Shown here in pieces: positions 1 to 64,000 of a stretch of DNA of 64,000 nt (its first letter is position 1; each line of letters starts with the position of its first letter). The stretch is from Hahella sp. CCB-MM4. GTDB taxonomy: Bacteria; Pseudomonadota; Gammaproteobacteria; Pseudomonadales; Oleiphilaceae. Where the stretch lies: contig NZ_MRYI01000024.1 of NCBI RefSeq assembly GCF_002260525.1, forward strand, positions 1 to 64,000, written 5' to 3'. The translations under genes and the position numbers were made by a program. The notes under the pieces are model-generated. The model was not told where the DNA came from, made no database searches, and saw only the letters and a list, made by a program, of their open reading frames with translations.

Positions 1-65
1 GGTTGTCTGGTCAAAGCAATTGCTTCACGCTTGAACTCTGGACTATATTTTTTGCGTTTGCTCAT
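1..65 (-). CDS. IS3-family transposase OrfA, N-terminal fragment
   Basis: The first 21 residues are visible and read MSKRKKYSPEFKREAIALTR, the usual opening of the IS3 OrfA helix-turn-helix protein, which binds the element ends and is normally joined to OrfB by a programmed frameshift. An AAAGGAG ribosome binding site lies just upstream of the ATG at 65. The gene runs off the window. Identification rests on the characteristic 'YSPEFKREA' motif. Confidence 0.8.
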   Translation of the reverse strand, partial: MSKRKKYSPEFKREAIALTRQ

Positions 66-114
66 AAACACTCCTTTGGCACATTGTGCCTCTTTTTAGA
101 AGTGTCCGCAGTCA
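1..114. mobile_element. Inner end of an IS3-family insertion sequence, cut by the window edge
   Basis: The left edge carries the terminal part of an insertion sequence. On the minus strand an IS3-type OrfA begins at 65. Between that start and position 114 lies a terminal sequence reading TGACTGCGGACACTTCTAAA (minus strand), typical of IS3-family inverted-repeat ends. The rest of the element lies outside the window, so its completeness cannot be judged, and the exact outer end (about 114) is inferred from the repeat. Confidence 0.75.
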
Positions 115-209
115 CGGGGTAGAACCCCATAGTGATATCTTCATCTGGATATATCTATGAGAGTCGTTTTGCAATTGCGTGCTATGGATACCCCATCTGG
201 ATAATTACA

Positions 210-596
210 ATGAAAATCTTCTTGAAATTGAGCCTAGTGCTACTAATGCTAGTGGTGTTGGTCATAGTGTCAGCAACTCTCTTTTATGAATATAACGAGT
301 CTGAGTCATATAAAGTCCTGAGGGTAAATTGTGAGATGATTGAATTGTCCGGTATTTTAAACAATTACTACCGTGAGCATGGAGAGTACCCAATGAACCT
401 CTTGGCAGTTCAAAAGTCGGCGACTGAGAGTATAAGATGCGGCAGGGTTGTGACGATTGAGGGCGAGTCTATTAGCGATCCATGGGGGGACTCGTATGTT
501 TATGATAGGCGAGGGCCTTCAAATGTGGGGATGTATTCAGACAATCTTGCGGATGAGCAATTCGATCTCGTAAGTGGGAGTATGGGTCGTAATTGA
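210..596 (+). CDS. Type II secretion GspG-like (pseudopilin-like) protein
   Basis: A 128-residue protein. I place the start at the internal ATG at 210, because the product then opens with a hydrophobic segment (residues about 4-26, MKIFLKLSLVLLMLVV...) as a signal anchor. An in-frame start at 132 would put 26 non-hydrophobic residues ahead of it, and neither start has a good ribosome binding site. The C-terminal half has the GspG major-pseudopilin signature: 'YYREHGEYP', then 'SDPWGDSYVY' and a YS...D segment, the region that binds calcium in GspG. No GFTLIE-type prepilin peptidase site is visible, so it may be a stand-alone relative and not a working pseudopilin. No other secretion genes are adjacent. 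It sits between the IS end and a GFA gene, which suggests an isolated accessory gene. Confidence 0.6.
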   Translation: MKIFLKLSLVLLMLVVLVIVSATLFYEYNESESYKVLRVNCEMIELSGILNNYYREHGEYPMNLLAVQKSATESIRCGRVVTIEGESISDPWGDSYVYDRRGPSNVGMYSDNLADEQFDLVSGSMGRN

Positions 597-964
597 AGCG
601 GTGCTGGCACTGCAAATACTCCCACGGCAATATACTTTGCAGCACGTAGTTTATCTCTTCAATTCAACCAGTTGTGCTTTTCACCAATCCTTTAGTGTCG
701 AAATTCACCCTGATTCGCCTGTGACATTCCCGTTTTATCGACTATAAGTTCTTTAGATGGATGGTGAGTGCGCGGGAAGAACTGGACGCGATGCCAATTG
801 ATATCTGTCCAATTCTTACCTGAACAAGCGGTGCTGGCGCTAAATTTAAAGTATTCCGATATTGAATTTACAACATGAGATAGAGGGATAAGGCATATCT
901 CTTCGGGTGTACCCCGTTAAGAGCTTCACCCGTGAGAGAAATCAGATCACAAAGGGGGAATGTT
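597..964. other. Intergenic region, no gene seen
   Basis: About 370 bases without a convincing reading frame. The phrase AAGCGGTGCTGGC occurs twice (near 596-608 and near 829-841), once at each side of the gap, which could mark a short duplication or old insertion boundary. The last 20 bases hold the ribosome binding site of the next gene. Confidence 0.5.
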
Positions 965-1402
965 ATGTCGAATGAAGAGAATGTTCTTACCGGAACCTGT
1001 TTCTGCGGTGCTGTTGAGCTCACTGTGACAGGGGAGCCGGCAGCGATGGGCTACTGTCATTGTGAATCCTGCCGCAAATGGTCTGCGGGGCCGGTCAATG
1101 CGTTTTCCCTGTGGAAGCCGGAGGCTGTGAAGATCACCAAGGGGGAAGAGCATATCGAAGGTTTCAAGAAAACCCAGAACAGCCTCCGTAAATGGTGCAA
1201 GCTTTGTGGTGGGCATATATTGACCGAACATCCTCCCATGGGGTTGATCGACGTATACGCTGCCACGATTCCTCAATTGGATTTCAGGCCCGCCCTTCAT
1301 GTGCATTATCAAGAGACTGTTCTACCAATAAAGGACGGTCTGCCAAAACAGAAAGATGTCCCCGCGGAACTGGGTGGATCCGGTGTTCTGCTGCCTGAAT
1401 AA
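965..1402 (+). CDS. GFA/CENP-V family zinc protein
   Basis: A 145-residue member of the glutathione-dependent formaldehyde-activating (GFA) family, a small zinc-binding beta fold. The start at 965 is chosen for the AAAGGGGGAA ribosome binding site just upstream and because the family motif starts soon after. Zinc ligands are visible as 'CFCG' (residues about 13-16), 'CHCESC' (about 31-36) and 'CKLCGG'. Despite the family name most members have no proven reaction, so the substrate is unknown. It is 12 bases upstream of a nitrilase in the same direction, so the two are probably cotranscribed and may act on related small electrophilic or nitrile compounds; that is inference. Two other members of the same family lie at the far end of the window. 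Confidence 0.85.
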   Translation: MSNEENVLTGTCFCGAVELTVTGEPAAMGYCHCESCRKWSAGPVNAFSLWKPEAVKITKGEEHIEGFKKTQNSLRKWCKLCGGHILTEHPPMGLIDVYAATIPQLDFRPALHVHYQETVLPIKDGLPKQKDVPAELGGSGVLLPE

Positions 1403-1414
1403 ACGGAGGCCTAT

Positions 1415-2353
1415 ATGACTACAAAAATTGCAGTCATTCAGAAACCTCCGGTATTGCTTGATCGGCACAAAACCATTGAAGCAGCCCTTGAATCGATTGA
1501 TGAAGCTGCCAGTGCCGGCGCTTCATTGTTGGTTTTCCCGGAAGCCTATATATCTGGCTACCCAACCTGGGTTTGGAGGTTACGCCCGGGTGGAGATATG
1601 GGGCTGTTAAGTGAGATACATGCCAGGCTGCGTCAGAACGCTGTGGACCTTGAAGGGAACGATCTGGAACCTTTGCAGAAAGCGGCAGCCAGACATGGTG
1701 TGACGATAGTGATTGGTGTTCACGAGATAGATAGCCATTATTCCGGTACCACTTTGTTCAACACTGTTGTGGTGATCGGCAATGATGGCTCTATCCTTAA
1801 CCGCCATCGGAAACTCATGCCTACCAACCCGGAGCGTATGGTTTGGGGAATGGGGGATGCAAGTGGGTTAAGGGTGGTCGATACACCAGCCGGTCGCCTG
1901 GGTAGCCTGATCTGTTGGGAAAGCTATATGCCGTTAGCACGTAGCGCTCTGTACGCCCAGAACCTGGAGATATACGTGAATCCCACTTGGGACTGCGGCG
2001 AAACATGGCTGACCACATTACGTCATATTGCTCGTGAGGCAGGGTGTTGGGTCATTTCAACAGCCACCGCTATGGAGGGGTGTGACGTGCCGGAAAGCTT
2101 CCCTGAGCGGGACCAGATCTTCAAACCTGACGAGTGGATTAACGACGGCGGAGCGGTTGTGGTGAATCCAAGCGGCGCTGTGATTGCCGGACCATTACTG
2201 CGGGAGAAAGAGATTCTCTATGCTGAGATTGACGCGGAGGTGGCACGACGGGCACGGCGGTCACTGGATGTCTGCGGACATTACTCCAGACCGGATGTTT
2301 TCTCGTTGTCAGTGAATCGAAAACCGCTTCCACCGGCAACTTTCACAGATTGA
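1415..2353 (+). CDS. Nitrilase / carbon-nitrogen hydrolase
   Basis: A 312-residue nitrilase-superfamily enzyme, expected to hydrolyse a nitrile (or amide) to the carboxylic acid and ammonia in the cytoplasm. The Glu-Lys-Cys triad is visible: Glu in 'LLVFPEAYISGYP' (about residue 43), Lys in 'HRKLMPTNPERMVWG' (about 130) and the nucleophile Cys in 'LICWESYMPLARS' (about 164). The 'CWE' and 'PT.PER..WG' signatures and the length are those of true nitrilases (branch 1), as opposed to amidases or beta-ureidopropionases. An ACGGAGG ribosome binding site precedes the ATG, 12 bases after the GFA gene. The substrate cannot be read from the sequence. Confidence 0.9.
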   Translation: MTTKIAVIQKPPVLLDRHKTIEAALESIDEAASAGASLLVFPEAYISGYPTWVWRLRPGGDMGLLSEIHARLRQNAVDLEGNDLEPLQKAAARHGVTIVIGVHEIDSHYSGTTLFNTVVVIGNDGSILNRHRKLMPTNPERMVWGMGDASGLRVVDTPAGRLGSLICWESYMPLARSALYAQNLEIYVNPTWDCGETWLTTLRHIAREAGCWVISTATAMEGCDVPESFPERDQIFKPDEWINDGGAVVVNPSGAVIAGPLLREKEILYAEIDAEVARRARRSLDVCGHYSRPDVFSLSVNRKPLPPATFTD

Positions 2354-2800
2354 GGAGCAGCATTCTTTAAATCCTTTACTCGCTGTCTACTCCAAACTGA
2401 GCACAGAACCTGGTTAGGGAATAGCAGCATAGTGGGAATTGGGAAAGAAGAGGGGAGAGCGTTGGTGGGCGCAAAATTATCATGTTGATAATTTCACAGC
2501 TCCCACCAACCTACCGCCGATGCCGCAGATACTAATCCTTTCACGCTTCAACGCTTTGTCGAAGTGTAATGTCAGCACCACTTGGGTTGTCTGACCACTT
2601 CTGGTCGATTTGTTTCCAGACTTTTACAGGACACGCTTATGCTTAGTTGTTCCTTGTATCTGCGAGCCCGAAGGCTCTTTACACCGCAGCAGTTCTCTCA
2701 TCAAAAGTTACGCCTGATAGTGGTGGCTGTCAATTGAGAATGATGGTTTTTTAATCACTTGAAATATTGTCACTTTCTCGGTGAGCCATAGGTAAAAATA
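2354..2800. other. Intergenic region between convergent genes
   Basis: About 450 bases between the nitrilase and the last CIS-locus gene, which converge here. It holds a nested inverted repeat (2461-2510) and a small GAGCC/GGCTC hairpin with a four-base loop at 2664-2677. No coding region is supported. It is the natural place for transcription to end from both sides. Confidence 0.6.
2461..2510. repeat. Nested inverted repeat, possible bidirectional terminator
   Basis: Outer arms GTTGGTGGG (2461-2469) and CCCACCAAC (2502-2510) are perfect complements. Inside them AAATTATCA (2474-2482) and TGATAATTT (2486-2494) form a second perfect 9-bp stem around TGT. The whole can fold as one long hairpin with unequal internal loops. 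It lies between convergent genes and may stop transcription, though there is no classic T run. Confidence 0.55.
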
Positions 2801-3439
2801 TCAGGATTGAGCCGCATCCGAATGATCAAGAATCAGAGCCTCTGTTTCGGTAATTAAATACTCGATTCCATTTTCTCTGAGTAAGACAACCGACTCTGGG
2901 TCATAATCTATATCCATCAGAGGGCTTAACAGATACCAGACCATGTCATAGTCCCGCGTCATTCCATAGGTGGCTTCCATAAGTGCGGAAATCACCAGGG
3001 AGTAATCACCAAGCTCTTCCCTGAATATGTCTCCCAACATCACCATCACTTCATTTTTGACCCAGGAGGCGTCACTGTCCCTGACGGAAGAATACTCAGC
3101 CTGGGAGACCCACTTGAAGGACACGTTATTGAGAATATTGACCAATTGTCTGGCGGAAATCATTTGCAGAAGCCTGCTTTTTTCCGCCAGTGTTTGTGAC
3201 AGCAGTTTCTCAACTCCCGGCTTCCGGTCCATTCCACGGAGTGGTTCAGACCGGCCCCATATCCCTTTGAGACGGGCTAACCTTGGCTTTAAGAGGTCGC
3301 CCTGTTCCACGTATTCAAATATCTGCTCAAGCTCTTCCGGGGAAATCGGATCCATAAAGAACGAGTAGTAGTCACCGGCTCCAGAGCGGGTGGGGGACTT
3401 ACAAAACGATTGCCATTCTTTTAAAAGTACTTGATTCAT
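2801..3439 (-). CDS. Unknown small protein behind the giant CIS protein; candidate immunity protein
   Basis: A 212-residue protein with no signal peptide or membrane segment, probably cytoplasmic, acidic and mostly helical by composition. I do not recognise a family. Its ATG (3439) lies four bases beyond the stop codon of the 2968-residue gene, so the two are translationally coupled and it is the last gene of the minus-strand operon. A small, acidic, unrecognised protein directly behind a huge protein with a polymorphic-toxin layout is the usual place of an immunity gene. That function is inferred from position only. It could instead be a chaperone or loading factor for the giant protein. Confidence 0.7.
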   Translation of the reverse strand: MNQVLLKEWQSFCKSPTRSGAGDYYSFFMDPISPEELEQIFEYVEQGDLLKPRLARLKGIWGRSEPLRGMDRKPGVEKLLSQTLAEKSRLLQMISARQLVNILNNVSFKWVSQAEYSSVRDSDASWVKNEVMVMLGDIFREELGDYSLVISALMEATYGMTRDYDMVWYLLSPLMDIDYDPESVVLLRENGIEYLITETEALILDHSDAAQS

Positions 3440-3444
3440 AATTG

Positions 3445-6400
3445 TCAGGGTTTCGCTTCCGGCAGTTGAGTGGGTAGCAGGCTTCTATCGATTTTCCAAC
3501 GATCCAGGAGTTCAAGCAGCTTGGTATTGAATTCGTCAACATTGTGACTGGCTTGGATGATAGCACGTAGTTCTCGGTGAAGAGTACCGGACCCTTTACC
3601 GGATTGTTTCTCGCCACCCACAATTTCTGTGTGGCCGCCCCGTGCTCCGGAATGTTCGTGGCCAAGGTCGTCCGGTATGGTCCATTTTAGTTTTTCGGTT
3701 TCTGAAGTAAACCGATGAACCTCCTCCATCGAAACGTTCCAGGCCTTTATCCGCTCCATCTCACAGACCATCAGCCACTCGTGTTTAGCGCCGCCGTTTC
3801 GGATGCGGTCTGCGATGGAGTCATAAAGTTTTCTGTCAGCAATCAGCAGTCGAAGTTCTGCTAGAGACAAGCTGTCAAACCATTTACTGAAGCCTTCATT
3901 AAGACCGGGAATTTTTCCGTTGAGCAGTAAATCATCTCGTGAACGGGTCGTTCCCAGATGGGTCTTGATAAAGAGATCAAGGTCATCACCAAATGAGCCA
4001 CTGGCTTTAAGGCGGTTGATTTCTGCCGGGCGGTTGGTCGCACTGATACGGCTCAAAGTATCGGTAAGATCGTTCAACAGGCTGAGAGTCTTATTGAGGT
4101 CAGAACCTCCAAGATCCATGACGCGCAGGATCAGATCGGCATCGATACCGGAGCTTTGAATAAACTGCTTCTGGAACGATGTCAGATTGTTGGCAAGATG
4201 TACAAACTTGTTGATCAAATCCGCCTCTGAGCCCGGGCGTGTCAGAATGGCACTCAATGCAGTCTGCATCAGGCCATCATCAAAAGAATTCCTGCATTCA
4301 TGGAGTAGGGAAACCTTGGCGATAAAATCACTGTCCGCACTAAGCCGAATGATGAGCTGCACCGCACTGGGACCTGGAGTGCCAGCGGCCAACTGTGAAA
4401 TCTTTTGAGCGGTCTCGATGCGGGTTTTGGCATCCACCGTGTTCAACAGATGCTTTGTAATATCCTGAAGTTGGGCGGCATCTGCGGCAGGAATAAGCCT
4501 GGTCAGTGCATCCAGCGTTGCGGCCCGAGAGCTATCCTGAGAGGCGACAGCATCGATCAGGCGAGCGGTGAGGGCGGAGTCGCCCAGACTCTCAGCCATT
4601 TGTTTTATACGCGGTACAAGTTCACCGTAGTCGGATAGCTCCAGCAATTTATTGAGTGCGTCCAGTTTTCTGATGCCACGGGGCAGATTAGTGGCAATGG
4701 CTGCCAGGTCGTGGAGCCTTGCCGCTTTCATATCAAGATTCAGGCTGGATCGTAGAACTTTATTAATATGGTTGGCGGCTAATCCGGAAGTTTCAAATTG
4801 ACGGATTTGAGCATCTGATGCCGTGGAAAGAATTTTATAAAGGGTCTCGGCGCTATCAGCAACATTATCCTTCCTGCTTGCGATCGCATCGGCGATCAAT
4901 CGAACGGAACTTTCATTTTCGAGTAGCTGCGCCGTCTTGGCTAATGGCGACAGCAATGCCTCAAAATCATTTCGTTCGGAAAGACGCTTGAGAATGTCCG
5001 CCCGGTCGTCCATGGGTAATCTGTTTTTCAGTTCGGCCAGGTCGAGAATTCTTTGGTGTGCAACGCCAGGATCATCACTGGAACGTAGCAGTCTTATCAT
5101 ATAATCCGGATGTAATAGCGCCTTTTCCAGCTTCGGCATGGCGTTTGGAGTGGCTTTCGCAGCTTCCATGAAGGCTTCCAGCTTCCTGGCGGTATCCAGA
5201 TGATTCGCTGAAAGGTTAGCGATAGAGCTGATCAAAGTGGCTGCCAACTGATCATTACTGGTCTGACTGATACAGCGGGTGATGATCGGGGCAAGATCGG
5301 TCAGATCGGAACGTTTTAAGAGATTGCCAAAGGTTTCGGTATCCCCCTGTGCCTTGAGAGTGGTACTGATGCTATGAAGCTGATCAATAAATTTACTGCG
5401 TTTGTCCGGGTCCTTATGTCTGTTGAGAACAGATCTCAAGTCTGCTTCTCCCAGATCAAGATCCAGCAGTTTTGTGGCCTCGCTATCGCTTAGCGACTCA
5501 ACCATTTTTTCATATTTGGTTCGGGTCGCTTCTGTTCCACTGGTGGCCACGGCGGTTTTCAGGTCGGCCTTATTAAACATCCTGGCCGGCTGGTCGAGGT
5601 ATTGGGGACGGGGTAGAAGCCCGGCCTGGATCTGCATGCGCACCAAAGGAGTCAATTGATCGACCTCCGCCATACGCTTCTGTAGATTCAGGAGAGTACG
5701 TTGCGCGAGTTCCAACTCCATATGAAGCCGCTTCTGTTCCGCGGGGTCCTCTGATAAACGCAGGCGTTCACCCAGTTGTTCGATCATGCGGTCGTGGGCG
5801 TCGATCTCCAGATCCAGCTTGTTGCGATACAACGCCACCTGGACATCCACAGGCAGATCTTCCCAGCGTTGTAAGTGACCTTCGTCCAGAGAGCCGATGT
5901 GTTTTGCCCAGCGCGGGTCCTGGGCTTGCATGGCGTGGATGCCTTCCTCCCGCAGAACTTTGGGGCTGGCTCCCTCGCGTATAATCACCACGGGCTTTCC
6001 GCCGAGAATGACGGTGACAGCATTGCCCGAATCCGACTGGGCATAATGTCTAAATTCTGCGTCACTCATCACCAGAATGGGAACGTCGTTGAGCAAATGA
6101 CGCTGATCGGGCGGTACCAGGGCCATCAGCTCATTGCGCATCTGTTGGGTATCTTCAGCGCTGCGCTGGATGGACTGGCCGTGCTCCATGGCATCGTCCA
6201 AGGCTTTGTTAAAACGCTTCAGGTCCAGTGAAGGGTCTTGTGCCATGGCCTGATCAATGAGTTTCTGGCGATTTGCCGGTGACAGCTCTCCGTCCATCTG
6301 ACGTATGCGGAATTCCAACAGCGCGGCATCCGGGAGAACAGACAGGATACCGCGTAGGGATTCCGGGACGTTCTCCATCATTTTTTCGCGTTGCTGGCGT

Positions 6401-9400
6401 TGATGTACAGCCTCTTCCTGCCGGCGCGAGTGGGCGTTATCGACAGACTGTTTTATGCTGGCTTCGAAACTGGCCCGGTCGATAGTGGGGTCGATTTTCA
6501 GAGCGGCTTCAAACAGCTCGTTCAAACGATGGCTGCTGGGGGCTTCACCCTCGCTCATGGCGCTGCGCAGGATAGCAATCTGCTCGTCGCTGAAGCGTGA
6601 AAAGAGCGCAGCATCAGCGTCAGGAACATCCCGTAATACTTCAGAACGTTGTTTCTGCAGGATGCGAGTATGGGCTTCTTGTGCGAGCCGGGCACTTTGT
6701 ACTGCACTGTTGAGGTTTTTCAAAAAGGTAACGGCATCGAGTTCCGGGTTGCTCTCCCGTGCCGCCCTTAGGAAGGAGTCTGTTTCTTCTGCGGTCAGTC
6801 TGCCCCGCGCCATGGCCTCAGCCAGTTTTGGGAGTTGAGCGTCGGGCAGGTGTTCAAGGCCTTGCATGGGAATATCTTTGAGGACATTGCGAACCGGCTC
6901 AGGCAGCTGTTGTATCATCCGTTCCCGCATCTGGTGTTGCGCGTCAACGTCGCCGGTATCGTCCAATCGTACTCTTTGGCTGTTGGCTTCTATGGATTTC
7001 AGCAGATCATCACTGCTGATTTCAGGGTTTGACTGGCCAATACGTTCAAGCAATTGTCTTCTGTTATCGCTACTGCCGGCCAGTTGGCCGGACTGCATCA
7101 TCGTCACCAGTTGCCGTAATGCGTTGCTATCCATTGATTCCGCATACCGGCGTACATCATCGGGTAATTGATTGAGCATGTGGCGGTCCTGATCGATCTG
7201 GCGCCGCATATCTTCAATAGACGGCGGATCTTCGCCTGCAGCTTTGGCGGCGGCGCGCAGGGCATTGAGGTCGCTGTCCGTTAGTTCACTGGAACGTCTC
7301 GCTGCTGCCATCAGATCGTTATATCGCTGTCGCGGAATGGCCGATGCGCCTGCACGACCGGCGGCACTAACCATATCTTTGAGTCCGGCCTGACCCATAC
7401 GTTTAAGGGCGTCCTTAAGGCCACCTTTATAGGTACCGGAAGAAACCTCGATCAGTATGCCCGTAGCTTCCCCGGCAAGCCCCCCAAGTCCCTCGGCAAT
7501 GCCTTCCTTGATGATGTTGCGACCGGATGGTCCTAAAGCTCGGCCGAGTCGCGAGAGCCGGGTAATATCGTCGATATTGTCAAGGCCCTTTACCAGCCGG
7601 CTGTTAATCCGGTTGCCCAGGCTTTCAGAGATGCCGGCGCTCACGGCGGATATGGCTCCACCTTTAACGCCACCCAGCAGGATTCGCCCAAAAGCGGCGC
7701 CGGGCCCATCCTTGTAGGTGTCATCCTGCAGCGCCGTGTTGGCAGCCATGCTGACGCTACCCACGAGAGCCTCTCGAGCAATCAGGCCACCGAACTGGCC
7801 GAAAGTACCTTCCAATGCGGCGCCCACTTTTGATAAAGCGCCGGTTATCTGAGCTGCGGGTCCCATACCTTTTGCAATGGCTCCGCCGGCACCGGCGGCG
7901 GCGACCTCAATGGCTGTACTGGCCGCATCGACGGCTGCTTCTTCCCAACCGTAACGCTCTCCCCGCATGCCGCTCTTAACCGCCATGGTCAGCAGGCCGG
8001 AGCCTAAAGCCACGATAATACTGGCTAGTACAAAGCCCACACCGAAAGCCATCAGGATTACCGTCGCCGCTATTGCCAGAGCTGTAATACCTGCCAGCAT
8101 CAGGCCTTCCTGCCGATCCAGCTCCGACTTGTAGCGGTCACCGGCCAGACCGACCTGGCGGGAACGGTCGAGAATCAACGCCCGGTCGCCGGTAAATATG
8201 GGAGGCGTGCTGCGGCCGCCCCGATTTGGCCCTGGAACAAAAATGAGGCCGGCAATTAGAGGACTGATCCTGCCATCGTGGGTGAAGACATCCTCAGGAC
8301 GTTCGGGCAGGGGAATTTCGTCCCCGGTATAATTGGGGTCCTGCATTCTCAGGTCACGGCGACGACGGGCTTCGTCGAGCAACATCTGCCCCATGCCCTG
8401 ATAGTGGCTGTCGATGGTCTGGGCTTCGTCAGTGCCTGACATGGTCCAGCGTGCCAGCCCACCGGTGCCGCGTCGGCGTTGTTGCTGATACCTGAGAATG
8501 GCGAGTTCGATACGATCCTGATCACTCTCCGGATTGCCCCGGGCCAGAATCTGGATTTCATTGGCCAGATCACCTGAAACCTCACCTCCCTGTAACCAGC
8601 CATAAACCGGATCTCCCTGAATACGGGCTTCTTCCTCTGGTGAGCGATGTTGAATACCCAGGTATTCATCCAGGTTTTCGTTATAGCGGCTTTGCCAGTC
8701 TGCCCGGGCCTGATCAACCTCGGTTTTGCTGCGGTTTTGATAGGTCATCCGCAGCAGGTCTTCGTTGGTACCTCCGCCACGGGTCGCCATACGAATACCG
8801 GCGGTCAGGCTGGCGCGGCCCTGGCTGATCAGCTCATAACCGTACTGGGCATCTTCCTGGGCGTGGGAGCGGCGTTCGCCAGAGGGGCGGTCGGTACGAT
8901 AATCCTCGCCACCGGAGAACATCCGTGCCGTACGTTGTGCCATGTAGGCCACGGCACCACCAGCTCTTTGCAGGTCTTCATCGGTAAGGGTCGGATCGAG
9001 TCGCTTGGCGACTCTGGCCATGCGTTCTTCATGACGTTGACGGAGTTCCTCAAGGCGAGGCCGAAGCTGATCCGCACGTTCGGGATGCTCTTGGATCTCA
9101 CGTTCGATATTGGCAAGCTCCGGATCTGCAAATGCCCGGGTGACTCGATTGGTATCGGTTTCGGAAGGCCTAAAGGTAGATTGCTCCGCCCGCGACATTT
9201 CATAGGCTTGGCTGGCGGCCAGGGTATCTTGTGATTGCCAGCCTCCATTGATAGCGGCCTCGGCGTAATCCTTCACCCGTTGATCCACCGGCACCTGCTG
9301 TACGGTGTCTCCGGTATGAACGTAGCGGTCAGCCAGTGCCCGATCGAGATAGATTCGCCGCGCGTCAGTAAGACTGAGGTCCTCACCATTTTGCTGATCA

Positions 9401-12351
9401 GGCGGGCGATGGCGTTCGGCAAAATCCATGATAGCCTGGTCGGTCAACGACTGGATGGCAGCAGGGTCCACTTCCAGATACCTGGATTGACCGCGTTGTA
9501 GCTCTTCCCTGGCCATCTGCTCAATACGTTGTACCGACTGGAAGATTTCGTCGCTGCCTCTACTGCGAGCATTGGCCAGATCCTGCTCCAAGCGGGCCGA
9601 CAGCACCATTCCCATATCACCACGCAGATAACCTTCGTCCATGCGGGTTTGGGTATCGCGCTGGAACCAGGTTACCCAGCTGTCATTGATTTCGGCGACG
9701 AGGGCGTCAATAGCATCATCGCCGGCAGCGGTGCGCTCAGTTTCATCCAGTCCCTGGCTCAGTGCCCGTCGGGCATCTGCGTCCAGTCCAAACAGGGTCA
9801 AGGAATCCTGGATGGAAGCCCGGCGAGCATTAAACCGGTCGGAAGCGGAGCTTGAAAAGAGGCCCCTGGCGCGCTCGGCAGCATCCTCACTGAGACACTC
9901 GTCAAAGCGATTGAACAGGTCCCCCTTATTGGCATGATCAGAGCTTTCGAAAAAGAACTTCAATGCCGGTTGGGATGGCCATTGGAGGTCGCCGAGGACA
10001 GCAAAAATTTCATCGTCGTCAGCGTCCGAGTAAATAAGGTAGCCTGCGGTCAGGCCGGTCGTTGCCCCCAAAGTGGCGACATTCAGGATAACCAGACCGG
10101 TAGTGACGTCTGGATCGGGTTTTGTTAATTCTTCATCCAACTCCTGTGCTTTTGGGTTGAGGTATTCGTCACATTCCGTCTCTATTTGCATGAAAATACC
10201 TTCGCCGGGGTCATTCATGCGGGTCTTGAAACTGTCGACGCCCTGGAAATAGTTACGGCCGGCGCCGCCGATACTCTGATTCAGGCTGCCGACAAAATTG
10301 CGTATCAGTCTGGCCAGGGCTCCGTTTTCCTCGTCACTTGTGGAAAGGATGCGCTCAGCCATTCTCAGGGCATAATCCCGGGCACCGGTAATAGCCGTCA
10401 TGCCGCCGTCGCGCATGCGTCCCGTCACCTGGAAACCGAAAGTTTCAAAATCGAATTTGGTGGCCACCACCGTATCGGATACCTGCTGCAGGCTTTTCTC
10501 TGCAGTTTCACCCAGACTGGCCATCTGGTTTTTGGCCGATTCACGTGCCTGAGCGATGGTCATTTCTGACTGTTCGACCATTTGTGCGTATTGCTGATCC
10601 GGCAGGCGGCGGGAACTCTCCCAGGCGGCCTTCAGGCGCGGTGCCAGTTCTCTTTCATTGAGGAATTGTCCTTCCGGTAGCATTTCCGCGACCCGGACGA
10701 TCAGTTCCGGATAGGCCATAGCTAACGTGGCAGCGGTATTGTTCATCATCCGTTCGCTGACTTCGCCCTGGTCGCGGAAAGCTTTAGCGGCCTGACTGCC
10801 AGCCTTCTGCAGGCCCTCTACCAGCTTGGGCTCCAGCTCTTCGTCCAGGTAAGAGATGACGCCGTCAAATTTATTGATGAGGGTGTCTCCGTGTTCCCCC
10901 AGACTGATGGCTAGTGTATGGCGTGCATCATATACCTGGTCCTCTGTACATTGCTGAGCTTGCCCTTCGCGGCTACGAAAGGACTCCGACAGGGGAGTGG
11001 AAAGACTCATTGCCGCACGGGAAAACTCAGATTTGTAGCTATCAAGCGCATCAGCCTGATTGCCCAGAGACTCCTCAAGTTGGCCACGTGTGGTGTTGTA
11101 GAGACTGTTTAAAACCGGAGTGATGCGGTGGGCGTACCAGGTACCCAGTTCGTCTCGATCACGTTTTTGGGCGACTTCATTATCCAAATCCGTCTTAGCC
11201 TGGGGCATTGTCTGTTGTGGGCCATTGGCCGGATCAGAGGTTCTGGGAGGGTCGCCTTGAGTCTCCTGTAGGGCTTCCGTGCCGGGAGGAGGGTCTAGAG
11301 CGAAGGCTGCACCGTTTTGTTCGATGTTGCGGATATTGTTTTTGGCCGTAGTTAGGTAAGGGGCAAACTCCTCCTGCAAGCGAATATTGGCCTGTTCCAA
11401 TTCCGAGCCCGGTTCCATCAACTGGTACATGACCTGATCCTGAGCCTCAGTCTTGCTGGTTTGCAGCTCTTCGCCGGTTAATGTGTGGGCTTCTGAAAGA
11501 TGGTTAAGTTGCAGATCAACGGCAGTGGTCAGATCCGTTTTGGCCTGGGCCACTGCAGCCCTTACACGGGCAATACAGCCGCCGGCAAAGGCCATTATTT
11601 CGCGGGCGATTTCATCAAAGGATTTGCGGGTGTCGCGCGCCAGATTGCCAATGCGCCAGACAATTTGTCGCTGTCCGTCGCGTGCGGCATCTACCACTCT
11701 CAGCACAGCAACCTGGATTTTAGCCTGGTGCATTTCCGGCGTATCGCCTGTCTGACGCTGTATCTGGGTGCGTCGCTTTAGGGCGCTGGCTGGCGGGGGT
11801 GGTACCCGGGGAGCCCGGATGGTACCGGTACGGGCAATAAGTTCCACGGGAAGCGCCGGCTTCTTGGAAATCGGTTGTCGTTGTTCCGTTGGCTGCACCG
11901 TATCACCGGCGGGTTCGGCCTCGGAGTCTCCCGATACGGACTGCTGAGCATCGTCAGGAATGCACTGTTGCAGGGTTTCATCATAGGTTCCCCCCTCTGG
12001 TGCGTCTCCAGATGACATTTGTTGTCCGTCTTCACCTGCGGTGCCTTCATCTGGCGCCGGCTGTCCACTCTGGTCCGGTCCGGACCCGGGAGTGGAAACA
12101 TCCGATTGAGGTGTTTGCGCATCCAACTGACTCTGGTCGGCAGAAGTCAGAGACATATCCTGATCACTCACGCCGGCATTGGGGTCGTAGCTTGTCATCG
12201 GTTCCGGCAGACTCATGTATTGTGGCACGGAACACATGGGATACTGGTCCGGAGATGACCATGGATCGCTGCTGGATTGGTCCCTATCCGGTGGACGACT
12301 GCGACGACGGGTATCCTCGTCCTGTCGAGAGCGCTGGGTTGGCTCGGTCAT
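3445..12351 (-). CDS. Giant 2968-residue CIS-associated protein with polymorphic-toxin layout
   Basis: The largest gene of the window, at the end of the CIS operon and just before a small gene. Visible parts: a disordered Pro/Gln/Asp/Ser-rich N terminus (about 1-200); long charged helical stretches (about 200-1400); a strongly hydrophobic segment (about 1415-1460, 'GITALAIAATVILMAFGVGF') followed by a Gly/Ala-rich region to about 1690, as in pre-toxin regions; four repeats of about 95-100 residues (about 1712-2070); a zincin-like 'VLREEGIHAMQAQ' motif (about 2130); helical repeat units (about 2290-2750); and a compact tip (2853-2968) with 'GGAKHEW', 'HEHSGARGGHTE' and 'LHREL', rich in possible metal ligands. 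No DUF4157 HExxH motif typical of many eCIS cargo proteins was found. The likely role is a CIS-delivered toxin or a structural or loading protein carrying one. The enzymatic activity is unknown. The ribosome binding site is weak. Confidence 0.8.
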   Translation of the reverse strand: MTEPTQRSRQDEDTRRRSRPPDRDQSSSDPWSSPDQYPMCSVPQYMSLPEPMTSYDPNAGVSDQDMSLTSADQSQLDAQTPQSDVSTPGSGPDQSGQPAPDEGTAGEDGQQMSSGDAPEGGTYDETLQQCIPDDAQQSVSGDSEAEPAGDTVQPTEQRQPISKKPALPVELIARTGTIRAPRVPPPPASALKRRTQIQRQTGDTPEMHQAKIQVAVLRVVDAARDGQRQIVWRIGNLARDTRKSFDEIAREIMAFAGGCIARVRAAVAQAKTDLTTAVDLQLNHLSEAHTLTGEELQTSKTEAQDQVMYQLMEPGSELEQANIRLQEEFAPYLTTAKNNIRNIEQNGAAFALDPPPGTEALQETQGDPPRTSDPANGPQQTMPQAKTDLDNEVAQKRDRDELGTWYAHRITPVLNSLYNTTRGQLEESLGNQADALDSYKSEFSRAAMSLSTPLSESFRSREGQAQQCTEDQVYDARHTLAISLGEHGDTLINKFDGVISYLDEELEPKLVEGLQKAGSQAAKAFRDQGEVSERMMNNTAATLAMAYPELIVRVAEMLPEGQFLNERELAPRLKAAWESSRRLPDQQYAQMVEQSEMTIAQARESAKNQMASLGETAEKSLQQVSDTVVATKFDFETFGFQVTGRMRDGGMTAITGARDYALRMAERILSTSDEENGALARLIRNFVGSLNQSIGGAGRNYFQGVDSFKTRMNDPGEGIFMQIETECDEYLNPKAQELDEELTKPDPDVTTGLVILNVATLGATTGLTAGYLIYSDADDDEIFAVLGDLQWPSQPALKFFFESSDHANKGDLFNRFDECLSEDAAERARGLFSSSASDRFNARRASIQDSLTLFGLDADARRALSQGLDETERTAAGDDAIDALVAEINDSWVTWFQRDTQTRMDEGYLRGDMGMVLSARLEQDLANARSRGSDEIFQSVQRIEQMAREELQRGQSRYLEVDPAAIQSLTDQAIMDFAERHRPPDQQNGEDLSLTDARRIYLDRALADRYVHTGDTVQQVPVDQRVKDYAEAAINGGWQSQDTLAASQAYEMSRAEQSTFRPSETDTNRVTRAFADPELANIEREIQEHPERADQLRPRLEELRQRHEERMARVAKRLDPTLTDEDLQRAGGAVAYMAQRTARMFSGGEDYRTDRPSGERRSHAQEDAQYGYELISQGRASLTAGIRMATRGGGTNEDLLRMTYQNRSKTEVDQARADWQSRYNENLDEYLGIQHRSPEEEARIQGDPVYGWLQGGEVSGDLANEIQILARGNPESDQDRIELAILRYQQQRRRGTGGLARWTMSGTDEAQTIDSHYQGMGQMLLDEARRRRDLRMQDPNYTGDEIPLPERPEDVFTHDGRISPLIAGLIFVPGPNRGGRSTPPIFTGDRALILDRSRQVGLAGDRYKSELDRQEGLMLAGITALAIAATVILMAFGVGFVLASIIVALGSGLLTMAVKSGMRGERYGWEEAAVDAASTAIEVAAAGAGGAIAKGMGPAAQITGALSKVGAALEGTFGQFGGLIAREALVGSVSMAANTALQDDTYKDGPGAAFGRILLGGVKGGAISAVSAGISESLGNRINSRLVKGLDNIDDITRLSRLGRALGPSGRNIIKEGIAEGLGGLAGEATGILIEVSSGTYKGGLKDALKRMGQAGLKDMVSAAGRAGASAIPRQRYNDLMAAARRSSELTDSDLNALRAAAKAAGEDPPSIEDMRRQIDQDRHMLNQLPDDVRRYAESMDSNALRQLVTMMQSGQLAGSSDNRRQLLERIGQSNPEISSDDLLKSIEANSQRVRLDDTGDVDAQHQMRERMIQQLPEPVRNVLKDIPMQGLEHLPDAQLPKLAEAMARGRLTAEETDSFLRAARESNPELDAVTFLKNLNSAVQSARLAQEAHTRILQKQRSEVLRDVPDADAALFSRFSDEQIAILRSAMSEGEAPSSHRLNELFEAALKIDPTIDRASFEASIKQSVDNAHSRRQEEAVHQRQQREKMMENVPESLRGILSVLPDAALLEFRIRQMDGELSPANRQKLIDQAMAQDPSLDLKRFNKALDDAMEHGQSIQRSAEDTQQMRNELMALVPPDQRHLLNDVPILVMSDAEFRHYAQSDSGNAVTVILGGKPVVIIREGASPKVLREEGIHAMQAQDPRWAKHIGSLDEGHLQRWEDLPVDVQVALYRNKLDLEIDAHDRMIEQLGERLRLSEDPAEQKRLHMELELAQRTLLNLQKRMAEVDQLTPLVRMQIQAGLLPRPQYLDQPARMFNKADLKTAVATSGTEATRTKYEKMVESLSDSEATKLLDLDLGEADLRSVLNRHKDPDKRSKFIDQLHSISTTLKAQGDTETFGNLLKRSDLTDLAPIITRCISQTSNDQLAATLISSIANLSANHLDTARKLEAFMEAAKATPNAMPKLEKALLHPDYMIRLLRSSDDPGVAHQRILDLAELKNRLPMDDRADILKRLSERNDFEALLSPLAKTAQLLENESSVRLIADAIASRKDNVADSAETLYKILSTASDAQIRQFETSGLAANHINKVLRSSLNLDMKAARLHDLAAIATNLPRGIRKLDALNKLLELSDYGELVPRIKQMAESLGDSALTARLIDAVASQDSSRAATLDALTRLIPAADAAQLQDITKHLLNTVDAKTRIETAQKISQLAAGTPGPSAVQLIIRLSADSDFIAKVSLLHECRNSFDDGLMQTALSAILTRPGSEADLINKFVHLANNLTSFQKQFIQSSGIDADLILRVMDLGGSDLNKTLSLLNDLTDTLSRISATNRPAEINRLKASGSFGDDLDLFIKTHLGTTRSRDDLLLNGKIPGLNEGFSKWFDSLSLAELRLLIADRKLYDSIADRIRNGGAKHEWLMVCEMERIKAWNVSMEEVHRFTSETEKLKWTIPDDLGHEHSGARGGHTEIVGGEKQSGKGSGTLHRELRAIIQASHNVDEFNTKLLELLDRWKIDRSLLPTQLPEAKP
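6140..7215 (-). repeat. Four degenerate protein repeats of about 95-100 residues inside the giant gene
   Basis: Residues about 1712-2070 of the giant protein contain four successive units. Each opens with a basic/Gln-rich helix followed by a 'LP-(D/E)' or 'VP-(D/E)' turn ('MLNQLPDDVR', 'MIQQLPEPVR', 'VLRDVPDAD', 'MMENVPESLR'). A stretch of hydrophobic helices follows, and then a conserved end such as 'SNPEISSDDLLKSIEAN', 'SNPELDAVTFLKNLNSA', 'IDPTIDRASFEASIKQS' and 'QDPSLDLKRFNKALDDA'. A fifth half-unit ('LMALVPPDQRHLL') leads into the zincin-like region. DNA identity between units is low, so the duplication is old. Confidence 0.7.
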
Positions 12352-12367
12352 GGCAGAGTCTCAACGC

Positions 12368-13318
12368 CTACTGCAAGGTGGCCGGCGCATCAGCGAATTG
12401 AATTGCCCCTGAAACCATTCGATAGGCTTTCGGCAGCCAAACCCATCGGGTCTCCACCCAAACCAGACCGTCATATTGAACGGCACCGCCCTGTGCATTC
12501 AGCCAGCGCCAGCTGAGCCAGATCCACTGGGGTTGCATCCAGCCTGAGACATTGCGGTAACCCTGGGCAAATTTGTCACTGAACTCATTGGACCAGCGCA
12601 GCAGGCCAGCATTGGCCGCCGTGACTTTAAGCTCGGTGTAATCAGGACCGGGGTCGGCCACGGGGGGACGGAAATAAGCCTGCTCCACTTCCCTTATCAT
12701 CGCGTCGGCCAGGGAAGGGTCGAATAATTTGATCAGCTCCTCTCTTGTTGGTTTGAGATGTACCGTACCCACCGGATTGTTGAGCTGCTCGATAAGCGGC
12801 ACAGCCACGTCGGCTAACTGTACCAGTGAGAGAATCAAAGACTCACGGGAATCCCGCGCGCTTTCGAGTCTTTTCCCCACCTGGGCAGCCAGTGCTGCAA
12901 CCTGGTGATCCGGATCGTGAGCAAGGCGATGGGTCTGGGGGATGAGGTCCAGCCGCTCAGTTTCCTGCAGTGCCCAGAGACCTAGTAATCGGTTACGGGG
13001 TAATGAATCAAACAGGAGATCATTAACGTCGGTTTCGCTCAACATGGGAAGATGTTGTACCAGGTGTCCCCTTAGCGTCGGCGGTAGGGTTGCCACATCG
13101 AGCACCCTGAGCCTGGCGACTGGGTTGAAGCTGTATATCAGAATGGGTTTTCTGCCATGCCAGGTCCAGCTGGCAAACTCGGGTTCGCCCTTAAGCAAGG
13201 GACTGTCGGCCGCCTCACCAGTGGATTGCCAGCCCAGCCGCTGCAGGGTTTCTCTAATTTGTTGAAGGGTGAAATCCGGTTTGATCAGCAGAGATTGACC
13301 AATTGCATAGTCTTCCAT
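12368..13318 (-). CDS. Unknown CIS-operon protein
   Basis: A 316-residue protein between the AAA+ ATPase and the giant protein; I do not recognise the family. The N-terminal about 190 residues contain paired helices reminiscent of HEAT-like repeats ('LPRNRLLGLWALQET', 'DHQVAALAAQVGKRL'). The C-terminal part is Trp/Tyr rich ('WMQPQWIWLSWRWLN', 'VWVETRWVWLPKAY'), which suggests an aromatic beta domain or a binding surface. There is no signal peptide or membrane segment. Its start follows the ATPase stop by two bases, and the giant gene starts 16 bases after its stop, so it is firmly part of the operon. An assembly or adaptor role for the giant protein is possible but unproven. Confidence 0.75.
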   Translation of the reverse strand: MEDYAIGQSLLIKPDFTLQQIRETLQRLGWQSTGEAADSPLLKGEPEFASWTWHGRKPILIYSFNPVARLRVLDVATLPPTLRGHLVQHLPMLSETDVNDLLFDSLPRNRLLGLWALQETERLDLIPQTHRLAHDPDHQVAALAAQVGKRLESARDSRESLILSLVQLADVAVPLIEQLNNPVGTVHLKPTREELIKLFDPSLADAMIREVEQAYFRPPVADPGPDYTELKVTAANAGLLRWSNEFSDKFAQGYRNVSGWMQPQWIWLSWRWLNAQGGAVQYDGLVWVETRWVWLPKAYRMVSGAIQFADAPATLQ

Positions 13319-13320
13319 CG

Positions 13321-15333
13321 TCAGGTGTCCTGAGGGGAGGTCAGTGGTGTTTCGGAAATTGTTGAGTTCAAATGCATCAACTGATTAAGCTTGCCGGGCA
13401 ACTCACGCCCCAATTTACGGTATTCGGCGTTAAGCCCTACCAACAGGTCATTTGCTGCGATCGGTCCGCTACCGGCATGGGTCGCCGCAGCGAGAACGAC
13501 GTTGCGCAACTGGCCGCCAGTGAAATCGCAGTAGCCGGCTAACAGTCGATAAACCTCATCTCCGGGACCCCGAGACCCCAGATGACTTTGCCAGAGTTGC
13601 TGGCGCTCCTCGAATCCGGGGATAGGAAACTCAATAATCAGGTCCAGGCGACGGGTAAAGGCCGGGTCGATACGCTCCCGGTTGTTGGATGTCAGGAGAA
13701 CAATGCCGGGGTGGTTTTCGATTCGGGTAAGCAGAAAATGAGTCAGCATATTGGCAAAGCGCTCGCCGGTTTCCTTGCCTTCTGTACGTTTGCCGAAAAG
13801 GGAATCGGATTCGTCAAAAAGCAGGACCACATCGTTGGCGGCAGCCATGTCCAGGACTGCTGATAAGTTCTTTTCGCTTTCGCCCACATATTTGTTCATA
13901 ACAGCGGAAAGGTCGACGCGATAGAGTGGTGCCCCCAGGCGGGTGGCGATGAAATTGGCCGCCAGGGTTTTTCCGGTGCCACTTTCTCCAACAAAGAGGG
14001 CACGAACCCCAGCGGTTTGGGTCTGCTTCAGCGTGGCGCCGAGGCCCTGCCACAACAGCTCGCGTTGCTCAGCCCGTGCCAGCAGACGCTCCAGTTCACT
14101 TTCTACCAGGGGAGGTAATACGATGGCGTCTCTTGGTACCAGACGGGTGTCCGGTTGCGCCAGTAGTCGCAGGCGTTCAGAACCCAATTGAACGCGCGCT
14201 TCCACAATATGATCAGACCCAAGCGGAGCCTGATTACGCTCGGCGATGAGCCGCGCTTTGCCGGCAAGTTGCCCAATGATGGGGCCACTCACCAAGGCGG
14301 CAGCGGCCCGTTCAGCAACACCAGGTTTTATGGGGTGTGAATTCTTCTCCAGCGCTGATTGCCATAAAGATAGCCTTTGCCGGAAATCCGGTAGCGGCAT
14401 GACCAGCTCGGTAAGCCCCGGCTGGTCAATCGCTCCATCGGAGCCAACATGAAACACGATCGGATGGGAAGGCTCCGACATTTCTCGGTGAATAACTTCA
14501 CCCGGACCCAGTTTCGGGGAAAGTATCGGCAGCCAACCGGCATAGCGTGCAGAAGCCACTAGAGCTGGTGTTTCCTGCCATAGGGAGTCAGGTACTGTTA
14601 AAGGTTTTAAACCCATCTGGGCGGCAATGGCCGAGGTTAGGATATGTCGTCCACTACCAGGGAACCCTCTGATGATGAGACCTTTGGCGTGCCCCTGATC
14701 CAGCATTTCGGCCAAAACCGGGATCTGTTGCCGAATAAGTTCTGGTAATAGCTCAACGGACTCTTCTTTCAGCTCCGAGCATCCCGGCCAACAGTCCAAC
14801 TGATCCGTCATCAGTGCCCAAAAGGGAGCTGAAGTTCTTAGTTGGCGGAGAGGCAAAGGGCCTTCTCCGAGCCATGCAACCAATCCTTTTTCAACCAGCG
14901 GATGATATAACCATCCCAGCAGCGACAGCGGTTGCTCCGGAAAAATTGACTGTAGCCAGGACTCCACCAGATGCACTGTTGGATGAGGTTGTGGGGAAGG
15001 GGCTTGTAGCTGATGTACAACCAGGGTAATCAGATGGGAACGCTCCACTTCTCCCAACAATGTGAGCAGAAGAACTTCCTCCATTGGCAGATTGTGATCT
15101 CTGATCAAGAGTTCCAATGGCCCATGACCATCAGGTGGCCAGGATTTTTCAAGTTGTTCCTTCAGCTGGGGGGCGCTTACGTTGTCTTCTATATTCAGCA
15201 GTTGTCTGGCTTCATCGTTGAGCAACTGAAGCAGGCCGTTATCTTTGGGAAGTGCCTGGCACCAGAACTGTGCAAGAGAGAGTCTCGCCAGAGCCGCCAT
15301 TTTTTGCCATAGCTTAATCGGGGTAGCGGACAT
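13321..15333 (-). CDS. CIS AAA+ ATPase (Afp15/Pvc15-like)
   Basis: A 670-residue AAA+ ATPase, the enzyme found in nearly all eCIS loci and thought to help assemble the particle or load its cargo. The C-terminal module has Walker A 'GESGTGKT' (about residue 448), Walker B 'VVLLFDESDSLFGKR' (about 505) and sensor/arginine-finger-like 'LLTSNNRERIDPAFTRRLD'. The N-terminal half contains a second, degenerate P-loop, 'GFPGSGRH' (about 220-230), in which the essential Lys and Thr are Arg and His, so it is probably a dead AAA module or nucleotide-sensing domain. I chose the ATG at 15333, which overlaps the stop of the previous gene as TGATG and has an AGGAG site upstream. An in-frame start 48 bases earlier is less likely. 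Confidence 0.9.
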   Translation of the reverse strand: MSATPIKLWQKMAALARLSLAQFWCQALPKDNGLLQLLNDEARQLLNIEDNVSAPQLKEQLEKSWPPDGHGPLELLIRDHNLPMEEVLLLTLLGEVERSHLITLVVHQLQAPSPQPHPTVHLVESWLQSIFPEQPLSLLGWLYHPLVEKGLVAWLGEGPLPLRQLRTSAPFWALMTDQLDCWPGCSELKEESVELLPELIRQQIPVLAEMLDQGHAKGLIIRGFPGSGRHILTSAIAAQMGLKPLTVPDSLWQETPALVASARYAGWLPILSPKLGPGEVIHREMSEPSHPIVFHVGSDGAIDQPGLTELVMPLPDFRQRLSLWQSALEKNSHPIKPGVAERAAAALVSGPIIGQLAGKARLIAERNQAPLGSDHIVEARVQLGSERLRLLAQPDTRLVPRDAIVLPPLVESELERLLARAEQRELLWQGLGATLKQTQTAGVRALFVGESGTGKTLAANFIATRLGAPLYRVDLSAVMNKYVGESEKNLSAVLDMAAANDVVLLFDESDSLFGKRTEGKETGERFANMLTHFLLTRIENHPGIVLLTSNNRERIDPAFTRRLDLIIEFPIPGFEERQQLWQSHLGSRGPGDEVYRLLAGYCDFTGGQLRNVVLAAATHAGSGPIAANDLLVGLNAEYRKLGRELPGKLNQLMHLNSTISETPLTSPQDT

Positions 15334-16958
15334 CAGCTGCCTTGCTCCTGAAAATGAAACTGCACGACCCGGCCCAGCCATGGGAGCCAGCCCGGGTTAA
15401 CGTCCAATCCCGCGAGGCGGACATCAAGACGAACCTGGTTCATGGGAGCGAAGAGGTCAATATGACTGGGGCTGGCCTGTATTCGTGCGGAGACATCGAG
15501 CAGTTGCGGATTCCACAAACTTTCCGGGTCATACCATTGAGCCAGTATTACCTTTAAGTGCTCTGCCTCCGGCAGCTCAGGCAGGGAAGATAACGGGTGT
15601 TCCTTATCCACTCCCATTTCGGCGAGGATCAATTGGGCAAGTGGATCTTCCAGATCGAGATTAAGCATTTCTGCCAGGCGAAACAGCCAGAACCAGCCGG
15701 ATGGGTAGATGGACCAAAAGTCGGAAAGTATCGACTGCATCTCGGGGCGGCGTAGGACATTCAATAAATAGAGGACGCCACCCTGGTGCGTATTGATGCC
15801 CTCTATTTCAATATTTTGCAGAGGCTTTGAGGCAGAAGAACTTGGTTGTACCGACCATGTTTGGTGGAACTGTGGTTCCGCCTTCTCCGTTTGGTCTGAA
15901 GATGCTTTTGTATCCGGATAACCTTGAGGGGATAAAGGCTGTGCTGGTGGAGTCTCCGTATTATCGGCAGGCTCCAACGTGGAAAAGTTGGTTGGCGCGT
16001 CCCCCGATTCGGTGCTTTGTTCCCGGGGGGACGGGATATTCTGTATCGGGGAGGCTTCCTTGAATTTTTCTGCGGTCTTATCAGCTTCAGAGAGGGTTAT
16101 GGAGTCCTTGGCGAATGACTCTACTTGAGCCGCGGGCTTGGGAGAAGTTTGCCAGGAGGCGTTCTTTGTCGTGCCCGGTACTTGATTGGGATGGTGTGTT
16201 TCAGTCTTATCTATTTCCGGAAACTGCTGACGACGCCACCAATGGTACACGGCCTGCAATGTTTCCTTGGGGGCCTGTGCCAGAGCCAGTGGCCAGAATT
16301 GGCGTGCTACCAGCCAGAAAACCCACTGCTGACGGGCACTTTGAGCAGGCAGCCCGGCGAGGCTGTACTGCCACGCCTGACATCGGCTGGAGGGTATGTC
16401 TGTCAGATCGATAGGGGGAGGCAAGTCTGTATACGGAAATTGCTGAAGCCGGTAGCCTCCCTGATAGGTCAGCTCAATGCACAGGGCTTCAGCATCGGCA
16501 TCGGTCAGTGTTTGCCAGAAGTGCTTCAGTAGCCCGCTGTAGTGTAGCCTTTCAATCACTGCGGCGGTCTGATCAATGTATTCGGCCAACAACGTTCTGA
16601 GTGCTGAAGAAAGGTTACCGCTAAACAGATGGGACCAACGCTGCCAGTACCAGTGTTGACCGGCGGTACCCATTAAAAGGTCTGAAACCAACGCGGCCAG
16701 CAGCTCATCCAGAGTGGCGAAACGTTTGATATTATCTGAATTGCCTGTCTGGGCAACCACCTGCCGGACTCCTGACTTGACTGCTGCAACTGCCCGGTGT
16801 GCCGGCGCCTGAATATGCAGAGAGCGAACAAAGACCCAGGCATGATCACTGGGCTCGGGCCAATCCATCAGTGTCAGTTCCCTCTGGATCTGGTCACAGT
16901 GTTGCCTGTGCCCACGTATCCGCAATCGGTCAATGGTGGTGGCATCGAAAGGTCGCAT
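15333..16958 (-). CDS. CIS protein in tape-measure position (CIS_TMP/Afp14-like)
   Basis: A 541-residue protein directly upstream of the AAA+ ATPase, with overlapping stop and start. In eCIS loci this place is held by the Afp14/Pvc14 'tape measure' family. Residues about 390-420 include 'INTHQGGVLYLLNVLRRP', which resembles the 'AGLxxLLPxL' signature of that family, and the helical N-terminal half also fits. The middle (about residues 270-390) is a Pro/Ser/Thr/Glu-rich linker, probably disordered. There is no membrane segment. The assignment rests mainly on position and one motif. It might instead be a baseplate accessory or a chaperone for the ATPase. Confidence 0.65.
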   Translation of the reverse strand: MRPFDATTIDRLRIRGHRQHCDQIQRELTLMDWPEPSDHAWVFVRSLHIQAPAHRAVAAVKSGVRQVVAQTGNSDNIKRFATLDELLAALVSDLLMGTAGQHWYWQRWSHLFSGNLSSALRTLLAEYIDQTAAVIERLHYSGLLKHFWQTLTDADAEALCIELTYQGGYRLQQFPYTDLPPPIDLTDIPSSRCQAWQYSLAGLPAQSARQQWVFWLVARQFWPLALAQAPKETLQAVYHWWRRQQFPEIDKTETHHPNQVPGTTKNASWQTSPKPAAQVESFAKDSITLSEADKTAEKFKEASPIQNIPSPREQSTESGDAPTNFSTLEPADNTETPPAQPLSPQGYPDTKASSDQTEKAEPQFHQTWSVQPSSSASKPLQNIEIEGINTHQGGVLYLLNVLRRPEMQSILSDFWSIYPSGWFWLFRLAEMLNLDLEDPLAQLILAEMGVDKEHPLSSLPELPEAEHLKVILAQWYDPESLWNPQLLDVSARIQASPSHIDLFAPMNQVRLDVRLAGLDVNPGWLPWLGRVVQFHFQEQGS

Positions 16959-16963
16959 GGGAA

Positions 16964-19900
16964 CTATTTTCCTGAACGACCCTTACCGACCACGGCAAAG
17001 CGGCTGGTAATTGCAATATTGGGAATTACCATATTCACAATTCGCACCTCAGTACTATCGTTATCATCGTCTTCAACTGTCAGTTCTGCCGCAACTTGCT
17101 GGCGTTCATCCAGAAGTTTTAACTGAGCGCCCTGAACCAGGCGGCGATTGAGTTTGACGCGGAATCTTTCACCTGGGTTGGCCCGTTTTGGCGGTAAAAA
17201 TACTTTGCCGCGAACAATTTCCTGTGGGTCTCCCAGCGAGGCGTAAATCAGTACAGCACGAACCAGATTCCGGAGCGCCGTTTTGCTATTGGCGTCGGCA
17301 TCATCGCTGAGTTGCTTGAATAGCCAGGCGATCAACTCAGATAAGGTCCGGGTGGCTTTGAAATCGTCCTTCTCTGCGGTTTCAAGCCCTGGCCAGTAGG
17401 CGACCTGATCAACCTTGATACGGTCATCTTCGGCAAGCTGTCCCCATTGCAGACGCAACGAGCCGGGCAGCAATGCCAGCTTTTCCAACAGGCAGTAGGT
17501 ACATTGTTCCAGACGGTCGTGCAGCAGTTGCGCCTGCTGGCGCAGCTGGCCCCGTCCGTGGGACAACAAGTCCTCCAACGACATGACTTTGGCTGCGGTA
17601 CGCTGGGTACTGGAGGCACTCTTGTAAACATCGGGAAGTGCCCGATTGGACCATTGATTCATGATGGTCTGGGTTTGTTGCTGTACCGTCAGCAGACGGG
17701 CATGCAGAGTTTCTGTCTGGCTATAGCTGAACATTCGCTTCGGACGTGACTTGAAGCGCGCTGTCCTGACCTGATTGATAAATTCAAAGCGATGGAAAGG
17801 AGGTAGTTTAGGCTGTAGCGGCTTGAGCACGGCCCAGTCATCCATCGGTAATTCCACTACCGCATCAAAGAAGGTATCGAGCTCGTCCGGCAGTTCTACA
17901 TCGGTATGCCAATCGCAACCGGGTACAACATCGTCTGGATTCTTATGCCGCATCTCCAGGGGATCAACCAGCGTTTTAGTCACTGGTGTGCTGCGTTCGC
18001 GTACGTAGTAGAGACCCTGGACAGCAGTGGTCAAAATGCGCGAGCGCTCCTGGTTGATGTCGTATACGGAGCGCCAGTCTTCCTCGAGCAAACGTTGGGC
18101 GACACCGAAATCACCTACCTGTTCATCGAAAACCCTATCGAGGTTTTCCAGGGTTTCGCGCGCGACCCGAATGAGTCCACTGAGTTTGTCGATCTGTGCC
18201 AGCTTGCGGGTATGCTCCCGCAGCTTGCCCTGCAGTTTACGCTCAATGTTGTTGTAGCGGGCCTCGCAGATCGCGATCCATTGGGTCAGTATCTTGCCGG
18301 CTTTAAATAGCGCATCGTAGCGGTACTGACTAGCCACCAGGCCACGAACCTTATCGAAACTTGGTTTGGGGTCAGGGAGCGGTTCTTCATTGAGGATGCG
18401 ATTGGCTTCTGTGGTGATATTGGACTCCAGCATCGCCGGATCAACCAGCCCGCTTCCGGAGATCAGGCTTTTAAGTTTGGCTCTCAGAGCATTGGCATCA
18501 GTGGGGTCGAACAAATCTGCAAGGGTCGCCAGCAGATCCTGCATGCCGTAGTAGGCCTTTTGATATTCGTTTACTTCGGGGCTGATATGGTCGAGCACAC
18601 CGAAGCGGAACTCCTTGGGCTGGTAGGCGGGTTTGCTGATCGGGCTCTTGCTTAGATTCGCCAGTAAGTCCAGACGCTTTTTGTTAATGCCGAGTTCAAA
18701 CGCGGAATAAGTCTGCGGCTTGAAGCTCAAGAAGGATTTTGAGGTTTTGGCACTGGTATTCAGGGCTGAACTCAGCAGGTTCTGGCTGAAAATCTTCTGA
18801 CTGTAGTTGGCCTTGCTCGAACCGCTGTCGTAAATGGAATAGGACGCGGAGGGTTGAGTACTGGAGTAGGATAGGGCGGAATAGCTATCGGCAAAATTGG
18901 CTTCCAGCAACAGCGCGTTGGCATTCAAGCTTAGGGTTCCGCTGGTGGCCTCGCCAGTACCGGATTCCGTCCCTCCGGATGTACCACCTTCTGTGGTTGT
19001 TGGGGCGGCAGAGGCTGTTCCGCCAGAAGCCTGATAAATGACCTCTTGGGGAACCATATTGGTGTTCAGACTGGCATAAGGAAGCCACCTGGCCACCTGT
19101 AGTCCGTTGCCGTCGCCGGCAACACCCCCAGCAAGGGAGGCCAGCGAGACCGTTTGTGTGTCCAATTGCTGGCGTTCCAACAGCACCAGATCCCGGGTTT
19201 TCTCCAGACGGGTGCGGATGGCCCGGATCTGGTTTTCAATTTCTTCCAGATCAACCAGGGCGACGGCGTATTGAATCACCAGTCCATCCTGCTCTGGCGT
19301 GGGGATCGGGGGCGGCACAAGGGTACCGTCAACATTCACCAGCCAGCCGGTATAAAATTCCGGTGCTTCAGGATTACTCAAACTGTAGGGATAGGGGGCA
19401 ATAGTGTCGCCGGGACCAAGCAATTCCTCCAATGCACGTGAGCGCACATTGTTGAATAAATCCGTTGGAGTCAAAGGCGGAAGCGCTGGTTTTGGCAGGT
19501 CCATCTGTTTGAATTGTTCCGGATCAAGCACTGCGTGCTCTACCTCGGTATTGGGGGCAGGTAGGGGCGCTTCTCCGGACGGCAACACGTAATAAAGATA
19601 GTCGAACTGTATACGCCAGCGCCGCCAGGCGTTATAGGCTCTCATGTAGAAGCGGTAGATGTCGCTGGCGAGTTTGGCATCGATTGGTGGGATATTGAGG
19701 AGGTCCGGCCGAAAGTTTGACTCATCGATGGCCAACAACAGTCGAATACGATCACCTGCCGGTTGTCGTAAGTCGATCACTCGTCTGGGCAGATGGCGGG
19801 CTACAAGATCCCTGACTGTATCGGTGGGTACCGGAACCATATCAATGCTGAGATGGCTGGGGAACCACGGGATGTTGGGCGTAACAGAATCCGGCTGCTG

Positions 19901-20749
19901 TAGCCATTTAAGCGGCAATTGGCCCGCCGCCGGCAGGAAATCCAGTTTCAGATTGGCGTCCAGGAATGTGTCCAGTGGATCTGAGTTGGCTGGCAGGGAA
20001 AAGGCGCGCATGATATCCCGGAAGGCCGCATGAACCTGATTCATCAATGTATGGTAACCAGCGTACGGCACTGCTTCATAACGACCCGCGGCAACCGATA
20101 CCCACTCAATGGTATGAACATCATCTGTTGTGCTGACAGCCACCATGGCCAGGGGCACCGATTGCTGGAATCCCTGTAGAAAGGTGCCGTCAACCCGCTC
20201 GGAGGCGATCCAGTTTTGCAGCTGGGCGGCTGGTGTTGTAGTTACCAGACTGGAGGCCACGGCAATGCGTTTGAATTCCACTGTGGTGACCGTGACCAGT
20301 CGTGAGTCCCGCGTGGGGTCGAATTCGGCCCGCTGGCAGGGTTCAACCGTGGGGCTGTCGATGGTGTGCTGACTTTGCCGCAGTATCAGATAGTAGACAC
20401 CTGTTGCGTCTGTGGTGGCCGTGCGAGTCAGGTAATCGTCGACCATGGCCTGCCAGTTGGCCCTTAGGGGGCGAGCCGTGGAGAGTGTCTGTCCTTTTGC
20501 AGTGACTGCCAATCCCGGGGTAACAATAAAGCTCTCACTGTCGGCCAGACTGCCGGAGGCTCGTGTTTCCAGGGTCAGGCCATAAATGATTCCGGTGGAG
20601 TGGGTTCCCAGAAGGGGCTCAAGTCTGGCATCCGCATAGGCCTGCCGACGGTCAAACTCCTCTTCTCCCAAGTGACGTCCCGGGAAAAGATGTAACCGCT
20701 CCAGCTTGGAATCGCTGGCTATCGGGCGATGTAGGGCGATAAATGCCAT
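16964..20749 (-). CDS. Very large CIS accessory protein, member of the three-gene N-module family
   Basis: A 1261-residue protein of unknown function. I place the start at 20749, where AGGAGAAGGAAC precedes the ATG; an in-frame start 48 bases earlier lacks this. The N terminus (residues 20-90) carries 'LHLFPGRHLGEEEFDRRQAY' and 'FIVTPGLAVTAKGQTLS', a module shared with the two genes upstream of it in the operon. A Ser/Gly/Thr-rich stretch (about 570-690) links it to a long helical C-terminal half with coiled-coil character (about 740-960). The C-terminal about 60 residues are beta-like. Position after the gpI-like protein suggests surface fibres, collar or a baseplate extension, which would take the place of the missing Afp13-type tail fibre. 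That is inference. Confidence 0.8.
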   Translation of the reverse strand: MAFIALHRPIASDSKLERLHLFPGRHLGEEEFDRRQAYADARLEPLLGTHSTGIIYGLTLETRASGSLADSESFIVTPGLAVTAKGQTLSTARPLRANWQAMVDDYLTRTATTDATGVYYLILRQSQHTIDSPTVEPCQRAEFDPTRDSRLVTVTTVEFKRIAVASSLVTTTPAAQLQNWIASERVDGTFLQGFQQSVPLAMVAVSTTDDVHTIEWVSVAAGRYEAVPYAGYHTLMNQVHAAFRDIMRAFSLPANSDPLDTFLDANLKLDFLPAAGQLPLKWLQQPDSVTPNIPWFPSHLSIDMVPVPTDTVRDLVARHLPRRVIDLRQPAGDRIRLLLAIDESNFRPDLLNIPPIDAKLASDIYRFYMRAYNAWRRWRIQFDYLYYVLPSGEAPLPAPNTEVEHAVLDPEQFKQMDLPKPALPPLTPTDLFNNVRSRALEELLGPGDTIAPYPYSLSNPEAPEFYTGWLVNVDGTLVPPPIPTPEQDGLVIQYAVALVDLEEIENQIRAIRTRLEKTRDLVLLERQQLDTQTVSLASLAGGVAGDGNGLQVARWLPYASLNTNMVPQEVIYQASGGTASAAPTTTEGGTSGGTESGTGEATSGTLSLNANALLLEANFADSYSALSYSSTQPSASYSIYDSGSSKANYSQKIFSQNLLSSALNTSAKTSKSFLSFKPQTYSAFELGINKKRLDLLANLSKSPISKPAYQPKEFRFGVLDHISPEVNEYQKAYYGMQDLLATLADLFDPTDANALRAKLKSLISGSGLVDPAMLESNITTEANRILNEEPLPDPKPSFDKVRGLVASQYRYDALFKAGKILTQWIAICEARYNNIERKLQGKLREHTRKLAQIDKLSGLIRVARETLENLDRVFDEQVGDFGVAQRLLEEDWRSVYDINQERSRILTTAVQGLYYVRERSTPVTKTLVDPLEMRHKNPDDVVPGCDWHTDVELPDELDTFFDAVVELPMDDWAVLKPLQPKLPPFHRFEFINQVRTARFKSRPKRMFSYSQTETLHARLLTVQQQTQTIMNQWSNRALPDVYKSASSTQRTAAKVMSLEDLLSHGRGQLRQQAQLLHDRLEQCTYCLLEKLALLPGSLRLQWGQLAEDDRIKVDQVAYWPGLETAEKDDFKATRTLSELIAWLFKQLSDDADANSKTALRNLVRAVLIYASLGDPQEIVRGKVFLPPKRANPGERFRVKLNRRLVQGAQLKLLDERQQVAAELTVEDDDNDSTEVRIVNMVIPNIAITSRFAVVGKGRSGK

Positions 20750-20819
20750 GTTCCTTCTCCTGTATACCATCACAAAGCGGCAGGTGGCCAAAGCCACAGG
20801 ATCAACAGATCAGCAACGC

Positions 20820-22583
20820 TTATGAATTCAATTTGTTCACCAAATCCACCCATTGGTTTTGCAGCTCTCTGGGCATATCGAATGAGCCGGCCATATTCAC
20901 AATCGTCTTTCCGGTTGCCACAGCGGATGGGTCGATCTGCATCAACTGATCGAGGACTTTTTCCAGTGCTCCGGTTCCGGCGCCCAGCCGTAACGTTTGC
21001 CAAACCACGGGATCATAGTGGCGCTCGATACGCAGCAGGAGATCATTGACCAGTCTCACGGTGCGGGCGTCTTCACCAAAAGCGTCGAGCAACTGTTCCA
21101 CCGCAATATTTCCATCATTGGTGGTCGGCGGCCGGACTTGGGCGAGAAGTTTGAAATTCAGGAATCGCAGGAATACGGTATCTTCATCCTCGATGATGAC
21201 CCCGTCACCAGTCCCGCCCGTATCACCGGGTGGTGTGTCGCCGCCTCCGCCGTCATCGGGTGGTGTATCCCCACCGTCGCTCGGTGGTGGAGGAGGCGGT
21301 TCGATACCCAATGCCAGGATGATGCCGCTGACACTGGTTTCTGCTGCGCGCACCGGGCGCCGCACGTACACCAGGGTTTCACCCTCGAATTGGTCCCATA
21401 TGGCTTGCCAGACAGTGGCATCCGTGTCGATCTGATGCACCGGCCGTGTGGGATAAAGCTTCAGCCTTAGCAGATCCAGTTGGGGGAGGTCCCTTGTGGT
21501 CGGGTTGTAATCCCGTTCCAATTGGCGCGCGAAATGGCCGTACACTTGATTGCTCAGTGGCACCAGGATCACCACATCCGCATCGTCCCCCCGTGCCAGA
21601 TCAATATTCGGCAGTGCCATGGATTCGGCTTTAATCAAGGCAAGTTCCGCTTCCCGAATCGGGGCAATATGCACATCAAAATAGTCAGGGAAAAAGCGTT
21701 GATAGCCGTTGACCGGGTCTACCGAATCCTTGGGCAGGGAACCGGCCGGTGGCATCAGGTCGACATAATCACGGGCAGCAAAATTGTTATTCAGGCTACC
21801 GGCGCTTCGTGCGGCCAGTATGTCCACCATCAGTGCTTCATACTGACGCGATAAATCACGCTGAAGATCACCGGGACATATTTCGGCGCGTAGCGGATGA
21901 CGAAGTAGCTGAGAGTCAAGCCACTGCGGTGTATCGTTTTGAATGGCCAGAATCCCCAGGGCGATGCCGTCCTCGGGGATGAAGGATTCTGCTTCCGAAT
22001 TGCCCAGTAGCTCGCGTATCAACCCCGCCCGGACATGCAGTGAGTCCAGTTGGGCAAGTCCTGTGGGAAGCTGCACCAGCCCCAATTGAACCGACTCGGT
22101 GACCAATGCATAGTCCGCTCCGCGTTTTGAAGCCAGATCGGTGGGAAATACCTCGGCAATGTCGGTGGCGACCTCAACATAGCGCAGCACCACGGCGAAT
22201 AAGGCGCGATTGAAACGACGGTACTTGCCGCTATTCATCTGGCTGATCAGGGCTCTGTCACCTAGATCCACCAGCAAAGAGCTGCCCAGGTGAAGCACCC
22301 GCCCAGCCGGAGTGATCGCCTGACCGGGATTAACGGTTAATAGTCCGTTAAATTTGTCATAGCTGATATCGAGGCCGCGCAGAATACCGTGACCCAGAAC
22401 TTTACCGACTTCCCGCAGGCGCTGGTCGAGATAAATCTGGTCTCGTTCCAGGTCTTCTGCCGTTAGCAGGCGGCCATCAAAATAGTGAGTACGGGTCATG
22501 CGCGGATCAATGTCCGCAATGTTCTCCAGGCGTTCCCCGGCTGCCAGAGGATCGCCAAGAGGCTGAAAGGTGATATCGCTCAT
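20820..22583 (-). CDS. CIS accessory protein with shared N-module
   Basis: A 587-residue protein with no family I can name. Residues 33-99 hold the clearest copy of the shared module: 'THYFDGRLLTAEDLERDQIY', then 'GHGILRGLDIS' and 'LLTVNPGQAITPAGRVLHL'. A long alpha/beta region follows. A Pro/Gly/Asp-rich linker of PPPPPP, GGDTPP and GGTGDG type (about 425-475) separates a small C-terminal helical domain of about 110 residues. There is no signal peptide or membrane segment. It starts 15 bases after the stop of the previous gene. By position among the late baseplate genes it is probably attached to the particle, but this is not shown. Confidence 0.8.
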   Translation of the reverse strand: MSDITFQPLGDPLAAGERLENIADIDPRMTRTHYFDGRLLTAEDLERDQIYLDQRLREVGKVLGHGILRGLDISYDKFNGLLTVNPGQAITPAGRVLHLGSSLLVDLGDRALISQMNSGKYRRFNRALFAVVLRYVEVATDIAEVFPTDLASKRGADYALVTESVQLGLVQLPTGLAQLDSLHVRAGLIRELLGNSEAESFIPEDGIALGILAIQNDTPQWLDSQLLRHPLRAEICPGDLQRDLSRQYEALMVDILAARSAGSLNNNFAARDYVDLMPPAGSLPKDSVDPVNGYQRFFPDYFDVHIAPIREAELALIKAESMALPNIDLARGDDADVVILVPLSNQVYGHFARQLERDYNPTTRDLPQLDLLRLKLYPTRPVHQIDTDATVWQAIWDQFEGETLVYVRRPVRAAETSVSGIILALGIEPPPPPPSDGGDTPPDDGGGGDTPPGDTGGTGDGVIIEDEDTVFLRFLNFKLLAQVRPPTTNDGNIAVEQLLDAFGEDARTVRLVNDLLLRIERHYDPVVWQTLRLGAGTGALEKVLDQLMQIDPSAVATGKTIVNMAGSFDMPRELQNQWVDLVNKLNS

Positions 22584-22598
22584 TGTGGCTCCTCCGGA

Positions 22599-23507
22599 TT
22601 AGGGCGTGGGTTGATCCTGAAGCCAGGCAAGCTGGCTGGCAGTGATCAGGAAGGGACGCACCAGGTTGTTCACCCCGATACGTTCCGGATTTACGATGAT
22701 GTTGGTTAAATCTGAGGTGTCTATACTGATTCGGGCCAGTAGTAACCGAGCTCCTTTCTCCAACTGATCGGAGAGGTTGTCGGTGGACACTCCATGGGCG
22801 TCGAGTGCCCGTAAAAGTCTCGCCTGCAGTTGGAGACGCTGTGCCGCAGATTCATTTACGGCTTCAAGTTCTGTCAGGTACGTCTGTTCCTCGTCCGTCA
22901 GGGGGGGATCGGCATCGCTAACCGGGGTATGGCTGCCCCAGGGCGCAAAGCGAGTATCAGCTGAAGCGGGCGGTAATTCAGGAATCAACTCAAGATAGAC
23001 ACTGTCAGCCGTGCGACTCGGTTGAACCGGGTCGGTGCTAAGATTCAGTTTGCTGGTTAGCACGGGTTGACGGGCCACAGGACAGTCTCTATGGCGGATA
23101 GTGACTTTAAGCCAGAGAAGGTTGTCCGCCAGGGCGAATCCTTCGGCGAGCTCTGCTTCACTTTTGGCATCCAGCCATTGCCGCAAATCAATGCAATAGG
23201 TCTCGTGGACCAATACCTCCCGCCCTAGACCATCAACCGCAATACCGGGAGTGACATGAATGCGAACCGATACCGAATCTGTATCGTTTTCATGGTTATC
23301 CGGTTCGATACGTACATGCAGACCAGCAACGGTGCCATATCCATGCATCCAGTACTGGTGCCGGGTGAGCCGTCGGCGGTGATAAGCCTGTTCATCCCGG
23401 GTGGCTTCAAGTCCGAGCATCATGCCGGCTTCATAGGCTACCCGCCGCAGGGGCTCCGCCAGATCGTCATCCTGTTCCAGGGTGGGCAAATCATCATAGT
23501 GTGTCAT
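22599..23507 (-). CDS. CIS accessory protein, shortest of the shared N-module family
   Basis: A 302-residue protein. Residues 28-100 carry the module in compact form: 'AGMMLGLEATRDEQAYHRRR', 'YWMHGYGTVAGLHV' and 'VTPGIAVDGLGREVLV'. The pattern 'entry, long helix with Gln-x-Tyr, G.G...GL.V, V.PG.A....G..L' is common to this and the next two genes. The rest is an acidic alpha/beta region without recognisable motifs. It lies 12 bases after the gpI-like gene. The function is unknown; a baseplate-attached adaptor is a fair guess from context. Confidence 0.8.
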   Translation of the reverse strand: MTHYDDLPTLEQDDDLAEPLRRVAYEAGMMLGLEATRDEQAYHRRRLTRHQYWMHGYGTVAGLHVRIEPDNHENDTDSVSVRIHVTPGIAVDGLGREVLVHETYCIDLRQWLDAKSEAELAEGFALADNLLWLKVTIRHRDCPVARQPVLTSKLNLSTDPVQPSRTADSVYLELIPELPPASADTRFAPWGSHTPVSDADPPLTDEEQTYLTELEAVNESAAQRLQLQARLLRALDAHGVSTDNLSDQLEKGARLLLARISIDTSDLTNIIVNPERIGVNNLVRPFLITASQLAWLQDQPTP

Positions 23508-23519
23508 TCAGCCTTCTCC

Positions 23520-25874
23520 TTATGCTGTCGATGGCTGGGCATTGATATCTCTGGGTGAGAAGGCGGCCGGGTTTATCAGCACGTCTTCAAGACCGATTTG
23601 AGTCGAATTCAGTTCAACCGGGCTGGGGCCGGGTTCCACTTCAATAAAGGTATCCACCCGCAGCAACGGAGATGTCCCCAGAACAAAAGGTCTGTCGGTC
23701 TCTATCAATTGCCACTGCAGATGAGCAGGCATCTGTTGCAGCAGGCATTCAGCGATGACCGTTCGTTTATCCCGCCCGGCACCGTTAAGAATCACACTGA
23801 TGCGATGTGCATATTCCTTGAAGAAGCGAGCCGCGGCGGCTCTTTCATCTTCGTCTCCCAGTTCCGGCGCAAACAGGGCAAAAAACTCTTTGGCATTGAT
23901 ATCCGATAAAATCAGGCTGTCGCCGACAATACTGTTGCCGCTCATACCGGTACCCAGAGTCAGTGGGTGATCGCGGTCATCCATGTTGCGTCCAAGGATG
24001 GTGGCGAGTGTCCGCCGCAAGCGAAAATTCTCGACAACAACGACTTCGCCTCTCTCGACACCGCCGTCGCTGGCGATGTCCAATGCCAGACGCAGACCTT
24101 GCAGGGTTCCCTTAAACGCCTGTATCAGAGTGGCCTGGCGAACCCAGCGACGTTGCCGCGCCTCGGGCCAATGAACTGGCAGGGGAGCGCCGAGTGATTC
24201 ACTCAGCCAATGCAACTGGTCAATCGGCCCGGCTATGGGATGCAGCAATTGCTCGCTGGCGGCAATGCGTCCTTCAATAGGGGTTAACATACCTTCAAAC
24301 GAGGCCAGCAGGCGTTCCCGGATATCAGCGCCATTGGCCCGGTTTTCGGAGTCTGTCGGATCTACCGACAATTCCTGCCGATACAGTTCCGGAAGGTAGG
24401 CCTCCTGATAGGAAAACCGTGGATAGTAGGCGCGGATGGCATACAGGGCTGGGCTTTGTTTGCCATTTCCATGGAAGTGCACTTGCAGTTGCAGGTAGCG
24501 GCCCCGTAGCTGACGTACCGCGCCGCCTTCCCGTTGCAATAGAATTTCGAACACTCCGCGCTCGTTTGGCGCATAGCCGGAAAACGGTTGTTGGTAGGCT
24601 AATTCGGACGGTAAGCCATTCCAGACAGGTGACGGTTGATCGATGATTTCAGCACCGCCGCGCTGCTCTGGCGTTTCGAATACCCGGGCTGAAATCTGAA
24701 TGGAACACCCGGATGGGATATAGGCATCCAGATAAAGCCTGTGCCACAAAGTTTCGGGAGTTCCGGAATCCAGAACCTGTTGTAGCAGTGCACTGGCTTC
24801 CAGGTGGTAGTGCGGTTGCCTTAAAGCATGCAGCTCCCGGGGACGTTCATCGAAACCGGGGTAGTCGGGGTCGGGGTCTGCCTGATAGCGGACCTGGCCA
24901 TCAGCACAGGAACAAAACCGTGGTACTGCCTGGGACAGCATGGGATAGCGTTCGTTTATCCTCACTGCCTGGCCTAATTCTGAGCCTTCAGCGGCCTTTA
25001 ACTGGACCACCGGACAGTCCCGGCGGATAAAATCCGTATCAGTGGGTTCTTTAGGGGCCAGTAATGCCAGGCGATTTTCATCGATCTTCATCAAATCGAT
25101 GGAGAATGGAACGTTGCCGGCCAACTCAAACCATTCAAAAGGTCGGTTGGCTATTTCGTTAAGAGGGCGCTTGCCTATGCGTTGGGCGCCGGCACTATCG
25201 TGTACCAACAGGTAGAGATAATGCTGGTCCCCTGATACGGCCAGTGCAGACCAACCTGCTGGTAGTGGAATGCTCCATTGCTGTTGCAGAGAATTGGGAT
25301 TGATAATATCCGGCTCAAAGCGCTCTCCCTTGGGAGCGTAGGGTAGCGGGAGCGGCTCACCCATACACAGTGCGAGGCTGGATTCTCCAACACTCCAGGC
25401 TCTTTGCTCCGGGTCGAGCCAGACGCGGACAGCTGGTTGATCGACGGTACAATCGCTTTGCCAGCGGCGTGCCAGGTCAAAAACCAATACACCGTGTTGG
25501 TCAGAGCCGTTACTATAACCGGCAACAAGACGGCCACGACCACTAAGAAAAGCATCCGTAAACTCGCCTGCCGGGGCTACCACCGGGTTCAGCTCACCAT
25601 CAAGGAGCGGTAGATAGCCCCTGCCACTGTTAAACTCTATAGCTGTACGATCAACGGTAAAGCGGGCAATCTGGCCGAACTGATCTGCCAGTAATGGAGT
25701 TGCGTTTTCCCAAGCTGTCAGGGCGGAGCCGAAATCAACCTCCGGTAATCGCAAAGTCTGGTTCTGGGCAAGCATCAACGCCTGGTGTTTGCCGTGCCAC
25801 AACAGCCGACTGGAGCCTTGTTCAAACTCCTCGGCTTGGCGGAACAGAAAATAGCGGGTGTTATTGGTATCCAT
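23520..25874 (-). CDS. CIS baseplate tail protein, gpI-like (Afp12/Pvc12 position)
   Basis: A 784-residue protein. The region about 590-640 ('WLSESLGAPLPVHWPEARQR', 'QATLIQAFKGTLQGLRLALD') is the helical signature of P2 gpI-like phage tail proteins, a baseplate wedge component that sits with gpJ. The first about 330 residues are beta-rich with recurring Trp/Gly/Asp turns and could form a propeller or other beta domain on the baseplate rim. The start at 25874 overlaps the gpJ stop as TGATG, with a GGAAG site upstream, so the two are translationally coupled. The protein is larger than a simple gpI, and the extra N-terminal domain is the odd feature. Confidence 0.8.
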   Translation of the reverse strand: MDTNNTRYFLFRQAEEFEQGSSRLLWHGKHQALMLAQNQTLRLPEVDFGSALTAWENATPLLADQFGQIARFTVDRTAIEFNSGRGYLPLLDGELNPVVAPAGEFTDAFLSGRGRLVAGYSNGSDQHGVLVFDLARRWQSDCTVDQPAVRVWLDPEQRAWSVGESSLALCMGEPLPLPYAPKGERFEPDIINPNSLQQQWSIPLPAGWSALAVSGDQHYLYLLVHDSAGAQRIGKRPLNEIANRPFEWFELAGNVPFSIDLMKIDENRLALLAPKEPTDTDFIRRDCPVVQLKAAEGSELGQAVRINERYPMLSQAVPRFCSCADGQVRYQADPDPDYPGFDERPRELHALRQPHYHLEASALLQQVLDSGTPETLWHRLYLDAYIPSGCSIQISARVFETPEQRGGAEIIDQPSPVWNGLPSELAYQQPFSGYAPNERGVFEILLQREGGAVRQLRGRYLQLQVHFHGNGKQSPALYAIRAYYPRFSYQEAYLPELYRQELSVDPTDSENRANGADIRERLLASFEGMLTPIEGRIAASEQLLHPIAGPIDQLHWLSESLGAPLPVHWPEARQRRWVRQATLIQAFKGTLQGLRLALDIASDGGVERGEVVVVENFRLRRTLATILGRNMDDRDHPLTLGTGMSGNSIVGDSLILSDINAKEFFALFAPELGDEDERAAAARFFKEYAHRISVILNGAGRDKRTVIAECLLQQMPAHLQWQLIETDRPFVLGTSPLLRVDTFIEVEPGPSPVELNSTQIGLEDVLINPAAFSPRDINAQPSTA

Positions 25875-28045
25875 CAGCACACTTCCGGAATAACGGGCAC
25901 GGCAACCCCATTGTCACTGGAGCCATCGCCACCTTTTAGTCCGCCGGGTAGGGCAGGCGTATCGCCAACCTGACCAATGACCACTCCGACTCCTTGTAAG
26001 TCCGGCAACTGGTAGGGCTCTAAAAGGAGTCCTTCACTGGCGCTGACCCTTTTCCATTCCCCATCTTTTTCTGCAAACAAGGCGACAGGATTAACCGAAA
26101 GCACACCCGCAACTCGGGCAGCCTGGGTCAGTAGTTCATTGGCCCTGACCGTTTTTCCCATAGCCCAGCCACGCCCCTGGGCACCCCCGGGGGCCAGCAA
26201 CCAGAGATAATCGACCATGGCCTGCTTGACCGCCTGAATAGTGGTTTGCTCGGTCTTGGCGTCGAGCACCTGGATGACCAGGCTGACCGCTACGGGGATA
26301 AACATCGGACTCAAAACATAGAGCTCTGTTCCCACCAGGGTGCGGGCAGAGACATATTCAAATACGTCCTTTAACAGTCCTTTGGTGGGTTTGGGGGTAT
26401 TGCCCAGCACCCGCTCTGCGGGGGGAAGTACGAACAGGCTGACGGCTCCGGGAACCTGGTAGTTTGCTGCATCCAGTGTGGCGCCGGGTATAAAGCCGGG
26501 GATGACTTCTGCTCTGGCTACCGGGTTAATCGGGTTGTGGCGAGTGATCAACTGAAAGTCTTCAGCCGTGACTGCCCGGTTACGATGGGTCAGGAATGTA
26601 GGGATACGGCGTTCGGCTTCTTCTACGGTTTCAGCATTAACACCGCCCTTTAGCGGCCACTCGTGGCGCAGTTTATGTCGGGACTGTCCGTTGACGATTT
26701 CCTTAATGGTCCCGGCGGGAAGATTCCCCGTAGTGCCACCGCCGTAGCGGTAGGAAGCAATACGGATACCCGCGCCGACCGGGGGTCGCATTCCGGATCG
26801 CTGACCATCGCCGAAATACACCAGGCCGGTTTCCCGATTCAATCTGAAAACCCGCGCTTCGCCACCCTGATTGGCCAGTTGGTCCACTGCCTGCCAGCGG
26901 ACCCAGGTGCCGCGATCTTCCACATCAAGGGCCAGGGTGTTGGTGTCCACGTGGGCATCCGGAAGGGCGACGACCTGATCCGGGTGCCCGCTTCCCAGGC
27001 CAACCATACGATCAGTGCGCATTCCCTGGGCAACAACGTCGATACCATTGAGCCCGATATAGCCCAGCTGCAGGTCCGGTTCATCCGGGGAACGCATTCT
27101 TATCCAGAAGGCCACCCGCTGAGCTTCGATTGCGTCGTCCAGTGCCGGTGGATAGGCTTTGGTGCCGTCAAACATCGGGTCGGCATTGGCAAAATCTCTA
27201 AACAGCGCACTATTCTTGGGCAGTTGCAATCTGACGACACCGACCTGGCGTCCGCCAAGAGAGGTATCTGAGAGCTGTTCCAATGGGAGATGACGAACAC
27301 TGCCGTCATTGGCGAGACTGATCAGTTCCCAAACCAGAGCTCTGGCGCTGGTTTCTGTCACCGCATCACCTTCCACATTGTCAGCCGGGGCGAGGGCGAC
27401 ATTCAGGCGGATTCCAGCCAGGTTGTCGCGCAGTAACCCAAGCTGGCCCTCCAATTGTTTGGGGGCAATGGCGGCCAGATAGACAGATTTATCCAGACTG
27501 GGGGTAAGGTTGATAATGTCCTGACCGACGATCAGACGTTTGGGTTGATAGGGCTTGGGCGTTTCGCCTTTACGCAGGCCGTACTGCTCGTGAAGGTCAT
27601 TCAGGGTCATGCCCAGTGCTTCAAGATCGTCTGTCGACAATGCTTGTTTGATCAACACCTGCAGTGTCAGAGGGGTAGGCTGGATTTCACCTAAAACAGT
27701 TACCGGCTGCTGGCCTGCGCGCAGTTGGGTGCCGTCCTTGACCAATGACGGTAACTGGATGCTGGTGGGACCGGCGTCGATACAGACAACACCTTTGGCT
27801 GGGATGGCTGGTCTCAAGGGTATTTGCAGCAGGTTTAGGAAGATCCGGCGTTGACGCTCAGGTATCAGATTAGCCCGGTATAAAATGGTTTCGGTCAGCC
27901 AGGAAAACAAATCGATAACCGTGTGAACCGGATCCCCAGGAGACACTTGGGTCAGTTCGGGCAAATGCGCTGCAAGCCGTGCCTTAGACTCGGCGACCAG
28001 GTCGTCGAAGCGTCGATCATCCAGATTCGGGACGGGTAACGGCAT
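25874..28045 (-). CDS. CIS baseplate wedge protein, gpJ-like (Afp11/Pvc11)
   Basis: A 723-residue baseplate J-family protein, part of the wedge that joins the spike hub to the sheath. The N terminus 'DLFSWLTETILYRANLIPER' and 'IFLNLLQIPLRPAIPAKG' is typical. So are 'LVYFGDGQRSGMRPPVGAGI' followed by 'YRYGGGTTGNLPAGTI' (about 430-470), the conserved GDG...YR.GGG core of this family, and 'NRAVTAEDFQ' soon after. The ribosome binding site AAGGAGAATAG precedes the ATG, and the gene starts 17 bases after gp25. The order gp25, gpJ, gpI is that of other eCIS and P2-type tails. Confidence 0.92.
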   Translation of the reverse strand: MPLPVPNLDDRRFDDLVAESKARLAAHLPELTQVSPGDPVHTVIDLFSWLTETILYRANLIPERQRRIFLNLLQIPLRPAIPAKGVVCIDAGPTSIQLPSLVKDGTQLRAGQQPVTVLGEIQPTPLTLQVLIKQALSTDDLEALGMTLNDLHEQYGLRKGETPKPYQPKRLIVGQDIINLTPSLDKSVYLAAIAPKQLEGQLGLLRDNLAGIRLNVALAPADNVEGDAVTETSARALVWELISLANDGSVRHLPLEQLSDTSLGGRQVGVVRLQLPKNSALFRDFANADPMFDGTKAYPPALDDAIEAQRVAFWIRMRSPDEPDLQLGYIGLNGIDVVAQGMRTDRMVGLGSGHPDQVVALPDAHVDTNTLALDVEDRGTWVRWQAVDQLANQGGEARVFRLNRETGLVYFGDGQRSGMRPPVGAGIRIASYRYGGGTTGNLPAGTIKEIVNGQSRHKLRHEWPLKGGVNAETVEEAERRIPTFLTHRNRAVTAEDFQLITRHNPINPVARAEVIPGFIPGATLDAANYQVPGAVSLFVLPPAERVLGNTPKPTKGLLKDVFEYVSARTLVGTELYVLSPMFIPVAVSLVIQVLDAKTEQTTIQAVKQAMVDYLWLLAPGGAQGRGWAMGKTVRANELLTQAARVAGVLSVNPVALFAEKDGEWKRVSASEGLLLEPYQLPDLQGVGVVIGQVGDTPALPGGLKGGDGSSDNGVAVPVIPEVC

Positions 28046-28062
28046 CTTCTATTCTCCTTGTG

Positions 28063-28458
28063 TCACCGTACGGCGCCCAGGTTGAGGGTTAGACCCAACT
28101 CAGCGGGCTGGTTCAGGTGTTTCATGCGGTAGCGAATCGTGATGTGAACATCTGCCAAGTGAGTGGGACTGGGCATGACCTCGACACTGTCCACGAAAAT
28201 CCGGCTTTCCCAGAGCTGTATCGATTTCCGTACGACTCCGGCAATAAGGTTGCGCGTCGTTTCGTTATTTGGCTGATGCACAAAATTTAATAAACCGGCA
28301 CCAAAATCCGGTCGCTGCAGGCGCTCTCCCGGTCGGGTCAACAGAATATTCAGCAGGCTTTCGCGGACACTGGTATCAGCACGGGACCACCTTATCCTGC
28401 CGTCTTCGTCGACGCCGTTGAGAGGCCAGCTTTGAATGTTGGGCATGGGTATCGGCAT
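28063..28458 (-). CDS. CIS baseplate wedge protein, gp25-like (Afp9/Pvc9)
   Basis: A 131-residue protein of the T4 gp25/GPW family. Key features are 'VRESLLNILLTRPGERLQRP' (about 30-50), containing the conserved 'I..IL.T..GER...P.FG' signature, and 'FGAGLLNFV' after it. The small wedge protein anchors the sheath's first ring to the baseplate and helps trigger contraction. It sits between the membrane-segment protein and gpJ, with only a few bases between genes. Confidence 0.93.
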   Translation of the reverse strand: MPIPMPNIQSWPLNGVDEDGRIRWSRADTSVRESLLNILLTRPGERLQRPDFGAGLLNFVHQPNNETTRNLIAGVVRKSIQLWESRIFVDSVEVMPSPTHLADVHITIRYRMKHLNQPAELGLTLNLGAVR

Positions 28459-28465
28459 AACGGCC

Positions 28466-30115
28466 TCACTTACCTATCTTGGGAAATGGAAGGCAGATAC
28501 GAACCCACGGCAGCCAGAAGAACACAATGTTCAACAGAACGATCATGATCATGAGCAGTATCATCGCCACCAGGGTGATGACCGGCAGGCTAAAGCTGCA
28601 GATCCACTGAATGCCAAGTCCGGAATTACTGTTGTTCTTGACCAGATCGGGGCCTACACCTTCCTTGGTGTTGAGGCCGTTGATCATGTCAAAGGTATCG
28701 CCCGGAGTCAGGATGCTGGCGCCCTTAGCCAGACCACGCTTGAGATCGCGCAGGCTGGGCATCTGGATGAGGGAGGGGCGGCTGGCTTCCGGATCAAATG
28801 GTGCTGCTACCCTGAACTGAAAGGATCTGGCTTCAGGGTCGGCCCACTGAATCTGTTCCTTTCCCGCATCATTCAGCGAACGAACAAAAGGGATAACTTC
28901 AAAGACATCTTCTTTTTCCTGCCCGAATTTGGGCAGGGGGATTTCTTTGGTTTTCGCCAGGGTCTGTGTGGTGAAGCGTTGGTTAAGCGCATGGCGGATT
29001 TCCTGGGCGTCGCTGGCAACCATTTTTAAACTCAGGTTGAGAGTGCCGGAACCACTGGAGTTGGGTAAAGCATCGAGGCTGGCTGATGGATTGACCGCCA
29101 GTTTTTCCTCCTGTCGGATCACCCAGGCCACCAACGGATTGTCGCCCCCTTTCTGGTAACAGGATTTGAGATAATGCAGCAGACTGTATTTGCGATAGGC
29201 TTTGTATTGTTGAGCCTGGACAGGCCCATAGCCGGCGCGCCTGAGTATTGCAGGTATCTTGCTTTCATCAATGAAATCCAGATGATCGGCTATGGCTTCC
29301 AATACCGCATTTTCGGCGACATCGGTTTTGCCAAGATGGTAGCGCGTGACCCACAGACGCAATAGCTCGAACATGGCCTTACTGGGAACACCGGTCTGCA
29401 CCGGAGTATTGTGGATTGTCCGCCAACTCTGGTTTTTACCCTCGCGGTATCCAAAAGGCCAGGGGAGTGAGCGGGCCATGTAGTCTTTGGCTTCATTCAT
29501 TGATTGAGTGTCAATCGCTGATTCAGCCTGCCGTTCGTAATAGAATCCACCCAGAGGAAGGTAACCGAACAGCAATGTATGGCGTTTACCGTCAGAGTCC
29601 CGTGAATTCAATACATGCAGTGGGTGAATCTCCTCTCCGCTGTAGGCGGGCTTGTCGTTGCGGGCATGAAGCACTCCATTGCGGCACAGACGCCGGTCCA
29701 GATCCGGGTCACGTAGCTCCGCCGCAGCGCTTTGCCAGCCCAGGGCTTCTCCTTCTTCCAGCATCCATGCCTGTTCGATACCGTTCTGGCGGCGCCGTAT
29801 AACAAAACCCGCACTGGTAATCCTCGCCGGGTCCAGTGCGGGTAGGCCAAAGCGCTCACATACCACCTCGCAGCACACCAGATGAAAGGCCCGGTGGGAG
29901 GGAAGCCTGAGTACCGGCTTGGTATCATGGCGGCTGTGTTTTTCCTCTTCGATCCAATCGCCAAATGTCGCCTGGGAAAAACGTCGCTGCTGGATGTCTT
30001 GTCTGAAACGGTTGACGAAGTCCGGATCAAGATAACGCAACAGGGCACTATGGCGATCTTTCGCAAAGAAAGGCGCCTTAAGCCGAACGTTATGCAGTGT
30101 CTGCATCATATTCAT
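28466..30115 (-). CDS. Unknown CIS protein with C-terminal membrane segment; candidate anchor
   Basis: A 549-residue protein I do not recognise. The first about 500 residues look globular and soluble, with basic N-terminal helices and conserved-looking 'LRLPSHRAFHLVCCEVVCER'. The end is strikingly hydrophobic: residues about 504-540 read through 'SLPVITLVAMILLMIMIVLL' and on to Phe/Trp-rich residues, long enough for one or two membrane passes, with a short basic tail. Known Afp/PVC baseplate proteins carry no such segment. Its gene lies between the spike and gp25, where baseplate parts are encoded, so it may tether the baseplate to the inner membrane. Ribosome binding site GGAG before the ATG at 30115. 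The 137 bases upstream form the longest gap within the operon after that following the DUF5908 gene is excluded. Confidence 0.8.
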   Translation of the reverse strand: MNMMQTLHNVRLKAPFFAKDRHSALLRYLDPDFVNRFRQDIQQRRFSQATFGDWIEEEKHSRHDTKPVLRLPSHRAFHLVCCEVVCERFGLPALDPARITSAGFVIRRRQNGIEQAWMLEEGEALGWQSAAAELRDPDLDRRLCRNGVLHARNDKPAYSGEEIHPLHVLNSRDSDGKRHTLLFGYLPLGGFYYERQAESAIDTQSMNEAKDYMARSLPWPFGYREGKNQSWRTIHNTPVQTGVPSKAMFELLRLWVTRYHLGKTDVAENAVLEAIADHLDFIDESKIPAILRRAGYGPVQAQQYKAYRKYSLLHYLKSCYQKGGDNPLVAWVIRQEEKLAVNPSASLDALPNSSGSGTLNLSLKMVASDAQEIRHALNQRFTTQTLAKTKEIPLPKFGQEKEDVFEVIPFVRSLNDAGKEQIQWADPEARSFQFRVAAPFDPEASRPSLIQMPSLRDLKRGLAKGASILTPGDTFDMINGLNTKEGVGPDLVKNNSNSGLGIQWICSFSLPVITLVAMILLMIMIVLLNIVFFWLPWVRICLPFPKIGK

Positions 30116-30252
30116 TGGAGAAGCTCCATGGAGGTACCGTTATAGTTCTCTATTCTTCGTCTCATGACTGTTGTCGTGCCGTTTATTGTCTATTTTCTTG
30201 TGTCTTTGCCTTTTGTGTTTCCTAACCTTTGTGCGGCCTGCGTTTTCAGCTC

Positions 30253-30894
30253 TTACCAGATATTGCCTGCTCCCGGCGTATAGGTTGTACCCACGACCGA
30301 GGTCGCAATCACCGTATCGGCCTGTACTACGCCACTGAAGCGCGACATGCCGGCATCCACCTGTACCATGCTGGCGGATACGCTGACCTGAGAGGCGTTG
30401 ATGTTGACCGGTCCACTGGAATTGATATCGATCGAAGAGGAGGTCAGGGTAACTATCTGGGAGCCTCTCTCTATCTGTACCTCACCGCCGTTTTCTTCGG
30501 TCACCGTGACCCGGTAACCCGAGCGGGTACGCATTTCGACTTTGGGGCCCTCATTGTCATCAAATTCCACCACTGTGCCGGCAGGGGTGCGGATCACATA
30601 TTGATCTTCCTGTGCATTGATATCTTCGGGAACGCTACCGTTGCCACACCAGATACTGCCTAGTACCAATGGGGTGTCGGGATTCAGAAAGCCGACCACC
30701 ACAATTTCGTCGTTACGGGGTATAAAACTGGCTCCATAGTTATTGCCGGCCGAAGGCGCCACCACACTGGCCCACAGTTCAACCTGGGCGGTTTGCAGCT
30801 GTACTTTGATGCGACCCCGCTGATCCGGATCGGCATTGTCGGTGACACGCGCCAGCTGCAGGCTGTTGAGTTGTCCCAGGGTATGGACATTCAT
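30253..30894 (-). CDS. CIS spike protein, gpV/gp5-like
   Basis: A 213-residue baseplate assembly V-type spike. The N-terminal OB-fold part contains 'DPDQRGRIKVQLQTAQVELW' and 'GASFIPRNDEIVVVGFLNPD' followed by 'PLVLGSIW', the standard gpV/VgrG core. The C-terminal part (about 115-200) is a run of short beta strands ('GGEVQIERGSQIVTLTSSSI', 'DINSSGPVNINASQV') expected to form the trimeric beta-helix needle. The ATG overlaps the hub gene's stop as ATGA. In Afp/PVC, hub and spike are one protein (Afp8/Pvc8); here they are two. No separate PAAR gene was found in the locus. Confidence 0.9.
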   Translation of the reverse strand: MNVHTLGQLNSLQLARVTDNADPDQRGRIKVQLQTAQVELWASVVAPSAGNNYGASFIPRNDEIVVVGFLNPDTPLVLGSIWCGNGSVPEDINAQEDQYVIRTPAGTVVEFDDNEGPKVEMRTRSGYRVTVTEENGGEVQIERGSQIVTLTSSSIDINSSGPVNINASQVSVSASMVQVDAGMSRFSGVVQADTVIATSVVGTTYTPGAGNIW

Positions 30895-31943
30895 TGGTCT
30901 GGACTCCAGTCGGCTCGGTTTACTTTCAAATGGGTTTCAAACCCCCCCTGATTGTCAAAGCGGTGGACACAGTGAACGACCTGGTAGCGGCCTGCCAGAC
31001 GAGGTGAAATACCCGTCAGCTCCACCTCGCGTCCACTGTGCAGGGCTGCTTCTCCCTGACAGACTACCGAACCCTGTACAAAGCGCTTGGCCTGACGATG
31101 GAAATGGGCACGGGCGTAGGCTTCGGCTTCCGCATTACTGCGGGCGAACGGATGTGGGACAACCTCCGTTCCGTCCCAGCTTAATTGGCTGAGCGCCCTG
31201 GCGGCGGCCGTACCTTCAGGGGCAGGATCAAGGGAATTGGCTTCAAAGGTTGTTGCTTCGTCATCGGCAACGTTGTAACCGGAGACAGTTGTGGCCGTTG
31301 GCTGGTGGTTGAGATCTACTAGCAGGCGGATCTTCAGCGCGTTATCGTCTGCATCCAGCGATATGGGATCGGGGTCTTCCTCTTCCGGCTTGGCGCGTAA
31401 CTGGTCGCCATTGAGTCTAAGGGCGATATCGAAACGGGACAGCAGGCGCATTAAGAAGGCAAGATGGCTTTCATTGAGTTGATGCCAGTGGCTGCTGATG
31501 TCGGATACGTTTACGTCGGCAGTCAGACCGGCTTCACTGGCCAAGGTATTGACCACATCATTGGGACTCATATCCTCGAATGCCCGGCTGTCACGCATCC
31601 GAGCCAACTTATGCAGGCGATCCTGGAGCAGCAGCGCCAGTGTGGGGGCACCTTCTCCATATTGCTCTTCAATGGCGGTAATATCGCCAATGAAGATCCT
31701 GGTTTCCTCATCCTCTCCCATGAGAATTTCTATCTCATCACCCAGTTGCAAGTCGGCTAATGTGAAATCGGGATCGTCTTCACCTTGTGGCCGTCCCCAA
31801 TTGCTCAATGTCAGCTCTGCATGCCCGCAGCCACTTAATGGTAGGTTGATGACCATACCAGTAAGGGCTTCGTGAAGATCTTCCCGAAGCTCGCCTCCCA
31901 CTTTGAAGTTGGGACGTGAACTGACAAAGGCTTCTTCTGTCAT
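30891..31943 (-). CDS. CIS hub protein, gpD-like (late control D)
   Basis: A 350-residue gpD/gp27-type hub, which forms the ring between spike and tube. Recognised from 'FTLADLQLGDEIEILMGEDE' and 'RIFIGDITAIEEQYGEGAP' (N-terminal beta domain), 'DVVNTLASEAGLTADVNVSD' (the LysM-like helical subdomain of gpD proteins), and the C-terminal 'AEAYARAHFHRQAKRFVQGS', 'LSGRYQVVHCVHRFDNQGGF'-like barrel (here 'LAGRYQVVHCVHRFDNQGGF'). Length and order (hub then spike, overlapping by four bases) match split VgrG-type hubs of phage P2 tails and several eCIS. Confidence 0.9.
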   Translation of the reverse strand: MTEEAFVSSRPNFKVGGELREDLHEALTGMVINLPLSGCGHAELTLSNWGRPQGEDDPDFTLADLQLGDEIEILMGEDEETRIFIGDITAIEEQYGEGAPTLALLLQDRLHKLARMRDSRAFEDMSPNDVVNTLASEAGLTADVNVSDISSHWHQLNESHLAFLMRLLSRFDIALRLNGDQLRAKPEEEDPDPISLDADDNALKIRLLVDLNHQPTATTVSGYNVADDEATTFEANSLDPAPEGTAAARALSQLSWDGTEVVPHPFARSNAEAEAYARAHFHRQAKRFVQGSVVCQGEAALHSGREVELTGISPRLAGRYQVVHCVHRFDNQGGFETHLKVNRADWSPDQ

Positions 31944-32008
31944 ACCCGGCTATTCCACCTGCTTTCCATCAACGCCATCTGTACACCCTCAATGTCACCT
32001 ATACATCC

Positions 32009-32176
32009 TTAATCTATTTGTAAACGTTCTTGTCTTTGACGAATGCGATCGAGGGTTTCCCCCAATTCAATTTCGGCCACAGAGAGTGGCTGCTGATGTG
32101 CACTTGGTTGTTCTTCCATTGCTTCAACCACGGGTTCCTGAATATCTGTGACAACTTCATTAATAAATACCGGCAT
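32009..32176 (-). CDS. Small DUF5908-like CIS protein (Afp6/Pvc6-type)
   Basis: A 55-residue reading frame with GGAGGGGACTTGAG ahead of its ATG at 32176. It begins MPVFINEVVTDIQEPV and ends in a charged helix 'LDRIRQRQERLQID'. The 'MPV.I.E..' opening, tiny size and place between the CIS-tube adaptor and the gpD hub match the DUF5908/Afp6 family that occupies this slot in eCIS operons. The function is not established; a small assembly factor is likely. It is easy to miss because of its length. Confidence 0.75.
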   Translation of the reverse strand: MPVFINEVVTDIQEPVVEAMEEQPSAHQQPLSVAEIELGETLDRIRQRQERLQID

Positions 32177-32193
32177 ATCTCAAGTCCCCTCCT

Positions 32194-33477
32194 TCAATCG
32201 AAGCCGACACCAGGGGCGGCCGGCGGTAGGGATTCCTGGTGGCTGTATTGCCAGCGTTTCTGATAACTGGCATTAACCGGCTGGTCACTGCTGGATACCC
32301 TGAGTGGCGTCGAACCGTTAATGACACCGGTGGCGTTCAGTTGCTGGTTCAATTCACCGGTGGCGTTAAATGCTCCTTCAATGCCGGTACCCAGACTGGA
32401 AGAAGCGCCGAAATTGAATGCGGGAGTGACCCTTACCTGGGCTACGGAACTGGCCGAAGCGGATACACCGGACTGGACAGATGCTCCCGCACTGGCGGAC
32501 ACACCAGCACTGGCACCTGCTGAAAATCCGGAACTGACACCGGCGCCTGCCGAAAAAGAGGCACCAACGCCTGCGGATGCGCTGGCTTTTATGTTGACCG
32601 AGGCTGATAGAGAAGCACTTGGCAGGGCTAACATTGAGCCACTGGGCAGGCGTGGATTTTCACAACCATTGAACATGGCATTGTCCCGCCAGCTACTCCC
32701 TTTGCCGTCGCTATTGCCCGGCACTGGGCTGGCGGATTGGCCTGCGGCCTCATTAGCTGGATTGGTTGCACCCTCACCGGGAGGCTGATCTCCGGCACCA
32801 TTGCTGTCAGCATTGTTATCTGCGGCGCTGTCGGCATTTCCGGTGGGGCTTAATGTGGGTGGATCGTCAGTTTGGGCCGCGGCGACCCCTTCGGTACGTT
32901 GCCGGAACTGAAACCGGTCTTCCTTCAGTTTAAGGGACAGAGTGGCCCGCAGAGGTCGCCCTTCTTTGGAAAAAAAGTCGAGGGTTTCCTCGTAGCTTTC
33001 GACGAGTCCAATGAACTCAAAACTCCCCCATTGAAACAGACAGCGACGCGGTGCTTTTTTCCGGTTATTGGAGCCGGCTCGGGGTTTCAGAAAGGTTTCA
33101 GCAATTTTTTTGGTGAGGTTGCGGACATCCGACCCCTGTTGAATTTGGTTTGCACTGGAACCCTGGGATGATGAGCCGCCGCTGGAGGGCGAACTTCCGG
33201 AGTTTGAAGAGGCGCTGTCCGAGGAGCCGGTTCCCTGATCGCTGGAGTTGTCCACAAAAGTGGTGTCGAAAATGAGTTCAACAGTCAAACTGGAAGAACT
33301 CTTGTCGACAAACTGCGCGGCACGGCTGTTACCGTTTCGCTGGTTTTCCTTCAATGTATTGGAAAGGCTGACCTTCAGTGTGGTCGGATTGAACTGAACG
33401 TCGATGGCTTCGTCATTCTGCGGGGTGTCATTATTTCCGGTTACCGGGATCAGTTTGCCCCGTTCAGGAGTGGTCAT
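32194..33477 (-). CDS. CIS-tube adaptor protein (Afp7/Pvc7 N-terminal type) without LysM
   Basis: A 427-residue protein. The N terminus 'DVQFNPTTLKVSLSNTLKE' followed by 'LTVELIFDTTFVD' (residues about 25-80), and later 'RCLFQWGSFEFIGLVESYEE', is the CIS tube/adaptor domain of Afp7/Pvc7, which links the tube to the hub. Family members usually end in a LysM peptidoglycan-binding domain. Here there is instead a Ser/Gly/Asn-rich linker and a long Ala/Ser/Gly/Val repeat of the type 'SAGASAGVSASAGASVQSG' (about 285-350). The start overlaps the previous stop as ATGA. The missing LysM suggests a different way of positioning the particle in the envelope. Confidence 0.85.
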   Translation of the reverse strand: MTTPERGKLIPVTGNNDTPQNDEAIDVQFNPTTLKVSLSNTLKENQRNGNSRAAQFVDKSSSSLTVELIFDTTFVDNSSDQGTGSSDSASSNSGSSPSSGGSSSQGSSANQIQQGSDVRNLTKKIAETFLKPRAGSNNRKKAPRRCLFQWGSFEFIGLVESYEETLDFFSKEGRPLRATLSLKLKEDRFQFRQRTEGVAAAQTDDPPTLSPTGNADSAADNNADSNGAGDQPPGEGATNPANEAAGQSASPVPGNSDGKGSSWRDNAMFNGCENPRLPSGSMLALPSASLSASVNIKASASAGVGASFSAGAGVSSGFSAGASAGVSASAGASVQSGVSASASSVAQVRVTPAFNFGASSSLGTGIEGAFNATGELNQQLNATGVINGSTPLRVSSSDQPVNASYQKRWQYSHQESLPPAAPGVGFD

Positions 33478-34046
33478 GTGGGTTGTCCTCCTGAGCTGTT
33501 ATCGTTGGATTGGGCTGGAGCGGTTCTTTGCAATTCCAGCCCCTCATGAACCAGATGAACTTCTTCGATCGCCACCTGGTTGGCTGTTGAGTTGAGGTCC
33601 GGTCCTTTAAATTTGGTAGGCAATACACCGTGTAGCCGCCAGGTCATGACTACCTGTTCTTCGGTTTGAACCTGTCCCGACTCAGCATTGTTTCCCTGGT
33701 TCAGGGTGGGATTGCCGAGCACCTCGATTTCGCCATGCAGGCGGTAACCGTAATTGGCACCGCGAGTGGTGGCATCAAACCAGGACCAGAGATCATTGAC
33801 ACTGGTCACGCCCCGTTTCAGCACCATGGGCGCAAACTTGGTGACACCGATACGCTGCAGCTCACCCCAGTTTCGTCCGCCTTCAGCGAGGGTCTTGGGT
33901 TCCATGGTGAGTTCAAAACCAGTTACTTCACTGAAAGAGCCGCTGCACAGGAGGTGATTGTTGTCACTCTGATAAAGGTGAACCCGAAATCGGAAGGGGA
34001 CGAATTCAGCCAAGGTACAGCCCTCCATTCCAATATCCGTCGACAT
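33474..34046 (-). CDS. CIS tube protein 2 (Afp5/Pvc5-like)
   Basis: A 190-residue gp19-family tube protein. It contains 'FRVHLYQSDNNHLLCSGSFS', 'EVTGFELTMEPKTLAEGG' and 'FAPMVLKRGVTSVNDLWSWF', matching the 'F.EV.GL...v......G' and 'LKRG......W' motifs of CIS tube proteins. The second tube paralog usually forms the first ring on the hub. The reading frame overlaps the end of the sheath-like gene by 41 bases; a second ATG six codons in (34028) also overlaps, so the true start is uncertain. The C-terminal about 25 residues are polar and likely disordered. Confidence 0.88.
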   Translation of the reverse strand: MSTDIGMEGCTLAEFVPFRFRVHLYQSDNNHLLCSGSFSEVTGFELTMEPKTLAEGGRNWGELQRIGVTKFAPMVLKRGVTSVNDLWSWFDATTRGANYGYRLHGEIEVLGNPTLNQGNNAESGQVQTEEQVVMTWRLHGVLPTKFKGPDLNSTANQVAIEEVHLVHEGLELQRTAPAQSNDNSSGGQPT

Positions 34047-35505
34047 TGCTGAACGTCAGGCGCAGACGTTCTATGGGTAAGGCGGGTGCGATTTCGATCT
34101 CAAACAACATAACGCCTTCGTTTGCCGGTATCTGACGGATCTGAAATGCATCTTCCGGCAATATTCCACGCAGAGCCCCCCGTTGATGAAGGTTCCGGAA
34201 GAAGCGATCCATTAACAGGCGCGGGCGAGGGTCACGGTAATCCACATTAAATACCAGTTGCTCTCCCAGTGAGCGCAATGCCCGCTGCAGGTAACCGAAA
34301 AAACGTTGAATTTCTGCTGAGCGATATCCGTCATAGCGACTGTCATTGACGGTGGTTTTAATATCCGCCGCTGGTAGAGCCGGTACCGTCAGTCGCTCAT
34401 CATCTAAACGCAGCTGGTTGCGGCAGAATCGAATGACACTGAGTCCTGGTTTATCCCGAAACGCCACGGTTTCGGAAACTGATAGCGACGGATAGGGGCG
34501 GGCGGCTACCTGAAGTGGCTGGTCTGCGATGGATGCCCAGACCCCGATACGCTGTGCGCGGTTGGCCTGTTGTCCGGCGATGGCCCCCACTGCACTGCGC
34601 AAAGAAAAGGCCGGACCCCGCAGGTAAGGAAATATCAACTGCAGTTGGCGTAAACGGTGAGCCTGCTCCGTTTGCTTCAGAGAGTTAAGAACTTGTACTG
34701 CCGCGGGATCCAGTCTTGGCGTATCCAATGCCTCGGAATAGGCCAGGGGCATTGAAAGCAGTAATTGCCAGTCCGGACGGTACTGGCCGGTTGTTCGCAG
34801 CAACTGCTGCAGTACGGTCGAGAAAAGCAGAGGGTCTGGTGCTTCGGGAATTTCATCATCGTTGCGCCGTTCCCGATGATCATCGTCTAGGGAATCAGTG
34901 CAGGGGACAAACTGCGGATCAGGATTATCCAACCTCACCCGGGGAATATCCGGCAGTTTGGCGGGAACCTGCAACCGCTCCAGATCCGGAAAAGCAATGC
35001 TGCCGACGCTGTTGATGATCAACAGAGTGGCCAGCCCCCGTAATGTCAGGACATCGTGAACCTGGGTATTTTCCGCAGGAAAGAATCCGGACTGGCTCTC
35101 GGACTCCGGTACCTTGACCAACCAAAGCTTGACTCCTCCGTTAGCAAAGAAGTCGTCTACGCAGGGTGATAACCAGGCTCGGTTACCTGCCAGGATACTG
35201 CGGTACTGAGTCGGATTGGCGTGGGCATCGGGAAATATGTCATGAAACTCCGCGCTGCTGCGCAAAGGCAGCGGCAAGTGATGTAATGACTGGAGAAAGG
35301 TATCGGCAGTTCCTGCCTGCAATTGGTCGACGTGACTGGCATAGCCGGATGCGCGCATTTCAGCCAGTACCTGTGGCATGGCCAGGAGACGTTCCAACCT
35401 TACCCGGCCAGGGCAATGGCCGAGCATGGCTACCTCCAGGGCAGCCGGTCGTGGTTGTAACGCCTGGGGTGTCAGCGTGACGCGAGCAGCAAGCAGTTCC
35501 TGCAT
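34006..35505 (-). CDS. Divergent second sheath-like protein
   Basis: A 499-residue protein. The C-terminal about 110 residues fit the sheath C-terminal domain: 'RFFGYLQRALRSLGEQLVFN', 'RDPRPRLLMDRFFRNLHQRG', 'GILPEDAFQIRQIPANEGVM' and 'LFEIEIAPALPIERLRLTF', which follow the '(V)..R..(N)...G.L.G......N..G.(L)..(E)I.(V)AP..P.E' pattern seen also in the main sheath. The N-terminal two thirds differ strongly from the main sheath, and the beginning is not of the 'PGVYVEE' type. Afp/PVC loci have two extra sheath paralogs (Afp3, Afp4) at this place, so this one is probably a baseplate-proximal or minor sheath ring. The call is from the C-terminal motif and position. Confidence 0.7.
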   Translation of the reverse strand: MQELLAARVTLTPQALQPRPAALEVAMLGHCPGRVRLERLLAMPQVLAEMRASGYASHVDQLQAGTADTFLQSLHHLPLPLRSSAEFHDIFPDAHANPTQYRSILAGNRAWLSPCVDDFFANGGVKLWLVKVPESESQSGFFPAENTQVHDVLTLRGLATLLIINSVGSIAFPDLERLQVPAKLPDIPRVRLDNPDPQFVPCTDSLDDDHRERRNDDEIPEAPDPLLFSTVLQQLLRTTGQYRPDWQLLLSMPLAYSEALDTPRLDPAAVQVLNSLKQTEQAHRLRQLQLIFPYLRGPAFSLRSAVGAIAGQQANRAQRIGVWASIADQPLQVAARPYPSLSVSETVAFRDKPGLSVIRFCRNQLRLDDERLTVPALPAADIKTTVNDSRYDGYRSAEIQRFFGYLQRALRSLGEQLVFNVDYRDPRPRLLMDRFFRNLHQRGALRGILPEDAFQIRQIPANEGVMLFEIEIAPALPIERLRLTFSNVDGYWNGGLYLG

Positions 35506-35589
35506 ACCTTACCTCTCATACACCTTTCATCTCTCATTCATCGAATTATCTCGAGGTTCCCTCAGCCCTGTACCGAATGTTCCGGGCTG

Positions 35590-36048
35590 TCAGACCTGCT
35601 CGATGTACTCTACCGCCAACACCAACTCCTCAATGGCAACATCACTGCCTCCCTTGGCGGTCAGTGTGGGGCCGGTCCATTTGATCGGCATGGCGTTTTT
35701 GAGCTTCCAGGTAACCACTGCGGTTGAGCTTGTAGGGTCCTCGCTTTTGAGTTTGATAGTGACGTCTTTCTTGCTGATCGCTCCCGCACGAACCTCGTCC
35801 AGCCAGGCGCTGATATTGCTGGCGCCGACAACGCCTCTCTTCAGCGTGACATCACCGGCCTTATTGATCGCCGGGATCTTGGTGACATAGTTGGTTTGCG
35901 CATTGCCGCGGCGGTATTCTGCGATAGTCACTTCGGCATTGAGGCCGGAGACCTCGGAAAAGCCGCCGGCAACGTCACCTTCTGTGCCGTCGTTCAGGTC
36001 CACCAGGTAGTTGAAGACGCTGTATGGGGTTTCTCGAAACTGAGCCAT
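35590..36048 (-). CDS. CIS main tube protein (Afp1/Pvc1-like)
   Basis: A 152-residue gp19-family protein that polymerises as the inner tube. Clear motifs are 'PYSVFNYLVDLNDGTEG', 'GGFSEVSGLNAEVTIAEYRR', 'DVTLKRGVVGASNISAWLDE' and 'KLKNAMPIKWTGPTLTAKG'. Length and motif order match the main tube proteins of eCIS and T4-like tails. It follows the sheath gene by 15 bases, with its own AGGAGAATCACACC ribosome binding site, as expected for a highly made structural protein. Confidence 0.95.
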   Translation of the reverse strand: MAQFRETPYSVFNYLVDLNDGTEGDVAGGFSEVSGLNAEVTIAEYRRGNAQTNYVTKIPAINKAGDVTLKRGVVGASNISAWLDEVRAGAISKKDVTIKLKSEDPTSSTAVVTWKLKNAMPIKWTGPTLTAKGGSDVAIEELVLAVEYIEQV

Positions 36049-36063
36049 GGTGTGATTCTCCTG

Positions 36064-38223
36064 TTACCCGTTGCTGTCAGCGGTTTTCTGGCCAATACGG
36101 AAAATGACGAACTCGGCCGGCTTGACGGCAGCCACCCCGATTTCACACACCAGGCGGCCGTTATCGATATCGTTCTGGGTCATGGTGCTGCGGTCACAGC
36201 GCACGAAATAGGCGGTCTTGTCGGTTCCCAGAAGGCGACCGTTGGCCCATTCGTTGTAGAGGAAGCTTTCGATGGTCAGCCGCACGTTGTCCCAGAGCCG
36301 TTCGTTATTTGGCTCGAATACGACCCACTGAGTGGATTTTTCGATCGACCGTTCCAGATAAAGGAAGTAGCGCCTGACATTAACGTATTTCCATTCCGGA
36401 TCTGTCGACAGGGTTCTGCCACCCCAGACACGATTGCCACCACTTGTCAGTGTACGTAGACAGTTAATGCCGGCCGGGTTCAGCAGTTCCTGTTGGAATC
36501 GGTTGATATCCTGGGCAAAGCGCAGCGCAGAATAAATCGGCTCGTTGGCCGGTGGCTTGTGGACACCACGTTGCACATCGGTATTGGCATAAACTCCGGC
36601 AATAAATCCGGAAGGTGGGAGGGCGATGCTGTTAACTTTGCCACGTGGATCAGACACTTCCACCCAGGGGTAGTACATGGCCAGGCGGGAATCATCAAAC
36701 AGGGCGCCAAAGTTACGGGCTTCTGACAATGCCATGCCTTTGCGCGCATCGACGATTCCGACTCGGTAACGCATCTTGCGGCAGTGCTTACGCATTTCAG
36801 TGACAATGGCCTGATGGTTGGTGGAGTCTGCAGCGGCTGCGGGTACTGCGACGATGGATACGTCTTCAATATCCTCCAATGCGGCGAAACCGGTACTACC
36901 GCTAACCTCGTCGGTGACTCCGGCATAATGAATGGCTACAGGCGCGGAGCCGTCGTTGCCTCCAGTCATGGTAATCAGGTAGCGGGGGCCATCCAGGTCC
37001 AGCGGATCGACAGGTGACATTGCTGAGGAATCAAACATATCGTAGAGGGCCAACAACACGTCTCCGGCAGAAATGCTGGCGTCGAATTCCACACCAATAG
37101 GACTGGTCAGCTGATCAAGGCGTTTCTCCGGGGTCGGATTAATGACATCTGCGAGTGTTCCTTTTCCTGTGTGTCCGGTGTTGATAGGGCCATAGTTATA
37201 GATAACCGGCGCATCCTTTCCACCGTTATGGACTGAAAGGGAAAACATCCGCTGTGCCATGACCGCACGAACCGAGGAGGGGGCAGCTCCGAGTGCGGAC
37301 AGATAAAGTGGAATCGCAGTTCCAACTCCCTGATTCAGACCGCTGCCATCAACGGTGAAGATAGTGCCCGCGGCATTTAGTGTGCCGTAAAGAGTGGTCA
37401 GAGTTCCCCAATGGTCTCCCACGTGAAAATCCGAGAGATCGGTTTCCTCGCTTAATGTTAGAACTGCAGCAGTACCATCGGTCAGGGCGCCGCTGGTGGG
37501 ATTCTTGGCGGTCACCCGGGTGTAGCTGACGGTGGCGCCTCCGATAGTCATCTCGGCAAGAACCAGATGATTTCCACTATCGGCGAGATCAGTGGCTGCC
37601 ATTTCGGTACCATCATTGGCATCAATTTGTGCAAGGTTATTCAATATTTGGAAATGGGTGCCAACCCTTTGCGCAATGCAGCGAATATCCATCGGAAAAC
37701 GCGCTCCATCAAGTCCATCGGCGGCAATGGCTTCAGCGTTTAACCCTGTTGCATCTAGGTAAACGATGTCGCCCTCGGCCGGGGCACTTGTTGCCACTGA
37801 AAGTAACAGGTTTTCGCTGTCCTGCCATTCCACCTCCAGAGTGAAATTACCCATCGAACCCGGAAAGCGGGCTTGGAAGGTGACATCATTGTTGGAATCC
37901 GTGGCTGAACCATAACCCGCCGTTGGAGAGGCATAGTTGGTTGCGCGGGACACGAACAGCTGTTTGCCACCTTCATCGAAAAAGGCTTTAGCCGCCATGG
38001 CGGTGTAATTTAGTTGGTCGGTTCCGCCAAAGGTGAGGTCTTCAACATCGCCAAACATTCGCCGGAATTCATTGAAGCTGGTCACCACTTCTGGCCTGCC
38101 GCGAATCGGACCGAATCGGGTTGGACCCACCATGCCTGCGACACTGGTGCCCACACCTTCGATCGACTTGGAACGGAAACTGACTTCCTCTACATACACA
38201 CCCGGTGCTAGGTATTCAGGCAT
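36064..38223 (-). CDS. CIS contractile sheath protein (Afp2/Pvc2-like), enlarged
   Basis: A 719-residue sheath. The N terminus 'YLAPGVYVEEVSFRSKSIEG' and 'GTSVAGMVGPTRFGPIRGRP' is the family signature. So is the C-terminal domain: 'NRVWGGRTLSTDPEWKYVN', 'RRYFLYLERSIEKSTQWVVF', 'EPNNERLWDNVRLTIESFLY' and 'EIGVAAVKPAEFVIFRIGQ'. Minimal sheaths of this family are 350-500 residues, so about 200-300 residues are inserted, chiefly beta-rich sequence at about 120-330 that probably decorates the outside. An AAAGGAGAATATC ribosome binding site precedes the ATG. Contraction drives the tube and spike outward. Confidence 0.95.
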   Translation of the reverse strand: MPEYLAPGVYVEEVSFRSKSIEGVGTSVAGMVGPTRFGPIRGRPEVVTSFNEFRRMFGDVEDLTFGGTDQLNYTAMAAKAFFDEGGKQLFVSRATNYASPTAGYGSATDSNNDVTFQARFPGSMGNFTLEVEWQDSENLLLSVATSAPAEGDIVYLDATGLNAEAIAADGLDGARFPMDIRCIAQRVGTHFQILNNLAQIDANDGTEMAATDLADSGNHLVLAEMTIGGATVSYTRVTAKNPTSGALTDGTAAVLTLSEETDLSDFHVGDHWGTLTTLYGTLNAAGTIFTVDGSGLNQGVGTAIPLYLSALGAAPSSVRAVMAQRMFSLSVHNGGKDAPVIYNYGPINTGHTGKGTLADVINPTPEKRLDQLTSPIGVEFDASISAGDVLLALYDMFDSSAMSPVDPLDLDGPRYLITMTGGNDGSAPVAIHYAGVTDEVSGSTGFAALEDIEDVSIVAVPAAAADSTNHQAIVTEMRKHCRKMRYRVGIVDARKGMALSEARNFGALFDDSRLAMYYPWVEVSDPRGKVNSIALPPSGFIAGVYANTDVQRGVHKPPANEPIYSALRFAQDINRFQQELLNPAGINCLRTLTSGGNRVWGGRTLSTDPEWKYVNVRRYFLYLERSIEKSTQWVVFEPNNERLWDNVRLTIESFLYNEWANGRLLGTDKTAYFVRCDRSTMTQNDIDNGRLVCEIGVAAVKPAEFVIFRIGQKTADSNG

Positions 38224-38244
38224 GATATTCTCCTTTCACATGGG

Positions 38245-39024
38245 TCAACTCGGTTGAACGGTTAAGTGATCCTTACTGGCGGATCGGACGATTAACATCT
38301 CACCGGGGACAACCTGTAACCCGATGGGGTCGGAAAACGAATTTTCGCTGGTGGTACTTTCCAGCTCTGCGGCTATCAGGGTGGACGGGTCTATGGGAGT
38401 ATCCTCCGTGGCACTCTGTAGAGCCGTTACCGCAAGGGTGGCATCGTAATGGTCCTGGCCTGCAGATAGCGGGGGGACTTTGGGCCAGGGAATAACCAGT
38501 TCGCCACGATAATCCGCCTGTCCTTTATAAATCTGTGGCTGCGGCACTCCCGGTATGGTGATCGTCAGGGTGGCGATGGCCCAAGGTACCGGGCTTCCAT
38601 CACCACTCCAGCGTAATGAGGCAAAAAGGGCGCCTGTCTTGTTGACCCGACTACCGATAGGAGTCGGGTAGAGTACAATGCCGTGGCCGTCGGCAGCACC
38701 GGCGGTTAAGGAAAATGTTCTGGCGTTATAAAACCCTTTTGGATCTGTTACCTGACCTTCTAGGGCGTATGGAGACCCTGCCACAAACGTGCGCTGGGCC
38801 TCAGTGGCACGACCATCGACAATATCCTGGGTTGGTTTTCGTAACAGACCGGTTTTACCGGCGGACTGAATTACCTTCAAATCTTTTGGATAAGTGCTGA
38901 ACTCTATGGACAGGGAATGAGCAACCCGGTGCATCTGGGTTGTATCCGTATGGGTACTGCCGTCCAGCCAGTAAATGACATCGGAGGCATGTAGGACATT
39001 GGTCTCGAGCACCTGGATCTTCAT
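38245..39024 (-). CDS. Unknown CIS-operon protein, probable beta-sandwich region
   Basis: A 259-residue protein, second gene of the operon, whose start overlaps the DUF4255 stop. I do not recognise a named family. The middle part (about 75-205, 'SPYALEGQVTDPKGFYNAR', 'YKGQADYRGELVIPWPKVP') has the look of a carboxypeptidase-regulatory-like or Ig-type beta sandwich: 'G.V.D..G', 'A..T.......T...G.' and 'D..GE..I'. There is no signal peptide. Placed between cap and sheath, it may decorate the cap or sheath. Function inferred only from position. Confidence 0.75.
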   Translation of the reverse strand: MKIQVLETNVLHASDVIYWLDGSTHTDTTQMHRVAHSLSIEFSTYPKDLKVIQSAGKTGLLRKPTQDIVDGRATEAQRTFVAGSPYALEGQVTDPKGFYNARTFSLTAGAADGHGIVLYPTPIGSRVNKTGALFASLRWSGDGSPVPWAIATLTITIPGVPQPQIYKGQADYRGELVIPWPKVPPLSAGQDHYDATLAVTALQSATEDTPIDPSTLIAAELESTTSENSFSDPIGLQVVPGEMLIVRSASKDHLTVQPS

Positions 39025-39611
39025 AAGCGCCCCGTTGGAAACACACGTGATTTAACGTCTTCGCCTTCAAGCCGTTGCGGGTTCAGTCGCAGGCGAACGG
39101 TTTTTGCTGTGTATGCCATGGTGGATGTATAGGAGGATTCAAAGACATCCCAGATGCGCATCAGGTCTTCAGTGCTCATTTCAGCAGGGGTGACATTCAA
39201 CAACTCCATTTGACCCCACTCGTCGTCAATGTCCTGCACGTGGGAAATGTCGATTTGGCCATGGTTGGCAATTTCCACCATGGCCCAGGCCATGAGATCA
39301 GCTTCTATAGTGGCGCTGGTGGCGTTGGCTATCAGTAGGAAATGGAGATTAACCGGTAATTCCGGTCTGGGACCTTGATTGTTTCCGGGGCCCTGGGGTT
39401 TGAAAAAGCGTGTGCGGCCGTGATCATCGATGGTGATCCGGTGAAGGTAGATGCCCAGTAAATTGCCGCTCAATTTTGAGGCAATATCCTGGCTGCCTAA
39501 TAGTTTTACACTGGCATTGGTAGGACCTGCACTTAATTCGGCAGGTAACCGGCTTTTAAAAAAGTTTTCAAGGGCCGCTAGTGCGCCTTGCACACCCTTA
39601 TACGAAGCCAT
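39021..39611 (-). CDS. CIS tail terminator/cap protein, DUF4255 (Afp16/Pvc16-like)
   Basis: A 196-residue DUF4255 protein, the tail-terminator of eCIS particles that caps the tube and sheath and sets their length. Recognised from 'GVQGALAALENFFKSRLPAE', 'GNLLGIYLHRITIDDHGR', 'LPVNLHFLLIANATSATIEA' and 'TPAEMSTEDLMRIWDVF', which follow the DUF4255 layout. Ribosome binding site AAGGGATGTGTC before the ATG at 39611. It is the first gene of the 37-kb minus-strand run. In Afp/PVC it is the last, so the locus belongs to the other architectural class of eCIS. Confidence 0.92.
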   Translation of the reverse strand: MASYKGVQGALAALENFFKSRLPAELSAGPTNASVKLLGSQDIASKLSGNLLGIYLHRITIDDHGRTRFFKPQGPGNNQGPRPELPVNLHFLLIANATSATIEADLMAWAMVEIANHGQIDISHVQDIDDEWGQMELLNVTPAEMSTEDLMRIWDVFESSYTSTMAYTAKTVRLRLNPQRLEGEDVKSRVFPTGRL

Positions 39612-40233
39612 GACACATCCCTTGGCAACAAGCTAGACATTATTATTTTTAGAAAATGCTTGCTCGAACGTGTTTACTTCGGATGCCCGCTACAGCGCGA
39701 ATAAGGAAGGCAAACAAAAGACAACAAACACACCGCGTCCCACGCTGGCGCATTGACTGTTTCGTGTTCAACTACATTTCACACTAATACAAAGTTTGAA
39801 TACCGACAAGGGCTTTTTGGAAAATTATTTAATGCCCTAAATTAGTGGACAATCATTCACTGTTTCTCATAAATGCGTATCTATTGGCGTTGGGCAGTGA
39901 TGAACGGCGATAAGGAAATATTTCTGAATTCTGATAGCTCTTTTTTTAAATAGACTTTGTTGGTAGGAAAGGTACCACCCCATATTTCTACTAGTACCGT
40001 GTTATAGCAATATCTTCTGGGGATACAGATTAATTGATACTATGTCAGTTAGAGCGATAATACTCATCAGTTTGATGAACTGACTAGCCAAGACTTTCTC
40101 TAAGTTCCCAAAATAAAGCTTCTCAGGTTTTTCTTTTATGCTGATAGATAGAGGAAATTCTGGCGTTGTTCCGTGAATATCTTAGACTTTTAGGCATACA
40201 AAAAGTCTCAGAAGCAAACATGGTGAAAAACAG
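39612..40233. promoter_or_regulatory. Divergent intergenic region upstream of the CIS operon
   Basis: About 620 bases of AT-rich sequence with no supported gene. It must hold the promoter of the CIS operon (reading left from about 39611) and of the solute-binding-like gene (reading right from 40234). I could not fix a convincing -35/-10 pair or operator by eye. No regulator gene adjoins the operon, so control is likely from elsewhere. Confidence 0.5.
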
Positions 40234-40944
40234 ATGAGATTGGCAATCCTGTTGCTTGTTATAGGGTTAAGCGGGTATTCGCATTCTCAAGAGGTGACTT
40301 TTTCCACTTTCCAGGGCAATGATCCTATTACACAAATATCTGTAGACATCATGACAGATGCATACCAACGCATGGGATATACTCTGAAGGTCCTTCCTCA
40401 GCCCGGATATCGCTCTCTTCTTACGGCAGACAGTGGCTTGATCGATGGTGAGCTATTCAGAGTCAAGGGTATGGACGAAATTTATAAAAACCTGATCAGA
40501 GTGCCTGTAGCCATCGCTGAGATAGATATAGTCGCTTTTTCAAGGAAGGAAAACAGTATTGTCATTACTGGTTGGGAGAGCCTGACCCCCTATAAAGTCG
40601 GGTATAACCGTGGCGTTAAGGTCATCGAGGATAATTTATTACCTCCTACTCGTATAGAGCCCTCCAATACAGTCGAAAATGCCTTGAGAATGCTGGATGC
40701 CGGAAGAACGGATATCGCAATTGATGGACTATTAAATGGTCTGAAGATCATAGACGATTTAGGTTTCGACAATATCGTCTCTATAGAACCGCCGTTGGAA
40801 GTTATCCATAGCTACCATTACCTTCATAAGAAGAACCTTCACTTGCTCGAACCTCTCACCGAGGTATTAAGGGAGATGGAAGAGGCGGGAGTGATTAGTA
40901 GTCACCGAAACAAGGTATTAAGTGAAATTAGAAAGGCGCCTTGA
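40234..40944 (+). CDS. Periplasmic solute-binding-like protein (SBP_bac_3 type)
   Basis: A 236-residue protein with a signal peptide (hydrophobic 'LAILLLVIGLSGYSHS', cut near residue 18). 'QISVDIMTDAYQRMGYTLKV', 'GYRSLLTADSGLIDGELFRV' and 'DAGRTDIAIDGLLNGLKII' fit the polar amino acid ABC transporter substrate-binding fold, in which the second lobe often reads '..G..D........'. No permease or ATPase genes are adjacent, so it is probably a solitary sensor or an orphan binding protein, of the kind often found without an ABC transporter in marine gammaproteobacteria. The ligand is unknown. Confidence 0.8.
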   Translation: MRLAILLLVIGLSGYSHSQEVTFSTFQGNDPITQISVDIMTDAYQRMGYTLKVLPQPGYRSLLTADSGLIDGELFRVKGMDEIYKNLIRVPVAIAEIDIVAFSRKENSIVITGWESLTPYKVGYNRGVKVIEDNLLPPTRIEPSNTVENALRMLDAGRTDIAIDGLLNGLKIIDDLGFDNIVSIEPPLEVIHSYHYLHKKNLHLLEPLTEVLREMEEAGVISSHRNKVLSEIRKAP

Positions 40945-41127
40945 TTCTTAAAGCTATCAAAACTCTCAGACGCTGAAAGTGTGACGCCTGATCCTCACAA
41001 AGCGATGAAGTTGGCAGAGTAGCAGCTCTGGAATTGATCACAGATCGAGAAATCTGAATATTTATTACTTAAAGGTGTAACTGTTCAACGTTTTAAGCTA
41101 ATAAGTTCCTTGGGGCTTATTTCCATT

Positions 41128-41187
41128 GCAAAGTCACCGACCTCGCGCTATCACTACTAGACCGGGCAGGGAACCCAAACAGCCCGG
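41128..41187 (+). ncRNA. Possible structured leader of the CARDB gene (weak)
   Basis: The leader holds GCAAAGTCACCGACC (41128-41142), which resembles the GCAAAGCCACCG strand of GEMM-I (c-di-GMP) riboswitches. It also has a strong hairpin CCGGGC (41162-41167) / GCCCGG (41182-41187) with an inner GGG-AA-CCC. The other half of a GEMM-I aptamer, a GGCAAACC strand ahead of it, was not found, so this is only a candidate structured leader. Confidence 0.25.
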
Positions 41188-41228
41188 ACAGGATGTTCTT
41201 AGTACTTCAGGAAAGATGGAGGGACGCC

Positions 41229-41939
41229 ATGATGCTTCAACGCTATTTGTTTTTAGTACTCTTGCTCGCATTTTCCCACGCCTTCGCCGATCCGATTCAG
41301 GACGGAGTCTCAACCAGCTATAAGGTTGGCTGGTATCCTAACTATTATGGTCTAAGCGGGCCTTTAACCTGCCCAAAAACCTGCCGTGCCTGGACTGGAG
41401 GGCGGGCCGAGAGTGAGTTGGCTCCTTATGATGGAATCAAGCGAACCTATGTGTGCAAATCCAATAAGTTGGATGTTCCATCGCCGGCAGATATCGATGC
41501 CTGGCTATATGGGAATCAGTTTGATGATAAGACAGCCTGCTTTATAGGCACCCCAAATCAACAGGTTTTGGTGAGTGAACGGTATCATTGTCTTTGTGTT
41601 AATGCTTGTTCAGGGCCTGATCTGATAATACGGAAGGTATATGACCCTGTTTGGGATGCAACCACAGGTGAATCCGTCATTAAGATTGTGGTTACTAATG
41701 CGGGAAGTACCAGTACATTGGCAGCTACAGACGCTCGTGTGTTTGACCCTGGGACTGGGGCTGTTGATATTCAGCCGGTAGGTGTTCTGGCTCCAGGTGC
41801 ATCTATCGGGGTGACATTCCGTCTTGGTTATTGGGTCTTTGATCCGGACGCAGAGTTGCATTTTACGGTGGATTATTCCCAGAAGATTGATGAGTGCGAT
41901 GAGAGTAACAACACTGCTGTCTATAAGAAACAAGGATGA
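41229..41939 (+). CDS. Secreted CARDB-domain protein
   Basis: A 236-residue secreted protein. The start at 41229 follows GATGGAGGGACGCC; a second ATG directly follows the first. The signal peptide is 'LFLVLLLAFSHAFA'. The N-terminal half is Cys-rich ('CPKTCRAWTGG', 'CLCVNACSGPD') and unrecognised. Residues about 130-235 form a CARDB (cell-adhesion-related bacterial) beta-sandwich: 'DLIIRKVYDPVW', 'IKIVVTNAGSTS', 'LAPGASIGVTFR' and the typical end 'DECDESNNT'. Probably periplasmic or extracellular; ligand unknown. A clear terminator follows. Confidence 0.8.
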   Translation: MMLQRYLFLVLLLAFSHAFADPIQDGVSTSYKVGWYPNYYGLSGPLTCPKTCRAWTGGRAESELAPYDGIKRTYVCKSNKLDVPSPADIDAWLYGNQFDDKTACFIGTPNQQVLVSERYHCLCVNACSGPDLIIRKVYDPVWDATTGESVIKIVVTNAGSTSTLAATDARVFDPGTGAVDIQPVGVLAPGASIGVTFRLGYWVFDPDAELHFTVDYSQKIDECDESNNTAVYKKQG

Positions 41940-41957
41940 AATCCACGAACTATCCAA

Positions 41958-41995
41958 TAAAAAGCGGCGCTAGAAATAGCGCCGCTGGCCATTTT
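41958..41995. terminator. Hairpin terminator between convergent genes
   Basis: AGCGGCGCT (41963-41971) pairs with AGCGCCGCT (41978-41986) around a six-base loop, flanked by A-rich sequence before and ATTTT after. It is suited to stop transcription from the CARDB gene on the plus strand and, by its A-run, from the lipoprotein gene on the minus strand. Confidence 0.85.
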
Positions 41996-42035
41996 GAATT
42001 GGCTGTCAAGATCTATATTAACGCTGTCTTATGAG

Positions 42036-43337
42036 CTACCTAGTATTCCAATTATTTGTTTGGAAACTTGTTGAAATGCCCTTTTTACCCTCATAAACAT
42101 GGCTCCAATTTGCAATCATTGAGGGCTCTTGACCGGACAAGTCAAACGTCATATCAACAAAATATCCATTGAGCGAAAGTGCAACTAACCGAATTTGATT
42201 GTTTTTTGCACTTACTATCTCACCGAAAATATAAATCCAGTGCGGAGTTGATATATCTTTTTCAGGGTCTGAAGAAGAGGGGGCTCCATTGACCATGGCT
42301 ATATAGGGTATACCTTGCAGGTCCTCAGAATTATTGAAAAATCTGAATTGTCCTATTTGGCCGAGATCAATATCGATTGGCATATACCCATTAAAACGAT
42401 CAACGACTGCCTGATCATATACCGAATCAAAGGCTACAATTCGTTTTGCCTCAAGCAGAATAATATTACTTTGATCATTTTCTTGAGCGGAGCTTCCTGT
42501 TAGCACGCCATCAGAAAAATGAGCGTTTAACACCTTGGTTGCACCGGTTGAACCATCAACTCTTAAGAAATCTGTACTACCAAGCGAACTAAGGTTTTGT
42601 TGTTCATTAAGCCCCGAATGCGCATATTTTCCCGCCAGGGTTTTATTTGTGCCTTGAACATGTCCTCGCCGGGAAACCAGCAATGTGACTTTTCTATCAG
42701 CATCACCATAGTTGACCAGTCCTTCATAAACCCCTGCGTTACGAAGGTAGAGCCCAACGCGAAGATGATCATGGGCATCATCTTCTTTAACTAATGGGAA
42801 AGGACCATTTTCAAGGTTCTGGGTGAGTTCGGTCAGGACTGTATCAATGGAGTTAGCGAAATCCTCGACGCTTTGATTGAAATCAACGTTCACGCTAGTA
42901 TCGATAAGGGAGTCAGTGGCAATTGATATCCCATTGGATACATCCTGATCGGAATCCAGGCTTATCAGAAATCTCCCCATGTTCAATACTCCAGCGGTAT
43001 TCTCATCTGTATTCTGACCAATCAAAGTAGCAGGAGTGATAAATACGGTGGAGTCTGTAATGACAGTCATACCAAGCTCAATGCTTCCAACATAAAATGT
43101 GACGGTATCGTTTTTGTTGCACTCAAGCATACCTTGGTCGTCGGTGACTTTCTTTTGATTTGAACTTGAGCATAAATATTGCAGTCCCGAAACAGCGTTA
43201 TCGACAAAGGTCGCCGATGCAGTGTTATCCGTCTCATTTCCCGACGATGATTGCTTATCGTCATTGTCTTTGTGATGACAGGCTGTTATCAGTGTGCTGA
43301 CTAGAAGCAGAGATATCAGAGGATGTTTGGTTTGCAT
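42036..43337 (-). CDS. Lipoprotein of unknown function
   Basis: A 433-residue lipoprotein. I start it at 43337, where GGAAGGGAAACT precedes the ATG and the product opens with a signal peptide ending in the lipobox 'LITAC'. The upstream in-frame extension lacks these features. After the Cys a polar linker ('HHKDNDDKQSSSGNETDN') leads into a region 'ATFVDNAVSGLQYLCSSSN', 'VTDDQGMLECNKNDTVTFYV'. This motif, 'VDN.V.GL.Y.C......T...G.F.......V.F..G', recurs in surface adhesin-like proteins of marine bacteria. The rest is beta-rich. It is probably on the outer membrane, and its function is unknown. GC content is visibly lower than that of the CIS locus. Confidence 0.75.
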   Translation of the reverse strand: MQTKHPLISLLLVSTLITACHHKDNDDKQSSSGNETDNTASATFVDNAVSGLQYLCSSSNQKKVTDDQGMLECNKNDTVTFYVGSIELGMTVITDSTVFITPATLIGQNTDENTAGVLNMGRFLISLDSDQDVSNGISIATDSLIDTSVNVDFNQSVEDFANSIDTVLTELTQNLENGPFPLVKEDDAHDHLRVGLYLRNAGVYEGLVNYGDADRKVTLLVSRRGHVQGTNKTLAGKYAHSGLNEQQNLSSLGSTDFLRVDGSTGATKVLNAHFSDGVLTGSSAQENDQSNIILLEAKRIVAFDSVYDQAVVDRFNGYMPIDIDLGQIGQFRFFNNSEDLQGIPYIAMVNGAPSSSDPEKDISTPHWIYIFGEIVSAKNNQIRLVALSLNGYFVDMTFDLSGQEPSMIANWSHVYEGKKGISTSFQTNNWNTR

Positions 43338-44051
43338 AGTTTCCCTTCCATTATGAACAATATGATTGGTCTGCATTGGCGGTCCAATCCATAATTTCCT
43401 GACGAGCACATCGTTAATTAATCATAATGAGATAGGCTGTCAATATAAAGTGAAAAGCTGTTGCGGTATAAATTATTGTGAGTAGCTTGGAAAGGATTGG
43501 TGTTTACGTGTCGATAGTCTATGAAGGGCCTTTGGATATCAGCGGTTCAGATCTGAGGGCAAAAATAGTATACCTCTAAACGGCTTGATCTCTGCATGAA
43601 AAATGGGCCAGTTGAAGTGGGGGATTAATAGCGTCGTTAGTCTTGTCTCAGAGCTGTGCTCACGAAATCTTATGAGATTAAGGTTGTGTTTGAATGAAAA
43701 ACTACAGTTACTCATTTATCAGGTGTTAAAAGTGCTTCACGGTAATGAGGGGGAGTAAACTGAGCCCTTACCAAGAAATATCCGATTGCTCTCAAACACG
43801 ACGACATATCATATTGAAGTGAGCGGCGAGGTGATTCAGAATAGCGCGTGCAAACACTGTATTGCCTTTGTGAGTTCTTGATGAATGCCATTTAAGGTAA
43901 ACATTGCAACCTTTTTTATTGATTGGCCTGTCGAAGTCTGCCGCAATTGTCTATTCTCCAGGTGACATTCAAAAAAAATTATAACTGACTGAATGGATTA
44001 ATATCTTTATTCGTGAGTAGATGGTTGGGAAACCTTGGTGATAACCAGTAG
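43338..44051. other. AT-rich intergenic region, no gene seen
   Basis: About 710 bases between divergent genes (lipoprotein to the left, yfiR-like gene to the right). It is AT-rich, with no supported reading frame and no clear hairpin. It presumably contains both promoters, which I could not place. Confidence 0.5.
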
Positions 44052-44591
44052 ATGATCTTCCGAAAAAGACCAAGCTGGATAACGACAATCGTTCTGATCC
44101 TGATGCTTTTCATTTCCGGGGGGAATGCTTATGCCCGTTCGGAATACGAAATAAAGGCGGCTTATCTCTATAACTTCATTAAATTTGTTTCCTGGAAGAA
44201 TGAATCCGTCGAAGGCGCTGGCGAGATTAATGTCTGCATACTCGGCAAAGACCCTTTCCAGGAGCTGATTGATCCCATTAATGGCAAAACCATCCAGGGT
44301 AAGCCCATTAAGCTGTTCAAATTTGATTCTATGACTGTTGCTCCAGTCTGCACGGTGATATTCATCAGCGATTCTGAGCGCAAGGAATTTGAAAATATCC
44401 TGACAACCCCCGCATTGGAGCACGCCTTGACGGTGAGCGATATAGAGGATTTTGCCAAAAACGGAGGAATGATCGGGTTTGTTCAGGTAGGGAACGTGAT
44501 TCGCTTTGAAATAAATCTTCTCAGTGCCAGAAAGTCCGGGGTCGCCATCAGCTCGAAGCTTCTTGAGCTGGCGCAGGAGGTGTACCAATGA
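44052..44591 (+). CDS. YfiR family protein (DUF4154)
   Basis: A 179-residue periplasmic YfiR/HmsC-like protein. A signal peptide ('TTIVLILMLFISGGNAYA') is followed by the family hallmark 'YEIKAAYLYNFIKFVSW', then 'INVCILGKDPF' and the C-terminal 'GGMIGFVQVGNVIRFEINLL' with 'GVAISSKLLELA'. In the Pseudomonas YfiBNR system YfiR represses a membrane diguanylate cyclase. Here it is 15 bases ahead of a sensor kinase, so it may gate that kinase's periplasmic domain. First gene of a signalling set that ends with a TonB-dependent receptor. The ribosome binding site is weak. Confidence 0.9.
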   Translation: MIFRKRPSWITTIVLILMLFISGGNAYARSEYEIKAAYLYNFIKFVSWKNESVEGAGEINVCILGKDPFQELIDPINGKTIQGKPIKLFKFDSMTVAPVCTVIFISDSERKEFENILTTPALEHALTVSDIEDFAKNGGMIGFVQVGNVIRFEINLLSARKSGVAISSKLLELAQEVYQ

Positions 44592-44606
44592 GGCTAAGGT
44601 GGTGAA

Positions 44607-46040
44607 ATGACTTGGTCTAGATTACCGATAAAAACAAAACTGATATTGCTGACATTCATTACCAGCGTTTTCGGCATTCTTATATTGAGTGCGAGCCTGA
44701 TCTGGTATGAGAACCTGACTTATAGGCAACAAATTAATCAGGAGCTCAATGTCATCGGAAACATGCTGGCTGACCGAAGTAATGCGGCGCTGGTGTTTGG
44801 GGATGTGGCTCAATTGAAGGATAACATCAACAGTCTCAAGTTACGCGAGTCGATCACTCTTGCCTGTATCTATGATGAGAATAATGGTGTTCTGGCCACT
44901 TTTACCCGTGAAGGAGAAGCGGTTTGTCCTGAAAAACCGGTGACTACCAATGGTGTATTTAAGGATAACTATTTCTATACGGTTCAGGACATTGTGCTGG
45001 ACGAGGAAGTCATTGGCCGTTTGTATATTCAATCCACCCTGGATGAACTTCGGCGCCACCTGCAAAATTATGTAGCTACCGCCACCATTGTTTCAGCGTT
45101 AGCTGTTCTTGGGCTTCTTATTATTTCCGCCATACTGCAACGTACCGTTACCACGCCGCTGCTGCACCTTTCGGAAACTGCGACTCGAATTGCCAAAGAC
45201 AAGAACTATCGCCTCCGGGCTGAGCTTGAGAGCTTTGACGAAATTGGAGAGCTGACCAAATCCTTTAATGCCATGCTGGAAACGATTGAGTACCAGAATA
45301 AAGAGATACTGAAGAGTTATGGAAGTCTGGAGCGTCAGGTGGAAATCAGAACGGCTGAGTTAAAAGCGGCCAATCAGGAACTTGAAGCCTTTAGTTATTC
45401 TGTCTCTCACGATCTGCGTCAACCTCTTCGGGCCATAGACGGGTACGGTGAAGCCATTCTGGAAGATTGCGGCGAAAGACTTGATGATCTGGCCATGGAG
45501 TACTTGGGTCGTATAAGGTCCGCCAGCGGCCGGATGAGTATGTTAATAGATAGTATGCTGACCTTATCCCGGGTTACCCGACATAAGCTGGATTGCACGG
45601 AAGTCGATTTGAGCGGCATGGTGGAGAGTATTGCCATGGAGCTCAAATCCAGCGAACCGGATAGGAATGTTACTTTCAGTATTGCGCCGAGCGTTAAAGC
45701 CAAGGGGGATGGAAGGCTGCTACATATTGCGTTATCCAATTTGGTGGAGAATGCCTGGAAGTATTCCTCCAAGAAAGACAATGCGCATATTGAGTTCGGC
45801 GTTATCGGAAAGAGGGAAGGGGCTGTCTATTTTGTGAAGGATGACGGAGCCGGCTTTGATATGAAGTATGCAGATCGGCTATTCGTCGCGTTCAACAGAC
45901 TCCATACGCCCGCAGAGTTTGAGGGTAGTGGAATAGGGCTGGCCACCGTATATCGCATTATTACCCGCCATCGAGGGCGGATCTGGGCAGAGTCTGAACC
46001 TTCCAAAGGAAGCACGTTCTATTTTACATTGAATGTATAG
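44607..46040 (+). CDS. Sensor histidine kinase (periplasmic sensor, HAMP, HisKA, HATPase)
   Basis: A 477-residue inner-membrane kinase. TM1 is at about 10-32 and TM2 at about 152-174, flanking a periplasmic CHASE8-like sensor. HAMP follows (about 175-230), then a coiled coil, HisKA with 'FSYSVSHDLRQPLRAIDGYG' (phospho-accepting His about 267), and HATPase with N box 'LSNLVENAWKYSS', G1 'VKDDGAGFDM' and G2 'GSGIGLATVYRI'. The catalytic half resembles phytochrome-type kinases. No receiver domain; the likely partner is the REC-GGDEF-EAL protein that follows. It follows yfiR by 15 bases, and the two are cotranscribed. Confidence 0.93.
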   Translation: MTWSRLPIKTKLILLTFITSVFGILILSASLIWYENLTYRQQINQELNVIGNMLADRSNAALVFGDVAQLKDNINSLKLRESITLACIYDENNGVLATFTREGEAVCPEKPVTTNGVFKDNYFYTVQDIVLDEEVIGRLYIQSTLDELRRHLQNYVATATIVSALAVLGLLIISAILQRTVTTPLLHLSETATRIAKDKNYRLRAELESFDEIGELTKSFNAMLETIEYQNKEILKSYGSLERQVEIRTAELKAANQELEAFSYSVSHDLRQPLRAIDGYGEAILEDCGERLDDLAMEYLGRIRSASGRMSMLIDSMLTLSRVTRHKLDCTEVDLSGMVESIAMELKSSEPDRNVTFSIAPSVKAKGDGRLLHIALSNLVENAWKYSSKKDNAHIEFGVIGKREGAVYFVKDDGAGFDMKYADRLFVAFNRLHTPAEFEGSGIGLATVYRIITRHRGRIWAESEPSKGSTFYFTLNV

Positions 46041-46391
46041 ACAAATTTTGCGTTGAATGTTGAAGAAAAGGTGTTTATAAATGGGAGGTTATGTCACCTT
46101 TAAAGTGTGTGCCGGTTAAATAATATTTGTATAAAAGCCCCTCTTGAGCCTAGACTCAAGAAAGCAGGTAATTTGATCAGGCCCCAAAAGAAAAGGTTAA
46201 TTGGTCCGCGAGTTATAAAAAAGTTTATTCTTAGTGCTGGCGCAATTCAGGACAAAGAGTTAAGTTTATAGGTGACTGACTTAATTGGACTTTTGATGCT
46301 TTATCACTGATTGGAAACAGTGGGTTTGTTAGTCTATCGGCAATACAAGCATCGAGGTGTAGCAGGTATCCGCTGAATAAGACCTAAAAAT
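46041..46391. other. Intergenic region with a small inverted repeat
   Basis: About 350 bases, AT-rich, between the kinase and the REC-GGDEF-EAL gene. TCTTGAG (46142-46148) pairs with CTCAAGA (46155-46161), a 7-bp stem that could be a weak terminator or an operator. No gene is supported. The length of the gap suggests that the downstream gene has its own promoter. Confidence 0.5.
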
Positions 46392-48110
46392 ATGTCGTTA
46401 TACAACATGCAAGCCGCGATGAAGGAACAAAGAGTTACCGACAAGCTAAGAGTATTGGTCGTTGACGATTCGGAAGACGACGTATTCCTTTTGATTCGGG
46501 AACTCCGAAAAGGAGGAATCATTCCCGAATACCAGCGCGTGGACTCCGAATTAACCCTGCGGCAGGCGCTTAAACAATCCTGGGATATTGTTATTACTGA
46601 CCACAATATGCCCGGTTTTTCATCTGAAGAGGCTCTTGAAGTCGTCAAGAGTGAAGGCCTCGATACTCCCGTTATCATCGTTTCCGGCACCATTGGTGAA
46701 GATATCGCTGTACGCGCGATGAAGGCCGGAGCCCACGACTATATTATGAAGGACAACATGGCCCGGCTATTGCCCGCTATTCAGCGTGAGTTGAAGGAAG
46801 CCGGTGTTCGCTATGCCCGTAAGCAGGCAGAGCAATCCCTGCATCATATGGCCTATCATGACAGTCTGACGGATCTGGTGAACCGAAGAGAATTTGATCG
46901 GCGCCTGAGATCGGCTTTGGTCAGCAGTAAAGAACGTGGATTGGTCCACATGCTGCTCTACCTGGATCTGGATCAGTTCAAGATCATTAACGATACCTGT
47001 GGCCATATTGCAGGGGATGAATTACTCAAACAGATTGCGCGGATTCTATCCCGCCACATACGTGAGAGTGATACTCTGGCACGTTTGGGCGGCGATGAGT
47101 TTGGTATTCTTCTGGAGAGTTGCGGCAAACAGCACGCGATTGAGCTGGCTGAAACTCTAAAGGAAGAAGTTCGAGGCTTTAAGTTCGTTTGGGACAATAC
47201 GCCATTTGTTGTGAGCCTGAGTATCGGCATCGTTCAGATCACCAAGGCCTATACCAATGCCACTGAAATTCTCAGTCATGCTGACATTGCCTGCTATGCC
47301 GCTAAGGACCGGGGAAGAAATACTGTCCAGATCTACCAGGTCCAGGACACTGATATGCAGCGCCGGCATAGTGAAATGCAATGGACTAGCCGCTTGCGAA
47401 TGGCGTTAGAGCAGAATCAGCTCTTTTTGTGCCATCAACCAATGGCCTGCTTGTCGGATGAGACATCAGATGATCCGCATACTGAATTTTTGTTGCGACT
47501 CAAGGATGGTGATGAAGTTGTACAGCCAGGCGCTTTTATTCCAGCAGCTGAGCGTTATAACCTGATGCCGCTGATTGATCTGAGAGTGATCGAACTGGTA
47601 TTTCAGTATCTCGCGGACTCCGGAAAAGGCTATCAGGACAGAGGTACCTTTTTTGTTAACTTGTCCGGTAATTCATTGAGTGACGACCAGTTTTTCGTCA
47701 AGATCCGGGAACTTCTCAACCAGTACAAAATTAAACCTGAACGTATTTGCTTCGAAATAACTGAAACGGCAGCCATTGCCCATCTCTCTGATGCGGTTGA
47801 ATTTATTCGAGAGATCCGCGATGAAGGATTTAAATTTGCCTTGGATGATTTTGGCTGTGGTATGAGTTCCTTTTCATATCTGAAAACCATTCCAGTGGAT
47901 TTTCTGAAAATTGATGGGGGCTTTGTCCGCAATATGCTGAATGACCCTATCGACATCAGTATTGTCGATGCCTGTAACAAAATCGGTCATGCCGTCGGAC
48001 TGAAGACGATTGCTGAGTTTGTGGAAAATGATGATATCAAGCAGAGATTAAGGGAAATGGGTATCGATTATGCGCAAGGATATGCGATTGCCAGGCCCAA
48101 ACCTCTGTAA
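46392..48110 (+). CDS. Response regulator with GGDEF and EAL domains (c-di-GMP)
   Basis: A 572-residue cytoplasmic protein. REC (about 16-135) has acidic pair 'VVDDSEDD' and phospho-Asp in 'ITDHNMPG' (about 70). GGDEF (about 160-325) has an intact 'GGDEF' and an RxxD inhibitory site five residues before it ('RESD'), so the cyclase looks active and product-inhibited. EAL (about 335-570) keeps 'EFLLR' (in place of EALLR), 'NLSGNSL', 'EITET', 'DDFGCGMSS', 'LKIDGGFV' and 'AEFVEN', so phosphodiesterase activity is also plausible. Probable output of the upstream kinase. The direction of its net effect on c-di-GMP cannot be read from sequence. Confidence 0.93.
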   Translation: MSLYNMQAAMKEQRVTDKLRVLVVDDSEDDVFLLIRELRKGGIIPEYQRVDSELTLRQALKQSWDIVITDHNMPGFSSEEALEVVKSEGLDTPVIIVSGTIGEDIAVRAMKAGAHDYIMKDNMARLLPAIQRELKEAGVRYARKQAEQSLHHMAYHDSLTDLVNRREFDRRLRSALVSSKERGLVHMLLYLDLDQFKIINDTCGHIAGDELLKQIARILSRHIRESDTLARLGGDEFGILLESCGKQHAIELAETLKEEVRGFKFVWDNTPFVVSLSIGIVQITKAYTNATEILSHADIACYAAKDRGRNTVQIYQVQDTDMQRRHSEMQWTSRLRMALEQNQLFLCHQPMACLSDETSDDPHTEFLLRLKDGDEVVQPGAFIPAAERYNLMPLIDLRVIELVFQYLADSGKGYQDRGTFFVNLSGNSLSDDQFFVKIRELLNQYKIKPERICFEITETAAIAHLSDAVEFIREIRDEGFKFALDDFGCGMSSFSYLKTIPVDFLKIDGGFVRNMLNDPIDISIVDACNKIGHAVGLKTIAEFVENDDIKQRLREMGIDYAQGYAIARPKPL

Positions 48111-48261
48111 ATAAAAGAAAATGTGATTTTTTTTCGCAGATTTTTCTATCTGCTGCTACTCTATTTTATTAAAGCCTCGTGACCGGTAGGCAAGCATATG
48201 GATGTTGCTTATCGTTGGTCCGCCAACTATATCGTTAGGCCATAATAAAAAAGCTTCTATT

Positions 48262-50346
48262 ATGAAAAAGGTACTGATCTTCACCAGCATAATGAGCAGC
48301 ATCTCCCTTGCCTGCTATGGGGCAGATGATCTCTTTGATGAAGGACTTTGGGAGCTTTCTCCGGAAGAGCTTGGCCAAATCAGGGTCACGAGTATTGCCT
48401 CTGGAACCCCCACGCCATTGGATAAAGCGGCTGCAGTAGCGACTGTTATTACAGCTGAAGACATAGAAAAAATGGGGGCTACAGAACTCGACGATGTGCT
48501 TGAAACTGTACCAGGACTGCATGTAAATAAGTCATTCCAAGCTTATTTTGCCAAATACACTTTTAGGGGAATTTCTGGTTCTACCTATAACCCTCAGGCA
48601 CTACTTCTTATCAACGGTACTCCTTTGACAACACTGGCAATTGGAAATCGCTACACGATCTGGGGAGGAATGCCGGTGAAATCCATCAGTCGAATAGAAG
48701 TTATTCGTGGTCCTGGATCTGCCTTGTATGGAGCAGATGCGTTCGCAGGGGTAATTAACGTAATTACCAAGACGGCAAGAGATATCGAAGGAACCCAAGT
48801 GGGTGCAGGCGCTGGAAGCTTTGATACATATTCCAGTTGGGTGTCTCATGGCTCCAAGTCCGGCGACCTGGAGATAGGGGTAACCCTTGAGTACACAGAT
48901 ACCAAGGGGCAGGACGGCACTATCGAGGAAGACCAGCAATCAGCATTTGATACGCTATCTGGCCTTAACGACTCTCACGCTCCGGGGGAAGTAAACCTTG
49001 GGCGACAGCAGGCCGAAGCTCATCTGGATGTGAAATATAAAGAGTTCAATCTCAGAGCCGGTTATCAAGGGCGGTATCATGTACAAACTGGCGCTGGAGT
49101 TGCTCAGGCTCTTGACCCAGAAGGAGAGTATAAGAGTAATCGGGCGCTTATTGAGCTATTGCATACGAATAAAGACTGGTTTAAAGATTGGGAAATATCA
49201 TCGCAAATAAGCTACTTCTTCGGAGAGCAGGATCCAACATCAACTTCTGTAATATTTCCGACAACTTTTGGAGGGGCGTTTCCCGATAGAGTGTTGGCGG
49301 AACCTGGATATAAGGAGGAGCATGTCCGGGTACAAGTTTCTTCAATATTCAAAGGGTTTGATCAACATATTGTCAGGGCAGGCCTAGGTTATTTCTGGGG
49401 TGATGTATTTGAAACTACAGAGCTTAAGAATTTTCTGCAGGATCCAGATGGAAATTTAGTTCCCAACCCTGGGGGCTTCGAGGAATTTGCAGATAAAGAT
49501 GAGGTCTGGTTGCCTGAAAAAGATAGAACCAGCCACTTTGTGTTTGTTCAGGATGAATGGCAGTTTTCAGAGAATTGGCTGCTGACTTCAGGGCTGAGAT
49601 ACGACCACTATTCGGACTTTGGTGATACTAGCAATCCGAGGGTGGCTCTTGTTTGGGCGACTACAGATACAGTTACAACCAAATTGTTATATGGAAGAGC
49701 TTTTCGAGCTCCTTCCTTCTTGGAATTGTTTGCAATTTCAAACCCTGTATCTCTTGGTAATCCAAACTTGGATCCAGAGACAATTGACAGTTACGAGTTT
49801 GCAGTCAGCTATCAGCCAAACAATGATTTGAGTTTGAGCGGAAATATTTTTTATTACCAGATCCATGACTTTATTCAATTTGTTGATAATAAAGCTGAAA
49901 ATGCTGGGAAAAGAAAAGGGAGGGGATTCGAAATTGAAGCCAGCTATAGGTTTAACGAGTCTTTAACCGCTTCTGGAAACTATGCATATCAAAGGTCTAC
50001 AGACGAAGACACTAATACTGATGTCGGTGATGCCCCAAATCACCAAATATACGGAAAATTGGGATACGACTTTAGTAAGGATTTCTTCCTCACAACGCAA
50101 ATCAACTGGATTGGAAAACAAGAGCGAATTGATGGTGATGAGCGTGATCCGGTTAGCAGCTATGCTACGGTTGATCTTGCCGTGAAGCGCCGAAATTTTG
50201 TGCCTGGATTAGATCTATCTCTATCTATTCGCAATTTGTTTGATAAAGATGGATTTGAGCCAAGCCCCGGACCTGCTGCGGCTATTCCCGGAGATTTGCC
50301 ACTACCCGGAAGAAATATTTATGGGGAAATCGCATACAACTTTTAG
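48262..50346 (+). CDS. TonB-dependent outer-membrane receptor
   Basis: A 694-residue receptor. The start is at 48262, where the product opens with a signal peptide (MKKVLIFTSIMSSISLACYG). The plug domain (about 45-165) shows 'TVITAEDIEKMGATELDDVL', 'VPGLHV', 'RGISGSTYNPQALLLINGTP', 'ISRIEVIRGPGSALYGADAF' and 'GVINVITK'. The 22-strand barrel follows, ending in the usual C-terminal Phe ('GEIAYNF'). Substrate unknown. The resemblance to vitamin B12/colicin-type receptors is general. It lies behind a YfiR-kinase-GGDEF set, a neighbourhood often seen for this receptor type, suggesting a link between nutrient uptake and c-di-GMP. Confidence 0.93.
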   Translation: MKKVLIFTSIMSSISLACYGADDLFDEGLWELSPEELGQIRVTSIASGTPTPLDKAAAVATVITAEDIEKMGATELDDVLETVPGLHVNKSFQAYFAKYTFRGISGSTYNPQALLLINGTPLTTLAIGNRYTIWGGMPVKSISRIEVIRGPGSALYGADAFAGVINVITKTARDIEGTQVGAGAGSFDTYSSWVSHGSKSGDLEIGVTLEYTDTKGQDGTIEEDQQSAFDTLSGLNDSHAPGEVNLGRQQAEAHLDVKYKEFNLRAGYQGRYHVQTGAGVAQALDPEGEYKSNRALIELLHTNKDWFKDWEISSQISYFFGEQDPTSTSVIFPTTFGGAFPDRVLAEPGYKEEHVRVQVSSIFKGFDQHIVRAGLGYFWGDVFETTELKNFLQDPDGNLVPNPGGFEEFADKDEVWLPEKDRTSHFVFVQDEWQFSENWLLTSGLRYDHYSDFGDTSNPRVALVWATTDTVTTKLLYGRAFRAPSFLELFAISNPVSLGNPNLDPETIDSYEFAVSYQPNNDLSLSGNIFYYQIHDFIQFVDNKAENAGKRKGRGFEIEASYRFNESLTASGNYAYQRSTDEDTNTDVGDAPNHQIYGKLGYDFSKDFFLTTQINWIGKQERIDGDERDPVSSYATVDLAVKRRNFVPGLDLSLSIRNLFDKDGFEPSPGPAAAIPGDLPLPGRNIYGEIAYNF

Positions 50347-50435
50347 ATTGATACAAGGAAAGATATGGGGGCCCGAAAGTAATCCTGCGCCAGATCCTCT
50401 GGGCCAACCCATCTATGCGATAAATGCAAAGGACA

Positions 50436-51233
50436 TTAAAGGATTATTTGCTTTTTACCTATAAAATACTTGACCTTATTGGGCATTACCTTAAATGCGT
50501 TCACCAATGCTCGATTAACTCTACCGTTTATATAAATGTGCTCACCTTTCATAACAGCATCAAAGCCTTGCTTCGCGACTGTATCGGAGTCCATCCATCG
50601 CCATTTAGGAATGTAGCTGAGAAATTCTTTTACCCCCATGGTCTCGTGGAATTCGCTTGAGGTCAGACCCGGACAAAGGGATAAGCATTTAATGTTTGAC
50701 GGTCTCAGTTCAAGATCCAAAGCCTCTGTCATATGGAGTACAAAGGACTTGGCAGCATTATATAGGCTTCCAGGAAATTCAGGAGCGAATGCAGCGATAG
50801 AAGAGACATTAATGATCCAGCCTTCTCCACGTTCCTTCATCCCAGGAGCGAATCTATGGCATAGCTCTGTAGGAACTGTTACTAGCAAGTTAATCATAGA
50901 AGAATGCTCCTCCCATGTTCCTGCCATAAAGGGCTTAGGAAGAGCATAGCCCGCATTGTTGACAAGGGCGTCTATCGAAATATTCATTTCATTCAGGCGA
51001 TTGTATATTGACTCGACAGCATCTGGAGTATTCAAGTCTGCAGAAAGAATGGTGTTTTTATTCCCATAGCTGCGAGAGAGTTCACTCGCTAGTGAATCAA
51101 GCCGGTCCTTTCTTCGGGCGACAAGAACCGTATCAAAATTGTTGCTTGCGAAGACCCTAGCAAAGGCGGCCCCAATGCCTGAAGAGGCGCCGGTTATCAG
51201 AACTGTTTTGTTCTCTGTTGAGCTGTCGTTCAT
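50436..51233 (-). CDS. Short-chain dehydrogenase/reductase (SDR)
   Basis: A 265-residue classical SDR. The cofactor motif 'TGASSGIG' (about 14-21), 'NNAG' (about 90), catalytic Ser in 'INVSSIAAF' and the 'YNAAK' motif (about 158) are all present. Arg after the second strand ('VARRKDRL') favours NADP(H). The C-terminal end 'YFIGKKQIIL' is typical of the DltE-like subgroup. Last gene of the minus-strand operon with two citrate-synthase-like genes and a ThDP enzyme, so it may reduce a ketone made by them; that is inference. Confidence 0.9.
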   Translation of the reverse strand: MNDSSTENKTVLITGASSGIGAAFARVFASNNFDTVLVARRKDRLDSLASELSRSYGNKNTILSADLNTPDAVESIYNRLNEMNISIDALVNNAGYALPKPFMAGTWEEHSSMINLLVTVPTELCHRFAPGMKERGEGWIINVSSIAAFAPEFPGSLYNAAKSFVLHMTEALDLELRPSNIKCLSLCPGLTSSEFHETMGVKEFLSYIPKWRWMDSDTVAKQGFDAVMKGEHIYINGRVNRALVNAFKVMPNKVKYFIGKKQIIL

Positions 51234-51264
51234 CGTCAGACCTTAGTAGTTTATTGAAGATAGA

Positions 51265-52056
51265 TTACCAGCTCCGCTTGTGCGGGCCTGAGTATTCGAT
51301 GGATTGGCATCGCATGGGAAAAACGCTACCTTCCGGTTTTTCCATGCCGTCCAAATAGCATGGAACCATTCCAGCAATAAAACAGGGTGTGAGGTATAGC
51401 TGATACTCTTCCGGTGACATCCCGAAATCGGCACCGATCGCAGCAGCCAGCGCAGCTACGTTCACAGTCTGTCGCTTGTGCTGTTTAACATATTTGTAGA
51501 TATCGAGTGCTAATTGAAAGTGCTCTCCCGAATCAAAGCCTAGTGATTTTGCCTTTTTAACAATATGAAGGACCCTTTCGTCAATTCGAGCCAGTGGTCT
51601 ACCATAACCATAAATAATCCGGTACTTTTTTAGAGACTCATTAATTAGGTCTTCTAGTTTTCCACCGCTATCGACGGCCTTGCGGGTATTAATAAGAAAA
51701 TCTATAGCACGTCGGTCCGGCCTTCTTCCATAGATGGATGCTTCGGAAATAGATAATCCGCTCATCAAGGACAGTGAAGGAGTGCTGCGCGAATTTGCTG
51801 CTAGTTCGGTCACATGATTCGGCCAAATGCTAGGATCGGGATAGCTGGTACAGACCCATATATAGTTCAGCATTTTCAATTGTTCTTCACTGTAGCGTTT
51901 GCCTGTTATCGAGTAGAGATACAGGGAAAACCAATCCAAATCACCCAGTTCCAGATGTAGATCCTTACCGCGCATAACAACGCGTTCACATAAGAAGGCT
52001 TTTCCCATCGAAGTGACATGACTTTTTTCCTGTAACATCAAGTCCTGAATGCTCAT
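51265..52056 (-). CDS. Citrate-synthase-superfamily protein B, canonical residues not conserved
   Basis: A 263-residue protein of the citrate synthase/citryl-CoA lyase superfamily, of the short lyase-like size. The fold signature is visible in 'YSEEQLKMLNYIWVCTSYPD', 'STPSLSLMSGLSISEASIYG', 'GYGRPLARIDERVLHI' and 'VNVAALAAAIGADFGMSPEE'. At the three catalytic places (His of HGGA, His of G(F)GHxxY, Asp of NVD) this protein has YGRRP, GYGRP and NVA, so the usual acid-base groups are missing. It overlaps the preceding gene by four bases and may form a heteromer with it. Activity unknown. Confidence 0.75.
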   Translation of the reverse strand: MSIQDLMLQEKSHVTSMGKAFLCERVVMRGKDLHLELGDLDWFSLYLYSITGKRYSEEQLKMLNYIWVCTSYPDPSIWPNHVTELAANSRSTPSLSLMSGLSISEASIYGRRPDRRAIDFLINTRKAVDSGGKLEDLINESLKKYRIIYGYGRPLARIDERVLHIVKKAKSLGFDSGEHFQLALDIYKYVKQHKRQTVNVAALAAAIGADFGMSPEEYQLYLTPCFIAGMVPCYLDGMEKPEGSVFPMRCQSIEYSGPHKRSW

Positions 52057-52883
52057 AAGCCGAGCTCCTCCTCGTTGGGTAATTCGGTTTTTCCTGGATC
52101 GTTAGTTAAATGAATATGCTCTCCGTAGAACGGGAATGCTCGCCACCCAAGGTGTCGCTGCTCAATAGCATGAGCTGCAGCCCCTGGCAGGCGTAACATT
52201 AGATACAGCATTGTGGCTGCATGCGCGTCAAACCCCAGAGCATGGAATGCGGCGGCGGATACCCCCGTCATGGATAGAGGTATACCGGTGGTGGCTTCCA
52301 GCGGCTTACGGGTTTCCTGTAGGAAGTGCAAACAGCCGCTTTCATCGTATTTGGTTAGAGCGGATAGAGTTTGCACTACAGGAGTAGGGCAGGATACTCC
52401 GTTAGGGTCGAATCCCGGCGCGTGTTCCATGGGTTTCCAGATATCTTCACGCTTATCTTCGACTGGATCTGGGAGTTTTTGCAGCCACAGCTCCAGGTCG
52501 GTCCCACATGTGTCCCATAAGGACATCAGAATATAGACTTCGTGAGCGCCTCCGCATTGCCCGGCGCCAACGGAAAGAGCGCTCATCAGGGACGCCGCAT
52601 GGGTCGCGCCACCCACACCACCGTTCATCGCCGCTCTGATGCTAGGTTCTCTAGGGCCTAGATTGGTCAGCGCAATAGCCAAGGTTTCCAGTAGATTGGC
52701 CTGCTTGGCGGTTGGTTTTTCGCCTTTGAACAGCAGAAACAGGTATTCGAACCATGTTGCCTTGGAAAGAATGTCTCCGTAAACATCGTAACCATGGCAA
52801 TAACAGTTTTTGGCGGCGAAAGGGTTATCAGCCTCCGGCTCTTCGAACCAGATTTTGGTCTTATAACCGAATGAGTTGCTCAT
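52053..52883 (-). CDS. Citrate-synthase-superfamily protein A (citryl-CoA-lyase-like), altered active site
   Basis: A 276-residue relative of the short citryl-CoA lyase-like proteins. 'ATWFEYLFLLFKGEKPTAKQ', 'PREPSIRAAMNGGVGGATHA' and 'SALSVGAGQCGGAHEVYILM' match the superfamily, but 'QCGGAHE' stands where 'HGGAxE' is expected: the catalytic His is Cys. The later part 'GFDAHAATMLYLMLRLPGAA' with 'AHAIEQ' resembles the family C-terminal region 'G......LF...R..G..AH..E', though Asp of NVD is not present ('LSMTGVSAAAF'). It overlaps the ThDP-enzyme gene by 23 bases. It might bind an acyl-CoA without catalysing the usual condensation. Confidence 0.75.
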   Translation of the reverse strand: MSNSFGYKTKIWFEEPEADNPFAAKNCYCHGYDVYGDILSKATWFEYLFLLFKGEKPTAKQANLLETLAIALTNLGPREPSIRAAMNGGVGGATHAASLMSALSVGAGQCGGAHEVYILMSLWDTCGTDLELWLQKLPDPVEDKREDIWKPMEHAPGFDPNGVSCPTPVVQTLSALTKYDESGCLHFLQETRKPLEATTGIPLSMTGVSAAAFHALGFDAHAATMLYLMLRLPGAAAHAIEQRHLGWRAFPFYGEHIHLTNDPGKTELPNEEELGL

Positions 52884-54639
52884 TTTTCACCTCAATGATG
52901 TCTTCTGAAAGTTTCGGGGTTCCGCTGCTGCCGGCCAGAACTTTTGTCCGCATTTTCATTGGTGGGACTTCGTTGCTGTCAACCAGGACGTCAAGAACGA
53001 ATGGGCCAGGAGTACGCAGCTCAAACGCGATTTCTTCTTCGTCCAGATCGTTCAGGGAGTGAATCTGCTTGCCGCGGATTCCCATGGCGTTTGCCATTTG
53101 TGCAAAGTTGACATGAGGTAGCTCATGACCAATGCTTTCCGCGCCACCGAGGCGCTGACCATGTTTGATCATGCCCAGATGGCTGTCATTGAGGATGACA
53201 AAAACAATACTTAGCTGGTGTTCCATGGCAACAGTCATTTCCTGGCCGCTCATCAGCACGCTTCCATCACCGGTAATGCATATTACCGGTCGTTCCCGGT
53301 CTGCGAAGGCCATACCTACTGCTGCGCCTATTGCCCAGCCCATTGACGCGAATCCCATGCCGATGTGGAACAGCTTATTCTTATCGGTGCGCAGATTTTT
53401 GGTCTGCCAGTAATGGATACCCCAAAGGAAACTGTTGCCGGTATCCATTAATACGGGGATTTTAGGCGGACAGAGCTGGCTTAACTTAAAAAATAATGCC
53501 TGAGGCTTCACCGGGGAGGTATTTTCAAAGCAAACATCTTTATTCGCGTACTTCACATGTACTGGAAAACCGTCAGCACCGGTCTTGTCTTTCGGACGTT
53601 TGTTCTTGTTCCCCAGCTCCAGATACTTACTAAATGGTCGAATCATCAGCCTGGGAGATCCAAGAAGAGTAATTCTGGATAGAATGGACCGGCTCAAATG
53701 GTCCGGATTTCCGGATAGATGTACCAGACGGTTAGAAAAAACGGCTTCCGGGTCCCATCCACCTGTGGTGATCTCATCCAGGGCCGTACCGATAGCGATG
53801 ACACGCTCAGCATTCTCAGGGGAGAGCGCTTCCTTGGCGCTTTCATGACCGCCGAGGCCGAATACGCCGCGGTAAAGTGGGTGATATTCAGAAACCAGAC
53901 CTTTACCCATTGGAGTGGTCACAATCAGGAAATTTCTGGATTCCGCCAGCATCAACAGTTCATCCACTGCGCCAGCTGCACCCTCGCCGATAACGATGGT
54001 CGCTTTTTTAACGTAGGCCAGGTCTTTGAGTATCAGATGGAGCCCATCTGAACTGGGGGCAACTTCATGGTTGATGAAGGCACGCATATTGAGGCTGCGC
54101 GAATTGTCATTGACCTTCGCGCGCATGATGTCCAATGGAACGCTCAAGTGAACCGGCCCGGCTTGGTTGCTGAGTGCATAGCCGATGGCCATTACCAGCT
54201 TGTGTTCCAACTGGGCCGCGTGGGATACGAGTGTATTATAACGGGTGCAGCTATCGAAAATGCTGACGGTATTAATGCCGGTACAGGAACCTTCCTGGAA
54301 AGCACCAAGGCCAAAACGTTCTATCGAAGGTTGGGCGGTAATTACCAGCAGCGGAATACCGTCAGCGTAAGCGTTAGCTACGCCGGTAAGAAGATTGGTG
54401 GCACCAGGGCCTGAAGTGGAAATGCAGACACCGAGATTGCCTGTTGCTCGGGCATAGCCATCCGCCATAAAGGCAGCGCCGGTTTCATGGCGCGCGAGGA
54501 CCGCCCTGATACCTCCACGCCGCTCACTCCTTGCCAGCGCATTATAAAGAGGTTCAATACTTCCGCCAGGAACTCCAAATACATACCTGACGCCGAGTCT
54601 TTCGAGATAACGAAGAATTAAATCGCCGTTTTCAATCAT
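52861..54639 (-). CDS. ThDP-dependent acetolactate-synthase-like enzyme
   Basis: A 592-residue enzyme. The start at 54639 follows CAGAGGTT and gives the standard beginning 'GDLILRYLERLGVRYVFGVP'; an in-frame start 69 bases earlier is less likely. The catalytic Glu lies in 'LARHETGAAFMADGYARATG'. 'STSGPGATNLLTGVANAYAD' and 'GPVHLSVPLDI' follow. The ThDP-binding motif 'GDGSVLMSGQEMTVAMEHQL' ends in 'LNDSHLGM'. It would join a decarboxylated 2-oxo acid to an acceptor. It lies apart from ilvN-type regulatory genes and next to two citrate-synthase-like genes and an SDR, so it is probably not the branched-chain amino acid enzyme. Confidence 0.88.
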   Translation of the reverse strand: MIENGDLILRYLERLGVRYVFGVPGGSIEPLYNALARSERRGGIRAVLARHETGAAFMADGYARATGNLGVCISTSGPGATNLLTGVANAYADGIPLLVITAQPSIERFGLGAFQEGSCTGINTVSIFDSCTRYNTLVSHAAQLEHKLVMAIGYALSNQAGPVHLSVPLDIMRAKVNDNSRSLNMRAFINHEVAPSSDGLHLILKDLAYVKKATIVIGEGAAGAVDELLMLAESRNFLIVTTPMGKGLVSEYHPLYRGVFGLGGHESAKEALSPENAERVIAIGTALDEITTGGWDPEAVFSNRLVHLSGNPDHLSRSILSRITLLGSPRLMIRPFSKYLELGNKNKRPKDKTGADGFPVHVKYANKDVCFENTSPVKPQALFFKLSQLCPPKIPVLMDTGNSFLWGIHYWQTKNLRTDKNKLFHIGMGFASMGWAIGAAVGMAFADRERPVICITGDGSVLMSGQEMTVAMEHQLSIVFVILNDSHLGMIKHGQRLGGAESIGHELPHVNFAQMANAMGIRGKQIHSLNDLDEEEIAFELRTPGPFVLDVLVDSNEVPPMKMRTKVLAGSSGTPKLSEDIIEVKNEQLIRL

Positions 54640-54760
54640 AACCTCTGAACCCCATAGTTTAGATACATCGTATGAAAGGTGGGCTATTGTGACGTTTGTC
54701 GTCGCCAATGGAAGACGGCAATTGTTAATTCTTGAAAAATCCTTTTAAATTTCAACAATA

Positions 54761-54776
54761 TAGGCCATATGGCCTA
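54761..54776. promoter_or_regulatory. 16-bp perfect palindrome, candidate operator
   Basis: TAGGCCATATGGCCTA is its own reverse complement. It lies about 120 bases upstream of the chosen start of the ThDP-enzyme gene, within likely promoter range. The symmetric form suggests a dimeric repressor or activator site for the operon. No cognate regulator gene is adjacent. Confidence 0.5.
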
Positions 54777-55138
54777 CGTACTACCCTACTACACCTCCTG
54801 GTTCCCACCCAAACTTTCTCAGGCTAACCTCACCGGCCCAGCCTAGGCAAGATGCATAATGAGACCTAGGTCATATGTGTGGTTAAAAAATGCTCTAAAA
54901 GATAGGTGGGCCTTGGATTTCGGTGAAACGAGAAGGGGTGTCAAAGATTGCAAAACACTTCTATTTTTGAAAAATCAGTTATTACTGGTAACAATAGAGT
55001 TCACTTCTTTGGGGGCGATTTGCACTAATGTGGGGCGTTAGTCGCTTGGAAAATTTTACTTATCTTAGTTCCAAATGACGTAATAAGAAGATCGGTACCC
55101 CAGCATTAAAGTCATAAATTGTTAAATAGGATGTAAAT

Positions 55139-55169
55139 ACAAAAAAAGCCCCGCTATTAGGGGCGGGGC
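55139..55169 (-). terminator. Rho-independent terminator of the cyo operon
   Basis: On the minus strand GCCCCGC (55169-55163) and GCGGGGC (55154-55148) form a 7-bp GC stem followed by a run of seven T. It lies about 50 bases after the cyoE stop, a textbook terminator. Confidence 0.92.
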
Positions 55170-55219
55170 ATAGAAACGCAGGTCTGCCGGTTAGATGTCA
55201 CCGGTATTGCCAGAAGGAG

Positions 55220-56107
55220 TCACAAACTGACGACCAGTAACTCCGGCGGAGCTGCGCTGAAATCAAGTGCCATCGCTATGCTGAGCAGGGTGATGGTCAC
55301 AATAGAAAAGGCAAACACCTGTCGGGCCCATCCTGAAATATCTATTCCCTGACGATATCCCCTCAGCGCCATGGCCAGCCACCAAAGGCTGGTAGCGCAC
55401 GCCACCACCATAAAGGCCGCACCGGTGTAACCACTCAAGGGCAGTAGAATGGTGACAAGGCTAAATACGGCGATGTACAGGACGATATGTCGTTTGGCTT
55501 TGGTGATTCCCTTGGCCACCGGCAATACTGGGATATTGGCGGATTCATAGTCATGGAAGCGGAAGATCGCAATCGCATAAGAATGGGGCATCTGCCAGAG
55601 ACAGAACATTACCAGGAGAATGAGAGCGCCGGCATCGCATTGCCCGGTGACGGCACAGTAGCCGACTACCGGAGGAACGGCACCGGACAGAGCGCCAACC
55701 ATGGTGCCGTACACAGAGCGGCGTTTCATGTACAAGCTATAGAGCCCGACATAAACTCCATAGCCCAGAGCGGCAAAGGCAACACTGACGGCATTGGTGT
55801 ATACCGTCAGCAAAGCAAACCCCATAGCTCCCAGAAGCAAGCCGTGGCACATAGCCGCGAGTGGGGACATTTCTCCGGTTACCGTTACCCGGTTACGGGT
55901 ACGCTGCATTCTGGCGTCGATATCTCGATCTATGCAGTTATTGATTGCGCAACCGGATGCGACCACCAGGGACAGCCCGATCACTGTAGCCATGAATAGC
56001 GGCCAATCAATCTCGCCACGGGCAGCTAAAAAGAAGCCCCCCGCAACGGAGATTAAGTTGCCGGCAATGATGCCTGGCTTAGTAACCTTGAGATAACGTC
56101 TGATCAT
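55220..56107 (-). CDS. cyoE: Protohaem IX farnesyltransferase
   Basis: A 295-residue membrane enzyme that adds a farnesyl group to haem B to make haem O, the cofactor of the bo3 oxidase encoded upstream. Start at 56107: '[20 protein letters not shown]' is the typical opening; an in-frame start 54 bases earlier is unlikely. The prenyl-diphosphate-binding motif '[17 protein letters not shown]' (N...D...D) and the second loop '[20 protein letters not shown]' are intact, with seven or more hydrophobic segments. Last gene of the cyo operon, length as in E. coli CyoE. Confidence 0.96.
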
Positions 56108-56118
56108 GAGGATCAAGC

Positions 56119-56469
56119 TCACATGGACATCATCATGTTGTTGGCACTGTAGATAATCCACACTGACAGTCCCACGACCATAACAATGATCAATGCAGTG
56201 AACAGAAAGGCAAAGGTGTTAGCCCTTCCTGACTTCGAAAAGTTAAGGTGCAGAAAATACTTGAGATGCACCACCACCTGGACGATCGCCATCAACACGA
56301 TTAACGGAATCGTGGTGGATTTTGCCAGATGCCCGCTCATGACGGCCCAGAAGGGGATAATGGTAAGAGCAACAGAAAGAGCAAATCCCACAAGATAGGA
56401 TTTTACACTGCCATGATCCACTTCATGTGAATGAGACGAATGTGGAGAAGGTGAGGAATGCGCATTCAT
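56119..56469 (-). CDS. cyoD: Cytochrome bo3 ubiquinol oxidase subunit IV
   Basis: A 116-residue small subunit with three membrane segments ('[18 protein letters not shown]', '[20 protein letters not shown]', '[20 protein letters not shown]'), including the family 'VQ..VHL.YFLH' motif. The start is at 56469, overlapping the cyoC stop; longer in-frame extensions upstream lie inside cyoC. A His/Ser-rich soluble N terminus precedes TM1. Supports assembly of the oxidase. Confidence 0.94.
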
Positions 56470-57107
56470 GAGGCCACCCCCATCAGATATACAACGGTAA
56501 ATACACAGACCCAGACAATATCCAGGAAGTGCCAGAACAGGCTCAGGCAATTCAGACGAGTGACCGTTTGCTGCCCTAAGCCTCGTTTCAGGACCTCCAG
56601 CATCATGACAACCATCCAGATCAAACCTGCGGTTACGTGAAGACCGTGCATGCCCACCAGGGCAAAGAATGAAGACAGGAAGGCGCTGCGGTTGGGACCG
56701 TTACCTTCCAAAATCAAATGATGGAATTCGTTGATTTCCATACCGATGAAGATGGCTCCAAGGGCAAAGGTCACCAGCAACCAGGACATGGTAGCCGGGC
56801 GATTTTGCCGATAGGCGGATATCATTGCAAAGCCATAAGTGATACTACTGAACAGCAGTGCAGCGGTTTCCACTCCGACGTATTTCAGGTCGAAAATATC
56901 TTTACCGGAAACACCTCCTGCGGTGTTCATATAGAGCACTGCGTAGGTGGCAAAAACCGAAGCGAACAACAAGCAGTCGGTCATCAGGTAGATCCAGAAG
57001 CCGAAAATGGTGTTCTCACCGGTATCATGGTGATGTTCGTGCTCCTGGCCTTCCACCTGGCGGTGGGCTTCGTCGGCCAAAAACTCGGCTCTAGTCAAGG
57101 TACTCAT
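56466..57107 (-). CDS. cyoC: Cytochrome bo3 ubiquinol oxidase subunit III
   Basis: A 213-residue subunit III of the haem-copper oxidase. Family features are '[20 protein letters not shown]' at TM1, '[20 protein letters not shown]', '[20 protein letters not shown]' (with the conserved Glu) and '[20 protein letters not shown]' with '[19 protein letters not shown]'. Five membrane segments. Its start overlaps the cyoB stop as ATGA. Size close to E. coli CyoC. Confidence 0.96.
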
Positions 57108-59089
57108 GCGGTGGCCTCCTCAACCTTGTTTATGTGCTGGGATTCAACCTGTGCAATTTCATCAGGCTGAACGTAGTAGTCCACATCGTTGTCGTAGGCG
57201 CGCTGGATCAGAAAAGCAACAGACCCTACAAGCCCTGCCAAAGCCAACCACCCAATGTGCCAAACGGCAGCAAAGCCGAATGCAGTGATCGCAGCGGCGA
57301 TCAACACACCGGCAGCGGTATTCCTGGGCATGTGAATCGGCTCGTAGCGATGGGGCCTGCTGTAGGCGATTCCCTTTTCCTTCATATCGGTAAATGCATC
57401 GATATCATGCACGTCCGGCAACTCGGCAAAGTTGTAGAACTGAGGGGGAGACGCTGTAGACCATTCCAAGGTATGTCCGTTCCAGGGATCACCAGTAAGA
57501 TCACGGTTTTGTTCCCGGTCACGGAAAGCCAGATACAGCTGAATGAACTGCAACACGATGCCGATCATGATGATAAAAGCGCCGATGCAGGCAATATACA
57601 GCCAGATATTCCAGTCAGGGTTATTGGTATGATTGAGGCGGCGGGTCATGCCCAGGAAGCCCAAGACATATAGAGGCATGAACGCAACATAGAAGCCAAT
57701 CTGCCAGCACCAGAACGCGGCTTTGCCAAGACGCTCATTAAGATGGAAGCCCATGGCTTTGGGGAACCAATAGGCGAATCCGGCCAGATAGCCGAAGACG
57801 GCACCGCCGATAATGGTGTTGTGGAAGTGAGCAATCAAAAACAGGCTGTTATGCAGCACATAGTCCGCTCCCGGTACTGCCAACAGAACGCCTGTCATGC
57901 CACCGATAGTGAACGTTACCATGAAGCCGAGGGTCCAGAGCACGGGGACAGCCAGACGCAGACGTCCCCGGTACATGGTAAACAGCCAGTTAAACAACTT
58001 CACTCCAGTGGGCACGGCAATGATCATGGTCATGACACCGAAGAAGGCATTGACGTTGGCACTGGCGCCCATGGTGAAAAAGTGGTGCAACCAGACGATG
58101 AAGCCAAGAATGGATATTGCTCCGCTGGCCCATACCATTGAGTTGTAGCCGAACAATCGCTTGCCGGTAAAGGTCGAGATGACTTCTGAGAAGATGCCAA
58201 ATGCCGGAAGAATCAGAATATAAACTTCTGGATGTCCCCAGGCCCAGAACAGGTTGATATACATCATGGCGTTACCGCCGGCTTCGTTGGTAAAGAAGTG
58301 GAAGTCGAGGTAACGATCCAGGGTTAACAGGCCCAACACAGCCGTCAGAATGGGGAAAGAGGCAACGATCAGAATATTGGCCCAGGTGCAGGTCCAAGTG
58401 AAGATTGGCATCTGCATCAGCTTCATTCCCGGGGCACGCATCTTAAAGACAGTAACCAGGAAGTTGACCCCGGTAAGCAGCGTTCCTATCCCCGATATCT
58501 GCAAGGCCCATATGTAATAGTCCACGCCGACGCCGGGACTGAACGAAGTCTCTGAAAGGGGTGGATAAGCCAGCCAGCCGGTCTTCGCAAATTCACCCAG
58601 ACCCAATGACAGGTTGATCAGGATAGCGCCACCTGCGGCCAACCAGAAACTCAGGTTGTTCAGAAATGGAAAGGCCACGTCCCGTGCGCCGATTTGTAGG
58701 GGCAGCGCGATGTTCATCAACCCGATCATAAACGGCATGGCCATGAACATGATCATGATCACACCATGGGCGGTGAAGATCTGGTCATAGTGTTCCGGAG
58801 GCAGATAACCCTCAGCGCCGCTGGTGGCCATTGCCAGCTGAGTCCGCATCATGATGGCGTCTGAGAAACCTCGGATCAGCATGATCATGGCCAGAATAAT
58901 GTACATCACCCCCAAGCGTTTATGATCGACGGATGTAATCCAGTCGCGCCAGAGGACGCCCCATTTTTTGAATTTGGTGATGGCAAGTGCAACAGCGACA
59001 CCAGCAATACCCACAATGGCCAGCGTGACCATGATAATGGGTTCATGATAGGGAATTGCATCGAGTGTCAATTTACCAAGTAATGACAT
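57104..59089 (-). CDS. cyoB: Cytochrome bo3 ubiquinol oxidase subunit I
   Basis: A 661-residue subunit I, holding haem b, haem o and CuB. Metal ligands and proton channel motifs are visible: '[10 protein letters not shown]' (low-spin haem His), '[17 protein letters not shown]' (CuB His and the cross-linked Tyr), 'LHHFF' (two CuB His) and '[12 protein letters not shown]' (haem His pair). There are 15 expected membrane segments including the extra ones typical of CyoB. It reduces oxygen with ubiquinol and pumps protons. Start at 59089, eight bases after cyoA's stop. Length as in E. coli (663). Confidence 0.98.
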
Positions 59090-59097
59090 AGTAACTC

Positions 59098-60087
59098 CTA
59101 AGCCCCCTCTACATCTGTGACAGCAGGTTGGGCAGCTGAGTGTTCACTGGAGGTTGCTTCTGTATTGGACATTTCAGGCATATCGGAATGATCAGACATA
59201 TCGGAAAGCTCAGATTCGCCGGACGAATGAGGCGAGTGCGTATTCCAGTCGTTATAGTTCTGCATGTATTTATTGATGATCTGGTGGAAAAGACCGTCGC
59301 TCACAGAACCGAAATACTCCACAGGATGGTTTTCACTCGGCTGTGCCAGCTGTCCATAACGGACATCATCAAGCATGGGGCTGTCTTGCTTAATCGACGC
59401 CACCCATTGGTCAAAACCTTTGTTGTCAGTTGCCCTGGTCTCAAACTTCATTCCGGTAAACCCGGCACCGCTATAGTTGGCTGAAAAACCTTCATAGGTT
59501 CCAGGCTCGTTGGCAATCAGGTGGAGCTTGGTCTGCATGCCCGCCATGGAATATATCTGGCTGCCCAGTTGCGGAATGAAAAAGGAGTTCATCGTGGATT
59601 CGGAGGTGATCTTGAACTGCACCGGGACATCGGTCGGGATTACCAATTCGTTCACCGATGCAATGCCCTGTTCAGGATAGATGAACAGCCATTTCCAGTT
59701 GAGTGAAACGACTTCGACCGTCAGAGCATCACTCTTCTCTGCCAGTGGTTTGTAGGGATCCAGCGCATGGGTGGAGCGCCAGGTAATGACTCCCAGTATC
59801 AGGATGATGGTGATTGGTACCAACCAGACGATTGTCTCGATCTTGCTGGAATGAGCCCATTTAGGCGCATAGACTTCATTTCTTCCCTCGCGGTATTTCC
59901 ACGCGAAGTAGAGGGTCATGACGATGACGGGAATCACCACCAGTAACATTAACAGGGTCGAGATAATGATCAGGTACTTCTCGTCGACACCCACTTGGCC
60001 CTTGGGGTCGAGTACACCGCCTTGACACCCTGCCAGTGCGAACACAGCAGACGTCAGTGCAGCGCTTTTCAGGCTACGAACTAACAC
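59098..60087 (-). CDS. cyoA: Cytochrome bo3 ubiquinol oxidase subunit II
   Basis: A 329-residue lipoprotein subunit. I use a GTG start at 60087, preceded by GAGAGGA, which places the lipobox 'LAGC' at residue 18-21; an ATG 63 bases upstream has no ribosome binding site. Two membrane segments (about 39-60 and 85-105) anchor a cupredoxin domain ('[20 protein letters not shown]', '[16 protein letters not shown]'). The CuA Cys/His ligands are absent, as in quinol oxidases. The C-terminal about 50 residues are Ser/Asp/Met/Glu-rich, with SDMSDHSDM-type repeats, an unusual tail not needed for function. First gene of the cyo operon. Confidence 0.95.
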
Positions 60088-60307
60088 GAGGACATATCCT
60101 CTCAGCACAAAGTTTGACGACAACTGCCTATCGGACAAAACAGGCAGCATGAAACACGCAAAGAGGACGCGCAGTGATCAAAGTTTCAAGAGAACTCGGA
60201 AGTCACATGTCCGAACAGGAATGAAGTTTAAGGCGAAAAAACCTTATACCGGCAAAACCTGGTCAGATGCGGTAACTATGCGTGAGGTCTGGAGTAGACC
60301 GGCAGAT

Positions 60308-60766
60308 TCAGCCGGCGAGGGGAGGTGCACGACTGCCGTGGATCGTACGTGGCGCGGAGCACAACGCAGGAGTCGGTGGCAGCAAATTGCGCAGCAGCCT
60401 GAGGAAGGCAGCACGCAAAGTCTTTACAAAAGCGAGTAATAACAGGAAGTGCCGGAATACGATAAAGTTCGATACCAGCAGCCACGCAAGGCACGTACTT
60501 ACGCCAAGTTCCAGAGCGAAGCTGCTCTCGGGTGCGGGCAGAAATTCAGCAACATCAAAGAATAGTCCAAACAGTACCAGCAAGCCGACCAAGCTGAATA
60601 CAAGGCAAAACAGTGCTGCATAGGCAACCGTCGCCCGCTGCTGCAACCAGGGAGCAGTCGAGGTGGTTTTGTACAATGATGCAATAGGACTGTTCGCTTC
60701 CAAACTACTCTTCCTGCGAATAACGACGTATGGATTGCGTGACAAAAAAGAGGTGGTCAAGGCCAT
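60308..60766 (-). CDS. Possible small membrane protein upstream of cyoA
   Basis: A 152-residue frame with two strongly hydrophobic segments ('YAALFCLVFSLVGLLVLFGL' and 'LAWLLVSNFIVFRHFLLLLA') and basic flanks. It has no good ribosome binding site at its first ATG (60766) and no family I recognise. It reads in the same direction as cyoA, 220 bases upstream. The opposite strand frame is Ser/Arg-rich and non-protein-like, which favours this one. Could be a real inner-membrane protein or chance. Confidence 0.45.
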   Translation of the reverse strand: MALTTSFLSRNPYVVIRRKSSLEANSPIASLYKTTSTAPWLQQRATVAYAALFCLVFSLVGLLVLFGLFFDVAEFLPAPESSFALELGVSTCLAWLLVSNFIVFRHFLLLLAFVKTLRAAFLRLLRNLLPPTPALCSAPRTIHGSRAPPLAG

Positions 60767-61015
60767 GCGGGCATTGACTGGGCGCGAAGACTACCAAAGA
60801 TTGATCAATTACACAAAGTCTTATTTCCATCGCTGTGATCCGTCATGAGGGCCAAAAGCGCTTGCAGGTTTCAGGGATATTCTGTCGCTTATGGAGGTGT
60901 CATCGGCGGATGACTACTTGATATGACGTTCAGACTTACGATCCAAATAAGCCTAAACTCAATCAGAACATTTGATATCGATGAATCAAGCTTGATCACC
61001 TTGGGGAACAGTTCA

Positions 61016-61834
61016 ATGGAAAACTATCCATTTATATTTATGGGGCACGGTGTGGGAAATTTGTCGGATGACTTTGAAGCCCACATTCTTTTTACCAAGA
61101 AACCCTCTGCTCAGGCAATGGCGGCAATACAGAAGCAGCTGCAGGGGTACGGTGAAATTAATTGGGGGGCTAACCGAGCATCATTTCTGTTGTCTGATCG
61201 GGAGCTTAAGGGGGCTCTTAAGTGTGATCCCACCTATACAGACAATCCTGAAATGGTGAATGACCCGAAGATCTATGAGACCTTTGGACTGACCCAGGAT
61301 AAATTGAAGGAGACTCAGCAACGCCTGACCCATTTTTATTACGACTTCCAACATACTCTGCAGGACATTCACAAAGACCAACCAGTCTCCCTGTGTGTCA
61401 CAAAGCAAGGGCCCAAGGTCAAGCTCACTCCATGGCATGACTGGAGTGAACAGCAGTTGCATCGGGCATTTGATATGCTTCTGAAGTACTTTGATCGGGA
61501 AGATGTGGTCAGTAAAAGGTTCAAGGAATATTCAGAAGGCTCTTATTACGATTCCAACGCGATTATCCTCTGTACATTGCTGGGCACGGTTGTCAGAAAG
61601 ATCTCAGATGTAAAGAAACTCTCGGCAGAGGACATTGAAAAGCTTGTAGAAGTCATTAAATCAGCCGTCGGCTACTCAGACTGTGCCGATAACTTTTTGC
61701 TCGGCGCAGCGTTATATCTCAATGGTACGGAGATGGATGAAATCGTCAAAGATTATCCTGAAGAGGCGATGGCCGCACTGGAAGAGATCAATGAAGAGTT
61801 TCCACTGGATGAGGCGTTTGAAGATCTGATCTGA
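61016..61834 (+). CDS. Unknown acidic cytoplasmic protein
   Basis: A 272-residue protein. I chose the ATG at 61016, preceded by TTGGGGAACAGTTCA; an in-frame start at 60923 would add 31 residues but has a poor ribosome binding site. No signal peptide or membrane segment. The first half is alpha/beta ('YPFIFMGHGVGNLSDDFEAH', 'GYGEINWGANRASFLLSD'). The second half is helical and acidic, ending '(E)ALEEINEEFPLDEAFEDLI'-like. I do not recognise a family. Between cyo and a GFA gene, reading rightwards; no functional clue from context. Confidence 0.75.
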   Translation: MENYPFIFMGHGVGNLSDDFEAHILFTKKPSAQAMAAIQKQLQGYGEINWGANRASFLLSDRELKGALKCDPTYTDNPEMVNDPKIYETFGLTQDKLKETQQRLTHFYYDFQHTLQDIHKDQPVSLCVTKQGPKVKLTPWHDWSEQQLHRAFDMLLKYFDREDVVSKRFKEYSEGSYYDSNAIILCTLLGTVVRKISDVKKLSAEDIEKLVEVIKSAVGYSDCADNFLLGAALYLNGTEMDEIVKDYPEEAMAALEEINEEFPLDEAFEDLI

Positions 61835-61883
61835 CCTGAGCTGCTATAAAATGCCTTAACCATAGGTTTGAAGGATGGGCAAC

Positions 61884-62276
61884 ATGGAAAAATATACCGG
61901 AGGTTGCCTTTGTGGCAACGTACGTATTGTAGCCTCAGGGGCTCCTTATCGGGTTGGACTTTGCCACTGCCTTGATTGTCGCAAACATCATGGAGCCCTT
62001 TTTCACGCTTCAGCCATTTTCCCTCAGGAAGCCGTGAGCATTACGGGAGAAACCCAGGACTACGCTGGAAGATTTTTCTGCCCCCGCTGTGGCTCGTCTG
62101 TTTTTTCCCGAACAGGCGACGAGATTGAAATCAACCTGGGGTCTCTGGATAGTCCTGATCAATTGACGCCAACATACGAACTTTGGACTGTGCGCCGAGA
62201 GTCCTGGTTGCCTTTGTTCCCAGGGATGAAGCGTTACGAACACGATCGCGATGACGCCAGTCGAAATGAAAATTAG
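61884..62276 (+). CDS. GFA/CENP-V family zinc protein
   Basis: A 130-residue GFA-family protein. Start at 61884 with GAAGGATGGGC upstream; a frame three codons longer is possible. Zinc ligands: 'GGCLCGNV', 'CHCLDCRKHHGALFHASA' and 'FFCPRCGSSVFSRTG'. Short, single-domain member. Reaction unknown; true glutathione-dependent formaldehyde chemistry is shown only for few relatives. Second of three family members in the window; it ends just before the convergent trmN6 gene. Confidence 0.88.
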   Translation: MEKYTGGCLCGNVRIVASGAPYRVGLCHCLDCRKHHGALFHASAIFPQEAVSITGETQDYAGRFFCPRCGSSVFSRTGDEIEINLGSLDSPDQLTPTYELWTVRRESWLPLFPGMKRYEHDRDDASRNEN

Positions 62277-62289
62277 GCCCGCAGAACAT

Positions 62290-63003
62290 CTAGTCCGGCA
62301 TCTTCAAATAGAAGGCTTTGGTCAGGGAGACGAATTCAGGCGAATACTCCCCGGTAGAGGAATGAATCGTCAATGTACTATGGACGCAGCTTTGGACTCG
62401 TTTTTCCAGGCATAACAACGCTCTGATGATGTCTTTTTCCGGGCCGGTCCGGACATCACACCGCTTGGCGGGAAGCCAGCCGATTTTTTCTCCCTCGACC
62501 AATAATTGCTCAGCACTTGCAACAGGCAGTATGCAATAAAACCCAGCACTTGGAGCTGCGAGGTCATCCACAGCCTGCATCAGTTCGGCAAAACTCAGGG
62601 TGTCGTTGTGGCGAGCAAGGTTACGCGCCGTGCCAGAGGCTTTGAGGCTATTGGAAAAGTAGGGTGGATTACTCAGTATTTGCTGGAATCCCTTCTTTTC
62701 CCGCCAGGTGCGGATATCCCCCCGGATCACCGTTACTGAATCGGGCCACGGACTGGCGGCGACATTTTCCACGGCCTGTGCCGCAGCTTCCGCATCCAGT
62801 TCAAGGGCTGTAATGGGCAATTGACCCTGGGTGCGCTGAGCCGTCATCAATGCTATGAGACCCGTCCCAGTGCCAATGTCCAAGATGGCTCCCGCCATAG
62901 GCGCAGATGCCCAGGCCCCAAGGAGGATGCCATCGGTGCTGACCTTCATCGCGCAACGTTCATGCTGGATCGAAAAAGATTTAAAGTGAAAAGGACGACT
63001 CAT
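62290..63003 (-). CDS. trmN6: tRNA1(Val) adenine-37 N6-methyltransferase
   Basis: A 237-residue class I methyltransferase of the TrmN6/YfiC family, which methylates A37 of valine tRNA. The SAM site 'ILDIGTGTGLIALMTAQR' (about 40-57) and the amino-methyltransferase motif 'LSNPPYFSNS' (about 110) are intact. The N terminus 'FHFKSFSIQHERCAMKVSTD' followed by 'GILLGAWA' is diagnostic for the family. Starts at 63003 and is convergent with the GFA gene. Confidence 0.92.
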   Translation of the reverse strand: MSRPFHFKSFSIQHERCAMKVSTDGILLGAWASAPMAGAILDIGTGTGLIALMTAQRTQGQLPITALELDAEAAAQAVENVAASPWPDSVTVIRGDIRTWREKKGFQQILSNPPYFSNSLKASGTARNLARHNDTLSFAELMQAVDDLAAPSAGFYCILPVASAEQLLVEGEKIGWLPAKRCDVRTGPEKDIIRALLCLEKRVQSCVHSTLTIHSSTGEYSPEFVSLTKAFYLKMPD

Positions 63004-63098
63004 GCCAAGTATTGTATGCCGATAGCTCGTAGGGTTTAAATGCTAAAAAATAATTTGGAGGTCCGTGTCCCTCTAGGCGAAGCCTCTGTCTCACAACG

Positions 63099-63596
63099 TT
63101 AGCCTCGTGAGGCAATCTTTCCTAATAACCACTGTAACCCCGACAAATGCTGTTGATCGTGACTACAGAGATAATGAACTAACCCAGCGACTGTGAGCTT
63201 TCCATATCCCTCAAAATATCCCACTCTTTTAAGCTGTGTCTCTGTCAGGGTTTGAATAAGTTGTAAGGTTTGCTGGCGCGCAGAACGAATCTCTTCAAAT
63301 ACTAGTTTTGGGTTCGCCTGGGCGTAGTTCTTCAGTTGAACCAAGCCATACCCGTCAAGAGAATCCAACGTTGGTTGTGACTCATTCAGCATGCGCCGAA
63401 ATCGGATATGGTAGCCATCGATTTCCACGTCCCGAATATGGCAGATCTGTTCAATAGCATTAAGTGATTCACTTGGAATACCTTCCCAGGAGTCAGGTGA
63501 CCAATTCCATGTGCTCATTGGAAATGCGTTAAAGAATTGCTCCAACTGATCCGGAAAAGCTTCGAGGGCTTTTATTGTCGTTAAATTCAAGTCCAT
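63099..63596 (-). CDS. DinB-family protein
   Basis: A 165-residue four-helix-bundle protein of the DinB/YfiT-like superfamily. Likely metal-binding His are spaced as usual: 'NAIEQICHIRDVEIDGYHIR' (about 50) and near the end 'VAGLVHYLCSHDQQHLSGLQ' (about 140), the C-terminal H...H..H pattern. Such proteins are often thiol-dependent enzymes or of unknown function. Solitary gene with no evident partners. The start at 63596 has no strong ribosome binding site. Confidence 0.85.
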   Translation of the reverse strand: MDLNLTTIKALEAFPDQLEQFFNAFPMSTWNWSPDSWEGIPSESLNAIEQICHIRDVEIDGYHIRFRRMLNESQPTLDSLDGYGLVQLKNYAQANPKLVFEEIRSARQQTLQLIQTLTETQLKRVGYFEGYGKLTVAGLVHYLCSHDQQHLSGLQWLLGKIASRG

Positions 63597-63858
63597 TCTC
63601 CGTGTATGGCTGTCTCTGTGGGCAGCTAACTCCTTAATATCTGCGCATACTGGTGCGCAGCAAAAGCAATCTTATTACACCTGATTTGTGTTCGAGGCAA
63701 GCCTGTTTCTACTGAGCGGGTTCGGGGAAGGGGGGTAATTTGGATGGATTGTTTGGGAGTCGTGGCTTTATGGATCGAAAAGATTTATAACTGTACATAA
63801 GTACAGTATTGCGGTAATCTGCCGAAGTAATTTTCACAACCTTTTCAAAGGAGTTGCT

Positions 63859-64000
63859 ATGATCAAGGGAAGTTGCTGCTGCGGAACTGTTCAGTTCGAA
63901 ATAACCGAAATGCCAAGCATGATGGGTACATGCCACTGCAGTCGATGCCGTAAAGTGGGCGCAAGCACCCTAGTGTTTGTAAAGTCCGAAACTTTCCGAA
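63859..64000 (+). CDS. GFA/CENP-V family zinc protein, cut by window edge
   Basis: The first 47 residues are in the window: an 'MIKGSCCCGTVQFEITEMPS' opening and 'CHCSRCRKVGA' give the zinc motifs of the GFA family. AAAGGAG lies seven bases before the ATG. The remainder lies beyond the window. It is the third family member in this segment; the opposite-strand open frame here is a shadow. Confidence 0.85.
   Translation, partial: MIKGSCCCGTVQFEITEMPSMMGTCHCSRCRKVGASTLVFVKSETFR

What the first reader, a model, noticed from the sequence alone, without database searches (positions are those of the whole stretch)
2801..12351. Giant polymorphic-toxin-like CIS protein paired with a candidate immunity gene
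The 2968-residue protein has the order disordered start, long helical body, hydrophobic and Gly/Ala-rich pre-toxin-like segment, repeats, and a compact His/Glu-rich tip (2853-2968). A small unrelated acidic gene begins four bases after it. Immunity genes are normally not needed for eCIS that act on animals, so a coupled immunity gene would point to antibacterial use or to self-protection from a toxin fired from within.
Basis: inference. Interest (0 to 1): 0.8.

Follow-up and report, generated by a model that had tools for sequence, protein, structure and literature searches.

The report
Injection-machine toxin with its own antidote
A bacterium's phage-tail-like injection machine carries a giant protein whose very end looks like an exchangeable toxin, and the small gene behind it looks like the matching antidote, which suggests that this machine can be used against other bacteria and not only against animals.

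Summary
In detail: a 2968-aa ORF (3445-12351, -) closes a contractile-injection (eCIS) operon, and a 212-aa ORF (2801-3439, -) starts 5 nt after it.
(1) Three other genomes have the same eCIS with the same giant body, alike up to residue ~2300. Their C-terminal ends differ, and so do the genes behind (one has none on that strand).
(2) The last ~166 residues are a mobile toxin-type module, also found at the C-terminus of LXG, FHA, Rhs, SpvB/TcaC and eCIS_core carriers. In 53 of 56 loci a small gene of one of two families lies beside it: 11 relatives of the 212-aa protein, 42 Imm22-type.
(3) On the module's tree the two immunity families fall on opposite sides of a branch with support 99.
Neither the module nor the 212-aa family matched Pfam or NCBIfam, nor convincingly a PDB sequence. 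The tip's activity (nuclease is my guess) and the target cell are inferred; structure prediction failed and was then switched off.
eCIS toxin-immunity pairs and modular eCIS toxins are already in print, so this is a new variant, with apparently unnamed toxin and immunity families.

The parts
3445..12351 (-). Giant eCIS cargo protein (inferred cargo), 2968 aa, polymorphic-toxin architecture
   Evidence: last large gene of the eCIS operon; body found in 3 further eCIS loci
11752..12351 (-). Residues 1-200: polar, low-complexity, presumably disordered leader (inferred loading signal)
   Evidence: 55-68% P/Q/S/T/D/E, low conservation
7252..8151 (-). Residues 1401-1700: hydrophobic, Gly/Ala-rich segment (possible membrane-insertion/translocation part, inferred)
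   Evidence: Among the best-conserved parts of the body (50-78% identity to G184/G205), hydropathy peak at 1427
5926..5952 (-). Residues 2134-2142, REEGIHAMQ: conserved EExxHxxQ motif, resembling by eye the HExxHxxQ of the PVC metallopeptidase with the first His replaced
   Evidence: REEGxHAxQ in all four bodies; profile comparison with eCIS_core not significant
3952..5451 (-). Residues 2301-2800: fast-changing linker between constant body and tip
   Evidence: Identity to G184/G205 drops from 51-54% (2201-2300) to 24-32% (2301-2400) and 14-32% in the hundreds after that, in a global alignment
3448..3945 (-). Residues 2803-2968: C-terminal toxin-type module ('HEW' tip; invariant F2821, R2851, H2857, E2858, P2893, H2907, H2925 in a 35-row alignment)
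2801..3439 (-). Putative cognate immunity gene, 212 aa, acidic
   Evidence: 5 nt behind the toxin gene; relatives behind the tip in L009, L014/L025, L021-L024, L026-L029, L031, L036 and G255
13321..15381 (-). AAA+ ATPase of the eCIS
   Evidence: Pfam AAA 4.6e-27; conserved in G184, G205, G215
12368..39611 (-). eCIS operon: Pvc16-type protein, sheath, two tube proteins, CIS_tube, GPD hub, OB-domain spike, Baseplate_J, Tail_P2_I, AAA+ and further conserved genes
   Evidence: counterparts in G184 and, within the stretches held, in G205 and G215
28466..30115 (-). 549-aa eCIS gene with a nearly invariant C-terminal membrane segment (possible membrane contact; relevant to a rival reading)
   Evidence: Hydropathy 2.8-3.1 over 21 residues near the C-terminus in all 4 loci

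Best explanation
The 2968-residue protein is the terminal cargo of this eCIS and is built as a polymorphic toxin: polar leader, long constant body with a hydrophobic segment, variable linker, exchangeable toxin module of about 166 residues. The 212-residue protein encoded right after it is the cognate immunity protein: it binds the tip and blocks it in the producing cell (and in kin) while the particle is loaded. On firing, the giant protein is driven through the tube into a target, where the tip acts in the cytoplasm. Shown by sequence: constant body and changing end, modular tip, linkage of tip with small gene, segregation of tip clade with immunity family. Inferred: that the protein is loaded in the tube, that the small protein binds and blocks the tip, that the tip is an enzyme acting on a target common to all bacteria (my guess: a nuclease, perhaps an RNase, about 0.5), and that the target is another bacterium (about 0.55).
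For: Same body, different end: G184 and G205 match the body at 52% and 49% up to window residues 2403 and 2495, but their last 130 and 152 residues show no similarity to the window's tip or to each other, and the following genes differ (157 aa at 16 nt; 132 aa at 4 nt, DUF6960-like at E 2.9e-5, 24.7 bits against a cut-off of 27). They lie in eCIS operons with the same genes. The tip is mobile: of 21 carriers scanned with Pfam (of 56), 9 have FHA, HINT, Rhs or LXG domains, 1 eCIS_core, 1 PT-TG just under cut-off, 10 none of these; an SpvB/TcaC-type carrier and a pre-toxin-TG carrier are on plasmids. Linkage: 53 of 56 loci have a gene of one of two small families beside the tip; Imm22 is named by Pfam for the L061 gene. 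Co-segregation: 2 changes for 3 states on the tip tree, main branch 99. Tip and immunity distances correlate (Mantel r 0.58, p 0.006, 11 pairs). From the immunity side, 194 genomes of the order gave one new confident relative (G255), and it lies 8 nt behind a tip. Orphan relatives of the 212-aa protein sit in rows of small genes (with immunity 26 and DUF1851 genes in strain S137, DUF6572 and DUF1851 in S212) where no tip was found in the 16 kb held.
Against: No biochemical or structural evidence: the tip and the 212-aa protein match nothing convincing in Pfam, NCBIfam or PDB sequences, and structure prediction failed. G215 ends in a different domain with no same-strand gene of 70 aa or more behind it, so immunity is not a fixed part of this chassis. 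The G184 end has no relative among plasmids, so that it is a toxin is not shown. L030 has the tip but an unrelated small gene, and L045 no recognisable immunity gene. The link to the Aliiroseovarius small genes is weak by single sequence (22-24% identity, E 0.4-5 in the plasmid search); it rests on position and on a profile that did not include them (3e-26). The body lacks a Pfam-detectable eCIS_core domain, a common marker of eCIS cargo. The Mantel test does not remove shared history.
Confidence: 0.8

Rival explanations
1. The tip-immunity pair is real, but the eCIS is aimed at eukaryotes. The small gene only guards the producer against a toxin that hits a target shared by all cells, or simply came along when the cassette was shuffled in.
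For: The same tip family sits on an SpvB/TcaC-type giant protein on an Aliiroseovarius crassostreae plasmid (the species' link with oysters is recalled). eCISs with invertebrate hosts were the first to be characterised (PMC8213781, abstract).
Against: 9 of 21 scanned tip carriers have FHA, HINT, Rhs or LXG domains, which are known from systems used between bacteria (established knowledge, not tested here). The gene pair is adjacent in very divergent hosts.
Confidence: 0.25
2. The system is fired within, or anchored to, the producing cell (as in Streptomyces CIS-mediated death, thylakoid-anchored CIS, or a T6SS-like mode), and the 212-aa protein is a safety catch against premature self-killing.
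For: A 549-aa gene of the operon ends in a membrane segment that is nearly invariant in all four loci. Intracellular or membrane-bound CIS are known (PMC12237407 and PMC8894136, passages read). No tail-fibre domain was recognised by Pfam among the operon proteins scanned.
Against: No relation of the 549-aa protein to CisA or Cis13 was tested. Tail fibres vary greatly, so a missing Pfam match says little. An exchangeable tip with matched immunity is typical of competition between cells.
Confidence: 0.2
3. The 212-aa protein is an adaptor, chaperone or loading factor for the tip and not an antidote.
For: It is adjacent to and co-inherited with the tip, which would also hold for a tip-specific chaperone.
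Against: Weak relatives occur as orphans among immunity-type genes where no tip was found. The sister tip clade uses the Pfam immunity family Imm22 at the same place. Relatives go with carriers of different kinds: FHA, HINT, SpvB/TcaC and the window's chassis.
Confidence: 0.08
4. The giant protein is a structural (tape-measure-like) part of the particle and its end is not a toxin.
For: Very long, with a polar start and a hydrophobic segment; tape-measure-related CIS effectors are in print (PMC13277306, abstract and passages). No separate tape-measure gene was recognised.
Against: The end module is shared with several unrelated toxin-type proteins, and ends and next genes differ between related loci. 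The two ideas are not exclusive for the body.
Confidence: 0.07

Closest known systems
PVC-SS (eCIS) polymorphic toxins of Zhang et al. 2012 (PMC3482391, passages read)
   Same: Constant N-terminal part and highly variable C-terminal toxin domains in proteins sent by the phage-tail-like PVC system
   Different: Those carry the PVC metallopeptidase (HExxHxxQ...E). The window protein has no detectable such domain, only an EExxHxxQ motif. The paper notes that a notable proportion of PVC systems lack adjacent immunity genes; here one is present.
eCIS-associated toxins (EATs) with immunity genes, Geller et al. 2021 (PMC8213781, passages read)
   Same: Toxin next to an eCIS operon with a protective neighbour gene; EAT5 with its immunity gene was tested there
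   Different: EAT5 is RES-like with an upstream Xre-like partner; the window case is a ~3000-residue protein with an exchangeable end and a downstream partner. No sequence comparison with the EATs was made here
Sle1-type CIS effectors and the Micromonospora eburnea RS14790/RS14785 pair (PMC13277306, abstract and passages read)
   Same: CIS cargo with conserved N-terminal part, exchangeable functional C-terminal domain and, in one case, a downstream protein that relieves toxicity
   Different: Actinobacterial, coiled-coil N-terminus, paired with a DUF4157 protein; no similarity to the window protein was tested
LXG and pre-toxin-TG polymorphic toxins with Imm22 (Bacillus spizizenii L061; Priestia L010)
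   Same: Tip of the same family, small acidic gene directly behind it
   Different: Other carriers; Imm22 (PF14112) instead of the 212-aa family
Afp18 (recalled, not tested)
   Same: Giant cargo protein of an eCIS encoded near the end of the operon
   Different: Acts on insects by a glycosyltransferase, as recalled; no matched immunity gene recalled

Membership tests
Polymorphic toxin system | Constant N-terminal/central part, variable C-terminal toxin module | tested here: met
   Four bodies, conservation cliff after residue ~2300 and different ends
Polymorphic toxin system | Toxin module shared with carriers of other delivery systems | tested here: met
   LXG, FHA, HINT, Rhs (one with PAAR), eCIS_core, SpvB/TcaC (21 of 56 carriers scanned)
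Polymorphic toxin system | Cognate immunity gene directly downstream, changing with the toxin module | tested here: met
   53 of 56 loci; segregation on the tree. Not met in one body relative, G215
Polymorphic toxin system | Toxicity of the module and neutralisation by the neighbour | not testable with these tools
   Needs expression experiments
eCIS operon | Sheath, tube, CIS_tube, hub/spike, baseplate J, Pvc16-type and AAA+ genes together | tested here: met
   counterparts
eCIS operon | Particles assembled and released, giant protein inside | not testable with these tools
   Needs purification and mass spectrometry
PVC metallopeptidase / eCIS_core (DUF4157) toxin | eCIS_core domain (HExxHxxQ...E) | tested here: not met
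   No PF13699 hit in the giant protein; no HExxH in any of the four bodies; profile comparison 0.2% probability, with only 3 eCIS_core sequences
Imm22 (PF14112) immunity family | Match to the Pfam model | tested here: not met
   The 212-aa protein has no Pfam hit at E<=1; no gene was hit by both in-house immunity profiles
Known named toxin domain | Match to Pfam or NCBIfam | tested here: not met
   35 tips against Pfam: 10 families, each matched by one tip only, best E 0.011; NCBIfam none for the window tip at E<=0.1
Intracellular or anchored CIS (Streptomyces CISSc, tCIS) | Membrane adaptor (CisA) or membrane-anchored fibre (Cis13) | tested here: inconclusive
   A conserved membrane segment exists in the 549-aa gene; homology to CisA or Cis13 not tested

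The most novel reading that the evidence does not exclude
A gammaproteobacterial class of contractile injection systems uses a ~3000-residue, DUF4157-free 'warhead chassis' whose terminal toxin and antidote are exchanged as a cassette. The same operon carries a nearly invariant membrane segment, so these machines may be membrane-associated antibacterial weapons, and the eCIS label and the animal-targeting model would not fit them. The tip and the 212-aa protein found a new toxin family and a new immunity family.
Probability: 0.3. Interest if true: 0.75.

Novelty: new variant of a known kind. Interest (0 to 1): 0.55.

Why it matters
Geller et al. found no immunity gene next to most of the antibacterial eCIS toxins that they verified and call this an intriguing mystery (PMC8213781, passage read). 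Here is a clean natural experiment: the same ~2300-residue chassis in four genomes, with ends that differ and, in three of the four, different small genes behind them. It suggests a way to find antibacterial eCIS (look behind the giant cargo) and offers a toxin family and an immunity family for which I found no name; the tip is shared by at least six kinds of carrier (this chassis, LXG, FHA, Rhs, eCIS_core, SpvB/TcaC). The sister clade with the unrelated Imm22 at the same place is a good case for studying how one toxin family acquires a new antidote.

Tried and rejected
Named domains: Pfam, NCBIfam and PHROGs scans of the giant protein and the 212-aa protein gave nothing above the curated cut-offs. 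The PDB profile search with the tip gave only an elongation-factor hit at E 1.1. The 212-aa family's best PDB hit (1qyi, E 0.0033) covers part of a hypothetical protein and I do not rely on it.

PVC metallopeptidase in the body: the EExxHxxQ motif looked suggestive, but the profile comparison (four bodies against three eCIS_core sequences) gave 0.2% probability. Rejected as evidence, kept as a lead.

Ntox49 comparison: I recalled a wrong Pfam number (PF15529 is Ntox24); the search found nothing in 229 genomes or in the controls and says nothing.

Phage records: no match for the tip of L061 or for the 549-aa protein among 50,697 records; the window's own tip was not searched there. The G184 end had no match in plasmids.

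Weak hits left out: G007 (E 9.5e-4, residues 1674-1751) and G160 (52 residues inside a 704-aa frame, E 2.2e-4) were treated as chance.

Circularity and corrections: L045's 115-aa ORF was wrongly put among the 12 seeds of my Imm22-type profile; its 'match' is circular and is counted as no immunity gene. The other 11 seeds are among the 42 Imm22-type loci, so 31 of the 42 are independent of the profile. For the 212-aa family, 10 of 11 loci are independent of the profile used (L025 is the contig of its seed L014). L025 and L030 are the contigs already found as G123 and G168; L022 and L023 are near-identical. L042 is cut off by its held end. L067's immunity gene lies 246 nt behind a tip with a broken frame. 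Of the three confident hits, the window's own and G123 were in the query alignment; only G255 is new.

eCIS_core carrier L048: no window eCIS protein other than the tip matched within its 12 kb held, so an eCIS operon beside it is not shown.

Rows dropped: the 35-row alignment A3 holds the window and 34 of the 56 loci; 22 were left out as partial, broken, near-identical or not needed. The tree added L009; L042 and L045 were not labelled. The Mantel test used 11 pairs; L023 (near-identical to L022) and L031 (broken tip) were left out.

The second job, for the 212-aa family, was never collected because of that message. Fold searches were therefore not possible.

Full report
What is there. The window holds an eCIS-type operon on the minus strand (39611 down to 12368). 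Pfam recognises a Pvc16-type protein, sheath, two gp19-type tube proteins, CIS_tube, the GPD hub, an OB-domain spike, Baseplate_J, Tail_P2_I and an AAA+ ATPase. After the AAA+ gene and a 316-aa gene comes the 2968-aa ORF (3445-12351) and, 5 nt after its stop, the 212-aa ORF (2801-3439). Neither has a Pfam match above cut-off or any NCBIfam match at E<=1.

Same body, other ends. A search of 196 related genomes found the body in G184 at 54% identity for query residues 13-2394, without the tip. Of 24 window ORFs compared with the G184 region, the 19 between 3445 and 39611 have counterparts (32-83% identity); the 212-aa gene and four ORFs outside the operon have none. A search of 390 genomes of the order with body residues 1377-2274 found four: the window's own, G184, G205 and G215. 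The same search found only the window's own in 369 genomes of the class and two in 15 genomes of G184's family. In the stretches held, 13 (G205) and 15 (G215) of the 19 operon ORFs have counterparts, the rest lying outside or not found. In 100-residue windows, identity to G184 and G205 is 29-78% up to residue 2300 (51-54% in 2201-2300), 24-32% in 2301-2400 and 14-32% thereafter (a global alignment, so the last figures are near chance).

G184 and G205 share a long region after the body, with a motif like D...VEAKG...QM..W that by eye resembles a restriction-endonuclease-type core, but then end in 130 and 152 residues without similarity to each other. The gene behind differs too: 157 aa, 16 nt behind, in G184; 132 aa, 4 nt behind, in G205, the latter DUF6960-like (E 2.9e-5, just under the cut-off). 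The G205 end also occurs on Listeria LXG proteins among 5 matching plasmid records; the G184 end has no plasmid match. G215 ends in the VEAKG-type domain, and the next listed frame of 70 aa or more is on the other strand. Four loci are few.

The tip is a mobile module. Residues ~2803-2968 match C-terminal ends in G123 and G168 and a copy with an internal stop in G189, and in 2 of 72,556 plasmid records: an SpvB/TcaC-type protein of Aliiroseovarius and a pre-toxin-TG protein of Priestia. With a 5-row alignment the scan of named species genomes returned 56 loci. Of 21 carriers scanned with Pfam, nine show FHA repeats (L021, L024 with HINT), HINT (L029), Rhs (L032, L047, L062, L066 and, with PAAR, L071) or LXG (L061); L048, from a Kofleriaceae MAG, has an eCIS_core domain; L035 has PT-TG just under cut-off; ten show none of these. 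L048 would be a second eCIS-type carrier of the same tip, in another phylum, but no eCIS operon was seen in its 12 kb held. A 35-row alignment has invariant F2821, R2851, H2857, E2858, P2893, H2907 and H2925 in window numbering.

The small gene goes with the tip. In L014/L025 the gene 7 nt behind the tip is a relative of the 212-aa protein (27% over residues 1-204, E 2e-19). In Aliiroseovarius strain S056 the gene 5 nt behind is a weak relative (E 6e-6 in a local comparison, E 2 in the plasmid search, 3e-26 with a profile that did not include it), and a second copy lies in a row of small genes that includes an annotated immunity 26 gene and a DUF1851 gene. Strains S137 and S212 keep such a copy and have no tip in the 16 kb held. 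Over the 56 loci, 11 have a member of the 212-aa family and 42 a member of the Imm22-type family beside the tip. Three have neither: L030 with an unrelated 221-aa gene, L042 cut off by its held end, L045 with no recognisable one (for L045 see the correction under tried and rejected). No gene was hit by both profiles. Imm22 is named by Pfam for the L061 gene. On a tree of 36 tips the 11 long-type tips (window included) and L030 are parted from the other 24 by a branch at 99, and the labels need only 2 changes for 3 states (quick method, 20 of 33 inner branches open, no shuffle control). Pairwise distances of tips and immunity proteins correlate (r 0.58, p 0.006, 11 pairs); shared descent is not removed by that test. 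Starting from the immunity side, 194 genomes of the order gave one confident relative beyond the two already in the query, G255, and it lies 8 nt behind a tip. G255 is the nearest pair found: 54% for the tip, 35% for the small protein. The twelve immunity proteins whose charge I computed, the window's included, are all acidic (pI 4.1-4.9).

How it most likely works. The giant protein is loaded into the particle by its polar leader, its body and hydrophobic segment serve passage through the tube and into the target, and the tip does the damage. The 212-aa protein keeps the tip inactive in the producer. Loading, passage and binding are inferred from architecture and from the known behaviour of polymorphic toxins. 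The tip's chemistry is a guess: its invariant His and Glu residues and the pairing of the sister clade with Imm22, which the 2012 survey lists with nuclease-type toxins (PMC3482391, passages), favour a nuclease. The target is more likely bacterial than not, since 9 of 21 scanned carriers have domains of systems used between bacteria, but the SpvB/TcaC carrier shows that this is not certain. A conserved membrane segment in the 549-aa operon gene leaves room for a membrane-associated or internally fired machine, as known in Streptomyces and Anabaena (PMC12237407, PMC8894136; passages).

What is known. Modular eCIS toxins were described in 2012 (PMC3482391), eCIS toxin-immunity pairs in 2021 (PMC8213781), and a reconfigurable CIS effector with an immunity partner in a relative in 2026 (PMC13277306); I saw passages of the first two and the abstract and passages of the third. 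Passages of PMC12961389, PMC11297309 and PMC12923769 and the outlines with abstracts of PMC13392607 and PMC12700104 were seen as background. What I did not find in the searches is this giant chassis or these two families; those searches cover only the held open library and used general terms, so this is weak evidence of absence. I file the case as a new variant of a known kind.

Noticed in passing
window 28466-30115 (-): 549-aa eCIS gene whose C-terminal ~45 residues form a nearly invariant membrane segment in all four related loci; distant partial matches in 2 of 249 genomes of the phylum besides the window's own (G598, G1044), none among the phage records.
   Followed up: partly
window 16964-20797, 20820-22583, 22599-23507 (-): Three consecutive operon genes share by eye an N-terminal pattern (GxxxGLxV...TPGxAxxxxG; sequences); possible fibre or baseplate family.
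   Followed up: no
window 15333-16958 (-): The least conserved operon gene besides the cargo's end (25-36% identity in the relatives).
   Followed up: no
G000:C85 near 484-506 kb (L090, L091, L088, L089): The same genome has a second, distant CIS locus with two eCIS_core (DUF4157) proteins nearby, and a further eCIS_core protein on C24.
   Followed up: partly
L081:11344-11964 (G205): Behind the immunity-type gene of the G205 eCIS lies a KptA/Tpt1-type RNA 2'-phosphotransferase gene (Pfam 4.6e-32), an odd neighbour for a toxin cassette.
   Followed up: no
L036:6462-8021: Immunity relative fused to a long N-terminal stretch that by eye resembles Sel1-like repeats (519 aa in all) behind the tip.
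   Followed up: no
L048:1996-6808 (Kofleriaceae MAG): An eCIS_core carrier with the same tip family and an Imm22-type gene 4 nt behind it: possibly a second eCIS use of this toxin; no eCIS operon seen in the 12 kb held.
   Followed up: partly
L031, L067, L076, L016: Tips with broken frames; in the first three an immunity-type frame is still present behind.
   Followed up: no
window 5926-5952 (-): REEGxHAxQ motif conserved in all four giant bodies, like a metallopeptidase motif with the first His replaced; profile comparison negative.
   Followed up: partly
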